Source of the DNA: Euryodendron excelsum
Lineage: Eukaryota > Streptophyta > Magnoliopsida > Ericales > Pentaphylacaceae
DNA: 64,000 nt
Direction of reading: 5' to 3'
Assembly: GCA_033060915.1 (NCBI GenBank)
Contig: CM065396.1
Span: forward strand, 717,001-781,000
The position numbers and the translations under genes are program-made. Within the stretch, counting starts at the first letter, position 1. Each line of letters begins with the position of its first letter. Under the pieces are notes generated by a model, which worked only from the letters and a program-made list of their open reading frames with translations, made no database searches and had not been told where the DNA came from. This document shows, in pieces, positions 1 through 64,000 of this stretch.

Positions 1-1211
1 ATGTTGTTTTTCAAAAGGTTATGGTAAGCTTCGGTTTGGGTGCAAGCTAAGGCATCAAAATTACGGAAGCGTCGGGCCGGCCTATTGAAGTTAGGTCATG
101 CCCAAACAGGGCTAAAGTTTGGTGCTTGGGTAGGCATGTTTAGAGTTGGCATGGGCAAGATAGGTTGAGATTGAAGTGGGAATGGTATTAAAGTGGTTGA
201 ACAGGTAAGATGGCAGACACCTCACTTTCTTTCTTGATTACTCCCCTTGTAGTAGCCACCTTTTTGGCTATATTGGCAGAACTTTCTCCAGTTTTCATAT
301 AGGGGTTAGTAATCATCCCCATCTTGAGGCCATTTTCTATTATTTCCCCTTGGATGATGAGCTCAGAGAAGCTTTTCCCTACGCTAGTGCAGAGCTTCTC
401 ATAGTATATGCCTTGGAACGTGTGCATAAACAATTGCACATACTCCTTTTCTTCCAGTGGGGGATTGACTTGCGCAACTGCTTCTTTCCATCTAAGGGTA
501 TAGCTCTTCAAGCTTTCCTTCTCACCTTTCCTTATCGTCATTAGGGGCCACCGGTTAGAAGTGAGGTCGATGTTGTGACTGTATTAAGCCTTGAACGCAT
601 TAACTAGCTTGATCTAGGTTATGATCTTCCTTAGGTCCAGTCGAGAAAACCATTGTAGAGCAAACCCAATAAGACTATGTTGGAACAATTACATGAGGAG
701 CTTTGGATGGTTGCCTTGGCCATTTAATGCACCAGCATAAAGGCGAAGATGGGCAATGGGATTACCAGTGCTATTATATTTCTAAAAGTCAGGCATTCTA
801 AACTTGGCGGGTCTTGGATGGTTTGGGAAGAAACACAACTCATCGTAGGATATGAGCCCAAAGGAGTCATGGTTGTGGAGGCTTTGCAACGAGTCCTCTA
901 ACCCTTGAATTTTCAGGCTAAGAGGGTCAAGGGAAGTTCTTTTCATAACAGGCAAGAGCAGTATGGTTTCTTCTTCTTTAGTATTCGCCTCTTTGGGATC
1001 CTCCTTATTCTTCCCCATAACGTCGGATTGTAGTACAACCCTTGGGTTAGCAGGTTCAGGGTCCTTGGAAAAAATAGTAGATGATGAAAGGCCAAAACAG
1101 CTTCATTTATGGCATGGACTGGATGAGCTTGAACATCCCATCGATCTTGGTTCTCATTTCATTGACTTCCTCACAAAAGACAAATGATGACTCATCAGAA
1201 TTAACGGCCAT
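1..1211 (-). pseudogene. gag: Tat-type Ty3/gypsy gag (broken, 3' part outside window)
   Basis: This is the capsid-precursor gene of a minus-strand gypsy element. Reading leftward from an ATG at 1211, the product begins MAVNSDESSFVF. Positions 782-1018 give an acidic segment ending in FPNHPRPAKFRMPDF, which matches the start of the plant retrotransposon gag domain. Positions 188-541 give the gag core, with KGEKESLKSYTLRWKEAVAQ, an NPPLEEKEYVQLFMHTFQG stretch and a YYEKL motif. This arrangement is typical of Tat/Ogre gag. Several stops and frame changes separate the blocks (for example near 1105, 780 and 590), so it is a pseudogene. The primer site and 5' LTR lie upstream at 2559-2579, in the order expected for a 5' half element. 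The zinc knuckle and pol would lie left of base 1. The family call is by recognition, without a database search. Confidence 0.85.
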
Positions 1212-1500
1212 TAGTGTTGCTCTTTGTTAGGTAATGATGGGGTCTCTAGGTGGATGTCGGTCTTTCTTAGGAGCAATAATGGAATTCTATGGTGCAATTT
1301 TTGTTAAAAAAAAAAAAAGAAAAAAAAAGGACACAAACCACAAGTTAGTTTTTGATATTTGGAACGCTTTATGTAATGCATGTCCTAAGGGTGTCCCTTC
1401 TTGAGAGGGAGATTAAACATGATGGATTTGGCTCACTTTTGGAGATAGGGGGTTTGCCCTTGTATGCAAATACCTTGCCATTTGAGTGAGAACATATATT

Positions 1501-1529
1501 CATTCATTCATTCATTCATTCATTCATTC
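1501..1529. repeat. (CATT)7 microsatellite
   Basis: Seven tandem CATT units in the leader of the minus-strand Tat element. No such run is visible at the matching place in the plus-strand element, so it looks like a local expansion. Confidence 0.95.
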
Positions 1530-2350
1530 TTACATGAAAAGTAAAGAAGCACATTGAACTTTGGAGTTTAAATACAATGGAATTGAAACACATTTTAATA
1601 GGGGGAGAGGGAATAATTTCCTTGGGACTTCCACCAATCTACTTTTACATTTGAGATCCTAAACTACTCTTAAGTCTTCAGATTTGTCTTCTTTGAGTTT
1701 GATGTTGAGAAGGTCGCTGAGAGACCTTGCTATTTGATTGCCCTTTGTCTTCTTGGCAACCCTATCTCCATGAGCATAGAGGGATTGGGGCCCCTTTTAT
1801 GGAATGACTTGAAATATATGCTATGAGTCCTTAGGGTTATGTGGGAATCCTTTGGGCTTTGGTAGGTTTAATGCAAGGAGAGCGAACTTAGTGTCACTCT
1901 CTTTGGGATGATCATATGCATGAGGATGCAATGACTTAAGTTACTTTGGAACTCTTGTCGTGACATGGAATATTAAATGCATGAACATGGATGCATAGAA
2001 TAGGGAGAGAGAATGCAATTGTAAAGTAAACATGGATGGGCCCACTCCCCGAGGTAGTGCCATTATCAATTGGTGATCCGAGCGAGGGAACCATCAAGAG
2101 GCCGTAGGTGAAGAAACTAACACAGCATCTTGCCCACAACCAATGTACCGTTCCCCTTTCTAACTGGAAGGGACATTTTAGGTAAAGAATGCAAGTATGC
2201 AAATGCTTGTGGACAATGCAGTATGTGTATGAAATTTTGAAAAGTAGAGGAAAGAGCCTAACAACTCCCATCCATCATGTCCATTCCATACATTCATGAC
2301 ATATATGACAGTTAATATAACATGACATAAATATGTGAACAAAGGTCCAC

Positions 2351-2352
2351 CT
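2351..2352 (-). promoter_or_regulatory. Candidate splice acceptor in Tat leader
   Basis: On the minus strand a T-rich tract ends TTATTTTTGTAG and is followed by GTGGACC. The same context occurs at 13102-13103 in the diverged plus-strand element. It lies about 226 nt past the LTR end, downstream of the primer site. It pairs conceptually with the donor-like AAGGTAGGC in the LTR. This is a prediction from sequence only. Confidence 0.45.
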
Positions 2353-2558
2353 ACAAAAATAAAGATACAAAAAGTCAGAACTTGAATGACAAACTTAATG
2401 CAAGATTGAATAATTGAATGTAATTGAATGCTAGCAATGACATGTTTTTTAAACAACTTTGAAAAGTGTGATTTTGAAATTTTGAAGTGGACAACTTAAT
2501 CAAAGACTCCAAATGAGTGAGGGTGAAGAGACATGACATTGGCCTAACCCTTTAAGCT

Positions 2559-2576
2559 TCCCCAGTGGAGTCGCCA
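2559..2576 (-). other. Tat primer-binding site (minus-strand element)
   Basis: On the minus strand the LTR end CA is followed by GC and then TGGCGACTCCACTGGGGA, the expected place and form for a tRNA primer site (TGG start). Tat/Ogre elements are reported to use tRNA-Arg. I did not verify the exact tRNA match. Confidence 0.8.
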
Positions 2577-2578
2577 GC

Positions 2579-5500
2579 TGTCGGGCCCCGATTTTTTGCA
2601 CCCGAGAAAAATACACACAAGTGGGAAAAACATGATATTCTCTCATAGAACTCATCATCCTAGAAGAACGAGTGTGACTTGATTTGAATTAGAAATTGAT
2701 TTGATTAAGGACTCTGGGAAAAAGGTTTGGAGTCTCCACCTAATTTGATTAAGGTGAGTTAGGTCACCTAAAACTAAGCACAATCCAAAAATTACATTTA
2801 GGGTTTTTGAAAAGGTTTTGAAAGCTTCCTTAATAGAGGGATTTTAAGAAACTAGATTGTTTGAAAACCTTTGGAAAGATATAAGCCCTTTTTAAAAAAT
2901 AACTCCATTTTTGGTCATTGAAAATAATGATCTACGTTTGGAGGTTAATTACGTGTAGGGAAGATGCCCTAAGCCATCACCCTACCCCTCCCTTCTGGTA
3001 CTTACATGTCTATTTACCCTAAGTTCACTCATTTGGAATCTTTGATTAATAAATATCCAATATTATCCACTTTAGAAAAAGAACTATATGATACATGCTA
3101 TGTAAATGCAAGAGAAAGATTTGAGTTTGAAAATAGAATTGATAAAAAGTTTTGATTTTGAAAGTAGATTTGAAAAGACTTGATTTTGAAGTTTAAAAGA
3201 AAGTTTTAGAAATTGGAATTTGGAGATTTTGGAATTAGAAGCTTGAAATAGATTATGGAATTAGAAATTTGGAAAAGATTGTGGAATTAGAAACTTGAAA
3301 AAGGTTAAGACCTCACCCATAAGGGTTGCCTACATATCCCTTTTTGGAAATCAGGCCCGTCGTAGTTCGGACAAGAGTCCAATTGAAAGTAGACATTTTA
3401 AGATTTTTGAAAAGTTTGATTTGAAAAGAGTTTGATTTGAACTTTGAATAAGAGACTTGAAATTGAACTTGGGATTGACTTTGATTTAAAATAGAACTTG
3501 AGGATTGGAAATTGATTTTGATTTGAAAAGATTGAACATGGACTTGATTTAGAAAGATTAAGATTTGAAAACATTAATTGAAGTTTGAAAATTATCTTGA
3601 TTTAGAAAAGAGTTTTTAGAAAAGTGTGGAAGCTTCCTAACTTTAGGGTTAGGGTTGAACTAAGGTTTAGGTCTCCTAGGATTTAGGTTACCTAAGATTG
3701 GAACATGTAGTTAAATTGGAAAGGATTTGATTTAGATTTGAAAAGTTTGATTTTAGAAAGTTGGATTTAGGAAAGGTTTGATTTAGGAAAGTTGGATTTA
3801 AGGAAGATTTGAAAAGAGATTTGATTTAATTTGAAAACACTTGATTTTGAATGATTTGGAAAGTTACGGTTTGGGAAAGGTTGGACTTGGAAAGCTTTGA
3901 ATTAGGAATGTTTCAAAATATAAAAGTTCCATTTTAGGAAAGTGCCAAATTAGGAAAGTTTTATTTTAAGAAAGTTTTGAATTTAGAACAATTGAACTTT
4001 AGAAAGCTTTGGAATTTGGAAAGTTTTGAAATTTAGAAAGGTTGAAATTAGGAAAGGTTTGACTTAAGAAAGATTTGATTATTGTTTCCTAAAATAGAAT
4101 ATTAGATTTTATTTTAAAAAATAAATGGATTGATATGGTTTCTAAAATTGAAGGATTAGATTTAGTTTCCTAAACAGGAAGATTTGATCTAGTTTTTTAA
4201 TTTGAAAGATAGGATTTGACATGGAACTGGAAAGGTTGAATTTTGGAAATCTAGGATTTGAAAACCTATGATTTTATGTAGAAAAAGAGATTTTGAAAAT
4301 CTATGATTTGAGGCAAAATTGGAAGTCATGTTTTTAGAAAAGAGAACTAGAGTTTCCTAACCATAGAATCTAAGGCTTGACTTGGAGTCCAAGAAAAAGA
4401 GTTTTTGGAAAGAAAATCTTTTAGAAAAATTTCTTGGAAGGAGACTTGAAGATAGTTTTTAAAAAGTGAATTTTTGAAGAGAACTTTTAGAAAGGAGTTT
4501 GAAAAGAGCATTTTGAAAAATAGATTTTTGAAAAGAGTTTTTGGAAAGGAGTTTTGAGAAAGTGGATTTTTGAAGAGAGCATTTAGAAAGTATTTTGCAA
4601 AGGGATTTGAATATGAACTTTTGAGATCTTTTGAATGTCTCACTTTCCTAAAATGACTTTAACCATGAAGAGATTATGACCATTCTAATTTGGTGGTTTT
4701 GAAAACAACATAGATTTAGAATATGAACCAATATGATCATATTGTCTATCACACCTTCCTAAAACAACCCTAACCATGGAATGGGTAGAATCATCTTGAG
4801 ATGGTGGTTTTGACGAAAAGCAATTTAAGGTTTACACCCAAAATAGGGACCTTGATGGTCACAATGAATATAACACTTCCATAAAGCAACCCTAATCATG
4901 GAATGGCTAGAATCATTTTAAGATTGTGATTTTGAAAACATATTTGAAAAAGAGATTTTGAATGCAAGTTTGAAAGGTGATTTGATGCAAGTTTTGAAAA
5001 CCACTTTGAAAACAAGTTTTGAATGGATGAATGAATATGATATGCACAATGCAAGTAGGGTCGTGATCATACAAGGTTAGGATTCACCACATAATCAAGG
5101 GGGCCAAATCCACATGGTCTAAGGTTGAATTAGAAGAAAGCTCCTGACTCGGTGACTTTCAACAATCCTTCCTACTCATGAATCAGGGATTCATTTGTTC
5201 CAAGCATGCAAGAAAGGGGGGGAGAAGATAGGAGATTAAAATAGAAGAAAATCCAAGTGGATTAGGAGGAAGAAGAGAGAAGGGGGGAAGTACGTAAACA
5301 TAAAAAGAGAGCCTGCCTTGCTTTCTTCTTGTTTTGCTTGCCATATTTACTTTGCTTTGCTTGATCCTTTAGAGCTTCCAAGTTGCATCACCTTAAGTCT
5401 TCAATGGAGGCTTTGGAGGCTTGTGTATGAGTGTATGGAATTTGTATAAGTGTTAGGGTTAAGTGTGTGGTGGCTAGGGTTTGAAGAGACTAGAAAGGCT

Positions 5501-6620
5501 AGGGTTTTGGAGAGACTTCGAGCTCTGTAATTTGAAAAGTAGAGTTTTTAGATTGATTTTACAGACCATTTACATGCAAGGGGAGGCTCTATATTTATAG
5601 ACACAGGACTAGCCTGACACCTGTTGTAGTGGCACCAATGCAAACTTTATACTGGCTAATTTTTGGCTTAGCGCCACTACTAGTAGTGCCAGTGACTTAT
5701 GAAATATTTTAAGGCGGCAAGAAACATAGCTTTTGACCCTTGATACATAAGGCAAAAGATTTTAGCGTCTGTATTAGTGACTACCATGCAATTTTTGGCT
5801 TGCCTCCACTAAGAGTGACTCCAGAAGGTCATGGAATGTTTCGGAAGACCAGAAATGGTCCAGAAGGCCGGAAATGGGTAGAAACCCTTGAAATAGTGTA
5901 TCGGAGGTAACAAACTTGAAAAACAGTGTCGGGATGATCGACCGAGCTATTAGGGACAAAATGGTTAACTAGACTAGAACACTACTGGAATAGACTTGGA
6001 ATAAATCATGAGAGGACTTGAAGGTTGAAAACACTATATAAAGTGTTCTGAGAGATTGCCGGTTTGGTACCTAAAGCCGTTGTGGTCGAAAAAGGCGACC
6101 AGCCTCCAAGGGGCAAAACGGTCATTTTGCACCGAATTTGCCAAAATAGACTCAGAATGTTTCGAAAAGGTGCTAGAAGGTTGAGAATACCGTTAGAAGA
6201 ATCCTTGGAAAGTAACCGGTTTGTTACCCAGAGCCGGTGTGGTTCCTGGTGGCGCTTGGATGCCTAGGGGTAAAATGGTCATTTTGATCGGATAGTCTCG
6301 AAATTGGTCCGAAACTGACTGGAAGGCACTTGGACATGCTAGGTCGTCTTTGTATGAAAGGTGGATTACCACTTTGAGGACTTAGGTACTTTCTCAAGAA
6401 ACGTGCCAGAAAATGTCCAAGGGATAGTTTAGTCATTTTTCACTAGAGTGGGCTAGCAAGCACTGGTGTTGGCTCGAGTTTTTAGTGTTACCGCCACTCT
6501 GACGGTCTATAACGAGTTGGTTTCCAAAGATATCTTGTCCTTTGGTAAACGTGTCACGACCAATAGGTGAATTTGATCCCATAACATAGGGGTTTTGTTG
6601 GCAATTCTCCATAACATAGG
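2579..6620 (-). mobile_element. Minus-strand Tat LTR, outer copy, 3' portion (5' LTR of gag at 1-1211)
   Basis: In minus orientation the LTR ends at 2579 with CA next to the primer site. It runs rightward through the end block (matching the last 150 bp of the solo LTRs), the GATACGTAGG-type block (about 3310-3380), the long G-poor tract (T/A/G on the plus strand, 3400-4650), a donor-like site with GC instead of GT (5315-5316), and a TATAAATA box (5592-5599). Around 6600-6620 the sequence switches abruptly to the end region of another LTR. The missing first ~630 bp reappear at 11013-11645. The exact switch point is uncertain by some ten bases because the end of the inner LTR is deleted. Confidence 0.85.
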
Positions 6621-9365
6621 TGAATACACACACAAGCGGGAAAAACATCGTACTCTCTCGTTAGAACTCACCTTCCTAGAAGAATGAGTGCTACTAGGTT
6701 TGAATTGAAAATTGGTTTGAATAAGGGGCTTTCGGAAAACAATTTGGAGTCGCCACCTAACTTAGTTAAGATGAGTTAGGTCACCTAAAAACTAAGCACA
6801 ATCCGAGGATCACACTTAGGGTTTTTAAAAAACGATTTTGAAAATACTTCCTCAAGAGAGGGTTTTTAAGAAAACAGGTTATTTGGCAACCTTTGGAAAA
6901 TATTTAAGCCCTTTTTTAAAAATAACTCTATTTTGGTCTTTCAAAAACAGTGATCCTAGGTTCGGAGGTTGGTTACGTGTAGGGAAGACGCACTAAGCCA
7001 TCATCCTACCTCGCCCTTGCGATACCTACATGTCTATTTACCCTAGATTCACCTATGAGTGTCTTCAACTAACAAATGCTTAATCCTATTCACTTTAGAA
7101 AAAGAATGTTTAAAAGGAAAAGACATGATGCATGATATGTAAGTGCAAGAAAAGAGAGTTGAAAAATAGATTTGGAAAAGAAGAATTTAAGAGAAATTGA
7201 TTTGATTTTAAAAAAGAGATTCGAAAAGATAGATTTGAAATTGGAAAGCTTAGAAATTGGAAATAGAGATTTGAAAATAGAAATTTAGAATTGGAAGTTG
7301 GAAAAAAGTTGTGACTGCACCCATAAGGGTTGCCTACATTTCCTTTTTGAGGAATCAGTTCAGTCGTAGTTCGGACAAGAGTCCGATAGAAAATAAAAGG
7401 TTTTGATTGGAAAAAGAAATTGAATTGGAATTTGGATTGGAAGATTGAGATATTGAACTTTGATTGAAAGATTTACAAAGATCGGTTTAGGAAACCTAGA
7501 CTTAGGAAAGAGAGGATTTAGAAAGGACTTGAGTTTAACAAAGATTGGACTCGAATGTTGGACTTAGAAGATTGGAGAAAGATTGGATTGAATTTAGGAA
7601 AGGTTCGAATTAGGAAAGTTTCAAAATAGGAAAGTGACATTTTAGGAAAATTTTATTTTAGGAAAGTTTTCAAATTAGGAAAGTTTTATTTTAGGAAAGT
7701 TTTGAATTAGGAAAGTTTAAAATAGGAAAGTTCCAATTTGGGAATATTTTGAAATAGAAAAGTTTAGATTTAAGAAAGATTTGAAAGTTAGAAAATTTAG
7801 AACTTAAAAAGTTTCAACTTGAAAAAGTTTTGAATTTGGAAAGATCTGAAATTTAGAAAGTTTGGAAGTTTAGAAAGATTTGAAAAGTTAGATTTGGAAA
7901 GTTAAGATTTGGAAAGGGTGGAATTAGGAAAGGATTTGAATTAGGAATGATTTAGACTAGGAAGGATGGAGGTTCCTATTTCCTAAACAAGGGATTAGAT
8001 TTTGTTTCTAAAAGAGGTGTTTGATTTTGTTTCCAAAAATGGAGGATTGTATCTGGTTTCCTAAAGGGAGATTGGATTTGGTTTCCTAAAGGGAAGATTA
8101 GATTTGGCTTCCTAAAGAGAAGATTTGATTTGACATGGATTTGGAAGGAGAAGTTTTAGAAACCCTAGATTTGGAAAACTATAGTTTTGACGTAAAAAAG
8201 AGGGTTTTGGAAACTTATGATTTTAGTGTAAAAAAGGAGATTTTGGAAACTTAGGTTTTAAGACAAGATTGAAATCATGTTTTTAGGAAGGAAAATTGGG
8301 GTTTCCTAATTGTGGGTTCTAGGGCTTAACTTAGACTCTAAGAAAAGAGATTTTTGGAAAGTGAGATTTTTAGAAGGAAATCTTAGAAAGGAGTTTTTAG
8401 AAAGTGAATTTTGAAAAGAGAGTTTTTAGAAAGATTTTTTGGAAAGCAACACTTTGAGAGAGTTTTTGGAAAGAGTTTTTGGGAAACAGATTTTTGGAAA
8501 GAGTTGTTCAGAAAGAGTAGTTAGGAAAAAAACTTAAGGAGCATTTTTAGAAAGTGAACTTTGAGGAGGGTGTTTTGGAAAGGAGTTTGAAAAAGAGATT
8601 TTGAAAAATAGATTTTTGGAGGGAGTTTTTAGAAAACAATTTTGGAAAGGAGATTGGGGAGAGCTTTTAGAAAGTATATAAAATATCTCACTGTCCTAAA
8701 GCGATTCTAACTATAAGAAGGTTAGAACCACTTTAGGATAGTGGTTTTGAAAACAACAAGGATTTGAAAATATGGATCATATCGGTCACTTTAAATGTAA
8801 CACTTTTATAAAGAAACCCTAGCCATGGAAAGGCTAGAATCACCTTAGGGTTGTGATTTTGAAAACAAGTTTTGAAAAAGAAAATTTTGATGCAAGTTTA
8901 AAAACAATGTTAATGCAAGTTTTGAAAACGAGTTTGAAAATAAGTTTAGAAGAATGCAAGATCACGATATGCACAATCCAAGTGGGTTAGGAGAGAGAAG
9001 AAAGGGGGAAGATGCGTAAACTTAAAGAGAAAGCCTACCTTGTGTCTTGTTTATATTGCTTTGCTTTGTGCGCTTTGTTTTTTCTTACTTTGCTTCGATC
9101 TTCACTTCATTCTTCGAGAGTTTGTCTTCAATCGTCAAAATTTCGTAGTTGCAGCAATCCAAGTCTTCAATGGAGGGTTTGAAGGCTAGTGTATGAGTAT
9201 ATGAGAGTGTGTATGAGTGTATAGGAGGCTAGGGTTTGTATATGGAAGCTAGGGTTTGGAAAACCTAAAGAAGCTAGGGTTTAGGGAGGCTACGAGCTCT
9301 GTATATCGAATAATAGGATTTTCAGACAGAGTTTGCGGACCTCTTCCATGCTGGAGGAGGCTCTG

Positions 9366-9373
9366 TATTTATA
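9366..9373 (-). promoter_or_regulatory. TATA box of nested minus-strand LTR
   Basis: TATAAATA on the minus strand followed by CAGAGCCTCC. The same box and downstream context recur in the other Tat LTRs. It marks the probable transcription start region (U3/R junction). Confidence 0.75.
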
Positions 9374-10639
9374 GAGAGAAGAATGAATTGACGCCTGTTA
9401 CAGTGGCACCAGGCCAAAATCTTTCCTAGTGGTGCTAGCCAGTTAGGAAAGTTTTAAGGTCAGCAATCAACGTATCTTCAGAAGATTTGGGCGCCTATAC
9501 TAGTGACTACCATGCAATTTTTAGCATGGCTTCACTAAGAGTGACTCTGAAAGGTCCGGAAAGGATTTAAAGGACCGGGAATGGCCCAGAAGGCCGTAAA
9601 AGGGAAGGAACCTTTAGAATAGGGTCCCAGGGGTATTTGACTTGAAAAATGAGGATAAGAGGTGTCGGAAGGGTTGACCGGGCCATTAGGGGCAAAACGG
9701 TCAATCGGACAGAAAAGCTGCCCGGACGGACTCAAAATGCCCTGAAAGAAGACCCAAGATTTAGAAATATTATTTAGAATTTTCTAGGAGGCTACCGGTT
9801 TAATACCTAGAGCCGATCTGATCGAAAAAGGCGATCGGCCCACCATGGGCAAAACAGTCATTCCGCACCGAGTTTGTCGGAACTGACTCAGGATGATCCG
9901 AAAAGATAAAGGAAGGTCGAGACTACTATAAGAAGCATTCTTGGGAGGCTACTGGTTTGATAACCAGAGACAGTGTGGTCCTCGAGGTGTTCGGATGCCT
10001 AGGGGCAAAATGGTCATCTCGACCGAAAAGTCTCGGAATTGGCCCGAAACTAACTAAAAGGCACCTAATCATGCCGGATTGCTTTTAAGACAATCTTGGA
10101 AGGGTGGACTTATTGTTCTGAGGACTTAGGTATTTTCTCGAGAAACGTGCCAGAAATGGCCCTAGGGGCAGTTTGGTCATTTTTCACCGAAGTGGGCTAA
10201 CAGGCACCAGTGTTGACCTAGGTTTTGAGTGTTTCCGCCACCCTAACGGCGGTCCTGTGATATAGGTATTTGTTGGCAATTCCCTATATCGACCTATTTG
10301 CTAGTATTTCTACTACTCTGACGGTTGCGATGTTTGCGAGTACTTCCGCTACTTTGACGGTTCGCTATAATTCTTGAGACTGCCTGATCTCTGGAAGCTG
10401 CTAAAGGGACTTAGCGCCTGAGAATTAACTTTCTCAAAAAGCGGGCCAAAACGGACATTTCTACATTGACGGGCTAGCAGGCGCCAAAGGTGGGCCGTTC
10501 TACCATCTTGGGGACTTGGGGTCTCGTCCCAATCAACGAGTTTGAAGAGACTTACTGTTCTGAAGAAACGTTTTTTTAAAAAACATGCTAGATTGGATAG
10601 ATTTACCGTCTTGAGGAATCAACTTTCTCAAGAGAAAGA

Positions 10640-10830
10640 TTGAAATTGGAATTGGAAAAGGGACCTACCATCTTTGGAAAGACGTGTCTATTGGAATTGG
10701 AAAGGGGACTTACTGTCTTCTGGAAGACGCACCTATTGGAATTGAAAAGGGGACTTACCGTCCTCAGAAAGACGTGCCTATAAGAATTGAAAAGAGAACT
10801 TACTGTCTTCGGAAAGGCGTGCCTATGGGA
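10640..10830 (-). repeat. 45-bp minisatellite in old Tat LTR
   Basis: The motif CTATTGGAATTG and variants recurs with 45-bp spacing (CTA at 10688, 10733, 10778 and 10823). Because 45 is a multiple of 3, a 79-codon reading frame stays open at 10684-10923. It has no gene-like features beyond the repeat and I do not call it a gene. The younger solo LTRs carry an 81-bp unit that contains this unit. Confidence 0.85.
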
Positions 10831-11012
10831 TTGGACCGAGCAATGCTCACAAGGGCATTTTGGTCATTTTGCCTCTATTTGGGCCCGGTGGGCTCGCGAA
10901 GTGATGAGTTAGGACTAGATTAGGACTAGAATTCTGGAATATATCCATATTTACTTGAACTCAGGTCTAGATGGACTGTAGACTGCCGAGCGGTCAAAAT
11001 GGGGTGCTTACA

Positions 11013-11645
11013 CCGATGTTGACCTGTTTGTGAGTATTTCTACCACTTTAACGGTTGCGATGTTTTCGAGTGTTTCCGCCACTTTGACGGTTCGTGTTCA
11101 TTCCAGAAACTGCCTGATCTCAGAAAGCTGCTAGGTGGACTTATCGTCTGAGGAATTAACTTTCTCAAAAAACGTGTCAAATAATAGACATTCTACATTG
11201 GTGAGTTAACAGGCGCCAAAGGTGGACTGTTCTATCATCTCAAGGACTTGGGTTCCATCCCGGTCAACGAGTTTGAAGGGACTCATCGTTCTAAAGAGTT
11301 TTCTCAAAAAATGTGTTAGACTCGATGGTCTTATCGCTTGATGGATCAACTTTCTCGAAAGGTGTGCCAAATTTAATTTAAATTGGAACTAGATTTGAAA
11401 TTGGATTTGAAATTGAAAAGGGAACTTACTCTCTCTAGAGAGACGTGCCAACTAGAATTGGACCGAGCAATGTCACGAGGCTATTTTGGTCATTTTGCTC
11501 TATTGGGCCTGACGGGCCTGCGAAGCGATTGATTAATTGGATGGAGTCTGAAAAATTGATTTGGACTAGAATATGTATGTGTTGGTTTGAATATGAGTCC
11601 GCACGGATTGGAGATTGCCAAGCGAGCAAAAATGGGGTGTTTACA
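11013..11645 (-). mobile_element. Remaining 5' end of the outer minus-strand Tat LTR
   Basis: The sequence resumes with CCGATGTTGACCTGTTTG, which continues the outer LTR broken near 6610. It ends GGGGTGTTTACA at 11645, a second copy of the LTR start on the minus strand. Added to 2579-6612 the outer LTR would be about 4.65 kb, in line with its relatives. The 5 bp after it (CCTTC) should match the other flank of the element, which lies left of the window. Confidence 0.75.
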
Positions 11646-12739
11646 CCTTCCAATAAGGTATTCAAAAACTACTTTCAGAAGCTTTTCAAAGACAAGTTCA
11701 CAAGAGCATTTTCAATCCAAACTCTACCTCCAAAGTTTTCAAAACAAGACTTCAAAACATTTTCAAAACCCCCTTTTGAGTTATTCCAAAACCTTTCTAT
11801 AACTCCCTTGAGTTGTTCCAAGAACATTTCAAAACTCTCTTGAGTTAATTTCAAAAACATTTAAAATCATCTTCAAACCCGATTTCAAAAATACTTCAAA
11901 CATCCTAAGTTCTATCTCAAAAGCATTTTTCTAAACTCTCAAGTTCTCTTTTACCAAGGACCTCAAAGTGTCTTCAAACATTTCCAAAGGCCTTAATGCA
12001 CCTCTTTTCTATCGGGCCTTTGCCTGAACTATGGATGAACTGATTCTCGCCAAATGAGATATGCAGGTAACCCAAAACAGTGCAGTCATAACCTTTATTT
12101 CAACACAAGTTTCCTTTTTCAAAATTTTCTATCAATCTAAGGTTTCTATTTCAAATCCCTTCAAAACTTTCATATTTTCAAACATCTTTCCTAAAACTTG
12201 CTTCATACATCATTCATCCAAAAAGTGATGAAAAAACCTTATTTTTAAAACTCTAAAGTAGAAATTAAGTGGATAATAATAACCAGTGATTTAAGTGAGT
12301 GAATCGAGGGTGATTAGACATGTAGGTACCGAAAGGGCGGGGTAGGGTGATGATCTTAGGACATCTTCCTTACACGTAACCAACCCCAGGACCATAGATT
12401 TTTATTTCGAAGACCAAAATTAGAGTCACATTTTCAAAAAGGGTTTTCGAAAGGTTATTAAGACCTCTATTTCAAAAACTATCTTAAAAAGGACATGTTC
12501 AAGATGTTTTCGAAAAACTTAAGTTTACTCTTCGGATTACACTTAGTTTTAGGTGACCTAACACATCTTTGACAATGTTAGGTGGCAACTCCCACTTTTC
12601 CAAAAAAACCCTTGTTCAAATCAATTTCAAGATCAAACCTAGTCACACTTATCCTTCTAAGAGAATGAGTTCTAACAAGAGAGCACCGTATTTTGTCCTA
12701 AGCCAAGAGGGCTTGGTGTCCAAAAATCGGGGTGCAACA
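11646..12739 (+). mobile_element. Plus-strand Tat 5' LTR, truncated at its 5' side, diverged
   Basis: This is plus-oriented LTR sequence: G-poor AAAACCCTTTTGAG-type stretches, a diverged GCCTGAACTATGG-AGGTAACCC block (12010-12080), the TGTAGGTACCGAAAGGGCGG block (12320-12350) and an end AATCGGGGTGCAACA at 12739, next to a primer site. It differs from the four solo LTRs much more than they differ from each other, so it is an older or distinct subfamily. Its upstream part was replaced at 11645 by the minus-strand element. Confidence 0.8.
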
Positions 12740-12741
12740 GC

Positions 12742-12759
12742 TGGCGTCTCCACTCAGGA
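12742..12759 (+). other. Primer-binding site of the plus-strand Tat element
   Basis: TGGCGTCTCCACTCAGGA lies 2 bp after the LTR end. It is close to TGGCGACTCCACTGGGGA of the minus-strand element, with differences that suggest decay. Confidence 0.75.
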
Positions 12760-14500
12760 CACTTAGAGGGTTAGGCCATTATCCTATCTCGTAACCCTTC
12801 ACTCATGTAGAATCTCTAGTTACTTTGTCTAGTTTTATCCACTTTTCAAAATTTCTCTAAGTTCCCAAAAAAGTTTTTTAAAACCCTAAGTTTGTAAAAA
12901 AAAAAAAAAAACATTATTTTCCAAAAAAATAAAAATAAAAAGTTTTCAAATAAGTGTCATCACTTACATTCATTGCTCTTGCATTAACATCCACTTGCAT
13001 GCTCTTACATTGCTTTCTGTATTCATGTTCTTACATTGGCTATCCGTTTTATCTTGCATCGAGTTTTTTGAAAAGTTACTAACTCCTTTTATTTTTTTTA
13101 TAGGTGGACCTTTGTTTACGTTTCATTTTTATGTCATAATTAACTGCCATGTATGTGATGAGTGAACATGATAGGATATGTGTTGTTGGGTCATTTCCTC
13201 TATTTTCAAAAATTTCACACACTCTTAGTGTGCTCACTTGCATTTACATTTTGCATAAATTACCTAGTTACTACCCTTTTAGATAGAAAGGGGAACAATA
13301 TATTGACTGTGGACGGATATTGTGTCAGTTTCTTAGTCTACAGTCTCTTAATAGTTCCCCCGCTCAAACCACCAACCAAAGATGGAGTTCACACTTTTGG
13401 GGGTGGACGCCGGAGGTTTGAAGGTTTGGGAATAGAGATTTTTAGGAAGTATTAGTAAACCCCCAACCTCATGCTCATGTAGCACTCTATGCATAGCCGA
13501 ACCACTATAGGATTTAAGACACCCGCGTCAATTTCAAAACCAAGGAGGAAAGGATGACCACTTTACTTTCCCTTACATTCTGTTCAGTCTATGTTGTTAT
13601 ACTGCTTGATTTTTGTCATTATGCTATTTATACATCTTTTTGCATCATAACTACTCATGCATCTATATTCATTTCAAGACAGGAGTTCCCAAAGTAACTC
13701 AAGTCATTGCACCCCTATGCATCTGATTAACCCCCAAAGAATAGCCCAAAGAAATTCTCGCTCAAATCAAGCCAACCAAAACTCCTAAGGGTACCAAGTG
13801 ACCCTAAGGATTCATGGCATGCATCAAAGTCATCTTATAAAGAGGGGCCCTAATCCCTCTTTGCTCATGGAGATAGAGCTGCTAAAAAGACAAGGGGCAA
13901 TTCAAAATCAAGGTCTCTCACCGACCTATATCCAAGAAGGAGAATCCGAAGACTTAAGAGTAATTTAGGATTTCAAATGTAAAAATAGAATACGTGAAAG
14001 TCCTAATGAAAATGTTCCCTCTCCCCATTTCAATGTACTTCTAAAAATTACATGTACAAAGAAAATTCATCTTAATAAAATTATTATCCCTTTTAAATGA
14101 ACGAATGTACAAATAAATGACTACAGGTATAGGTATAGTATTGCATAACAGGGGCAATGCCCTATCTTTAAAACCTGAGCCAAAACATTATGATTAGTCC
14201 CTCTCAACTGGCAGGGGCATCCCTAAGTCATACATTGCATAAAGATTTTCCAAGTCTGATATTAACTTGAAAATTATGTCTTGTTTGTCTCTCTACCTTT
14301 CCAAAGGACCGAACTCTAGAAAAGGACGTTCCAGAGAAGCTATAAATCACAAAGCAACATGGAAGACACGGTAAGGATCCTCCCCACAAAACAATGAAAA
14401 AGGCCAGGGTAAGAAACAATGGATCCCGTGGAGACAGTGGCCCTCCCACCGGCTGACAAGACCATCGACCCAAGATAGGTAGAGGGGAAGTTGGGTGATA
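12760..14500 (+). other. 5' leader of the plus-strand Tat element
   Basis: This untranslated region matches the leader at 1212-2558 block by block (for example GGGTTAGGCCA after the primer site, GGTGGACCTTTGTT at 13103, and GTCTCTCACCGACC at 13913). It holds an A-run at 12895-12912 and a candidate splice acceptor at 13102-13103. The GCAACACTAA that precedes the gag ATG in the other element is found at about 14502, but the ATG itself is lost here. Confidence 0.65.
13102..13103 (+). promoter_or_regulatory. Candidate splice acceptor in Tat leader
   Basis: The tract TTATTTTTTTTATAG is followed by GTGGACC, identical in plan to the minus-strand element (2351-2352). It lies 363 nt past the LTR end. 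Its conservation between two diverged elements is the reason for listing it. Confidence 0.45.
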
Positions 14501-15077
14501 TATCTGCAACACTAAAAACTGTGGCAGACAAATTACTAAGAATAGTCTAAGATGATAGAAAAAGGTGGAGCCCTAACAAAGCTTGGCCGATTCTGCTACA
14601 GTTACCATGGGGTCTTCAAGAAATCCTTATCCCCAAAGGGACTGCCCTCATAGTTAAAATTCAAGGGATAAACCTTCCTAAGACTTCTACAAAACCAGAT
14701 GAATCATTAGAACTTTTCTTGATTATCCAGCCTTGATTATCCAGCCTAAGCAAACTAGTCTACTATTAACCACTGAAGCCTTACCCCACTTCTCATACTT
14801 TCGTGTCATTCTCACTCCTTACCAAGAACTAGAACCCCTAGAACCCATGGTCGCAATGGTTGGGTTCATCCCATATATGGATCCTTGAAGGGCCATGAGA
14901 TCCACACCTCCCACATATACTCCCGCACCACCAAACATTCCTCCATCACCTGTCACCCTACCTATCTTTTCCAAAATGGAAAACCCTTCTCCCTTCTCCC
15001 TACCAATACTAGGAAAGATGGCCCTACCACTGTTATCCTAATTGCATGTTACTGACCTACATAAGGTTCCCTAAAAC
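14501..15077 (+). pseudogene. gag: Remnant of Tat gag, heavily decayed
   Basis: By position (after leader, before the protease part at 31249) this should be gag. I see no intact gag motif. A proline-rich part at 14900-15000 (CCTCCCACATATACTCCCGC) would fit the spacer usually found late in gag. It is far shorter than a normal gag, so a large internal deletion is likely. The copia element starts directly after it. The call rests mostly on order. Confidence 0.4.
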
Positions 15078-16833
15078 TGTTGGCCCAAAAGGCAACCCAA
15101 GAGGGGGGTGAATTAGGTGTTTCAAAAATTATTGGCAAATAAGATTAATTAAAATTAATCTAAATAATATAATAGTAATCAATCTATATATAATGTAATG
15201 TAATCAAAAGAGAAATGAAAAAAGAGCAATAGAAAGCAGACCAAGAATTATCGAGGTTCAACTATAATTCATGGTCTACGTCCTCACCCCAAGATCCCCT
15301 TGAAGTCTTCCTCCGCTATGCAATCTTCAATTACAAAATGGATGCTAATTTACCAAGTGCTCAGCTCACTTTTATACAAGAACTTCTTCCTAAGTTCTTC
15401 CAGCTACCAAGTAGTTTTGTCCAAGATCCACTCAAACTTACAAGAGTTTTTCTTCAACAAGAGAACTCTCAAACTCTCACTTATAGATATATAAAGATGT
15501 ACAAACAAAATAAAAACTCTCTATCAAGAGTGGATAGACAAATAAAAGCTCACTCAATGAAGACAAGAATAATGTTTAGATTTTTTAGTTTGATCAGTCA
15601 GTGGTACTTATGTTTCTTGTTTCTCTTATTTATAAATGCAGTTGGAAGCTTCTATATAAACCGCTGTATTGATTTCGTCCGTTGGAGGTTGTTAGGGCTC
15701 ATTTAATGCAAGTCCAATCCGTTACAACGTTTGAAAAACTAGTCGTTATCTCCCAAGTGTCGACACTTGGTTCCATATGTCAACGCATCTGGTCTGCATT
15801 TTCCAGACATTGTCCATTGTTTTCATGTGTCGACACATCAACTCCATGTATCGACACTTGATCATTCTGTCTTCAAATTTTTGGCCTTTGTCTTCATGTG
15901 TCGATTTTTCATTTTCATGTGTCGACACATTATCCAAAAATCTTGCTTCTGTCTTCCCATGATCAAGTTCAGCTTTAGTACTAATATAAGATCTCCAAAG
16001 AGTCTTCTCTTTGGGGCATGATGATCAATCAAAGTCTTCAATTCATCAAAGTTGTCTTCTATTCAATTTGGCTTGAATCTATCATTTGATAATAATCTTT
16101 TCTTGATTTCCAAACTGTTCGGACTTCATTCCATCAATGTTGAGCTCTTCTTCTTTGTTGTCGAGCTTTCTCTTTCAGTGCCGAGCTATTTCTTTCGTTC
16201 CCAAGCTATTTGTTTCATTGCTGAGCTTTCTCTTTCATTGCCAAGTTCTTTCTTTCATTGGGATCACTTTAATGAGACTTCTATAAGCTTGATGAAATCT
16301 ATTCTTGAACGCCTTCATTTTCTCTGAGTACATATCATCTTCATTGAATCTTTACATCCAAGATGTAATCTTCACTTAGATTCTTTGTAGAGATTATGCA
16401 ATTGCGATGAATTGTCTTCTCAAACATCTTTAATCTCTTCTCAATCAGATCATCTTCAACTGATCTTTGCACACTTTGATGAAGTCTTTATTTGGACACC
16501 TTCAATCTCTTTGAATTCAAGTCATCTTTATTAATTCTATGCATACTTGATGGAATCTTCATTTAAACACCTTCAATCTCTTCAAATATAAATCATTTGT
16601 TTGAAGTTGGAATAGGTGTTATTGCTCAGTCTGATACATCAAATGACTCTTGGAGTGCATTGTTTGATCTTAGCTTGTTGTGCATTCACTTTGACATATA
16701 TTAGACTTAAAGTCAAACTTCTAAGTCTAAATTATAATCTTTATTAATCTGAATACTAAGTAAATACATTAGTAAAACAACACAAGATTTAGTTATCATT
16801 AAAATCAACATGAGGATTAACCTTGAGTCAACA
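15078..16833 (-). mobile_element. Copia element, 3' LTR
   Basis: This 1756-bp LTR starts TGTTGACTCAAGG (minus strand, 16833) and ends GGGCCAACA (15078). It is highly similar to 29467-31243 and to the solo copy at 56711-58376. In minus-strand order it has the U3, then a cluster of TGTCGACA palindromes (15758-15927), then a TATA-like TTTATATAG (about 15652-15660). A purine tract adjoins it at 16834, which identifies it as the 3' LTR. Confidence 0.9.
15758..15927 (-). promoter_or_regulatory. TGTCGACA palindrome cluster in copia 3' LTR
   Basis: Cores TGTCGACA (some with one or two changes) start at 15758, 15778, 15828, 15849, 15899 and 15920. They form three pairs 20-21 bp apart, and pairs recur every 70-71 bp. 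Most are embedded in the longer palindrome ATGTGTCGACACAT or AAGTGTCGACACTT. The cluster is about 100 bp upstream of the TATA-like box on the element strand, as expected for promoter elements. Confidence 0.8.
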
Positions 16834-16847
16834 ATCTCCTCCTTTTT
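16834..16847 (-). other. Polypurine tract of the copia element
   Basis: On the minus strand AAAAAGGAGGAGAT ends directly at the 3' LTR start TGTTGACTC. This is the normal place and composition of the plus-strand primer. Confidence 0.85.
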
Positions 16848-17600
16848 GATAATGACAAAACCTTTGCAAATTAAATTGATATACGATTAAATGAAATGAA
16901 CAAAGTTGGATTGCATACCAGTAGAGAACTCCCCATTTGTTTCATAACTAATCAATTGATACTTAAGAGACAAAAGACTTTTCAAAAACACTTTTCAAGG
17001 AGTTTTTTTCAATTAATTCAGAACAATTTGAGGGAAATGATTCATGTTACTCCCCCTGAGAACATGCTCTATACTTTTTAATTTATCACTTATTTCATTT
17101 TCATTCAATGCCATATGTAATTAATTAATCAATGCTAATTTATCAAACAATTCATTGTCATTTTACTTTAATCAATTATTCTCTATTTGTTGTCCAATTC
17201 TTTTCCAATTTTAATTCTTGTGCAATTCTTCTCCAACAAACACAAGCACTCATTGTTTTCTTATTCTTGTGCAATTCATTTCCAATTCTTCTCTCTCTTT
17301 TTGTCAATTCATCAAAAAGAGAGAAAGAAAAAGGAAATTATAGACAGGTACAATAGCAAAAAATATTATAACAAAATAAATTATAGAAATAGGAAAGAAA
17401 ATAAACAAGCAAGTCATTATGGCATCAATTGGGCACCAGGACAATATTGTATTTCATTCATTCAAAACAGTAGTACAAAATGTTTGACATTTGATATCCA
17501 CAAAATATGTAGTGAAAAAAATAAATAAAAAGATATTATAACAGGGCCATAGAGTAAAGGTTTTGATGCTGGAGAATTTTGGAGGAGGTTTAAGGAGATG
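16848..17600 (-). other. Copia 3' untranslated region
   Basis: AT-rich, low-complexity sequence lies between the extra ORF and the purine tract. On the plus strand it is rich in TTCTTCTC and CAATTC runs (17150-17330). The short ORFs have no domain. I see no further feature. Confidence 0.5.
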
Positions 17601-18953
17601 GAGAGGGAGAGGGGGATAGTTCAACTAGGTCAGATGTAGTATTGGAAGGGCCAGAAAAGGATCAAGCTCTCAGACAATATGGCTGCTTGCGCAAAGGTCT
17701 AGAAACTGAGACAGATGATGTGATATGCTTGGCTGGGTTAGCTTTCTTCCTTGGGACATCAAAGAGGCTATCCCCAAACTCATCCTCAGACAAGCCTCTG
17801 TGGCCTCATGATCAGATTCTTCTTCTAGTTTCTTTTCTTATTGAGTTTTGGCTAGAGTCCTATATTATGTTTCAGAGTCCTTTTCTGCCTCATTTTCCTC
17901 TTTATCAACTTATTCTTCTTTTTTTGTTTCCTCTTCCTTAATCTCAATTCCTTGAGCCTTTTTTAATTGAATCATATCTTGCTTAAGCAGCCTAGGGGCA
18001 ACTAGGGGCAACTAAGGATCGAGCTCTTTTATGGGAAGTGCTACTAGGGGCAACTTTCTTAGGCCTTGGAACCCATTAGCCATCAACTTTCCTATAGCCC
18101 ATCCTCCCCAGAGTGTACTTACTGTACTCATCACGAAAGGGGTCAGGCTTTTTGTAGTTTTCACCCAATAGATTCACTTGAAAATGTTTGAAGATTTTGG
18201 TAAGCAACATCCCATAGGGTAGATTTTTGGAAGAGGTGATAGAGGCATTGGCCATGTTTGTGAGAATATAGCATGGAACATCAATTTTGGTATTTGTAAG
18301 GAATGCCCATAGAAAAAACAAATCCTTCTCACTCACATGCTCAAAACTACCAATTTTAGGCAGAAAAATTTTGGCAACAAAATAGTGTACCAATCTCAAT
18401 TCAACAGGAAGGTCATTGGCTACAGGTTGTGTGGATTCAGGCATGTCTTGGCCATATAGAACATGAAGTTATCTATTTATGCTTACAGTCTCAAAATAGA
18501 TCTCTCCACCATATCCAGTTCCCATAATTTCAGAGAGAGTGACTTCATTTATAGTGATCTTCACTCCTTTCACAAAGCTAGTAAGTTCTGTTTCTCCAAC
18601 CTTTTTCATGAGATTTTAGTAGAAATGGATAACCAACTAAGGGTATACATTCTCTCGAATCAAGGTGTAGGGTTTCAATCCCAAACTAGTAAGAGTGTGA
18701 GGGAAGTTGAAGTTCTCATTTTCAAAGTACTCATAATTAATCCAACGTCCATTTAAAATTTTACTGAGTCCAAAAATATTCAAATACATTTCTTCAAGCA
18801 TTGCATCTCTAAAGTGTACCACATCCCATCTCGGTTGTTCTGAAGAAGCCTTTTGAACTAATTCTCTGATTGGAGGTATAACCCTTTTTCATTCTGACTT
18901 TGTGTAGAGGAGTCTTTAGGGTTTTCTCGTCTTTGATGGACTTTGGGTGCCAT
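17601..18953 (-). pseudogene. Extra ORF of copia element, resembling 'putative plant transposon protein'
   Basis: This ORF lies on the same strand as pol and downstream of it. An ATG at 18953 begins MAPKVHQRRENPKDSSTQSQ. After one frameshift (about 18870) a single frame runs from about 18860 to 18076 with only stops near 18637, 18616 and 18469. It includes PRWDVVHFRDAM, a WINYEYFENENF stretch, LMKKVGETELTSFVKG, MGTGYGG, LVHYFVAKIFLPKIGSFEHV and NLPYGMLLTKIF. The order of a W-rich start, an 'FY.NL' site, a 'VKGV.I' site and a late NLPYG motif is what I know from the plant-specific domain annotated as putative plant transposon protein, whose function is unknown. A Lys/Glu-rich tail follows, running to about 17900 or further. 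It is not env-like: no signal peptide or membrane segment is visible. It appears to have its own promoter (see 19167-19289). Confidence 0.65.
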
Positions 18954-19166
18954 GTCTGTAGTCTTAGGTTTCGAAAGATGGAGAAGATGGTTGTGCGAAG
19001 ATGGAATGAGATCGATTAGGGTTTATAAGATGAAAGAAGGAAGATTAGTGATGGTTCAAAGGTGACAGTTGGTTTTGGTGTGAACAGAGGAGCAGGAGAA
19101 AAAAAGAGTGAGAGTAAGAAAGAGAGAGATAGGGAAATTTCAAATGTTTGTAAAGTGGACTTAGTT

Positions 19167-19176
19167 AAAGTATATA
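19167..19176 (-). promoter_or_regulatory. TATA box in front of the copia extra ORF
   Basis: TATATACTTT on the minus strand lies about 214 nt upstream of the ATG at 18953. It is followed by a pyrimidine-rich stretch (CTATCTCTCTCTTTC, about 19115-19135) typical of plant 5' leaders and preceded by the palindrome cluster at 19190. This is an inferred promoter. Confidence 0.55.
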
Positions 19177-19185
19177 GGCCCAACT

Positions 19186-19289
19186 CATGTGTCGACACAT
19201 GAACTTGGTGTGTTGACACATGCCTGTTAACAAAATAATTTTGAGTCTACTGTCGTGATGTGTCGACACATGGAAATGGTGTGTCGACA
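19186..19289 (-). promoter_or_regulatory. TGTCGACA palindrome cluster upstream of the extra ORF
   Basis: Cores start at 19190, 19211 (TGTTGACA), 19261 and 19282. They form two pairs 21 bp apart, repeated after 71 bp, the same geometry as in the copia LTR. The copy at 19186-19201 is a perfect 16-bp palindrome CATGTGTCGACACATG. Confidence 0.8.
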
Positions 19290-19473
19290 CATGCAACCAA
19301 ACTGAGGCATGTGAAGTATATGGAATTCAGGAGATGGCTTTTTCAATATGGGAGAGAAATTTTGTTTTGATATGATCATGCAAGGAATTATGAATATGAG
19401 AAATGCAATACGCATAAATGATAATCACATTTAAAGCATTCAAAACATAAATTTCACTCAAATTAAATAAGTA
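19290..19473 (-). other. Spacer between copia pol and the extra ORF promoter
   Basis: AT-rich non-coding stretch after the RNase H stop. No feature seen. Confidence 0.5.
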
Positions 19474-22400
19474 TTAAGACGCATGATCACTCATTCCCAA
19501 TTCTCTTTTTATCATGCAAAAATGATCTTCATTCAATGGCTTAGTAAAGATATCAGCTAATTGCATGTTGGTGCACACAAAGTCAAGTTCAATATCACCT
19601 TTTTGTACATGATCTCGTATAAAGTGATATCTAATTTTAATGTGCTTTATGTGAGAGTGTTGAATATGATTTTTAGTCAAGTTTATAGTACTAGTATTAT
19701 CACACTTAATAGGAATATGATCAAACAAGATTCCATAGTCTTCCAGCTATTGTTTAATCCATAACACTTGAGCACAAAAACTACCAGCTACTACATATTC
19801 AACCTCAGTCGTAGAGAGAGCAACTGAATTTTGTTTCTTGCTATACCAAGATACAATCATGTTGCCTAGGAGTTGGCAAGAGCCACTTATGCTCTTCTTA
19901 TCAACTCTACTTTCCGCATAATCAGCGTCAGTGTAAGCATTCAAATTAAAGCAAGTACTCTTTGGCTACCATAATCCAAGGTTAGGTGCATGCTTAAGAT
20001 AACAAAATATTCTCTTTATAGCAATCACATGAGATTCTTTAGGATTAGATTGAAAATGAGCACATAAACAAATACTAAACATTATATCTGGTCTACTAGC
20101 AATTGGATACAATAAGGAGCCTATCATGCTTCCATAAAGTTTAGTATCTATGGATTTACCTTTCTCATTGCTATCCAATTTTATTGTAGTACTCATTAGA
20201 GTACTCATAGGTTTGCCATCTTCCATGCCAAACTTTTTGATCAAGTCCTTGATGCATTTGGCTTGGTTGATGAAAATGTCTTCCTTGGATTGCTTGATTT
20301 AAAGTTCGAGAAAGTAGTTGAGCTCACCCACATACTCATCGCAAATTCTCCCTGCATAAATTTAGCAAATTCTTCGCAAAGCGACTCATTAGTAGCACCA
20401 AATATAATATCATCCACATATATTTGCATTAAAAGCATGTCATTGTTTTTTATTTTGATAAAAAGGGTGGTATCTATTTTTCCTTGAGAGAAACCTTTTT
20501 CAATAAAAAAAACTTAATCTTTCATACCGAGCCCTTGGGGCTTGCTTCAAACCATATAAAGTCTTTGTTAGTTTGAAAACATGGTTAGGAAAGTTCGGAT
20601 CTTCAAAACCAGGGGGTTGTTCAACAAAAACTTCTTCGGTGATAAAGCCATCTAGAAATGCACTTTTAACATTCATTTGATATAATTTGAAATCTTTAAA
20701 GTAAGCAAATGTAAGTAACAATCTAATGGCTTTTAGTCTAGCTACCGGAGCATATGTTTCATCAAAATTAATGCCTTCTTCTTGGCTATAATCTTGACCA
20801 GCAAGTCTTGCCTTGTTCCTCACAACAACTCTGGACTCATCCATTTTATTTCTAAAGACCCATTTAGTTCCAATGACTGGATGATCATTAAGTCTAGGAA
20901 TAAGGTGTCATAGCTCATTCCTTTCAAATTGGTTCAATTCTTCTTACATTGCATTAATCCAAAACTCAACATTTTCAGCGTCATCAAAACATTTAGGCTC
21001 TATTTGTGATAAAAATGCAGGATGATTACATATATTTTTTATAGAAGATCGAGTTCTTACTCCTTGTGAAGGATCACCTAGGATTTGTTCCGTAAGATGG
21101 TTATACACAAACTTCCATTTCTTAGGTAGACCTTCATTGATTTATTGTTGGCTTGTAGGATCTTCTTGTGCTTCTCTTTCTTTTTGAGGTTCTTCATTTG
21201 AGCTTGGTTGATTGTTCAGCTTTTTCATGTCTAGCTCTTCCTTATCTACATCATTGCTTACAACATTCTTTGAAGAAGAGTTATATTCATCAAAAGTGAC
21301 ATAGACTGATTCTTCAACTACTAGAATCCTCTTATTAAAGACTCTATAAGCCTTGCTATGTGTTGCCTTGCTATGTGTTGAATATCCAAGAAATACACTC
21401 TCGTCAGATTTTGCATCAAACTTGTTGAGGTTGTCTTTATTGTTATTCAATACAAAGCATTTGCATCCAAAAGCTTTAAAGTATGAGACATTTGGTTTCT
21501 TATCTTTCCAAAGTTCATAAGGGGTTTCATTAAAAAATTTTCTAAATAAAATTAGATTCAAAACGTAGCAAGTTGTGTTAACAGTTTCACCCCAAAAATA
21601 TTTTGGTAAACCATTTTCACCAAGCATGGTTTTACTCATTTCTTCCAAAACTCTGTTTTTCCTCTTAACAACCCCATTTTGTTGAGGAGTTCTAGGGGCT
21701 GAGAAGTTGTGATCAAAACCATTTTCATCACAAAAAATTTCAAAGGGTTTGCAATCGAATTCTCCTCCATGACTAGTCCTAATAGAAGTGATTGAAAATC
21801 CTTTTTTCATTTTGTACCTTTTCTACAAAATTTTGTGAAGAAAACAATTGTCTCATCCTTGTGAGCTAGGAAGAATGTCCATGTAAATCTAGAATAGTCA
21901 TCAACGATAACAAGTGCATATTGTTTCCCACCAAGACTTAAAGTCTTGGTTAGTCCAAATAAATCCATATGCAATAGTTGTAGTGGCCTATAGGTAGTGA
22001 GCATATTTATAGATTTGAAAGAGATTCGAGTTTGTTTACCTAATTAACAAGCATCACAAACTCTATCTTTATCAAATTTTATCTTTGAAAGTCTTTTGAC
22101 CAAATCTTTTTTAGAAATCTTTGAAAGTATTCTCATACTAATGTGACCAAGTCTTCTATGCCATAACCAACTTTCATCACTATTCATGGCGGTAAGGCAT
22201 TCAACTTTATAAGAAGATAGATCATTGAGATCGAAAATATGAATATTGCTTTATCTATGCCCAGTGAGGATTGTCTTGTTACCATTAATATTAATTACAT
22301 CACATTTAGAGGATTCAAATACAACCTTGCATCCTTTGTCACAAAGTTAACTAATGCACAAAAGATTATGTTTGAGTCATTTAACAAGCAATACATTTTC

Positions 22401-22582
22401 GATAGAGGTAGAGGAATTCTTACCAACACTACTTATACCGATGATCTTCCCTTTGCTATTGTCACCAAATGTGACAAGACCTCCATCTTTTGGTGAAGAG
22501 ATGTGAATTGAGCTTCATCTCCCATCATATGCCTTGAGCATCCACTATCTAAATAGCAATGGTCTTTCTTGGACTTTGCATA
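19474..22582 (-). pseudogene. pol: Copia pol: protease, integrase, reverse transcriptase, RNase H (broken)
   Basis: Read leftward. The protease has YLDSGCSRHMMG at 22521-22556, apparently intact. The integrase zinc finger has WLWHRRLGH and a CDAC pair (about 22185-22050). The integrase core (22004-21500) has LLHMDLFG, VDDYSRFTW, then GGEF and APRTPQQNGVVKRKNR. The second Asp is missing (TSHGGEF where SDHGGEF is usual) and the third catalytic residue Glu is Lys. The RT (20844-19970) has MNVKSAFLDG, where the first catalytic Asp is Asn, then PPGFEDP, LYGLKQAPRA and an intact IYVDDIIFGAT. The RNase H (19944-19474) has YTDADYAES, ALSTTEVEYV and ADIFTKPL. Several stops and frame changes exist. The upstream gag half is separated by the solo LTR at 22588-27763. 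Confidence 0.92.
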
Positions 22583-22587
22583 AAGGC
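22583..22587 (+). repeat. Target duplication AAGGC, left of solo LTR A
   Basis: AAGGC also follows the LTR at 27764-27768. A perfect 5-bp duplication is the hallmark of LTR element integration. Confidence 0.93.
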
Positions 22588-22802
22588 TGTAAGCATCCCA
22601 TTTTTGACTGCTTGGTAGTCTACGCTCCGTCCAGACTTGTACTCAAGTCAATATGGACGTATTCCAATCGAAACCAATTCTCTAAGTCCAAATCTCTTTT
22701 GTCCATCGCCTCGCGGGCCCACCAGGCCCAAAATAGAGGCAAAATGACCAAAATGCCCTTAGGGGCATTGTCCTTTCCAATTTCAACTCCAAGCCCTCTC
22801 TC

Positions 22803-23210
22803 GAAACAGTTTATTCCTTGAGACGCTAAGTCCCCTTTCCAATCCCTCTCTCGAGACAGTTTATTCCTCGAGACGGTTCCAAATCAGGCACGTCTTTCTG
22901 AAGACGGTAAGTCCCCTTTCCAACCCCTCTCTCGAGACAGTTTATTCCTCGAGACGGTTCCAAATCAGGCACGTCTTTCTGAAGACGGTAAGTCCCCTTT
23001 CTAATCCCTCTCTCGAGACAGTTTATTCCTCGAGACAGTTTTAAATCAGGCACGTCTTTTTGAAGACAGTAAGTTCCCTTTTCAATCCCTCTCTTGAGAC
23101 AGTTTATTCCTCGAGACGATTCTAAATCAGGCACGCCTTTCCAAAGACAATAAGTCCCCTTTCCAATCCCTCTCTCGAGACAGTTTATTCCTCGAGACAG
23201 TTTGGCACGT
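22803..23210 (+). repeat. 81-bp minisatellite in solo LTR A
   Basis: GAGACAGTTTATTCC starts at 22853, 22934, 23015, 23096 and 23177: exactly 81 bp each time. A shortened unit lies at 22803. A 102-codon minus-strand reading frame is a by-product of the period being a multiple of 3. Confidence 0.93.
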
Positions 23211-24404
23211 TTTTCAAAAAATACCTCTTCAAAACAGTAAGTCCCTTTAAACCTATCGACCGGGACGAGACCCCAAGTCCCCTAAATGATAGAATGGTCC
23301 ACCTTTGGCACCCGCTAGCCCGTCAATACAGAAATGTCCGTTTAGGCACGTCTTCCGAGAAAATTGACTTCTCAGACTCTAAGTCCCCTTTAACAGCTTT
23401 CCAAGATCAGGCAGTCTCGGGAATGATCGCGAACTGTTAGAGTAGCGAAAATACTCGCAAACATCACAACCTTTTGAGTAGCGAAAATACTCGTAAACAG
23501 GTCGATATAGGGAATTGCCAACAAACCCCTGTGTCACGACGACTACTGTCAGAGTGGTGGAAACACTCAAAACCCAGGTCAACACCAGTGTATGCTAGCC
23601 CACTTCGGTGAAAAATGACCAAACTGCCCCTTGGACCTTTTCTGAGACTTTCCGGTCAAGATGACAATTCTGCCCCTAGGCATCCAAACGCCCTGGGAAC
23701 CACACCGGCTCTGGGTATCAAACCGGTAACCTTCTGAGATTACTTCTTATAGTATTCTCAACATTCCTCTACCTTTCCGGATCATTCTGATTCAGTTCCG
23801 GCAAACCCAGTGCAAAATGACCATTTTTCCCCTAGAGGGCCGGTCACCTTTTCTGACCACACTGGCTCTAGGTATCAAACCGATAACTTCCTGAGAATGC
23901 TTTTTATAGTGTCCTCAATCTTTCTTTATCCTTTCGGGTCATTCTGAGTCAGTTCCGGCAAACCCGGTACGAAATGACCGTTTTGCCCCTAGTGGGCCGG
24001 TTACCTTTTTCGACCACACCGGCTTTGGGAATCCAACCAGAAACCTTTAGAAACATTCTGAATAATGTTTCCAAATCTCGAGTCTTCTTTCGGAACAGTC
24101 CAAGTCCGTCCCGGTAGCTTACCGGCCTGATTGACCGTTTTGCCCCTAAAGGCCCGGTCAACCCTTTTGACACATCCTATCCTCAATTTTCAAGTCAAAT
24201 ACCTCCGAGACACTATTTTAAGTGTTCCTGCTCTTTTTTGGCCTTCCGAGTCATTCCCAGTCTCCCAAACTCCTTCCCAGACTTTTCGAAGTCACTCCTA
24301 GTGAAGTCATGCTAAAAATTACATGGTAGTCACTAGTACAAGCGCCCAAATCTAGTCAAAGATACATTGCTTGCCGACCTTAAACATTTCCTAAATGGCT
24401 GGCA

Positions 24405-24427
24405 CCACTAGTAGTGGTGCCAAGCTA
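24405..24427 (+). repeat. Inverted repeat upstream of TATA, solo LTR A
   Basis: Arms GGCACCACTA and TAGTGGTGCC face each other with a 1-bp spacer. The other copies have GGCGCC arms. Both arms have lost the CpG here, yet they still pair. Confidence 0.75.
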
Positions 24428-24475
24428 ATGTTTGGCCTAGTGCCATTGTAACAGGCGCCAGTGCATTCTTCTCTC

Positions 24476-24483
24476 TATAAATA
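24476..24483 (+). promoter_or_regulatory. TATA box of solo LTR A
   Basis: TATAAATA followed by CAGAGCCTC. Same context in all related LTRs. Confidence 0.8.
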
Positions 24484-24796
24484 CAGAGCCTCTTCTAGCG
24501 TGAAAGAGGTCCGCAAACTCAGTCTAAAAACTCTAATTTTCTATGCACAGAGCTTGTACACTCCCTAAACCCTAGCTTCCTTAGATTTTCCAAACCTTAG
24601 CCACCATACACAAACCCTAAGCTACATATACACTCCTATACACTCTCATACACTTATACATTAGCCTCCAAACCTCCTTTGAAGATTGGAAGAGCTACAA
24701 ACCGAAGCCTTGAAGATTAAAGACGAGCCCTCGAAGATCAAGACTAAAGTGAAGCAAAGATCGAAGAAAGCAAGGCACACAAAATAAACAAGACAC

Positions 24797-24805
24797 AAGG
24801 TAGGC
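24797..24805 (+). promoter_or_regulatory. Conserved splice-donor-like site, solo LTR A
   Basis: AAG/GTAGGC with GT at 24800-24801, 324 nt after the TATA box. The motif is kept in most Tat LTRs of the window. Confidence 0.45.
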
Positions 24806-27763
24806 GTTTGTTTTACGTTTCTACACTCCCCCCCTCTCTCCTCTCTCCTAACCCACTTGGGTTTTCTCTATTTTAATCCCCCATCTCTTTCCCCCCTTTC
24901 TTTTCATGCTCAAAACAAGGGGACTCCCGGTCCATGTGTAGGATTAGACTATTGGAGGGTCACTGTGTCGGGGGCTTTCCTTTAGGCTAACCAGAGACCA
25001 CGTGGATTCGACCTCCTTGATTATGTGGTGAAGCCTTAACCTTGTATATTCACGACCCCAAACTTGTATTGTGCATATCATGATCTTGCATCTTCCAAAA
25101 ATCGTTTTCAAACTCGTTTTCAAAATTTGCATTAAACTTGTTTTCAAAATTGCATCAAAATCTTTTTTTTTTTCAAAACATGTTTTCAAAATCACAATCC
25201 TAGGGTGATTCTAGCTTTTCCATGGCTAGGGTTGCTTTAGGAAAGCGTTACATTCAAAGTGACCAATATAGTCCATATTTTCAAATCTTGTTGTTTTCAA
25301 AACCGCTTTCCTAAAGTGGTTCTAGCTCTTTTATAGTTAGAATTGCTTTAGAAAAGTGAGATGTTTTTACACCTTCTAAAAACTCTCTTTTCAAAAGTCT
25401 CTCTTTCTAAAACCCACTTTTTCAACATGCTTTCCCAAAACTCTTCTTTCCAAAGTTGTTTTCAAAAACTCCCTCCAAAAATCTATTTTCCAAAACTTTT
25501 CTTTTTAAACTCCTTTCCAAAACGCTCTCTTGAAGGTCCACTTTCCAAAAACGTTCCCTAGATTTCCTTATTAGAAAAACCCCTTCCTAAATCTCTTTCT
25601 TCAAAATCTCTTTCTAAAAACTCCTCACTAGGATCTCTTTCCAAAAACTCTTTCTCCTCAAAATTCACTTTCCTAAAAACTCTTCCCAAAATCTTCCTTC
25701 TATAAACTCCTCTCTAGGATTCCCTTCTAAAAATCTTCATTTCTAAAAATGCACTTTCCAAAAATCCTTTCCTTAGAGCCCAAGTCAAGCCCTATAACTC
25801 ACAATTAGGAAACCCTAATTTTCTTTCCAAAAACATGGTTTTCAAACTTGCCTTCAAACCTAGGTTTCCAAAACTCCTTGTTTTCTACATCAAAACTATA
25901 CATATTTCTAAAACCTATTTTCTACGTCAAAACTATAGTCTTCCCAAATCTAGGGTTTCTAAAACTTCCTTTTCCAAATCCTTGGCAAATCTAATATTCC
26001 CTTTAGGAAATCAAATCAAATCTTCCCTCTAGAAAACCAAATCCAATCTCTTGTTTAGGAAACTAGATCCAATCCTCCGTTTTTTGAAACAAAATCAAAC
26101 TTTCTCTTTTAGAAACAAAATCCAATCCCTTCCTAATCTAAATCTTTCCTAGTTCAACTCCTTCCTAAACTTCTCCTTTCCTAAGCCTTAAGTTTTTAAA
26201 ACTTGAACATAAAGATCTTTCCTAAATTTTAAAAACTTAACTTCTACATCTTTCCTAATTCAACCCCTTCCTAATTCTACCCCTTTCCAAATCTTAACTT
26301 TCCAAGTCCAAGTTTTCAAATATTTCTTAAACACAAACCTTTCTTACTCTCAAAACTTTCTAAATCCTAAACTTTCTAAATTTCAAATCTTTCTAAATCC
26401 AAAGCTTTCTAAACTCAAAACTTTCTTAATTCAAAACTTTCTTAACTTGAAACTTTCCAAATTCTAAACCTTTCTTAAACTAAACTTTCCTAATTCAAAA
26501 CATTTCTAAATTCAACACTTTCCTATTTCAAAACTTTTCTTAAAACGAAACTTTTCAATTTTCAAAACATTCCAAATTCAAAACTTTCCTAATTCAAAAA
26601 CTTTCCTAAAACGAAACTTTCTTAATTCGAATCTTTCCTAATTCCAATCTTTCTCTAATCTTCCAAGTCCAACATTTGAGTCCAATCTTTCTTAATCTCA
26701 AGTCCTTTTCTAAAATCTTATCTTTCCTAAGTCTAGGTTTCCTAAACCTTCATCTTTCCAAAACAAGTCTAAATCTTTCTTCCAAGTTCTATCTTTCCAA
26801 ATCAAAATTCAACCTTTTCAATTTCAAAATTCTAAATTCCAATCTTCAATATTCTATTCTAAATTCAAATCAAATCCAAATTCCAATTCAACTCCTTTTT
26901 CAAATCAAGCATTCTATTTTCAATCAGACTCTTGTCCGAACTACGACAGACCTGATTCCTCCAAAGGGATACATAGACAACCCTCATGGGTGCGGTCACA
27001 ACTTCTTTCAAATTTCAAATTCCTCCATATTTTCCAAATTTCAAACTCCACCATCTTTTCAAATCTCCAATCTATTTTCAAACTTCCAATTTCAAATTTC
27101 TATTTCCAAATCTCTATTTCTAATTTTTCAAACTTTCTAATTTCAAATATATCTTTTCAAATCTTTTCTAAAATCAAATCAATTTCTTTCCAAATCCATT
27201 TTTCAACATTCTTTTCTAGCACTTGCATATCATGCATCATGTCTTTTTCAAACATTGTTTTATAAAGTGGATAGGATTGAACATTAGTTAGTTAAAGACT
27301 CTTATATGTGAATATAGGGTAGATTGACATGTAGGTACCGAAAGGCCGGGGTAGGGTGATGGCTTAGTGCGTCTTCCCTACACGTAACCAACATCCGAAC
27401 TTAGAATCACTGATTTCAAAGACCAAAAGGAGTTATTTTTCAAAAAATGACTAAATGTTTTCCAAAGGTTGCCAAACAACCTGTTTTCTTAAAAACCCTC
27501 TCTTGAGGAGATATTTTCAAAATCGTTTTCCAAAAACCCTAAGTGTAGTTTTCGGATTATGCTTAGTTTTTAAGTGACCTAACTCACCTTAATCAAGTTA
27601 GGTGGCGACTCCAAATCTTTTTCAAAAGCCCTTTATTCAAAATTATTTTCAATTCAAACCTAGTCGCACTCATTCTTCTAAGAGGGTGAGTTCTAACGAG
27701 AGAGTATAGTATTTTTCTCGCATGTGTGTGTATTCCTTGAGTGCGAAAAATCTGGGCACGACA

Positions 27764-27768
27764 AAGGC
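27764..27768 (+). repeat. Target duplication AAGGC, right of solo LTR A
   Basis: Matches 22583-22587. Confidence 0.93.
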
Positions 27769-29420
27769 AAACCTACAAAAGAAATTCATTTGAGCTTAGG
27801 TACCCAAACCATCTTGGGTCCTTGGGGGTTAGTTCGTAATGGTCTTCTAGGGACCCACGCATTGCTAGGAACATTAGATTTTTGTAAAGCATAGCATCTA
27901 CTAACAATATGTCCTATTATAATAATAAAAACATGAAATTTGTGATTTTCCAGTTGAAGCACTAAATCTGCCTTTTGAAAATTTCTTTCTTTTAAATGGA
28001 TCAAAGCCCAAACCAGCTTTGTCTACTGAGCATTTTTGTTTTTATATTGCATCTAATTTTTCTTTGCCATTTACACACTAAAAAGAGTTGTTTCCAAGTT
28101 TTTAACCTTATCAAGTAAAATTTGGTTTTCTTTTGAAGAATCTTTTATAAAGGAGTTTTTCTTAATCTTATCATTCAAGGCACAAACTTCATTTTTCAAA
28201 ACTTTATTTTCTTTTTGTAAATCTTCATTTTCCTTAGTAAGAGTAAAGATCATGTTTTTAAGAAGCCCATTTTTTATTTCAATTTTTCTGAATTCACAAA
28301 GTAGATCATCAAATGCATCTTGTAATTCATTGAAAGTAAATTGAGAAGAGTCTAAAACCTCACTATCATCCTCATGAGCCATGAGACATAGGTTAGCCAC
28401 TTCTTGAGGTTCGGCTTCTTCTTCGAAGCTTAATTCTTCATCATCATTCTATGTCATGGCTGCCATGGCCTTCTTCCCTTGATATTTCTTTCCTTTCTTC
28501 CTGAGTAGAGGACACTCTGCCTTTATATGGTCTGGCTTCTTGCATTCATATCATATAATATTGGATTCTTTACTAGGTTCTCCTTTGGCTTCATGCTTCT
28601 CTCCACCTTTCCATTTCTTCTTCATGAATCTTTTGAATTTTCGAGTGATGAGAGCAATTTCATCTTCATTCTCATCACTTGCTGATTCATTATCTTGACT
28701 GGTGGATTTGAATTGCAACTACCATTTTCTTCTTTTCTTCATCTTATTGGACATGTTGTTTTCGAGTAAGCTCAAAAGTCATTTGGGAGCCTAAGAGTTC
28801 TTCAGAGGCAAGGTGTTGAGGTCCTTTGCTTTTTGAATTGCTGTAACTTTAGCTTCCCAAGCTTTTGTCAGAGACCTTAGAATCTTCCTCACCTGCTCAT
28901 TGTTAGAATACACATTTCCAAGAGATTTTAAATCATTAATAATATCGGTGAACCTTGTGAACATTTCAGTGATAGACTCATCAGGTTTCATTTTAAACAA
29001 TTCGTAACTATGCACCAAAATATTGATTTTTGAGTCTTTAACTTGATTGGTACCTTCATGTGTTTCCTCTAGTCTATCCCATATTTATTTAGCTAATTCA
29101 TAAGTAGAAATACGATTGAATTCATTGGAATCAAGTGCACAATATAGAATATTCATGGCTTTGGCATTAGATTGTAGCATTTTCAAATCATCTTCATCCT
29201 ATTCAAATTCAAGTTTAGGGACATCTATTCTTTCTACTCTGGTTGTAAGAGTTTTAGGACCATTTACTATAAGTCTCCATATTTCATAATCTACCGATAG
29301 AGTGTAGATTCTCATTCTATTCTTCCAATAGTTATAATTAGTGTTATTGAACATAGGTTGTCTGTTTGTGGATTGACCCTCACCGAGAAAGCTTCCAAAA
29401 TTGGTTGCAATGGATCTATT
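27769..29420 (-). pseudogene. gag: Copia gag (Sirevirus-like, broken)
   Basis: Capsid-precursor part of the copia polyprotein, read leftward. About 29350-29260 gives NYNYWKNRMRIYTL and YEIWRLIVNGP, the N-terminal gag signature. At 29018-28791 lies the gag core YELFKMKPDESITEMFTRF, then VRKILRSL and WEAKVTAIQ. A CCHC knuckle at about 28555-28500 (CKKPDHIKAECP) has lost its first Cys to a stop. At 28400-28071 is a long coiled coil (ENEDLQKENKVLKNEV), a feature of Sirevirus gag. A second knuckle-like GHIVSRCYAL and the end GPKMVWVPKLK lie at 27930-27786. The usual start codon seems lost, and stops occur at several points. It continues into protease beyond the solo LTR. Confidence 0.88.
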
Positions 29421-29450
29421 CTTAGAATGTTAAGCCTAAAACAGGAATAC

Positions 29451-29464
29451 AAGCTCTGATACCA
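29451..29464 (-). other. Copia primer-binding site (initiator Met tRNA)
   Basis: On the minus strand TGGTATCAGAGCTT lies 2 nt after the 5' LTR end. TGGTATCAGAGC is the well-known complement of plant initiator-Met tRNA used by most copia elements. Confidence 0.95.
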
Positions 29465-29466
29465 CT

Positions 29467-31243
29467 AGTTGGCCCAAAAGGCAACCCACGAGGTGATGTG
29501 AATAAGGTTTTTCAAAAATTATTGGCAAATAAGATTAATTAAAATTAATTTAATCAATATAACAATGATCAATCTATATATAATGCAATGTAATCAAAAG
29601 AGAAATGAAAAACAGAGCAATAGAAAGCACACCAAGAATTATCGAGGTTCAACCACAATTCGTGGTCTACGTCCTCACCCCAGGATCCCCTTGAAGTCTT
29701 CTTCCACTATGCAATCTCCAATTACAAAATGGATGCTGATTTACCAAGTGCTCAGCTCACTTTTACACAAAAACTTCTTTCCAAGTTCTTCTAGCTACCA
29801 AGTGGTTTTGTCCAAGATCCACTCAAACTTATAAGAGTTTTCCTTCAACAAGAGAACTCTCAAACTCTCACTTACAGATGTATAAAGATGTACAAATAAA
29901 ATGCAAACTCTTTATCAAGAGTGGATAGACAAATAAAAGCTCACTCAATGAAGACAAGAAGAATGTTTAGATTTTTCAGTTTGATCAATTAGTGGTACTT
30001 GTGTTTCTTGTTTGTCTTGTTTATAAATACAGTTAGAAGCTTGTATATAAACTCTTGTATTGATTTCGTCCATTGGAGGTTTTTGGGGCTCATTTAATGC
30101 AAGTCCAGTCCGTTATAACGTTAGAAAAACTAGCCCTTATCTCCCAAGTGTTGACACTTGGTTCCATGTGTCGACACATCTGGTTTGCATTTTTCAGATG
30201 TTGTCCACTGTTTTTATGTGTCGACACTTGATCATTCTGTCTTCAAATTTATGACTTATGTTTTCATGTGTCGACTCTTTATTTTCATGTGTCGACGCAT
30301 TGCTCAGAAATCTTGCTTTTGTCTTTCCATGATCAAGTTCAGCTTCATTACTACTATAAGATCTTTAAGGAGTTTTCTTTTTGAGGCATGATGATTAATC
30401 AAAATCTTCAATTCATCAAAGTTGTCTTCTATTCAATTTAGATTGAATCTATCATTTGATAGTCATCGTTTCTTGATTTCCAAACTCTCAGGGCATCATA
30501 CCATCAATGCTGAACTCTTCTTCTTTGTTGCCGAACTTTCTCTTTTATTGTCAAGCTCTTTCTTTCATTGCCGAGCTATTTCTTTCATTGCTGAGATTTC
30601 TCTTTCATTGCCAAGCTCTTTCTTTCATTGACGAGCTTTCTATTTCATTGCCGAGTTCTTTCTTTCATTAGGATCACTTCAATAAGACTTTTATAAGCTT
30701 GATGAAGTCTATTCTTGAGCACCTTTATTTTCTCTGAATACATATCATCTTCATTGAGTCTTTATATCCCAGATGAAATCTTCACTTAGATTCTTTGTAG
30801 AGATTATGCAATTGCAATGAATTCTCTTCTCAAACATCTTAAATCTCTTCTCAATCAAATCATCTTCAACTGATCTTTGCACACTTTGATGAAGTCTTTA
30901 TTTGGACACCTTCAATCTCTTCGAATTCAAGTCATCTTTATTGAGTCTATGCATACTTGATGGAATCTTCATTTGAATACCTTCAATCTCTTCGAATCTA
31001 AATCATTTGTTTAAAGTTGGAATAGGTGTCATTGCTTAGTTTGGTACATTGCATGACTCTTGGAGTGCATTACTTGATCTTAGCTTGTTGTGCATTCACT
31101 TTGACATATATTAGTCTTAAAGTCAAACTTCTAAGTCTAAATTATAATCTTTATTAATCTGCACACTAAGTAAATGCTTTAATAAAATAACACAAGGTTT
31201 AGTTATCATCAAAATCAACATGTGAATCAACCTTGAGTCAACA
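29467..31243 (-). mobile_element. Copia element, 5' LTR
   Basis: This 1777-bp LTR starts TGTTGACTCAAGG at 31243 and ends GGGCCAACT at 29467 (the terminal A has changed to T). Next to the primer site it is the 5' LTR. On the minus strand it has palindrome cores at 30149, 30169, 30219, 30269 and 30290 and a TATA-like TTTATATAC at about 30043-30052. One palindrome of the 3' LTR is missing by a 21-bp deletion. Many single-base differences from 15078-16833 show the insertion is not recent. Confidence 0.9.
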
Positions 31244-31248
31244 GGAAC

Positions 31249-33278
31249 TACCACCAACTCCTGCCCAAACCATAGAAGAATTCATTGTAAAAATAGGGGG
31301 AATGACCAGGTCTGGCCAATGCTACACCATAGAGGAAGTATAAAGGAGAAGAAAAGGGAAAGACAAAGAGGGAGAATGTTCAAACATGCTGACAGAGCAT
31401 GAGATTTCTAAGTTTGCCAAAGCATTGAAGAAAAATGACTACGATGTAATGGAACAGCTCAAAAAGACCCCCTCCTACATCTCCCTGTTGGGACTACTTC
31501 TCACATCCAAAACTCTTCGCGATGCCTTGCTCAAAGTTCTTAAAGAGGCCTATGTACCAGATATTTTCATCCCTGAAAACTTTCAAAATATGGTAGGACT
31601 CATCATGGCACCAAATGTCATCACTTTTACCGTTGATGAAATCCCTATGGATGGGACTGGATATACTTAAGTCGTACACGTGACGGTCAAAACCAAAGGA
31701 ATGATTGTATCAAGGGTATTGGTGGACAATAGATCAACTCTGAATGTTTGCCTATACTCAACCCTAAAAAGGCTTAGGATGGACCAATCCCACTTGAACC
31801 ACAGTATCATCATTATATGAGCCTTTGACAGATTTATAAGAGAAACAATAGGGGAAATCGAGATACCTGTCGAAATAGGGGCTGTCACCTTCGCCATTGA
31901 ATTCCAAGTTCTACAAATACTTTCGACCTAGAATATACTGCTTGGGCGGCCCTAGATCCATTTGGCAGGGGCAGTACCATCTAGTCTTCATCAAAAGGTC
32001 AAATTCATTATCAAGGCCAGGTTAATTTTTATCTATGCTAAAAAGGAATTTGCAATCTACAAAACTGACGCAGTCTCCTACACTGAATTGGCTGCCCTGT
32101 CCTGTTTCTAATCCCTAGAGTATGTCATTGTGATATATGAAGGAGATATGATCGAGCCTAAGTATTCAGATAACGCATAGATGATCACTCGCTATTTTCA
32201 AAGGAATGGATACCAGCCAGAAAAAGGATTAGGAAAAAGGTTACAATGGATTCCCAAAATTCCAGACATACCATCACAAAAGCACACTTTCAGCCTAGGA
32301 TACAAGGAAAAAAAGAAGGAAATTAGGGAACAAACCCAAAAGAGAAAGAGGCAAAAGGTCACTCAGGGAAATGAAGAAGAGGAAGAAATGATACACCAAC
32401 TGAGGGCATTTTGCTTGACTGAAGATAACAAAAGTCTTAAGAAAGGAAAAGTGCAAGTCGAACTCCTAACCAATCTGTTTCAACAAACCCTAATAATTTA
32501 TGTGCCTCAGCTCTCAAACACTAAAGCATCAGAAAATATCACTATTAGACTGGCCCTTCCTAGAGAGAATCTCAATAATTGGGACAGTGAAGACCTCCTC
32601 CGAGCTCGCAAGTTTTGGTACGGGCTTGCCAAGACATTCCATGAACTTCTGACTCTTTAAAACTTGTCATCTTTTTATCTTTTTATTTTTGTTTCCATTT
32701 CCAATCAAGAGCTATAATAGAAATTACTATATATGAAAGAGTAGCTTCCTTGTTTTGAATGATTCTCCTTGTTGTCTTTGATCAGAAACCCGCATATCTA
32801 ATGTCTTGGTCAATTAATTTAAAGAATGCCTATTTTGATTGATTGTGACTTCAAAACTGAGTTTGACTACCAGCTCTTAGGGATTGAACTCGATGTAAAC
32901 AACACTAATGAGGTCCCGGAGGAGATCTTAGAATAGTTGGAATGGCATGATAACTGCAAAACCCCTAATATTGAAGAAACAGAGGCAGTCAATTTAGGAA
33001 GCAAAGAATCCCCTAAAGAGGCCAAGATCTGGACCATTGACAATACAGAGAAATGTTGGAACGACTATCTGCCTATATTAATGTCTTCACATGGTCTTAC
33101 CAAGACATGCCAGGGTTGGATGAGTCCATTATTGAGCACCAACTGTCGCTGGATCCACAGTCAAGCCTATAAAATAGAAACTTCGAAGACTTAAACCCGA
33201 GTGGAGTTTGAAAGTCAAAAAGTAAGTGGTTAAGCAGTTTCATGCCGAGTTTCTACAAGTAGTCGAATATCCCCAATG
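31249..33278 (+). pseudogene. pol: Tat pol N-terminal part: protease, G-patch-like segment, start of RT (broken)
   Basis: The plus-strand element resumes after the copia insertion. It begins EEFIVKIGGMTRSGQCYT, the typical gag-protease linker of Tat. Positions 31386-31670 give MLTEHEISKFAKALKKNDYD and an IPMDGTGYT end. The aspartic protease site at about 31718-31745 reads VLVDNRSTLNVC, where VDGGS or VDDGS is usual, so the active site is damaged. Positions 32181-32660 (159 codons) include GYQPEKGLGKRLQWIPKI, a G-patch-like sequence known from Tat pol, and the ENLNNWDSEDL motif. Positions 32820-33278 hold the region before RT, with WSYQDMPG and HCRWIHSQAYK-type sequence across several frames. 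Solo LTR B interrupts it. Confidence 0.82.
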
Positions 33279-33283
33279 GTTAG
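33279..33283 (+). repeat. Target duplication GTTAG, left of solo LTR B
   Basis: Repeated perfectly at 38470-38474. Confidence 0.93.
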
Positions 33284-33498
33284 TGTAAGCACCCCATTTT
33301 TTACCGCTCGGCAGTCTACACTCCGTCCAGACTTGTTTTCAAGTCGTTGTGGGCATATTCCAATCGAAACCATTTCTCTAGGTCCAAATTCCATCTTTCC
33401 ATCGCTTCGCGGGCTTGTCAGGCCCAAATAGAGGCAAAATGACCAAAATGCCCTTAGGGGCATTGTTTCTTTCCAATTCCCTTTCCAATCCCTCTCTC

Positions 33499-33765
33499 GA
33501 GACAGTTTATTCCTTGAGATGGTCCGAGTAACAAAACTACTCACAAAACCGTTAGAGTAGCGAAAATACTCACAAAACCGTTAGAGTGGCGGAAACACTC
33601 AAAACCCAGGCACGTCTCTTCGGAGACGGTAAGACCCCTTTCCAATCCCACTTTCGAGACAGTTTATTCCTCGAGACGGTTCCAATCCAGGCACGTCTCT
33701 TCGGAGACGGTAAGACCCCTTCCAGTCCCACTCTCGAGACAGTTTATTCCTCGAGACGGTCCGAG
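33499..33765 (+). repeat. 81-bp minisatellite units in solo LTR B
   Basis: GAGACAGTTTATTCC at 33499, 33656 and 33736, with spacers of about 80 bp in the second pair. The first unit is separated by a block of 29-bp repeats, so the two arrays have been mixed by rearrangement. Confidence 0.85.
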
Positions 33766-34095
33766 TAGCAAAACTACTCACAAAACCGTTAGAGTAGCGG
33801 AAATACTCACAAAACCGTTAGAGTAACGAAAATACTCAACCCCGTCCGAGTAGCGGAAATACTCCCAAATCATCAACCCCGTCTGAGTAGCGGAAATACT
33901 CACAAAACCGTTAGAGTAGCGAAAATACTCACATAGCCGTTAGAGTAGCGAAAATACTCACAAAGCCGTCCGAGTAGCGGAAATACTCACAAATCATCAA
34001 CCCCGTCCGAGTAACGGAAATACTCCCAAGTCATCAACCCCGTCCGAGTAGCGGAAATACTCACATCGTTAGAGTGGCGGAAACACTCAAAACCT
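33520..34095 (+). repeat. 29-bp tandem repeats with internal hairpin, solo LTR B
   Basis: Units of the form GTTAGAGTAGCGGAAATACT plus CACAAAACC recur at 29-bp spacing (for example 33551/33580 and 33788/33817). A related CCGTCCGAGTAGCGG form alternates. Each unit contains GAGTA and TACTC separated by 7 bases. The array is interrupted by 81-bp units at 33600-33765. Confidence 0.88.
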
Positions 34096-34920
34096 AGGTC
34101 AACACCAGTGTCTGTTAGCTCACTTTGGTGAAAAATGACCAAACTACCCTTAGGACCTTTTCCGAGACGTTCCGGTCAAGATGACCATTTTGCCCCTGAG
34201 CATCCGAATGCCCCGAGAACCACATCGGCTCTAGGTATCAAACCGGTAACCTCCTGAGAATACTTTTTATAGTGTTCTCAACCTCCCCTTACCTTTCCGG
34301 ATCATTCTGAGTCAGTTCCGGCCAACCCGATACAAAATGCCCGTTTTGCCCCTAGAGGGCTGGTCTCCTTCTTCGACCACACCGGCTTTGGGTATCAAAC
34401 CGGTAATGACCCGAGAATACTTTTTATAGTGTTCTCAACCTCCCCTTACCTTTCCGGATCATTCCGAGTCAGTTCCGACAAACCCGGTACAAAATGACCG
34501 TTTTGCCCCTAGTGGGCCGGTCTCCTTTTCTGACCACGCTGGCTCTGGGAATCAAACCGGAAATCTCTGGGAACATTCTAAATAATGTTTCCAGATCCCA
34601 AGTCTTTTTCCGGGACAGTCCGAGTCTGTCTCGGCAGTTCTCCGATCCGATTGACCGTTTTACCCCTAAAGGCCCGGTCAACCTCTTCGACACATTTTTG
34701 TCTTCACTTTTCAAGTCAAATACCTCCAGGATACTATTTTAAGTGTTCCTGCTCCTTTCCAGCCTTCCGGGTCATTCTCGGCTCCTTCAAATCATTCCCG
34801 GACTTTCCGGAGCCACTCCTAGTGAAGCTACGTTAAAATTTACATGGTAGTCACTAGTACAGGCGCCCAAATCTAGTCAAAGATACGTTGCTTGCCGACC
34901 ATGAATCTTTCCTAATTGGC

Positions 34921-34943
34921 TGGCGCCACTAGTAGTGGCGCCA
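34921..34943 (+). repeat. Perfect inverted repeat with GGCGCC arms, solo LTR B
   Basis: Arms TGGCGCCACTA and TAGTGGCGCCA are exact complements with one base between them. Two or three further GGCGCCA copies follow before the TATA box at 35020. Likely U3 regulatory elements (inference). Confidence 0.85.
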
Positions 34944-35019
34944 AGCCAAAAAATGGCCTGGCGCCAGTGTATAATTTGGCCTGGCGCCACTGCAACAGGC
35001 GCCAGTTTTGTCCAACCTC

Positions 35020-35027
35020 TATAAATA
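35020..35027 (+). promoter_or_regulatory. TATA box of solo LTR B
   Basis: TATAAATA followed by TAGAGCCTC, about 77 bp after the inverted repeat. Confidence 0.8.
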
Positions 35028-35313
35028 TAGAGCCTCATTCAATGTGAAAGGGGTCTGTAAACTGAACCTAAAAATCCTATATTTCGATATACAGAGCTCG
35101 AGCACCTCCAAAACCCTAGCCTCCCTAGGTTCTCCCATACCCTAGCCTCCTATACACTCATACACTCCCCCATACACTCATACACTAGCCTTCAACCCTT
35201 CTCCGAAGACTTGAAGAGCTACCATCCAAAGCTTGAAGACAACTCTTGAAGGTTGAAGGTGAAGATCAAGACAAAGACCGAAGACCGCACAGCGCGCAAA
35301 ATAAACAAGATAC

Positions 35314-35322
35314 AAGGTAGGC
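35314..35322 (+). promoter_or_regulatory. Conserved splice-donor-like site, solo LTR B
   Basis: AAG/GTAGGC with GT at 35317-35318, 297 nt past the TATA box. Confidence 0.45.
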
Positions 35323-38300
35323 TCCCTATTTAATTTTCTGCACTTCCCCCCTCTCTCTTCTCTCTCCAACCCACTTGGGTTTTCTCTATTTTAATCCCCC
35401 ATCTCTTTCCCGCCCTTTCTTTGCATGCTTGAAACAAGGGGACTCCTGGTCCATGTGTAGGATTAGACTGTTGGAGAGTCATCGTGTTGGGGGCTTTCTT
35501 CTAGTCTAACCAGAGACCACGTGGGTCCGGCCCCCTTGATTATGTGGTGAAGCCTTAACCTTGTATGTTCACGACCCCAAATTGCATTGCGCATATCATA
35601 ATCTTGCATCTTCCAAAATTCGTTTTCAAAAAGTTGTTTTCAAAAATTATTTTCAAACTTGTTTTCAAAATTGCATCAAAAGCTCTTTTTCAAAAACTTG
35701 TTTTCAAAACCACAATTCTAGGGTGATTCTAGCCTTTCCATGGCTAGGGTTGCTTTAGGAAAGTGTTATATTAAAAGTGGCCTTTTGGTCTATATTTTCA
35801 AACCTTATTTTCAAAACCACTTTCTTAAAGTGGTTCTAGTCCTCTTATGGCTAGAATTGCTTTAGGAAAGTGAGATGTTTTTAATCCTTCTAAAAAAAAA
35901 CTCTCTCTTCAAAAATCGCTTCCTAAAAATCTTCTTTTTCAACATACTTTCCTAAAGCTTTCCTCTCCAAAATGGTTTTCAAAAACTCCCTTTTTCAACT
36001 CCTTTCAAAAATCCTCTCCCCAAAATCCACTTTCTAAAAACTCTCTCCAAAAATCTTTCCAAAAAACTCCCTTTCCAAAATCTTCCTTCTAGAAATTCCC
36101 CTCTAGGATTTTCCTTCCAAAAACTCTCTCTTCAAACACACTTTCCAAAAACTCCTTCCTAGGATTCCCTTCTAGAAAATCTACGTTTCTAAAAACACAC
36201 TTTCCAAAAACTCTTTTCTTAGAGCCCCGAATCAAGCCTTAGAACCCACAATTAGGAAACCCTAATTTTCTTTCCAAAAACATGATTTTCAAACTTTGCC
36301 CCGAACCTAGGTTTCCAAAACCTCTTGTTTTTACATCTAAACTATCCATGTTTCCAAAACCTACTTTCTACGTCGAAACTACAATTTTTCAAAACTAGGG
36401 TTTCTAGAATCTCCTTTTTCAAATCCTTGCCAAATCCTATCTTCCCTTTAGGAAACCAAATCAAATCTCCTCGTTTAGGAAACTAGATCCCGTCCTCCGT
36501 TTTTGAAAACCAAATCCAATCCCTTCCTAATCCAAACCTTTCTTAATTCAATTCCTTCCTAAACCATAAGTTTCCTAAACTTAATCTTTAAATCTTTCCT
36601 TAAATTTCAAAGTCCAAATCTTTCCTAATTCACATCCTTCCTAATCTTCTCATTTCCTAAATCTTAAGCTTCCAAAACTTGAACATAAAAATCTTTCCTA
36701 AAATTCTAAAATTCAACCCTTTCCTAATTCTACCCTCCTTTCAAATCTTAACCTTTCAAACCTAAGTTTTCAAACTCTTCCTAAATTCAAACCTTTTTCT
36801 AATCTCAAGATTTTCTAAAACTCTAAAACTTTCTAAATCTTAAACTTTCTAAATTTCAAATCTTTCCAAATTCAAAAATTTCTAAATTTGAAACTCTCTT
36901 AAGTTAAATCTTTCTAAACCTAAATCTCTCCAAATTCTAAACTTTCCAAAACTTCAAAATCTTTCTAAATCTAAGGCTTTTCTAAACTCAAAACTCTCTT
37001 AATTCGAACATTTCCTAAATTGAACCTTTCCCAAAACGAAACTTTCTTATTTTCAAAACTTCCTTATTTTCGAAACCTTTCCTTTTTCAAAACCTTCCTT
37101 AAAATGGAGCTTTCTTAATTCAAAAATTTCTAAACTCAAAGCTTTCTTAATTTAAAACTTTTCCTTTTCTTAATTCAAACATTTCCTAAGTTGAAAACTT
37201 TCCTTAATTCAAACATTTCCTAAAATGAAACTTTCCTACTTTCAAAACTTACCTATTTCAAAACTTTCTAAATTCAAAACTTTTCAATTTTCAAAACTTT
37301 TCAATTTCCAAAGTTTCTTAAATTCAAAACTTTCCTAATTCGAAAACTCTCCAAAAATGAAACTTTCCTAATTCGAAACTTTCCTAAATCGGACCTTTCC
37401 TAATTCAAACATCTCCTAAAATCCAATCTTTCCAAATCTTCCAAGCCAAGTCAAATCTTTCCTAGGTTTCTTCTCTTTCCTAAGTCTAGGTTTTCTTAAA
37501 CCTTCTCTTTTCCAAAACAAGTCCAAATCAATCTTTCCAAAGCAAGTCCAATCCTCTCAATTCCAATTTCCAATCTCCTCTTCTAATTTCAAATCCAATT
37601 CAATTTCCTTCTTCAATCCAACCTTCTATTTTCAATCGGACTCCGGTCCAAACTACGACTGACCTGATTCCCCCAAAGGGATACGTAGGCAACCTTCATA
37701 GGTGCGGTCACAACACTTTTCAAACTTTCAATTCCACCCTCATGAGTGCAATTTTCAAAATCTTTTCAAATCTCAAATTGCCATATACTTTCAAACTTTC
37801 TATTTTCAAATTTCTATTTCAAAATTTTTAAACTTTTCAATTTCAATTCTATTTCTTCAAATCTATTTTCAAATCAAATCAATCTTTTTCCAAATCTATT
37901 TTCCAATTCTCTTTTATTTTGCACTTGCATATCATGCATCATGTTAGTTTTCAAATGTTATTTTTCTAAAGTGAATAGGGTTGAACCATTTGTTAATTAA
38001 AGACTGTCATAGGTGAATCTAGGGTAGATTGACATGTAGGTACCGAAAGGGCGGGGTAGGGTGATAGCTTAGTGCATCTTCCCTACACGTAACCAACCTC
38101 CGAACTTAGAATCACTGTTTTCGAAAGACCAAAACGGAGTTATTTTTCAAAAAGGGCTAAATGTTTTCCAAAGGTTGCCAAACAACCTGTTTTCTTTAAA
38201 AACCCTCTCTCGAGGAGATATTTTCAAATCGTTTTTTGAAAATCCTAAGTGTAGTTTTCGAATTATGCTTAGTTTTTAGGTGACCTAACTCACCTTAATC

Positions 38301-38474
38301 AAGTTAGGTAGCGACTCCGAATCTTTTTCAAAAGCCCTTTATTCAAGCAAATTTTCAATTCAAACCTAGTCGCACTCATTCTTCTAGGAGGGTGAGTTCT
38401 AACGAGAGAGTACAACATTTGTTCCACTTGTGTGAGTATTCCTCGAGTGTGAAAAATCTGGGCGCGACAGTTAG

Positions 38475-39598
38475 CCAACATCATCTCGGTCCCAAAAAAG
38501 GACAAAAAGGTTTGAATTTGTATTGACTTCCGAGATCTCAACAAAGCATGCCCGAAGGATGACTTCCCCATACCACATATAAACATCCTATAGATAACAC
38601 TACATGCCATAAGATGTTCTCCTTTATGGATGGGTTCTCAGGATATAACCAGATCAAGATAGCCAAAGAGGAATGCGAAAAGACAACCTTTATCACCCCA
38701 TGGGGAGTATATTGTTACAAGGTAATGCCTTTCGAATTGAAAAATGCTAGTGCAACGTATCAAAAGGACTGATCACCTTCTTCCACTACATGATGCATAA
38801 AGAGGTGGAAATCTATGCAAATGATATGATAGTCAAGTCTAAAGCCCAAGAAGACCATTTGATTAATTTGCAGAGAGTGTTTGATCGGCTCTACAAATAC
38901 TAGCTCAAGCTCAACCCTGCAAAGTGTACTTTCAGAGTTTCTTTTAGAAAACTGCTGGAGTTGCTTGTCAACAAAAGGGAAATAGAGGTAGATCCCGCCA
39001 AAGTTAATTCAATCACTAAGATGTCGCCCCTAAAAGGAGAAACCAAAATCAAGTTCTTTATGAGAAAGTTAAACTTCATTAGTAGATTTATTTCCCAGAT
39101 GACCCACCTTTGCAAACCAATTTTCAAACTGCTCAAAAGAGATAACTCGAAGGAATGGAACACAGACTGCCAACGAGTTTTTGAAAAGATCAAAGAGTAC
39201 CTCAAAAACCCTCCAATTATAGTGCCACCAACTCTAGGAAGACCCCTCTTAATGTATTTGACGGCCCTCTAAACTTCAATGGGATGTGTCTTGGGATAGC
39301 ATGATGAAACCGGAAGATGAGAGCAAGCCATATACTATCTCAACAAGAAGTTCCTACCTTCTGAGGTCAAGTACACTATGTTGGAAAAAACCTGTTACGC
39401 TTTGGCACGAGCATCCCATAGGCTTAAGCATTACATGCTACATCACACTATGTTCCTCATATCCCAGATGGATTTAATCAAATACTTGTTTGAAAAACCC
39501 ACTCTTTCTAGCAGGATAGCTAGATGACATATGATTTTGGCCAAATTCAACATAGTCTTCACCACTTGCAAGACAGTCAAGGGACAAGTTATAGCAGA
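38475..39598 (+). pseudogene. pol: Tat pol middle part: reverse transcriptase and first RNase H (broken)
   Basis: The segment opens with ANIISVPKKDKKV, then CIDFRDLNKACPKDDFPIPH, the core RT signature of Tat/Athila gypsy elements (38475-38590). The catalytic box at about 38813 reads YANDMIVKS where YVDDMIVKS is usual, so the first Asp of the pair is Asn. Positions 38961-39272 hold the RT thumb and connection (MLVNKREIEVDPAKVNSI, NFISRFISQMT). A first RNase H follows with RPLLMYLTAL and, in another frame, a Y-T-M-L-E-K-T stretch. Many frame changes, including loss of bases near 38760. Solo LTRs B and C flank it, but it is continuous with coding sequence outside both. Confidence 0.88.
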
Positions 39599-39603
39599 CC
39601 ACC
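39599..39603 (+). repeat. Target duplication CCACC, left of solo LTR C
   Basis: Right copy is CCACT (44339-44343). The pol sequence across the gap needs CCACT (ADHLAEN), so the left copy carries one T-to-C change. Confidence 0.85.
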
Positions 39604-39810
39604 TGTAAGTACCCCATTTTTAACCGCTCGGCAGTCTACACTCCGTCCAGACTTGTTTTCAAGTCATTGTGGGTATAGTCCTATCGAAACCAATTCTCTA
39701 GGTCCAAATCTCGTCTGTCCATCGCTTTGCGGGCCTGTCAGGCCCAAATAGAGGCAAAATGACCAAAATGCCCTTAGGGGCATTATCCTTTCCTTTCCAA
39801 TCCCACTCTC

Positions 39811-40215
39811 GAGACAGTTTATTCCTTGAGACGGTTCCAATCCAGGCGCGTCTTTTCGGAGACGGTAAGACCCCTTTCCAATCCCACTCTCGAGACAGTT
39901 TATTCCTCGAGACGGTTCCAATCCAGGCACGTCTCTTCGGAGACGGTAAGACCCCTTTCCAATCCCACTCTCGAGACAGTTTATTCCTCGAGACGGTTCC
40001 AATTCAGGCACGTCTCTTTGGAGACGATAAGTCCCCTTTCCAATCTCTCTCTCGAGACAGTTTATTCCTCGAGACGGTTCCAATTCAGGCACGTCTCTTC
40101 GGAGACGATAAGTCCCCTTTCCAATCCCTCTCTCGGGACAGTTTATTCCTCGAGACGGTCCGAGTAGCGAAACTACTCATAAAACCGTTAGAGTAGCGAA
40201 AATATTCACAAATAA
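39811..40215 (+). repeat. 81-bp minisatellite in solo LTR C, five units
   Basis: GAGACAGTTTATTCC (last copy GGGACAG) starts at 39811, 39892, 39973, 40054 and 40135, all exactly 81 bp apart. Because 81 is 27 codons and no frame has a stop, long reading frames open on both strands (145 and 113 codons plus, 142 minus). They encode only the repeat and are not called as genes. Confidence 0.95.
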
Positions 40216-41219
40216 GTCGATATAGGAAATTGCCAACAAACCCCTGTGTCACGACGACCGTCGTTAAAATGGCGGAAACACTCAAAACCCAGGTCAACAC
40301 CAGTGTCTGTCAACCCACTTTGGTGAAAAATGACCAAACTGCCCTTTGGACCTTTTCCGAGACTTTCCGATCAAGATGACCATTTTGCCCCTAGGCATCT
40401 GAATGCCCCGAGAACCACATTGGCTCTGGGTATCAAACCGGTAACCTCCTGAGACTACTTTTTATAGTATTCTCAACCTTCTTTTATCTTTCTGGATTAT
40501 TCCGAGTCAGTTCCGGCCAACCCGGTACAAAATGACCGTTTTGCCCCTGGTGGGCCAGTCTCCTTTTCTGACCACACCGGCTCTGGGTATCAAACCGGTA
40601 ACCTCCCAAGAATGCTTCTTGTAGTATTCTCAGCCTTTCCTTATCTTTTTCGGATCATTCCGAGTCAGTTCCGGCAAACCTGGTACGAAATGACCATTTT
40701 GCCCCTGGAGGGCCGGTCTCCTTTTCCAACCACGCCGACTTTGGAAATCAAACCAGCAACCTCTGGGAACATTCTAAATAATGTTTCCAGATCCTAAGTC
40801 TTCTTCCGGGACAATCCGAGTCTGCCCTGGTAGCTTCCCAGTCCGATTGACCGTTTTGCCCCTAAAGGCCCGGTCAACCTTTCCGACACATTTTGTCCTC
40901 ACTTTTTAAGTCAAATACCTCCAGGACACTATTTTAAGTGTTCCTGCTCCTTTCCGGCCTTCCGGGTCATTTCCGGCTCCTTCAAATCATTTTCGGACTT
41001 TCCGGAGTCACTCCTAGTGAAGCCAGGCTAAAAATTGCATGGTAGTCACTAGTACAGGCGCCCAAATCTAGTCAAAGGTACGTTGCTTGCCGACCTTAAA
41101 CCTTTCCTAATTGGATGGCGCCACTAGTAGTGGCGCCAAGCCAAAAAATGGCATGGAGTGGCGCCAGTGTAAAATTTAGCCTGGCGCCACTACAACAGGC
41201 GCCAGTATTGTCCAACCTC

Positions 41220-41227
41220 TATAAATA
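41220..41227 (+). promoter_or_regulatory. TATA box of solo LTR C
   Basis: TATAAATA followed by CAGAGCCTC. Confidence 0.8.
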
Positions 41228-44200
41228 CAGAGCCTCATTCAACGTGAAAGGGGTCTAAAAACTTAACCTAAAAATCATATATTTCGATATATAGAGCTCG
41301 AGCACCTCCAAAACCCTAGTTTCCTTATGTTTCCCAAACCCTAGCCACCCTACACTAAACCTTAGCCTTATATACACTCCTATACATCCCCATATACTCA
41401 TACACTAGCCTTCAACCATCTTTTGAAGACTTGAAGAGCTGCTATCTAAAGCTTGAAGACAACCCTTGAAGGTTGAAGAAGAAGATCAAGACGAAGACCG
41501 AAGATTGAAGACAAGCAAGGCGCGCAAAATAAAGAAGACATGCGGTAGGCTTTCTATTTAAATTTTCGCACTTCCCCCCTCTCTCTTCTCTCTCCTAACC
41601 CACTTGGGTTTTCTCTATTTTAATCCCCCATCTCTTGCCCCCCCTTTCTTTGCATGCTTGAAACAAGGGGATTCCCGGTCCATGTGTAGGATTGGGCTAG
41701 TAGAGAGTCACCGTGTTGAGGGCTTTCTTCTAGTCTAACCAGAGACCATGTGGGTCCGACCCCCTTGATTATGTGGTGAAGCCTTAGCCTTGTATGTTCA
41801 CGATCCCAAATTGCATTGTGCATATCATAGTCTTGCATCTTCCAAAACTCGTTTTCAAAATTGCATCAAAATCTCTTTTTCAAAAACTTGTTTTCAAAAT
41901 CACAATTCTAGAGTGATTCTAGCATTTCCATGGCTAGGGTTGCTTTAAGAAAGTGTTACATTAAAAGTGACATTTTGGGTCTATATTTTCAAATCTTATT
42001 GTTTTCCAAAATCACTTTCTTAAACTGGTTCTAGCCTTCTTATGGCTAAAATCGCTTTAGGAAAGTGAGACTTTTCATACCTTCCAAAAACTTTCTTTTC
42101 AAATCTTTTCCTAAAAAAATCTCTTTCAACATACTTTCCTAAAAACTCTCTTTCCAAAAATCTTCCTGCTAGAAACTCCCCTCTAGGTTTTTTCCTCCCA
42201 AAATCTATGTTTCCAAAAACACACTTTCCAAAAACTCCTTCTCTTTAAAATATTTTTCCAAAAACTCTATCTTCAAATCTCTTTCCGAAAACTCCTCACT
42301 AGGATTCCCTTCCAAAATCTTCGTTTCCAAAAACTCTTTCCTCAGAGCCCAAGTCAAACCCTAGAATCCATAATTAGGAAACCCTAATTTTCTTCCTAAA
42401 AAAAATGATTTTCAAACTTTGCCCCAAACTCAGGTTTCCAAAACCTTTTGTTTTCACATCCAAACTATACACGTTTTCAAAACCTATTTTCTACGTCAAA
42501 ACTATAATTTTCCAATTCTAGGGTTTCTAGAATCTCCCTTTTCAAATCCTTGCCAAATCCTATCTTCCCTTTAGGAAACCAAATCCAATCCTCCGTTTTT
42601 GGAAACAAAATCAAACTTTCTCTTTTAGAAACCAAATTCAATCCCTTCCTAATCTAACTCTTTCCTAACTCAAATCTTTCTTAAATTTCTATTTTCCTAA
42701 ATCTTAAGTTTCCAAAACTTGAACATAAAAATCTTTCCTAAATTTTAAAACTCAATTTCCACATCCTTCCTAACTTCACTCTTTCCTAATTCTACCTCTT
42801 TCCAAATCTTAACTTTTCAAACCTAAGTTTTCAAACCTTTCCTAAACTCAAACCTTTCCTAATCTCAAGGTTTTCTAAAACTCTAAAACTTTCTAAATCC
42901 TAAACTTTCTAAAATTCGAATCTTTCCAAATCTAAGGCTTTTCTAAACTCAAAACTTTCTTAATTCAAATATTTCCTAAATTGAAAACTTTCCTTTTTCA
43001 AACCTTTCCAAATTCAAACTTTCCTAAGTTGAAACTTCCTTATTTCAAAACTTTCTAAATTCAAAACTTTCCAATTTCCAAACTTTCTTAAATTCCAAAC
43101 TTTCTTAATTTGAAACTTTCCAAAAATGAAACTTTCCTAATTCGGAACTTTCCTAAATCGGAACTTTCCTAAATTGGACCTTTCCTAATTTGAACCTTTT
43201 CTAAATCCAATCTTTCTTAAACTCTTGAGTCTTTCCTAAGTCTCATCTTTCTTAAGTTTAGGTTTCTTAAACCTTCTCTTTTCCAAAACAAGTCCAAATC
43301 TATCTTTTCAAATCAAAGTCCAATCTTTTCCAAAATATCAATTTCCAATCCCCTTTTCTAATCTCAAATCAAATCTAATTTTCAATTCAATCTCTTTCTT
43401 CTAATCCAATCTCTCTCTTCAAATCAATCTCTTTTCAATCGAACTCCGGTCCGAACTACGACTGACCTGATTCCCCCAAAGGGATACGTAGGCAACTTTC
43501 CTAGGTGCGGTCACAACACTTTTCAAACTTTCAATTCCACCCTCATGGGTGCGGTCACAACTTCTTTCGAATTTCAAATTCCTCTACAATCTTCTTCAAA
43601 TCTCCAATTCTACAATCTTTTTCAATCTCCAGTTCCATATCTATTTCAAGTTTCCAATTTCAAAAATTTATTTTCAAACCTTTATTTCCAATTTTTAAAG
43701 CTCTCCAATTCCGATTCTATATTTTCAAATCTCTTCAAATTCTTCTTTTCAAATTTCTTTCCAAATCTATCTCTCAACTTTCTCTTTCCTTGCACTTGCA
43801 TATCATGCATCATGTTAGTTTTTAAATATTGTTTTTCTAAAGTGAATAGGATTGAACATTAGTTAGTTAAAGACTCTCATAGGTGAATCTAGGGCAGATT
43901 GACATGTAGGTACCAAAAGGGCGGGGTAGGGTGATAGCTTAGTGCGTCTTCCCTACATGTAACCAACCTCCGAACCTAGATCACTGATTTCAAAGACCAA
44001 AAGGAGTTATTTTTCAAAAAGGGCTAAATGTTTTCCAAAGGTTGCCAAACAACCTATTTTTTTTAAAAACCCTCTCTTGAGGAGATATTTTCAAAATCGT
44101 TTTCCAAAAACCTTAAGTGTAGTCTTCGAATTATTCTTAGTTTTTAGGTGACCTAACTCGCCTTAATCAAGTTAGGTGGCGACTCTAAATCTTTTTCAAA

Positions 44201-44343
44201 AGCCCTTTATTCAAATCAAATTTTCAATTCAAACCTAGTCGCACTCATTCTTCTAGGAGGGTGAGTTCTAACGAAAGAGTACAACATTTGTTCCACTTGT
44301 GTGAGTATTCCTCGAGTGCAAAAAATCTAGGCGCGACACCACT

Positions 44344-46171
44344 TGGCAGAAAACCCTATCGAGGAATACCAACCCATGGAGCCTCATTTCGTAGACGAAG
44401 ATATTTTATACACTGAATTTGGGGCCAAGAAACAAGAAGACCAAGGATGGAAGATGTATTTCAATGGTGCCTCGAATAAAAAGGGAGCTAGAAGTAGGGT
44501 AGTCTTGGTGTCTGAGATAGGCAACCATTACCCCATTATGTCTAAGCTAAATTTTGATCTCTGTACCAATAATATCGCTGAATATGAAGCCTACATCCTG
44601 GGATTAAGATTGGGATTAAGAATGAAGATTGAGAAATTAATGGTCTTCGAGGATTTCGATCTTATGATTCAGCAAACTACGGAAGTTTATCAAACTAGGG
44701 ATGAAAAACTTTTCCCTTATCATGATTAAGTTAAGAGCCTCTGTCAATTGTTTCTAAAAATCGACTTCTACCACATTCCATGAACTAAAAACAATTTTGT
44801 CGATGCCTTGGCCACCCTGGCTGCAGCTATCAAAGTTGATGATGATACCGAAATTCCTACTCTCCAAATCTTTATTCAAGATGCCCCGTCTCATTGCCTC
44901 AACATCTCCACTAAACAAGATGGGCAGCCCTAGTTCTATGACATTAAAAGATATATGCAGACTAGGGAGTTCCTTGCTCAAGCCATACAAAATGATAAGA
45001 ATATGATCTGAAGGCTGGTAGCCCAATTTTTTATGGTCGGAAATGAGCTTTTCAAGAAGTCTACCCTGGGATCGGTAAAGTGCGTTGATGTAGCAGAAGC
45101 AGGAGAAATCATGAGGGAAATTCACGTAGGGACTTGTGGACCCTATATGAATGGCCACACCCGCTCTAAAAAGATTCTCAAACTAGGGTACTATTGGACC
45201 ACTATAGAGAGATTGTATCTGGTATGTCCTTTGGTGCCACAAAGGTCAAATACACAGAGATATGATCAAATCCCCGCCTACTAAACTCCAGCCAATGACA
45301 GCCTCATGGCCTTTTTCCATGTAGGGAATGGATATGATTGGCCCGATCTCCCCAAAAGCCTCAAATGGACACCGGTTCATCCTAATCGCCATTGATTATT
45401 TCACAAAATGGGTCAAAGTAGCATCTTACGTCCATGTCAGCAAAAAGGTAATCAGTAAGTTCACCAAGAATCACATCATCTGCTGGTATGGGATTCCTGA
45501 ATCACTCATCACGGATAACACTACCAACGTGAACAATGCCTTGATGTCCTAGCTATGTCAAAACTTCAAAATCATCCATCGGAATTCAGTAAGTTACTGG
45601 CCGCAGATGAATGGGGTAGTGGAGGCCGCTAACAAAAACATCAAGAGAGCCCTCCAAAAAATGGTCGACCACTATAAAGATTGGCACGAGAAGCTCCCTT
45701 TCACACTCATGGCCTACTAAACTACGATGAGGGTCTCTAACATTGCAAACCCCTATGAATTGGTCTACGGCAAAGAAGTTGTGCTTCTGGTCGAAGTAGA
45801 AGTTCTTTCTATGAGGGTACTAAAGGAAACTCAGCTAGAGGAGGTGGAATGGGTTAAGGACTGATACGCACAACTATGCCTGCTGGATGAAAAACAGTTA
45901 GCCATTGTCTACCATGCACAATGCTATAAGAGGAGGTTAACCAAAGAATTTCATAAGAAAGTAAGACCCTGAAGCTTCCAGGTTGGGGGCTTAGTGCTGA
46001 AAATGATTATTTCCAATCAAGAAGAAGCCCGAGGAAAGTTCACTCCAAACTATAAGGGGCCTTTCATAATCAAGAAGGTCCTAACAGGAGGGGCACTTAT
46101 AGTAGCAGAAATGAAGGGGTAAAAATTTTCCAACCCTTTGAACTCAGATGTAGTCAAGCCCTACTTTGTTT
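44344..46171 (+). pseudogene. pol: Tat pol C-terminal part: second RNase H and integrase (broken)
   Basis: The second, archaeal-type RNase H (44343-44729) has WKMYFNGASNKKG, where the usual first catalytic Asp (YFDGA) is Asn, then NNIAEYEAYILGL with its Glu, and VFEDFDLMIQQ. Its presence after the first RNase H places the element in the Tat group. NNFVDALATLA marks the end of this domain (44790). Integrase: FELFKKST-like start (45050), MDMIGPISPKASNGHRFILI (45328), DYFTKWVKV, SLITDN (45500), MNGVVEAANKNIKRALQK (45610-45665), so all three acidic residues can be seen. The C-terminal module GKFTPNYKGPFIIKK and the end VVKPYFV with stop at 46169-46171 close pol. Stops at about 44728, 44933, 45009, 45283, 45550, 45718, 45863 and 45970 make it inactive. 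Confidence 0.9.
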
Positions 46172-47858
46172 GAATCGAGAGCTCTTGTCTTCTCTTGAGT
46201 AGCAAGGAAGTCCATTGAAATAAAGGAAGGCCTGTGAATTTTTCTTTTATAAGAAATATATTTTCCTTTCTTCTTAAATGAATCATCAAATTTCTTGTAA
46301 AAGAACTCATAGATGCTAAGCAGGTTAAATTGGCATGATGAGAGGCCATCGATTCTTTTCACCGTGTGCACAACATCTCTTGCTAAAGCCCATTTTCAGC
46401 CAATTACACTCCTTTGACAAACCCGACCTAATGATCACTGCCAACAAAGGGTAAAAGCGAAACCATCAAGAGATAAACAAAAGAAGAAACATAGACCGGA
46501 TAGATTCTAAAGGCAAAACAAAAAGAAGAGAAAGGATCAACGAAGGAAATAAGGATCCCAAAATTATCATGATTAACAAAGTTAGGGCAAAGAAAAGAAA
46601 AATACGTAATGACTTAACAAAAGTCGGCATAAAAAAAACAAAAAAAAGAGTCCCAGCACTAAAGCAGTGGAAAGTTTACACGAAGATAGAAAAGAAGAAG
46701 AAAGAAGAGGTTTGAAAGTGATTGCATGTCATAAGTAGACCTTGAAGAGTGGAAATACTTTGAGCCTTTACACCCTTTCCTTTAATAACCCCATAACTTG
46801 GCCTGCATTTCATCCCAAATTAAAGCCCTCCCTAATCAATGAAAACTACTTAGTCTAAATTGAGTCTAACACAAGAAGGATGGTGATTTTTGAAATTAAC
46901 CTTTTGGGAAAAGAGCTGAAACGTCCAAAGTCTCCATTCTTAACACAGGTCCTTTTCAAATTACAAGAGAATTCCTTGTTGCTAAAAAAATTAAAAAATA
47001 AACACGACTCCAATGGTAAGTCGAAAACTCGAAAGCGCATTGCGAGTAAAAAGATAAAGGCATGGCAAGATACAAACTTGTCGGTCTGGTGAAAACCCGT
47101 AAGGGCACCAAGATGCAAAAATGACAGAAATGGGATTGGTGAAAACTTGCAAGGGCATCGATGGTAACAATAGTTTTATAAAATAAATAAATAAAAATGC
47201 ACATTCTTCTTTGGTTAATTTTAACAAGCCGATAAATAGTTCTCAGGTCATGGTAGGAAAAGACAAGGGAGAAACTCGTAAGGGTCAATAGAGGCATTGT
47301 TTCAAAATCAATGGACTAGGAGGAAGGAATAAAGCGGGCCCTTGCCAAAAAAATCTCAATGAGAAAGTAATTCCTATCCCATCCCAGGAAAGTAATTCTT
47401 ATCCCATAGATGTAATTCTTGCCATAACATATGTTTAAACTAACAAATCTGTGTAGGAATAAACAGATGGTAGCACTCCCCTAAATTTCATCATAGCAAA
47501 ATCATGACAGCCAAACTAACATTAGCATATTTACAAATGTAGAAAATCCCAAAATAAAATCCATATATCTCAGAGCATGCTAGCTATAGTACAAACAAAA
47601 AGGGAAAGGAAGCGAAACAAGGAAAGACTACATTAAGAGCGGCGAGCTATAACAAAATGGTCTACGTCCCTGTCTGATGAGTCATCATCGAACCTCTAGT
47701 ATCAAGACCCACAGGACCAAGGCCAGCAGACGAAGGACCAGCCTCACTAAACAGTGGTATCACCAACCTCTCCCTAGAAGGGCCAGCACTGGCAGAGGCC
47801 TCAAAAGATAAAGTCGATAACTGACTCAGTCCATGACACTGGCATTGATCGAGAAGAT
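46172..47858 (+). other. 3' untranslated region of the plus-strand Tat element
   Basis: No gene is supported. It contains a short tandem motif GGTGAAAACCCGTAAGGGCA at 47088, repeated with changes at 47138 and as GGAGAAACTCGTAAGGGTC near 47268. A minus-strand reading frame at 47662-47898 (with SASAGPSRERL) overlaps the LTR border. Tat/Grande elements can carry an antisense ORF in this position, but the fragment is too short to claim that. The 3' LTR and its purine tract are not in the window. A minus-strand LTR begins at 47859. Confidence 0.6.
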
Positions 47859-49888
47859 TGTCGAGCCCCGATTTTTTGAACTTGAGGAAAATACACATAA
47901 GTAGAAAAAATACAGTACTCTCTCGTTAGAACTCATCCTTCTAGAAGGACGAGTGCAACTAGGTTTGAATTGAAAATTGATTTGATTAAGGGCTTTTGAA
48001 AAAGGGTTTTAGAGTCACCACCTAACTTGATTAAAGTGAGTTAGGTCACCTAAAACTAAGTATAATCCGAAGACCACACTTAGGGTTTTTGAAAAGATTT
48101 AGAAAACTTCCTCAAGAGAGAGTTCTTTAGAAACAGGTTGTTTGGCAACATTTGGAAATATTTAAATTATTTTTAAAAATAACTCTATTTTGGTCTTTGA
48201 AAACAATGATTCTAGGTTAGAAAGTTGGTTACGTGTAGGGAAGACGCACTAAGCCATCACCCTACCCCGCCCTTGCTGTACCCATATGTCTATTCACCCT
48301 AGGTTCACTCATTCGGAATCTTCGATTAAGAAATGTCCAAAACTATCCACTTTAGAAAAGAACTTTTAGAAAGGAGTTGATATGATGCATGATATGCAAG
48401 TGCAAGAATTTGATTTGATTTTGAAAATAGATTTGAAAAGAAGTTGATTTGATCTTGGAAATAGATTTGAAAGAAAGACTTGATTCGAAATTTGAAAGAA
48501 TGTTTTAGAAATTGGAATTGGAGATTATGAAGAATATATTTTAGGATTCGAAATTTGAATAAGGTTATGGAATTGGAAGTTTGAAAAATGTTGTGACAAC
48601 ACCCATAAGGGTTGCCTACGAATCTCTTTTTAGGAATCAGGTCAGCCGTAGTTCAGACCAGAGTCCGATTAAAAATAGATACTTTGAGGTTTTTGAAAAG
48701 TTTGATTTGAAAAGATTTTATTAGAAAAGAGTTTTATTCGAAAAAGAGATTTTGATTTGAAAAGAGTTTGATTTGAAAAGAGTTTGATTTGAAAAAGAGA
48801 TTTGATTTGAAAAGGAGTTTGATTTGAACTTTGAATAGAAGATTTGAAATTGAGTTTTGATTTGAAATTGATCCTAGACTTAGGATTAGACTTGAAAAAG
48901 GGGTTTTGATCTTTGAAAGAAAACTTGGACTAGATTTGGAAAGGAAGAGTTGAGTTTTAAAAACATTTTAAAGTTTGAAATTAGAAAACCATCTTGGTTT
49001 AAAAAAGAGTTTTAGAAAAGAGTTGAAATTTCCTAACTTTAGGGTTAGGGTTGAACTATGGTTTAGGTATCCTAGGGTTGAAGCAAACTAAGATTGGAAC
49101 ATTTAGTTGAATTAGAAAGGTTTGATTTAGACTTGAAAAGTTTAATTTTAGAAAGTTGGATTTATGAAAGGTTCAAATTAGGAAATATTCAAATTAGGAA
49201 AGTCAGATTTGAAAAGAAATTGATTTGATTTAAAAACACTTGATTTGGAATGGTTTGGAAAGTTAGGGTTTAGGAAAGATTGGACTTTGGAAAGTTTCAA
49301 AATAAGAAAGTTCCATTTTAGGAAAGTGTCAAATTAGGAAAGTTTCATTTTAAGAAAGTTTCATTTTAGGAAAGTCTTGAATTTAGAAAGATTCGGAATT
49401 TGGAAAGTTAGAAATATAGAAAGATTAGAACTAGGAAATGTTTGAATTAGGAAAGATTTGAATCATATTTCTTAAAGTTGAAGATTTGATTTTATTTCCA
49501 GAAAGAGATGATTTGATTTGATTTAGTTTTCTAATTTGAAATATTGGATTTGGCATGGAATTGGAAAGGTTGAGTTTTGGAAATCTAGAATTTGGAAACC
49601 TATGATTTTTGTAGAAAAAAAAAAAAAGAAAACCTAAGATTTGGTGTAAAAAATAGTTTTTTGAAAACTTTGATTTGAAGCAAAAGTGGAAGTCATGTTT
49701 TTGGGAAGGAAAATTAGGGTTTCCTAACCATGGGATATAGGGCTTGACTTAGACTCTAAGAAAAAGAGTTTTTGGAAAGTAGACCTTTTGAAGAGAGTTT
49801 CTAGTAAGAAGACTTGATGATAGTTTTTAGAAAATGAATTTTCGAAGAGAACTTTTGGAAAGGAGTTTGAAAAGAGCTTTTGGGAAAA

Positions 49889-49891
49889 TAG
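49889..49891. repeat. Target duplication TAG of the MITE, left copy
   Basis: The same TAG follows the element at 50265-50267. The matching empty sites at about 4527 and 54275 read AAAAATAGATTTTT with a single TAG. Confidence 0.85.
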
Positions 49892-50264
49892 GGGCCTGTT
49901 TGGTTGTGGTTTCAGTTTCAGTTTTCTGTTTTTATTTTCTGAAATTCGATGAAACCGTGTTTGGCAGATTGGTTCCGAAAACTGTTTCCATCGAAACCAC
50001 GTTTGGTAAATTGGTTTCAAAACTTGTTTTCGGAAAATTTTTCAGAAAACAGCCCAGTTTCAGGAACCATTAAAAAGATGTTTTCTAAGTTTCCGAAACT
50101 ATTTTTATACGAAAATGAGAACGATTTGAAAACGATAGTGTTTTCGATGGTCTCATTTTTTTATTTCCGAGAATAAGAAAAACGAGTTGTTCTTAAATTT
50201 TTTGGTTCCGAGAACATGAAAAATGAAAACGGAACCGGAACCGGAACCGATTCCAAACAGGGCC
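49892..50264. mobile_element. 373-bp MITE with GGGCCTGTTTGG termini
   Basis: The ends GGGCCTGTTTGG and CCAAACAGGGCC are inverted with one mismatch. The interior is rich in GTTTC/GAAAC and includes a GGAACCGGAACC run near the right end. It has no coding capacity. A 3-bp duplication and GGGCC-GTTTGG termini fit PIF/Harbinger (Tourist-like) MITEs, although TAG rather than TTA or TAA was duplicated. Comparison with related LTRs confirms the insertion edges. Confidence 0.82.
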
Positions 50265-52245
50265 TAGATTTTTTAAAGGAGTTTTAAGGAAGGAATTTTT
50301 TAGACAGTGGATTTTCGGGAAGAACTTTTAAAATTATTTTGAAAAGCAATTTTGAAAGAGGTTTGAATATGGACTTTTTAAAAACCTTTTGAATGTCTCA
50401 CTTTCCTAAAACGATTCTAACCATGGCAAGATTAGAACCATTCTAAGTTAGTGCTTTTGAGTAAATCATCCTAAGATTGTAGTTTTCAAATCTTAACCAT
50501 GGGATGGCTAGAATCATCCTAAGATTGTAGTTTTGATGAAAAACAAGTTAGGATTTACACTCAAAATATGGACGTTGATGGTCACAATGAATATAACACC
50601 TTCCAAAAGTAACCCTAACCATGAATTGGCCAGAATCACTCTAGGCATGTGATTTTGAAAACAATTTTGAGTAAATGAATGAATATGATATGCACAATGC
50701 AAGTAGGGTCATGAACATATAAGGTTAGCTTCATCACATAATCAAGGGGGCTGAATTCACAAGGTCTAAAGTTGAATTAGAAGAAAACCCCCAACATGGT
50801 GACTTTCAAAACTTTTTGTTACACATGAATTGGGAATTCCCTTGTTCCAACCATGCACGAAAGTGGGGGAGAAGATAGGGGATTAAATAGAATAAAACCC
50901 AAGTGGGTTAGCAGGAAGAAGAGAGAGGGGGGAGTACTTAAACATAAAAAACAACCTACCTTGTATTCTTCTTCTTTGCTTGATCCTTGAAAGCTTCAAA
51001 ATTGCAATAGTTTGAGTCTTCAATGGAGGCTTTGGAGGCTTGTATATGAATGTATGAAGTGTATAGAGGTGTTAGGGTTAAGTGTATGGAGGCTAGGGTT
51101 TGAAGAAGCCTAAGAGAGCCAGGGTTTGAAGAGAGTTTGAGGTCTATTTATAGAGAGACAGAGTTTCTGGACTTAGATTACTGACTTCTTTAACACAGGG
51201 GGAGGCTCTGTATTTATAAACAAAAGATTAACCTAGCGCCTATTGTAGTGGCGCCAGGGTAATTTTTCCACCTTGTGGCGCCAGGCCAAATTTCGGCTAG
51301 TAGTGGCACCAGCCACTTGAGAAATGTTTTAGGTCAGTAAGCAACGTATCTTTTAACCCTTAATACGCAAGGCAAAAGATTTGGGCACCCTGTGTTAGTG
51401 ACTACCATGCAATTTTTTGCTTGGCTTTACTAAGAGTGACTCCAGTAGGTCCGGGAATACTCTGAAAGGCCGAGAATGGTCCGAAAGGCTGGAAATAGAT
51501 AAAAACCCTTGAAATAGTGTTCCAGGGGTAACAAACTTGAAAAACAATATCAGGATGGTTGATCGAGCTATTAGGGGCAAAATGGTCAACTAGACCAAAA
51601 AACCATCGGATGGACTCAGAATGACTCATGAAAGGACTTGAAGGTTGGAAACACTATCTAGTGTGTTCCAATGGATTTTCAGTTTGACACCAAGAGCCGG
51701 TGTGACTGGAAAAGGCGACTGGCCCACTAGGGGCAAAACGATCATTTTGCACTGGGTTTACCGAAATAGCCTTAAAATGATCTGAAAAAGTATTGGAAGG
51801 TTGAGAATACTATTAGAAACATTATTGGGAGGTTACTGGTTTGATACCTAGAGCCGGTGTGGTTCCCTGAGGCATTCAGATGCATAGGGGCAAAATGGTT
51901 GTTTTGACTGGATGGTCCTAGAATTGGTCCAGAACCGATTAGAAGGCATTTGAACATGCCGAATTTTCTTTGGGACGATCTTGGAAGGGTGGACTTATCG
52001 CTCTAAAGACTTGGATATACTTTCTTGACAAGCATGCCAGAAAGGCCCAAGGGGCAGTTTGGTTATTTTTCACCAGAGTGGGCTAGCAGGCACTGGTGTC
52101 GACTTGGGTTTTGAGTGTTTTCATCACTCTAACAATTTCTAATGAGTTAGTTTCCAAAGGTATCTCGTCCTTTGGTAAACATGTCACAGCCAAGAGGCGA
52201 GTTCGGTCCAGTGACATAAGGGTTTTGTTGGCAATTCCCAATGTG

Positions 52246-52250
52246 AACCT
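52246..52250 (-). repeat. Target duplication AACCT, left of the nested LTR
   Basis: The right partner is GACCT at 58569-58573 (one mismatch). The unbroken sequence elsewhere reads TGTTAACCTGTTT or TATCGACCTATTT. Confidence 0.75.
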
Positions 52251-54139
52251 TATCATACCCAGATTTTTCGCACTCAAGGAAAATACACAAAAGTGGAAAA
52301 AACACGGTACTCTCTCATTTGAACTCATCCTCCTAAAAGAATGAGCATGACTAGGCTTGAATTGAAGATTGATTTGAATTAAGGGCTTTTGAAAAAGGTT
52401 TGAAGTTGCCACCTGACTTGATTAAGGTGAGTTAGATCACCTAAAACTAAGCACAATATGAAGATTACTCTTAGCATTTTTGAAAAGGTTTTGAGACAAA
52501 AAAAACTTACTCAAGAAAGGTTTTTCAAGAAAATAGGTTGTTTGGCAAACTTTGAAAATATTTAAACCCTTCTTAAAAATAACTCCATTTTTGGTCTTTG
52601 AAAATAGTGATTCTGGGTTCGGAGGTTGGTTACGTGTAGGGATGACGCACTAAGCCATCACCCTACCTCGCCCTTGCAGTACCTACATGTCTATTCACCC
52701 TAGGTTTACTCATTCAGAATATTTGATTGATAAATGTTCAAAACTATCCATTTTAAAAAAGAATTTTAAAAAGATTTTTGATATAATGCATGATATACAA
52801 GTGCAAGAATTTGATTTTATTTTGAAAGCAGATTTGAAAAGACTTGATTTGATTTTGAAAATAGATTTGCAAAAATAGACTCTATTTTTGAAATAAGGTT
52901 TTTAGAAATTGGAATTGAAGATTTGAAAATAGATTTTAGAATTAGAAACTTGAAATAGATCATGGAATTGAAAATTTGGAAAAAGGTTATGGAATTGGAA
53001 ACTTAAGAAAAGTTATGACCGCACCCATGAGGGTTGTCTATGTATCCCTTTTTGAGAATCGGGTCAATTATAGTTCGGATAAGAGTCCAAATGAAAATAG
53101 ACATTTTGAGGTTTTTAAAAAATTTGATTTGAAAAGATTTGATTCAAAAAGAGTTTGATCTGAAAAGGAGTTTGATTTAAACTTTGAATAAAAGACTTGA
53201 AATTGAACTTGGAATTGACTTTGATTTGAAATAGAACTTAAGGATTTGAAACATATTTTGATATGAAAAAATTGAACTTAGATTGATTTGGAAAGCTTGA
53301 GGTTTTGAAAACATTTTGATTGAGGTTGAATTTGGAAAACTATCTTGGTTTAGAAAAAAGTTTTAGAAAAAAGTTGAAGCTTCCTAACTTAGAATTAGGG
53401 TTAAACTAAGGTTTATGTATCCTAGGGTTTAAGTAACCTAAGATTGGAAGATGTAATTGAATTGGAAAGGATTTGATTTAGATTGAAAAAGTTTGATTTT
53501 TGAAAGTTGGATTTAGGAAAGGTTCGAATTAGGTAATGTCCGAATTAGGAAAGTTGGATTTAAGGAAGATTTGAAAAGAGATTTGATTTGGTTTGAAAAC
53601 ATTTGACTTGCAATGATTTGAAAATTAGGGTTTAGGAAATATTGGACTTTGGAAAGTTTTAAAATAAGAAAGTTCCATTTTAGAAAAGTCTCATTTTTAA
53701 AAAGTTTTGAATTTATAAATATTTCAATTTAAGAAAGTTTTGAATTTAGAAAAATCTCAACTTTGGAAATATTTGAAATTTGGAATGTTTTGAAAAGTAG
53801 AAAGGTTGGAATTAGGAAATGTTTGAATTAAGAAAGATTTGATCTCTATTTTCTAAAGTTGATGATTTGATTTGGTTTCTAAAATTGGAAGATTTGGTCT
53901 AGTTTCCTAAACGGAAAGATTTGTTTTAGTTTCCTAATTTGAAATGTTAGATTTGGCATGGAATTAAAAAGGTTAAATTTTGGAAATCTAGGACTTTGGA
54001 AACCTATGATTTTATGTATGGAAAAAGAGATTTTGGAAATCTAGGATTTAATGCAACATATAGTTTTGATTTTTGGAAAGAGAATTAAGGTTTCCTAACC
54101 ATGAGATCTAGGGCTTGACTTAGACTCCATGAAAAAGAG

Positions 54140-54156
54140 TTTTTTTTTTTTTTTTT
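54140..54156. repeat. Poly-T run
   Basis: Uninterrupted T tract in the nested minus-strand LTR, absent from the matching place in related copies. Probable replication slippage. Confidence 0.9.
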
Positions 54157-56705
54157 AGGAAGGAGATTTTTTGAAGAAATTTCTAAGAAGGAAACTTAAA
54201 GATAGTTTTTAGAAAATGAATTTTTTGAAGAGAACTTTTGGAAAGGAGTTTGAAAAGAGCTTTTTGGAAAAATAGATTTTTAAAGGGAATTTTTAGAAAG
54301 GAATTTTTAGAAAGTGAATTTTTGAAGAGAGCTTTTAGAAAGTATTTTGAAAAGCAATTTTGAAAGGGGTTTGAATATATACTTTTTGAAAACCTTTTGA
54401 ATGTCTCACTTTCCTAAATGATTCTAACCATGAAGAGATTAGAACCATTCTAAATTAGTGGTTTTGAAAATAACATGGAATTAAAATATGGACTAATTTG
54501 ATCACATTTAATATCACACTTTCCTAAAACAACCCTAACCATGGGATGGCTAGAATCATCTTAAGATTGTGAGTTTTGATGAAAAATAAGTTAGGGTTTA
54601 CACCCAAACCATGGACTTTGATGATCACAATGAATATAACACTTTCTTAAAGTAACCCTAACCATGGATTGGTTAGAATTACTCTAGAAGCATGATTTTG
54701 AATGCAAGTTTGAAAGATGATTTTGATGCAAACTTTGAAAACAACTTTGAGTGGATTAATGAACATGATATGCACAATGCAAGTAGGGTTGTGAACATAC
54801 AAGGTTGGCTTCACCACATAATCAAGGAGGCCGAATCCACATGGTCTAAGGTTGAATTAAAAGAAAGCCTCCGACACGGTGACTTTCAACCATCCATCCT
54901 ACACATGAATCGGGAATTCCCTTGTTTCAAGCGTGCAAGAAAGGGGAAAAGAAGATAGGGGATTAAAATAGAAGAAAATCCAAGTGAGTTAGGAGGAAGA
55001 AGAGAGAAGGGGCGAGTACGTAAACATAAAAGAATGCCTACCTTGTCTTCTTCTTGTTAGCTTATCTTGCTTGATTTGCTTGATCTTTGAGAGCTTCCAA
55101 GTTGCAGTACCTTGAGTCTTCAATGGAGGCTTTGAGGTTTGTATATGAGTGTATAGGGTGTATATAGGCTAGGGTTAGAGTGTATAGAGGCTAGAGTTTG
55201 AAGAGGCCTAAGAGAGCTAGGGTTTAGAGAAAGCTCGAGGTCTATATCTAGATAGACAGAGTTTCTAAACTTAGATTGCTGACCCTTTCACGTAGGGAAA
55301 GGCTATGTATTTGTACATAGAAGATTGACCTAGCACCTATTGCAATGGAGCTAGGGCAATTTTTCCACTGGCAGCCAAATTTTGGCTTGGCGCCACTGCT
55401 AGTGGTGCCAGCCACTTAAGAAATATTTGGGTAGGTAAGCAACATATCTTTCAACCCTTAATACGCAAGGCAAAAGATTGGGGCACCTATATTAGTGACT
55501 ACCATGCAATTTTTGGTTTGGTTTCACTAGGAGTGACTCCAGAAGGTTGGGGAATCTTTTGAAAGGCCGGGAATGGTTCGAAAGGCCAAAAATGGATAGA
55601 AACCCTTGAAATAGTGTTACAGGGGTAACGGACTTGAAAAACAATGTCAGGTTGGTCGACCAAGCTATTAGCGGCAAAACAGTCAACTAAACTGAAAAAC
55701 CAGTAGAATGGACTCGGAATGACTCATGAGAGGACTTGAAGGATCAAAACACAATCTAGAATGTTCCAAAGGAGTGCTGGTTGGATACCTAGAGCCGGTG
55801 GAGTTGGAAAAGGAAACCGGCCACCAGGGGCAAAACAATCATTTTATAGACAGCTTGCTAGAATTGACTCGGAATGATCCGAAAAAGTATTGGAAGGTTG
55901 GGAATACTATTAGAAGCATTCTTGGGAGGTTACCAATTTGATACCTAGAGCCGATATGGTTCCTGGAGCCGCTCGGACGCCTAGGGGCAAAATGGTCCTT
56001 TTGACTAGATGGTCTTAAAATTGGTCCAAAACCGACTGGAAGACATTTGAACATGCCGGATCGTCTTTGGGATGATCTTGGAAATGTGGACTTGCCACTC
56101 TGAGGACTTAGATACTTTCTTGAGAAGCGTGCCGAAAAAGACTGAAGGGGCAATTTGGTCATTTTCATTAGAGTGGGCTAACAGGCACTGGTGTTGACCT
56201 GGGTTTTGAGTGTTTCCATCACTCTGATGATCTGTGATGAGTTGGTTTCCAAAAGTATCTCATTCTTTGGTAAACGTGTCATGGCCAAGAGGCAAATTCA
56301 GTCCTGTGACATAAGAGTTTCGTTGGCAATTCCTAATGTTAACCTGTTTACGAGTATTTTCGCCACTCTAATAGTTGCGATGTTTGCGAGTGTTTCCGCC
56401 ACTCTGACGGTGTGCGTTCATTTCAGAGACTGCCTAATCTCAGGAAGCTACTAAGTGGACTTATCGTCTAAAGAATTAACTTTTTCAAAAGATGTGCCGA
56501 ATAACAGACATCTTCATGGCAGGCTAGCAGGCGCCAAAGGTGGACTGTTCTACCATCTCGGGGACTTGAGTTTCGTCCCGGTCGATGGGTATGTAGGGAC
56601 TTATTGTTCTGCAGAGTTTTTTCAAAAAACGTGCCGAATTGGATGGTCTTATCGCCCGAGGGATCAACTTTCTTGAAATTGAATTTGAGATTAAAACGGG
56701 GAGTT

Positions 56706-56710
56706 ACCGT
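56706..56710. repeat. Target duplication ACCGT, left of the solo copia LTR
   Basis: Repeated exactly at 58377-58381. Confidence 0.93.
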
Positions 56711-58376
56711 TGTTGGCCCAAATGGTAACCCAAGAGGGGGGTGAATTAGGTTTTTCAAAAATTAATATCAATTAAGACTAATTAAAAATTAATCTAATCA
56801 ATAGAATAGTAATCAAGACATATAAAATGCAATATAATTAAAAGGAAAATGAAAATAGTGTAAGAGAAGGCACACCAAGAATTACCGAAGTTCAACCACA
56901 ATTCATGGTCTATGTCCTCACCCCAAGATCCCCTTAAAATCTTCTTCCACTATGCAATCTCCAATTACAAAGTAGGTGCTGATTTACCAAGTGCTCAGCT
57001 CACTTTTACATAAGAACTTTTTCACAAGTTCTTCTAGCTACCAAGTGATTTTGTCCAAGATCCACTCCAACTTACAAGAGTTTTTATTCTACAAGAGAAC
57101 TCTCAAACTCTCTCTTACAAGTGTATAAATGTTATACAAACGAAATACAAACTCTCTATTAAGAGTGGATAGGAAAATAAAAGCTCACTTAATGCCAAAA
57201 TCAAGACAAAAGGAATATTTAGATTTTCTCAGCTTGATCAGTTGGTGGTTTTTATTTTTCTTGTCTCTTTTGTTTACAAATGTTGTTGGAAGCTTGTATA
57301 TAAACCCTTGTATCGATTTTTTCCGTTGGAGGTTGTTGGGGCTCATTTAATGCAAGTCTAGTCCGTTATAACATTAGAAAAACTAGCTGTTATTTTTCAA
57401 GTGTCGACACTTGGTCTTATATGTCGACACATCTGGCTTGTATTTTCTAGATGTTGTCCACTATCTTCATGTGTCGACACACCAATTCCATTTGTCGACA
57501 CTTGATTATGCTGTCTTTAGATTTTTGGCTTCTATCTTTATGTGTCGACACATTGCCTAGAAATCGTCATTTATTTTTCCAATGATCAAGTTCAGTTTCA
57601 GCAATACTATAAGATCTTCAAGGAGTCTTCTCTTTGGAGTATGATGATAAATCAAAGTCTTCAATTTATCAAAGTTGTCTTTTATTCAATTTGGATTGAA
57701 TCTATCATTTGATAATTATATTTTCTCAGTTTCCAAACAGCCAGAACTTCATTCCATTAATGCCGATCTCTTCTTCTTCATTTCCGAGCTCTCTCTTTCT
57801 GCTGCTAATCCCTTTTTCATTCATGTAGAGCTTCATATTCATGATGTTTCATTGTCGAGCTCTTTCTTTCTACTACTAATCACTTTTTTCTTCTTTAAGA
57901 TCACTTCAATGAGTCTTTTATAGGCTTGATAAAGTCTACTCTTGAACACCTTCAATATCTTCGAATACATGCCTTCTTCGTTGACTCTTCATATCCAAGA
58001 TGAAATCTTCACTTGGATTCTTTGTAGAGATTATACAATTAAGATGAATTTTGTTTTCAAACACCTTCAATCTCTTCAAGATCAAGCTATCTTCAATTTG
58101 TCTTAGCACACTTGAGGAAGTCTTCTTTTGAACACATTCATTCTCTTCGAATGCAAATCATTTGTTTGAAGTTGGAGTTGGTGTCATTGCTCTGTTTGGC
58201 GCATTGTTTAAACTTAGCTTGTTGTGCGTCCACTTTGATATGTATTTGATTTTAAGTCAAGCTTTATGTCTAAATTATAATATTTATTAATCTATACACT
58301 ACGTAAATGTATTAGTCAAATAACACAAGGTTTAGTTATCATCAAAATGAACATGGGAATCAACCTTGAGTTAACA
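56711..58376 (-). mobile_element. Solo copia LTR (1666 bp)
   Basis: Same family as 15078-16833 and 29467-31243. It starts TGTTAACTCAAGG (58376) and ends GGGCCAACA (56711), with a perfect ACCGT duplication. Palindrome cores lie at 57402, 57422, 57472, 57493 and 57543, with the same 20-21 and 70-71 bp spacing. It is inserted in the nested minus-strand Tat LTR. Confidence 0.94.
57402..57550 (-). promoter_or_regulatory. TGTCGACA palindrome cluster in solo copia LTR
   Basis: Five cores, all exact TGTCGACA, in the pair pattern of the other LTRs. They remain intact although flanking bases differ. Confidence 0.8.
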
Positions 58377-58568
58377 ACCGTCTCTAGGAAGATGTGCCAA
58401 CTAGAATTGGACCGATCAATGCTGCAAGGGTATTTTGGTCATTTTGCCTCTATTGGGCCTGGCGGGCCTGCAAAGCAATTGATTTTGACTTGAATGTGTC
58501 TGTGTCAATTTGAATATGAGGCTGGACGGACTGGAGGTTGCTGAGCAAGAAAAAATGGGGTGCTTGTA

Positions 58569-58717
58569 GACCTGTTTGCGAGTGTTTTTGTCACTTTGAC
58601 AGTTCACGGTCATTCCAGAGACTGCCTGATCTCGAAAAGTTGCAATGTGAACTTATCGTATGAGGAATCAACTTTGTTGAAAGACGTGTCGAATAATGGA
58701 CATTCTTCATTGGCGAG
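58569..58717 (-). mobile_element. Outer minus-strand Tat LTR, continued
   Basis: GACCTGTTTGCGAG resumes the outer LTR broken at 52250. It is then cut by solo LTR D at 58717. Confidence 0.8.
58713..58717. repeat. Target duplication GCGAG, left of solo LTR D
   Basis: Repeated exactly at 63622-63626. Confidence 0.93.
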
Positions 58718-58954
58718 TGTAAGCACCCCATTTTTTACCGCTCGGCAGTCTACACTCCGTCCAGACTTGTTTTCAAGTCATTATGGACATATTCCAATCA
58801 AAACCAATCCTCTAGTTCCAAATTCCGTCTTTCCATCGCTTTGCGGGCCTGTCAGGCCCAAATAGAGGCAAAATGACCAAAATGCCCTTAGGGGCATTGT
58901 CCTTTCTTATTCCAATTCCAATCCCTCTCTCGAGACAGTTTATTCCTCAAGACG

Positions 58955-59130
58955 GTCCGAGTAGCAAAACCACTCACAAAACCGTTAGAGTAGCAGAAAT
59001 ACTTACAGAGCCATTAGAGTAGCGGAAATACTCACAAAACCGTTAGAGTAGCGGAAATACTCACAAATCATCAACTCCGTCCGAGTAGCGGAAATACTCA
59101 CACCGTTAGAGTGGCGGAAACACTCAAAAC
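58955..59130 (+). repeat. 29-bp tandem repeats, solo LTR D
   Basis: About five units of the GTTAGAGTAGCGGAAATACT type. Shorter than the field in LTR B. Confidence 0.85.
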
Positions 59131-59915
59131 CTATGTCAACACCAGTGGCTGTTAGCCCACGTTGGTGGGAAAGGACCAAACTACCCTTAGGACCTTTTCC
59201 GAAACCTCCCGGTACAAAATGACCGTTTTGCCCCTGGAGGGCCGATCTCCTTCTTCGACCACACCGGCTCTGGGTATCAAGCCGGTAATGTCCCGAGAAT
59301 ACTTTTTATAGTATTCTCGACCTTCCTTTACCTTTCCGGACCATTCCGAGTCAGTTTCGGCAAACCCGATACAAAATGATCGTTTTGCCCCTAGTGGGCC
59401 GGTCTCCTTTTCCGACCACGCCGGCTTTGGGAATCAAACCGGCAACCTCTGGGAACATTCTGAATAATGTTTTCAGATCCCAAGTCTTTTTTCGGGACAG
59501 TCCGAGTCTGTCCCGGCAGTTTCGCAGTCCGATTGACCATTTTGCCCCTAAGGGCCCTGTCAACCTTTCCGACACATCTTATCCTCACTTTTCAAGTCAA
59601 ATACCTCCAAGACACTATTTTAAGTGTTCTTGCTCCTTTCCGGCCTTCCGGGTCACTCCCGGCTCCTTCCAATCATTCCCGGACTTTCCGGAGTCACTCC
59701 TAGTGAAGCCAGGCTAAAGTTTACATGGTAGTCACTAGTACAGGCGCCCAAATCTAGTCAAAGATACGTTGCTTGCCGACCTTAAATCTTTCCTAATTGG
59801 CTGGTGCCACTAGTAGTGGTGCCAAGCCAAAAAATGGCCTGGTGCCACTCCTAGTGGCGCCAGTGTAAATTTTGCCCTGGCGCCACTGCAACAGGCGCCA
59901 GGCTTGTCCAACTTC

Positions 59916-59923
59916 TATAAATA
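59916..59923 (+). promoter_or_regulatory. TATA box of solo LTR D
   Basis: TATAAATA followed by CAGAGCCTC. Confidence 0.8.
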
Positions 59924-60236
59924 CAGAGCCTCGATCAACGTGAAAGGGGTCTGCAAACTTAACCTAAGAATCCTATATTTCGATATACAGAGCTCGAGCA
60001 TCTCTTAAACCCTAGCCTCCCTAGGTTTTCCAAACCCTAGCCACTATACACAAACCCTAGCCTCCTATACACTCATACACTCCCCCATACACTCATACAC
60101 TAGCCTTCAACCACCCTTCGAAGGCTTGAAGAGCTGCCATCTAAAGCTTGAAGACAACCCTTGAAGACTGAAGAAGAAGATCAAGATGAAGACCGAAGAC
60201 CGAAGACAAGCAAGGCGCGCAAATTAAAGAAGATAC

Positions 60237-60245
60237 AAGGTAGGC
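60237..60245 (+). promoter_or_regulatory. Conserved splice-donor-like site, solo LTR D
   Basis: AAG/GTAGGC with GT at 60240-60241, 324 nt after TATA, the same distance as in copy A. Confidence 0.45.
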
Positions 60246-63200
60246 TTTCTCTTTAAATTTTCGTATTCCCCCCTCTCTCTTCTCTCTCCAACCCACTTGG
60301 TTTTTCTCTATTTTAATCCCCCATCTCTTTCCCCCCCTTTCTTTGCATGCTTGAAACAAGGGGATTCCCGGTCCATGTGTAGGATTGGGCTATTGGAGAG
60401 TCACCGTGTTAGGGGCTTTCTTCTAGTCTAACCAGAGACCACGTGGGTCCGGCCCCCTTGATTATGTGGTGAAGCCTTAACATTGTATGTTCACGACCCC
60501 AAATTGCATTGTGCATATCATAGTCTTGCATCTTCCAAAATTCGTTTTCAAAAAGTTGTTTTCAAAAATCGTTTTCAAAATTGCATCAAAAGCTCTTTTT
60601 CAAAAACATGTTTTCAAAATCACAATCCTAGGGTGATTCTAGCTTTTCCATGGCTAGGGTTGCTTTAGGAAAGTGTTACATTAAAAGTGACCTTTTATGG
60701 TCTATATTTTCGAATCTTGTTGTTTTCAAAACCACTTTCCTAAAGTGGTTCTAGCCCTCTTATGGCTAGAATTGCTTTAGGAAAGTGAGATGTTTTTACA
60801 CCTTCTAAAAACTCTCTTTAAAAAATCTCTTCCTAAAAATCTCTTTTTCAACATACTTTCCTAAAACTCTCCTCCTCAAAATTGTTTTCAAAAACTCCCT
60901 TTCAAAATCTATTTTTCAAAACTCCCTTTTTCAACTCCTTTCCAAAATCCTCTCCCCAAAATCCACTCTCTAAAAACCTTCCCCAAAGATCTTTCCAAAA
61001 ACTATCTTCAACAATCTTTAACCAAAAACCTTTCTAGAAAAACTCTCTCCAAAAAAATCTTTTCAAAAAACTCTCTTTCCAAAATCTTCCTTCTAGAAAT
61101 TCCCCTCTAGGATTTTCCTTCCAAAAACTCCCTCTTCAAACACACTTTCCAAAAACTCCTTCCTAGGATTCCCTTCTAGAAAATCTACGTTTCTAAAAAC
61201 ACACTTTTTAAAAATCTCTTTTTCTTAGAGCCCAAGTCAAGCCTTAGAGCCCACAATTAGGAAACCCTAATTTTCTTTCCAAAAACATGATTTTCAAACT
61301 TTGCCCCAAACCTAGGTTTCCAAAACCTCTTGTTTTCATATCCAAACTATACATGTTTCCAAAACCTATTTTTCTACGTCAAAACTATAATTTTTCAAAA
61401 CTAGGGTTTTTAGAACCTCCCTTTCCAAATCCTCGCCAAATCAAATCTTCCCTTTAGGAAACAAAATCAAACATTTGCTTTAGAAAACCAAATCCAATCT
61501 CTCCGTTTAGGAAATTAGATCCCGTCCTCCGTTTTTGGAAACAAAATCAAACCTTCTCTTTTAGAAACCAAATCCAATCCTTTCTTAATCCAAACCTTTC
61601 TTAATTCAATTCTTTCCTAAACCATAAGTTTCCTAAATTTAAATTTTAAATCTTTCCTTAAATTTCAAAATCCAACTCTTTCTTAATTCAAATCCTTCCT
61701 AATCTTTCACTTTCCTAAATCTTAAGTTTCCTAAACTTGAACATAAAAATCTTTCCTAAACTTTAAAACTCAGCTTTCAAATCTTTCCTAATTCAACCCT
61801 TTCCTAATTCTACCCTCCTTTCAAATCTTAACTTTTCAAACCTAAGTTTTCAAACTCTTCCTAAACTCAAACCTTTCCTAATCTTAAGATTTTCTAAAGC
61901 TCTAAAACTTTCTAAATCTTAAACTTTCTAAATATCAAATCTTTCCAAATTCAAAACTTTCTAAATTTGAAACCTTCTTAAGTTAAATCTTTCTAAACCT
62001 AAAAACTTTCTAAATTCTAAACTTTCTTAAACTTCAAATCTTTCCAAATCTAAGACTTTTCTCAACTCGAGACTTTCTTAATTCAAACATTTCCTAAATT
62101 GAAAACTTTCCTTTTTCAAACCTTTCCCAAAACGAAGCTTTCTTATTTTCAAAACTTCCTTGTTTTCAAAGCTTTCCAAATTCAAAACTTCCCTTTTTCA
62201 AAACATTCCAAAATTCAAAACTTTCTTAACTTGAAACTTTCCAAATTCTAAACCTTTCTTAATCTAAACTTTTCCCAATTCAAAACATTTTTAAATTCAA
62301 CACTTTCCTATTTCAAAACCTTTCTTAAAATGAAACTTTCCAATTTTCAAAACCTCCCTATTTCAAAACTTTCCTAATTTGAGAACTTTTCTAATTTGAA
62401 AACCTTTCCTATTTCAAAATTTTCTAAATTCAAAACTTTCATAATTTCAAAACTTTCCAAAAATGAAACTTTCCTAATTCGGAACTTTCCTAAATCGAAC
62501 CTTTCCTAATTCGAACCTTTCCTAAATCCAATCTTTCTTAAACTCTTGAGTCTTTCCTAAGTCTCATCTTTCTTAAGTCTAGGTTTCCTAAACCTCCATC
62601 TTTCCACAACCAAGTCCTTCCAAAATCCATCTTTTCAAATCAAAGTCCAATCTTCTCAATTCCAATTTCCAATCTCCTATTCTAACCTCAAATCAAATCC
62701 AATTTTCAATTCAATCTCTTTCTTCCAATTCAATCCCTCTCTTCAAATCAATCTCTTTTCAATCGGACTCTGGTCCGAACTACGACTGACCTGATTTCCC
62801 CAAAGGGATACGTAGGCAACCTTCATAGGTGTGGTCACAACACTTTTCAAACTTTCAATTCCACCCTCATGGGTGTGGTTTCCAAAATCTTTCCAAATTT
62901 CAAATTCCAATCAATTTTCAAAATTCAATTTCAAAATTTCTATTTTCAAATTCCTATTTCCAAGTTTTCAAAGTTTCCAATTTCAATTCCATCTTTTCAA
63001 ATCTGTTTTCAAATCAAATCAATTTCTTTTCAAATCAATTTCTATTTTCCAATTCTTTCATCTTGCACTTGCATATCATGCATCATGCTAAATTAGTTTT
63101 CAAACATTGTTTTTCAAAGTGAATAGGGTTGAACCATTAGTTAGTTAAAGACTCTCATAGGTGAATTGAGGGTAGATTGACATGTAGGTACCGAAAGGGT

Positions 63201-63621
63201 GGGGTAGGGTGATAGCTTAGTGCGTCTTCCCTACACGTAACCAACCTCCGAACTTAGATCACTGTTTTCAAAGACCAAAAGAAGTTATTTTTTTTCAAAA
63301 AAAAGGGCTAAATATTTTTCAAAGGTTGCCAAACAATTTGTTTTCCTAAAAAACCCTCTCTTGAGAAGATATTTTCAAAGTTGTTTTCCAAAAACCCTAA
63401 GTGTAGTCTTCAGACTATGCTTAGTTTTTAAGTGACCTAACTCACCTTAATCAAGTTAGGTGGCGACTCCAAATTGTTTTTCAAATGCCCTTTTTCAAAC
63501 CTGTTTTCAATTCAGACCTAGTCGCACTCATTCTTTTAGGAGGGTGAGTTCTAACGAGAGAGTACAACATTTTTTCCGCTTGTGTGAGTATTCCTCGGGC
63601 GCGAAAAATCTGGGCGCGACA

Positions 63622-64000
63622 GCGAGCTAACAGGCGCCAAAGGTAGACCGTTCTACCATCCCAGGGTATTAGGTTCCATCCCGGTGAACGAGTTTGAAGG
63701 GACTTACCGTTATAAAGAGTTTTTTCAGAAAATGTGCCAGATTGGATGATCTTATTGCCTAAGAGATCAACTTTCTTAAAAGGTGTGCTGGATTTGATTT
63801 GAAATTAAATTTGAGATTAAAATGGGGACTTACCATCTCTAGGAGGACGTGCCAACTGGAATAGGACCGAGCAATGCGTCAAGGGCATTTTGATCATTTT
63901 GCCTCTGTTGGGCTCGGCGTGCCTGCGAAGTGATTGATTGATTAGATTGAGTCTTGAATATGAGTCCGTGCGAACTAAAGATTGTTGAGCGGGCAAAAAT
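63622..64000 (-). mobile_element. Outer minus-strand Tat LTR, end portion (cut by window end)
   Basis: GCGAGCTAACAGGCGCC resumes the outer LTR after solo D and continues to the last base. The final GAGCGGGCAAAAAT matches the sequence that precedes GGGGTGCTTACA at 11001 by about 14 bases, so the LTR start should lie about 12 bp past the window. Confidence 0.8.

Follow-up and report, generated by a model that had tools for sequence, protein, structure and literature searches.

The window analysed here, a 64,000-bp stretch of contig CM065396.1 of Euryodendron excelsum, carries a long terminal repeat (LTR) retrotransposon on its minus strand, on which all features of the element given below lie. 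Self-BLAST and junction reading delimited a 5′ LTR at 29466-31243 and a 3′ LTR at 15078-16833, which differ by a K2P distance of 0.102, corresponding to ~4 to 7 million years at substitution rates of 1.3×10−8 to 7×10−9. The primer binding site read from the sequence, TGGTATCAGAGC (29453-29464), is presumably an initiator-tRNA site. Pfam matches marked an integrase piece (SH3_retrovirus and a weak rve_3 match, 21145-21810) and a reverse transcriptase piece (RVT_2, 20503-20844), and an open frame with a codon-position pattern marked the end of RNase H together with the pol stop (19474-19746). We take this order of integrase, reverse transcriptase and RNase H to be that of copia elements. A repeat of ~5 kb is nested in the element at 22588-27763.

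Sireviruses, which make up ~21% of the maize genome (PMC3599292), are marked by a polypurine tract abutting the LTR and by further tracts after the ORF (Bousios et al. 2010, PMC2829016). Repeated palindromes in Sirevirus LTRs and 5′ of ENV are described there as well, with boxes in both places in 13 of 21 published elements, that is, not universally. Among the relatives of our element, the polypurine octamer AGGGGGAG begins 10 bp ahead of the 3′ LTR; in those such as L016-L020 the tract directly abuts the LTR start (AGGGGGAGAT followed by TGTTG), and the window copy has the variant AGGAGGAG at this junction (16836-16843). An extra AGGGGGAG tract lies at 17050-17057, and polypurine copies recur 3′ of ENV: the window has one exact octamer and two with one mismatch, and at least two exact octamers were found in 20 of 39 near relatives, one in 13 and none in 6. 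Palindromic boxes occur in the LTR and 5′ of ENV. Their core is GTCGAC or GAGTCG and not CGG-CCG, a core that we did not take as defining because Tnd-1 is a published exception and the Vitis motif CGGTCGACCG is close. By these sequence features, the element is a Sirevirus-type Ty1/copia element on the minus strand, a cautious label given that its reverse transcriptase was assigned by the Pfam RVT_2 match. The Copia element with an extra gene of the preliminary description is thus no oddity, since the ENV-like gene and its 5′ palindromic boxes are known in kind from PMC2829016, which reports both.

The extra ORF, ENV-like and related to PF20167, lies downstream of RNase H on the pol strand, past a spacer of ~520-525 bp. 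The ATG is at 18953, as the preliminary description had it, and opens MAPK...; the RNase H ORF (19746-19474) stops upstream. In the window the ORF is broken by frame changes and stops; its open pieces are a first one (18858-18953) with the same start as in the homologues P0002, P0004 and P0005, a second in another frame (18637-18888) whose codon position 3 is least conserved, a third (18469-18615) and the PF20167 piece (18076-18444). The likeness to the "Putative plant transposon protein" domain was borne out: the 122-aa piece 18444-18079 matched Pfam PF20167 (E = 2.3×10−10) with 41.1 bits, slightly short of the cut-off of 45 bits, and the natural 267-aa ORF of L037 cleared it with 50.8 bits. 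One short database protein without a name shows 80% identity to this piece of the window. The natural L018 ORF has eight database relatives, 32-51% identical over the aligned part, of which seven come from Actinidia rufa (six labelled "Putative plant transposon protein") and one has no name.

Natural ORFs of 267 aa (L037) and 353 aa (L018) occur in relatives. The longest unmasked open run in the ORF region was 353 codons (39 near relatives, several masked upstream and not judgeable), compared to 445-494 aa for P0002, P0004 and P0005. An internal stop is absent from 13 of the best 115 of 4466 genome protein matches. Near relatives are ~100 bp longer than the window copy between 18023 and 17987, suggesting that the window ORF carries a deletion. 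The start codon is kept in 24 of the 27 rows of the alignment described below, MAPK is common to the homologues, and ENV codon positions 1 and 2 are conserved above position 3 in the same alignment, indicating that the ORF was under selection.

Simple hydropathy analysis of five homologues (P0002 and P0004-P0007, P0007 being without its N-terminal part) revealed neither a clear signal peptide nor a clear membrane segment, the two features of a retroviral-type envelope protein. The best 19-residue hydropathy ranged from 1.38 to 1.62, the value of P0002 (1.62) being borderline for a membrane segment, and the N-terminal 12-residue maximum was 0.56. The name "envelope" is therefore doubtful for the PF20167 protein. 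Of 19 listed copies, 8 have a KRKR patch after the start, 9 stop earlier and 2 have the patch altered. A nuclear role for the protein is at this stage a lead only, for whose probing the absence of clear envelope features is an argument. Structure prediction for P0005 and seven relatives gave a mean pLDDT of 34, too low to be of use, the natural 353-aa L018 ORF matched no solved structure, and a search of IMG/VR returned no relative.

Between pol and ENV, the palindrome cluster, TATATACTTT (19176-19167), the pyrimidine-rich leader and the ATG at 18953 follow one another just as first described. The palindrome array (19188-19291) comprises boxes TGTGTCGACACA at 19280-19291, 19259-19270 and 19188-19199 and a box with one mismatch at 19210-19219, spaced by 21/50/21 bp. 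With one mismatch allowed, 200 shuffles of a 1001-b LTR stretch of one relative yielded a mean of 0.005 boxes, compared to 4 observed in the window spacer of ~525 bp; the number of palindromes of any kind is not unusual (4 in the block, and at least 4 in 35 of 1276 windows of 171 bp). The motif of the spacer recurs in a palindrome array of the 3′ LTR (15753-15932), whose TATA region (TTTATATAGA, 15651-15660) lies ~100 bp past the last box, and the 5′ LTR has its own array at 30144-30300. Among the 39 near copies, successive boxes of the spacer mostly lie 21 bp (38 cases) or 50 bp (22 cases) apart, and those of the LTR mostly 50 bp (42 cases), 21 bp (34) or 20 bp (25). That the spacer promoter had simply been copied from the core promoter of the LTR was rejected, as the surroundings of the LTR TATA differ and stand at that distance of ~100 bp from the boxes.

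A second clade of elements has the box GAGTCG(A/C)CTC. Twenty-two elements were read at both places, 6 of them without scorable boxes on one or both sides, and the box class of the spacer agreed with that of the LTR in 16 of the 16 scorable elements (Spearman 0.86). The GAG type accounts for 12 of them, including L060 with its 1-to-1 tie in the spacer, and the GTG type for 4. The tree contains two clades, with L060 basal and mixed, and the split in box class therefore amounts to one switch, a single clade event. The simplest reading of this agreement would be a single trans factor serving both promoters, or an exchange of arrays between LTR and spacer; boxes common to the two places suggest a single switch for both genes.

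All loci analysed were found via the ORF in the same genome (73 in total, 39 near and 34 diverged). The best 40 of 765 and the best 115 of 4466 candidates were scored in ORF-based searches, and the best 40 of 1059 in a block-based search. Across the spacer, 26 of the 39 near copies (L009-L047) were aligned and 13 were omitted for broken matches or masked N, and 26 of the 34 diverged loci (L048-L061 and L072-L091) were used in the footprint, with L048, L061, L078, L080, L082, L086, L087 and L090 omitted for insertions, a missing upstream region or N. Rechecking of these 21 omitted loci found the block whole or partial in 10, N masking at that place in 4, and no block in 7 (L018, L028, L061, L078, L080, L086 and L090). 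The preliminary description had tied its reading to the presence of the upstream block in other family members; 62 of the 73 loci keep it whole or in part (52 aligned through it plus the 10), but in the 7, out of 69 readable loci, the fetched stretch contains the ORF and no block.

The main alignment contained the window and 26 diverged relatives (~72-85% identical by BLAST) from the end of RNase H to the start of ENV, and a second one of 39 rows (26 near and 12 diverged copies) overlaps this 27-row set. Over the 27 rows, mean column identity at third codon positions was 0.69 in RNase H and 0.68 in ENV; it was 0.77-0.83 at first and second positions, 0.73 in the spacer ahead of the boxes (19477-19322) and 0.75 in the box block. 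It reached 0.87 in the TATA core (19177-19166) and 0.85 in both the start zone (19165-19130) and the CT tract (19129-19070), was 0.71 at 19069-19031 and 0.87 in the leader motif TATAAACCCTAA, and was lowest just 5′ of the ATG (0.57, 19011-18954). The top-conserved stretch of the pol-ENV spacer spans 19143-19176; the best 30-bp spacer window begins at 19172-19176 (site-shuffle P = 0.0028, 27 rows), a subset of 12 diverged relatives gave the same conservation picture, and a parsimony count over the 39 rows had its minimum at the same spot (shuffle P = 0.038), P values of these site tests being uncorrected and treating sites as independent. Dropping singletons from the 39 rows weakened the site-shuffle P to 0.16, with TATA, start zone and CT tract still slower than third positions (P ~0.015 each, uncorrected). 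The boxes are not clearly more conserved than third codon positions (P = 0.025 in 27 rows, 0.38 by 39-row parsimony and 0.17 with singletons dropped), and exact boxes persist in 17, 9, 10 and 12 of 27 rows.

The TATATA box itself (19171-19176) has the centre of the last palindromic box 17 bp upstream in 20 of the 22 scorable rows among the 27, and 23 of 27 and 33 of 39 rows of the two overlapping sets have an intact TATA[TA]A. In 21 of 27 rows, 28 bp separate TATA from AACATTY; in 1 the distance is 27 bp, and the remaining 5 are not scorable. A TATA box at a fixed place and conserved in relatives is what is expected of a Pol II promoter, and the high identity of TATA, start zone and CT tract can be read as a sign that purifying selection acted on a core promoter in the time when the copies were active. 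The motif TGGGC(C/T), which we take to be site II-like, is not conserved upstream of TATA (3 of 27 rows). Site II elements are paired with telo-boxes (PMC3022908). Transcription would likely start at CA 19146/19145, 31 bp past the first T of the TATA box, a site chosen because of the plant TATA box positions in PMC1832190, and the TATA position here fits the plant core promoters of that study.

From 19164 to the ATG the distance is 100-218 nt, and 186-218 nt in 23 of 27 rows. The window leader consists of 70% C+T, and the 27-row footprint contains a conserved CT tract at 19070-19140, mostly downstream of the probable start, whereas the Y patches of PMC1832190 lie upstream. The leader holds a telo-box-like AAACCCTAA, and the conserved TATAAACCCTAA (19016-19027) is also telo-box like; telo-boxes occur mainly in 5′ UTRs (PMC3022908). 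In relatives, TATAAACCCTAA lies ~145 bp past the first TATA box, where it may be another core promoter or a telo-box. ATG is absent from the leader in 35 of 39 rows. We rejected this as a demonstration of scanning translation, since GTA and TAG, used as control words, are equally depleted and the scarcity of ATG proves little.

Taken on its sequence, the block 19291-18954 quite probably serves this ENV-bearing, Sirevirus-type element as an internal promoter for RNA polymerase II. The paired palindromic boxes would act as an upstream regulatory array, the TATA box 17 bp past the last box would set the start near 19145, and a CT-rich, nearly ATG-free leader of ~190 nt would precede the start codon of the PF20167 protein. 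Upstream of the TATA box for gag-pol, the LTR carries the same boxes with the same 21/50-bp spacing; because boxes and spacing are common to both promoters, one trans factor probably switches the two together. The internal plant promoter that had been proposed for this element is in this way supported by the conserved TATA core, start zone and CT tract and by fixed spacings; the box block is not clearly constrained.

Splicing of the full-length RNA, with the CT tract as polypyrimidine tract of a 3′ splice site, could also deliver the ENV-like protein. Such a route was proposed for BAGY2 and Athila and has been reported or predicted in other ENV-like elements (PMC7264820, PMC2829016), the CT-rich tract is conserved, and the window has CCTAAG and CTACAG just 5′ of the ATG. 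Yet no AG is invariant from TATA to ATG (the commonest is at 19161 in 20 of 27 rows, followed by 18964 in 8 of 27), the region adjoining the ATG is the least conserved (0.57), and splicing leaves unexplained the conserved TATA and its fixed distance from the boxes, which makes this route improbable. We regard as equally improbable that the gene was captured, with its own 5′ region, from the host or another source and that the block is a leftover gene promoter unused by the element. The leader does resemble host 5′ UTRs in its telo-box AAACCCTAA and its CT richness (PMC3022908), but the boxes are the element's own LTR boxes, differing along with the LTR between clades, and conservation among relatives implies use after capture. 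Capture and present use of the promoter are compatible and not mutually exclusive.

Conservation by itself names no function, and the stretch could serve the genomic RNA or DNA otherwise, in packaging, dimerisation or as a chromatin boundary, with an incidental TATA match. This is very unlikely, as box array, TATA, start zone and ATG are ordered and spaced as in a promoter and the conservation peak sits on the TATA box. Suppression of the pol stop codon, as published for soybean SIRE1 (Havecker and Voytas 2003, via PMC2829016), likewise a Copia element with an extra ORF 3′ of pol, has next to no probability here and is refuted for the copies examined, since the ~520 bp between pol and ENV contain stops in each of the three frames, the frame across the spacer is open in 0 of 27 rows (pol-ENV readthrough being closed in 27 of 27) and the SIRE1-type layout of pol and ENV in one frame but for one stop occurs in 0 of 27 rows.

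An internal RNA polymerase II promoter for the extra gene of Sireviruses is not a new idea. According to PMC2829016, the proposal of Peterson-Burch and Voytas (2002) gains support, with the promoter not conclusively identified, and PMC3414828 names stop suppression and an internal promoter as elucidated mechanisms. In the mostly open-access literature that we covered, we found no published Sirevirus ENV promoter or start site beyond the hypothesis in the former paper and the remark in the latter. Our element resembles those Sireviruses that have both ENV and RM boxes (Osr10, HOPIE, Inga, Barbara, Vitis and others) in its AGGGGGAG tracts after ENV and its palindromic boxes upstream of the LTR TATA and just 5′ of ENV (PMC2829016). 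It differs from them in that its boxes are without the CGG-CCG signature, as is only Tnd-1 there, and begin ~900 bp into the LTR instead of 200-400 bp (PMC2829016). Beyond that paper, a second conserved TATA and a start zone are delimited before ENV here, and the box spacing and the agreement of spacer and LTR by subfamily are added. The expression of the extra gene of Sireviruses has long been debated, and a delimited core promoter with a predicted start makes the internal-promoter idea testable by start-site mapping.

The extra protein itself could be an element-encoded nuclear regulator and not an envelope, a dimer of which would bind the boxes and activate the LTR and internal promoters or shield them from silencing. 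We hold this to be unlikely, even if the boxes and spacing shared by both promoters, the basic KRKR patch and the absence of envelope features in the homologues tested are compatible with it. VANDAL elements are DNA transposons. Their VANC protein is transposon-encoded like the PF20167 protein, and its target motifs are often tandem repeats that vary between related elements (PMC5735166). Were the regulator reading true, a retrotransposon would here have its own equivalent of the VANC anti-silencing systems, and boxes and protein would change in step from one subfamily to another; transposon and protein are however different, and the PF20167 protein is a putative binder of the boxes. Against the regulator reading, Sireviruses without ENV can keep their LTR boxes (PMC2829016, Table 3), which points to a host factor. 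An additional sense ORF partly similar to PF20167 is also found in sunflower Athila 14 (PMC11728184); Athila is a Gypsy element, in contrast to the Copia element studied here, and that paper reports an Athila ORF protein with a transmembrane domain, whereas the homologues tested here show no clear one.

The window contains further repeats. The stretch 56711-58377 is a third LTR of the Sirevirus-type family, apparently solo, with five boxes spaced by 20/50/21/50 bp. Four related repeats of ~5 kb (22588-27763, 33284-38469, 39604-44338 and 58718-63621) have TG...CA ends and matching 5-bp flanks (AAGGC, GTTAG and GCGAG; those of the third, CCACC/CCACT, are imperfect). All four resemble solo LTRs, and the first is the one nested in the Sirevirus-type element. 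Two large repeats akin to them, at 2578-10249 and 47859-56345, lie in the opposite orientation and start with TGTCG(A/G)GCCCCGATTTTT.
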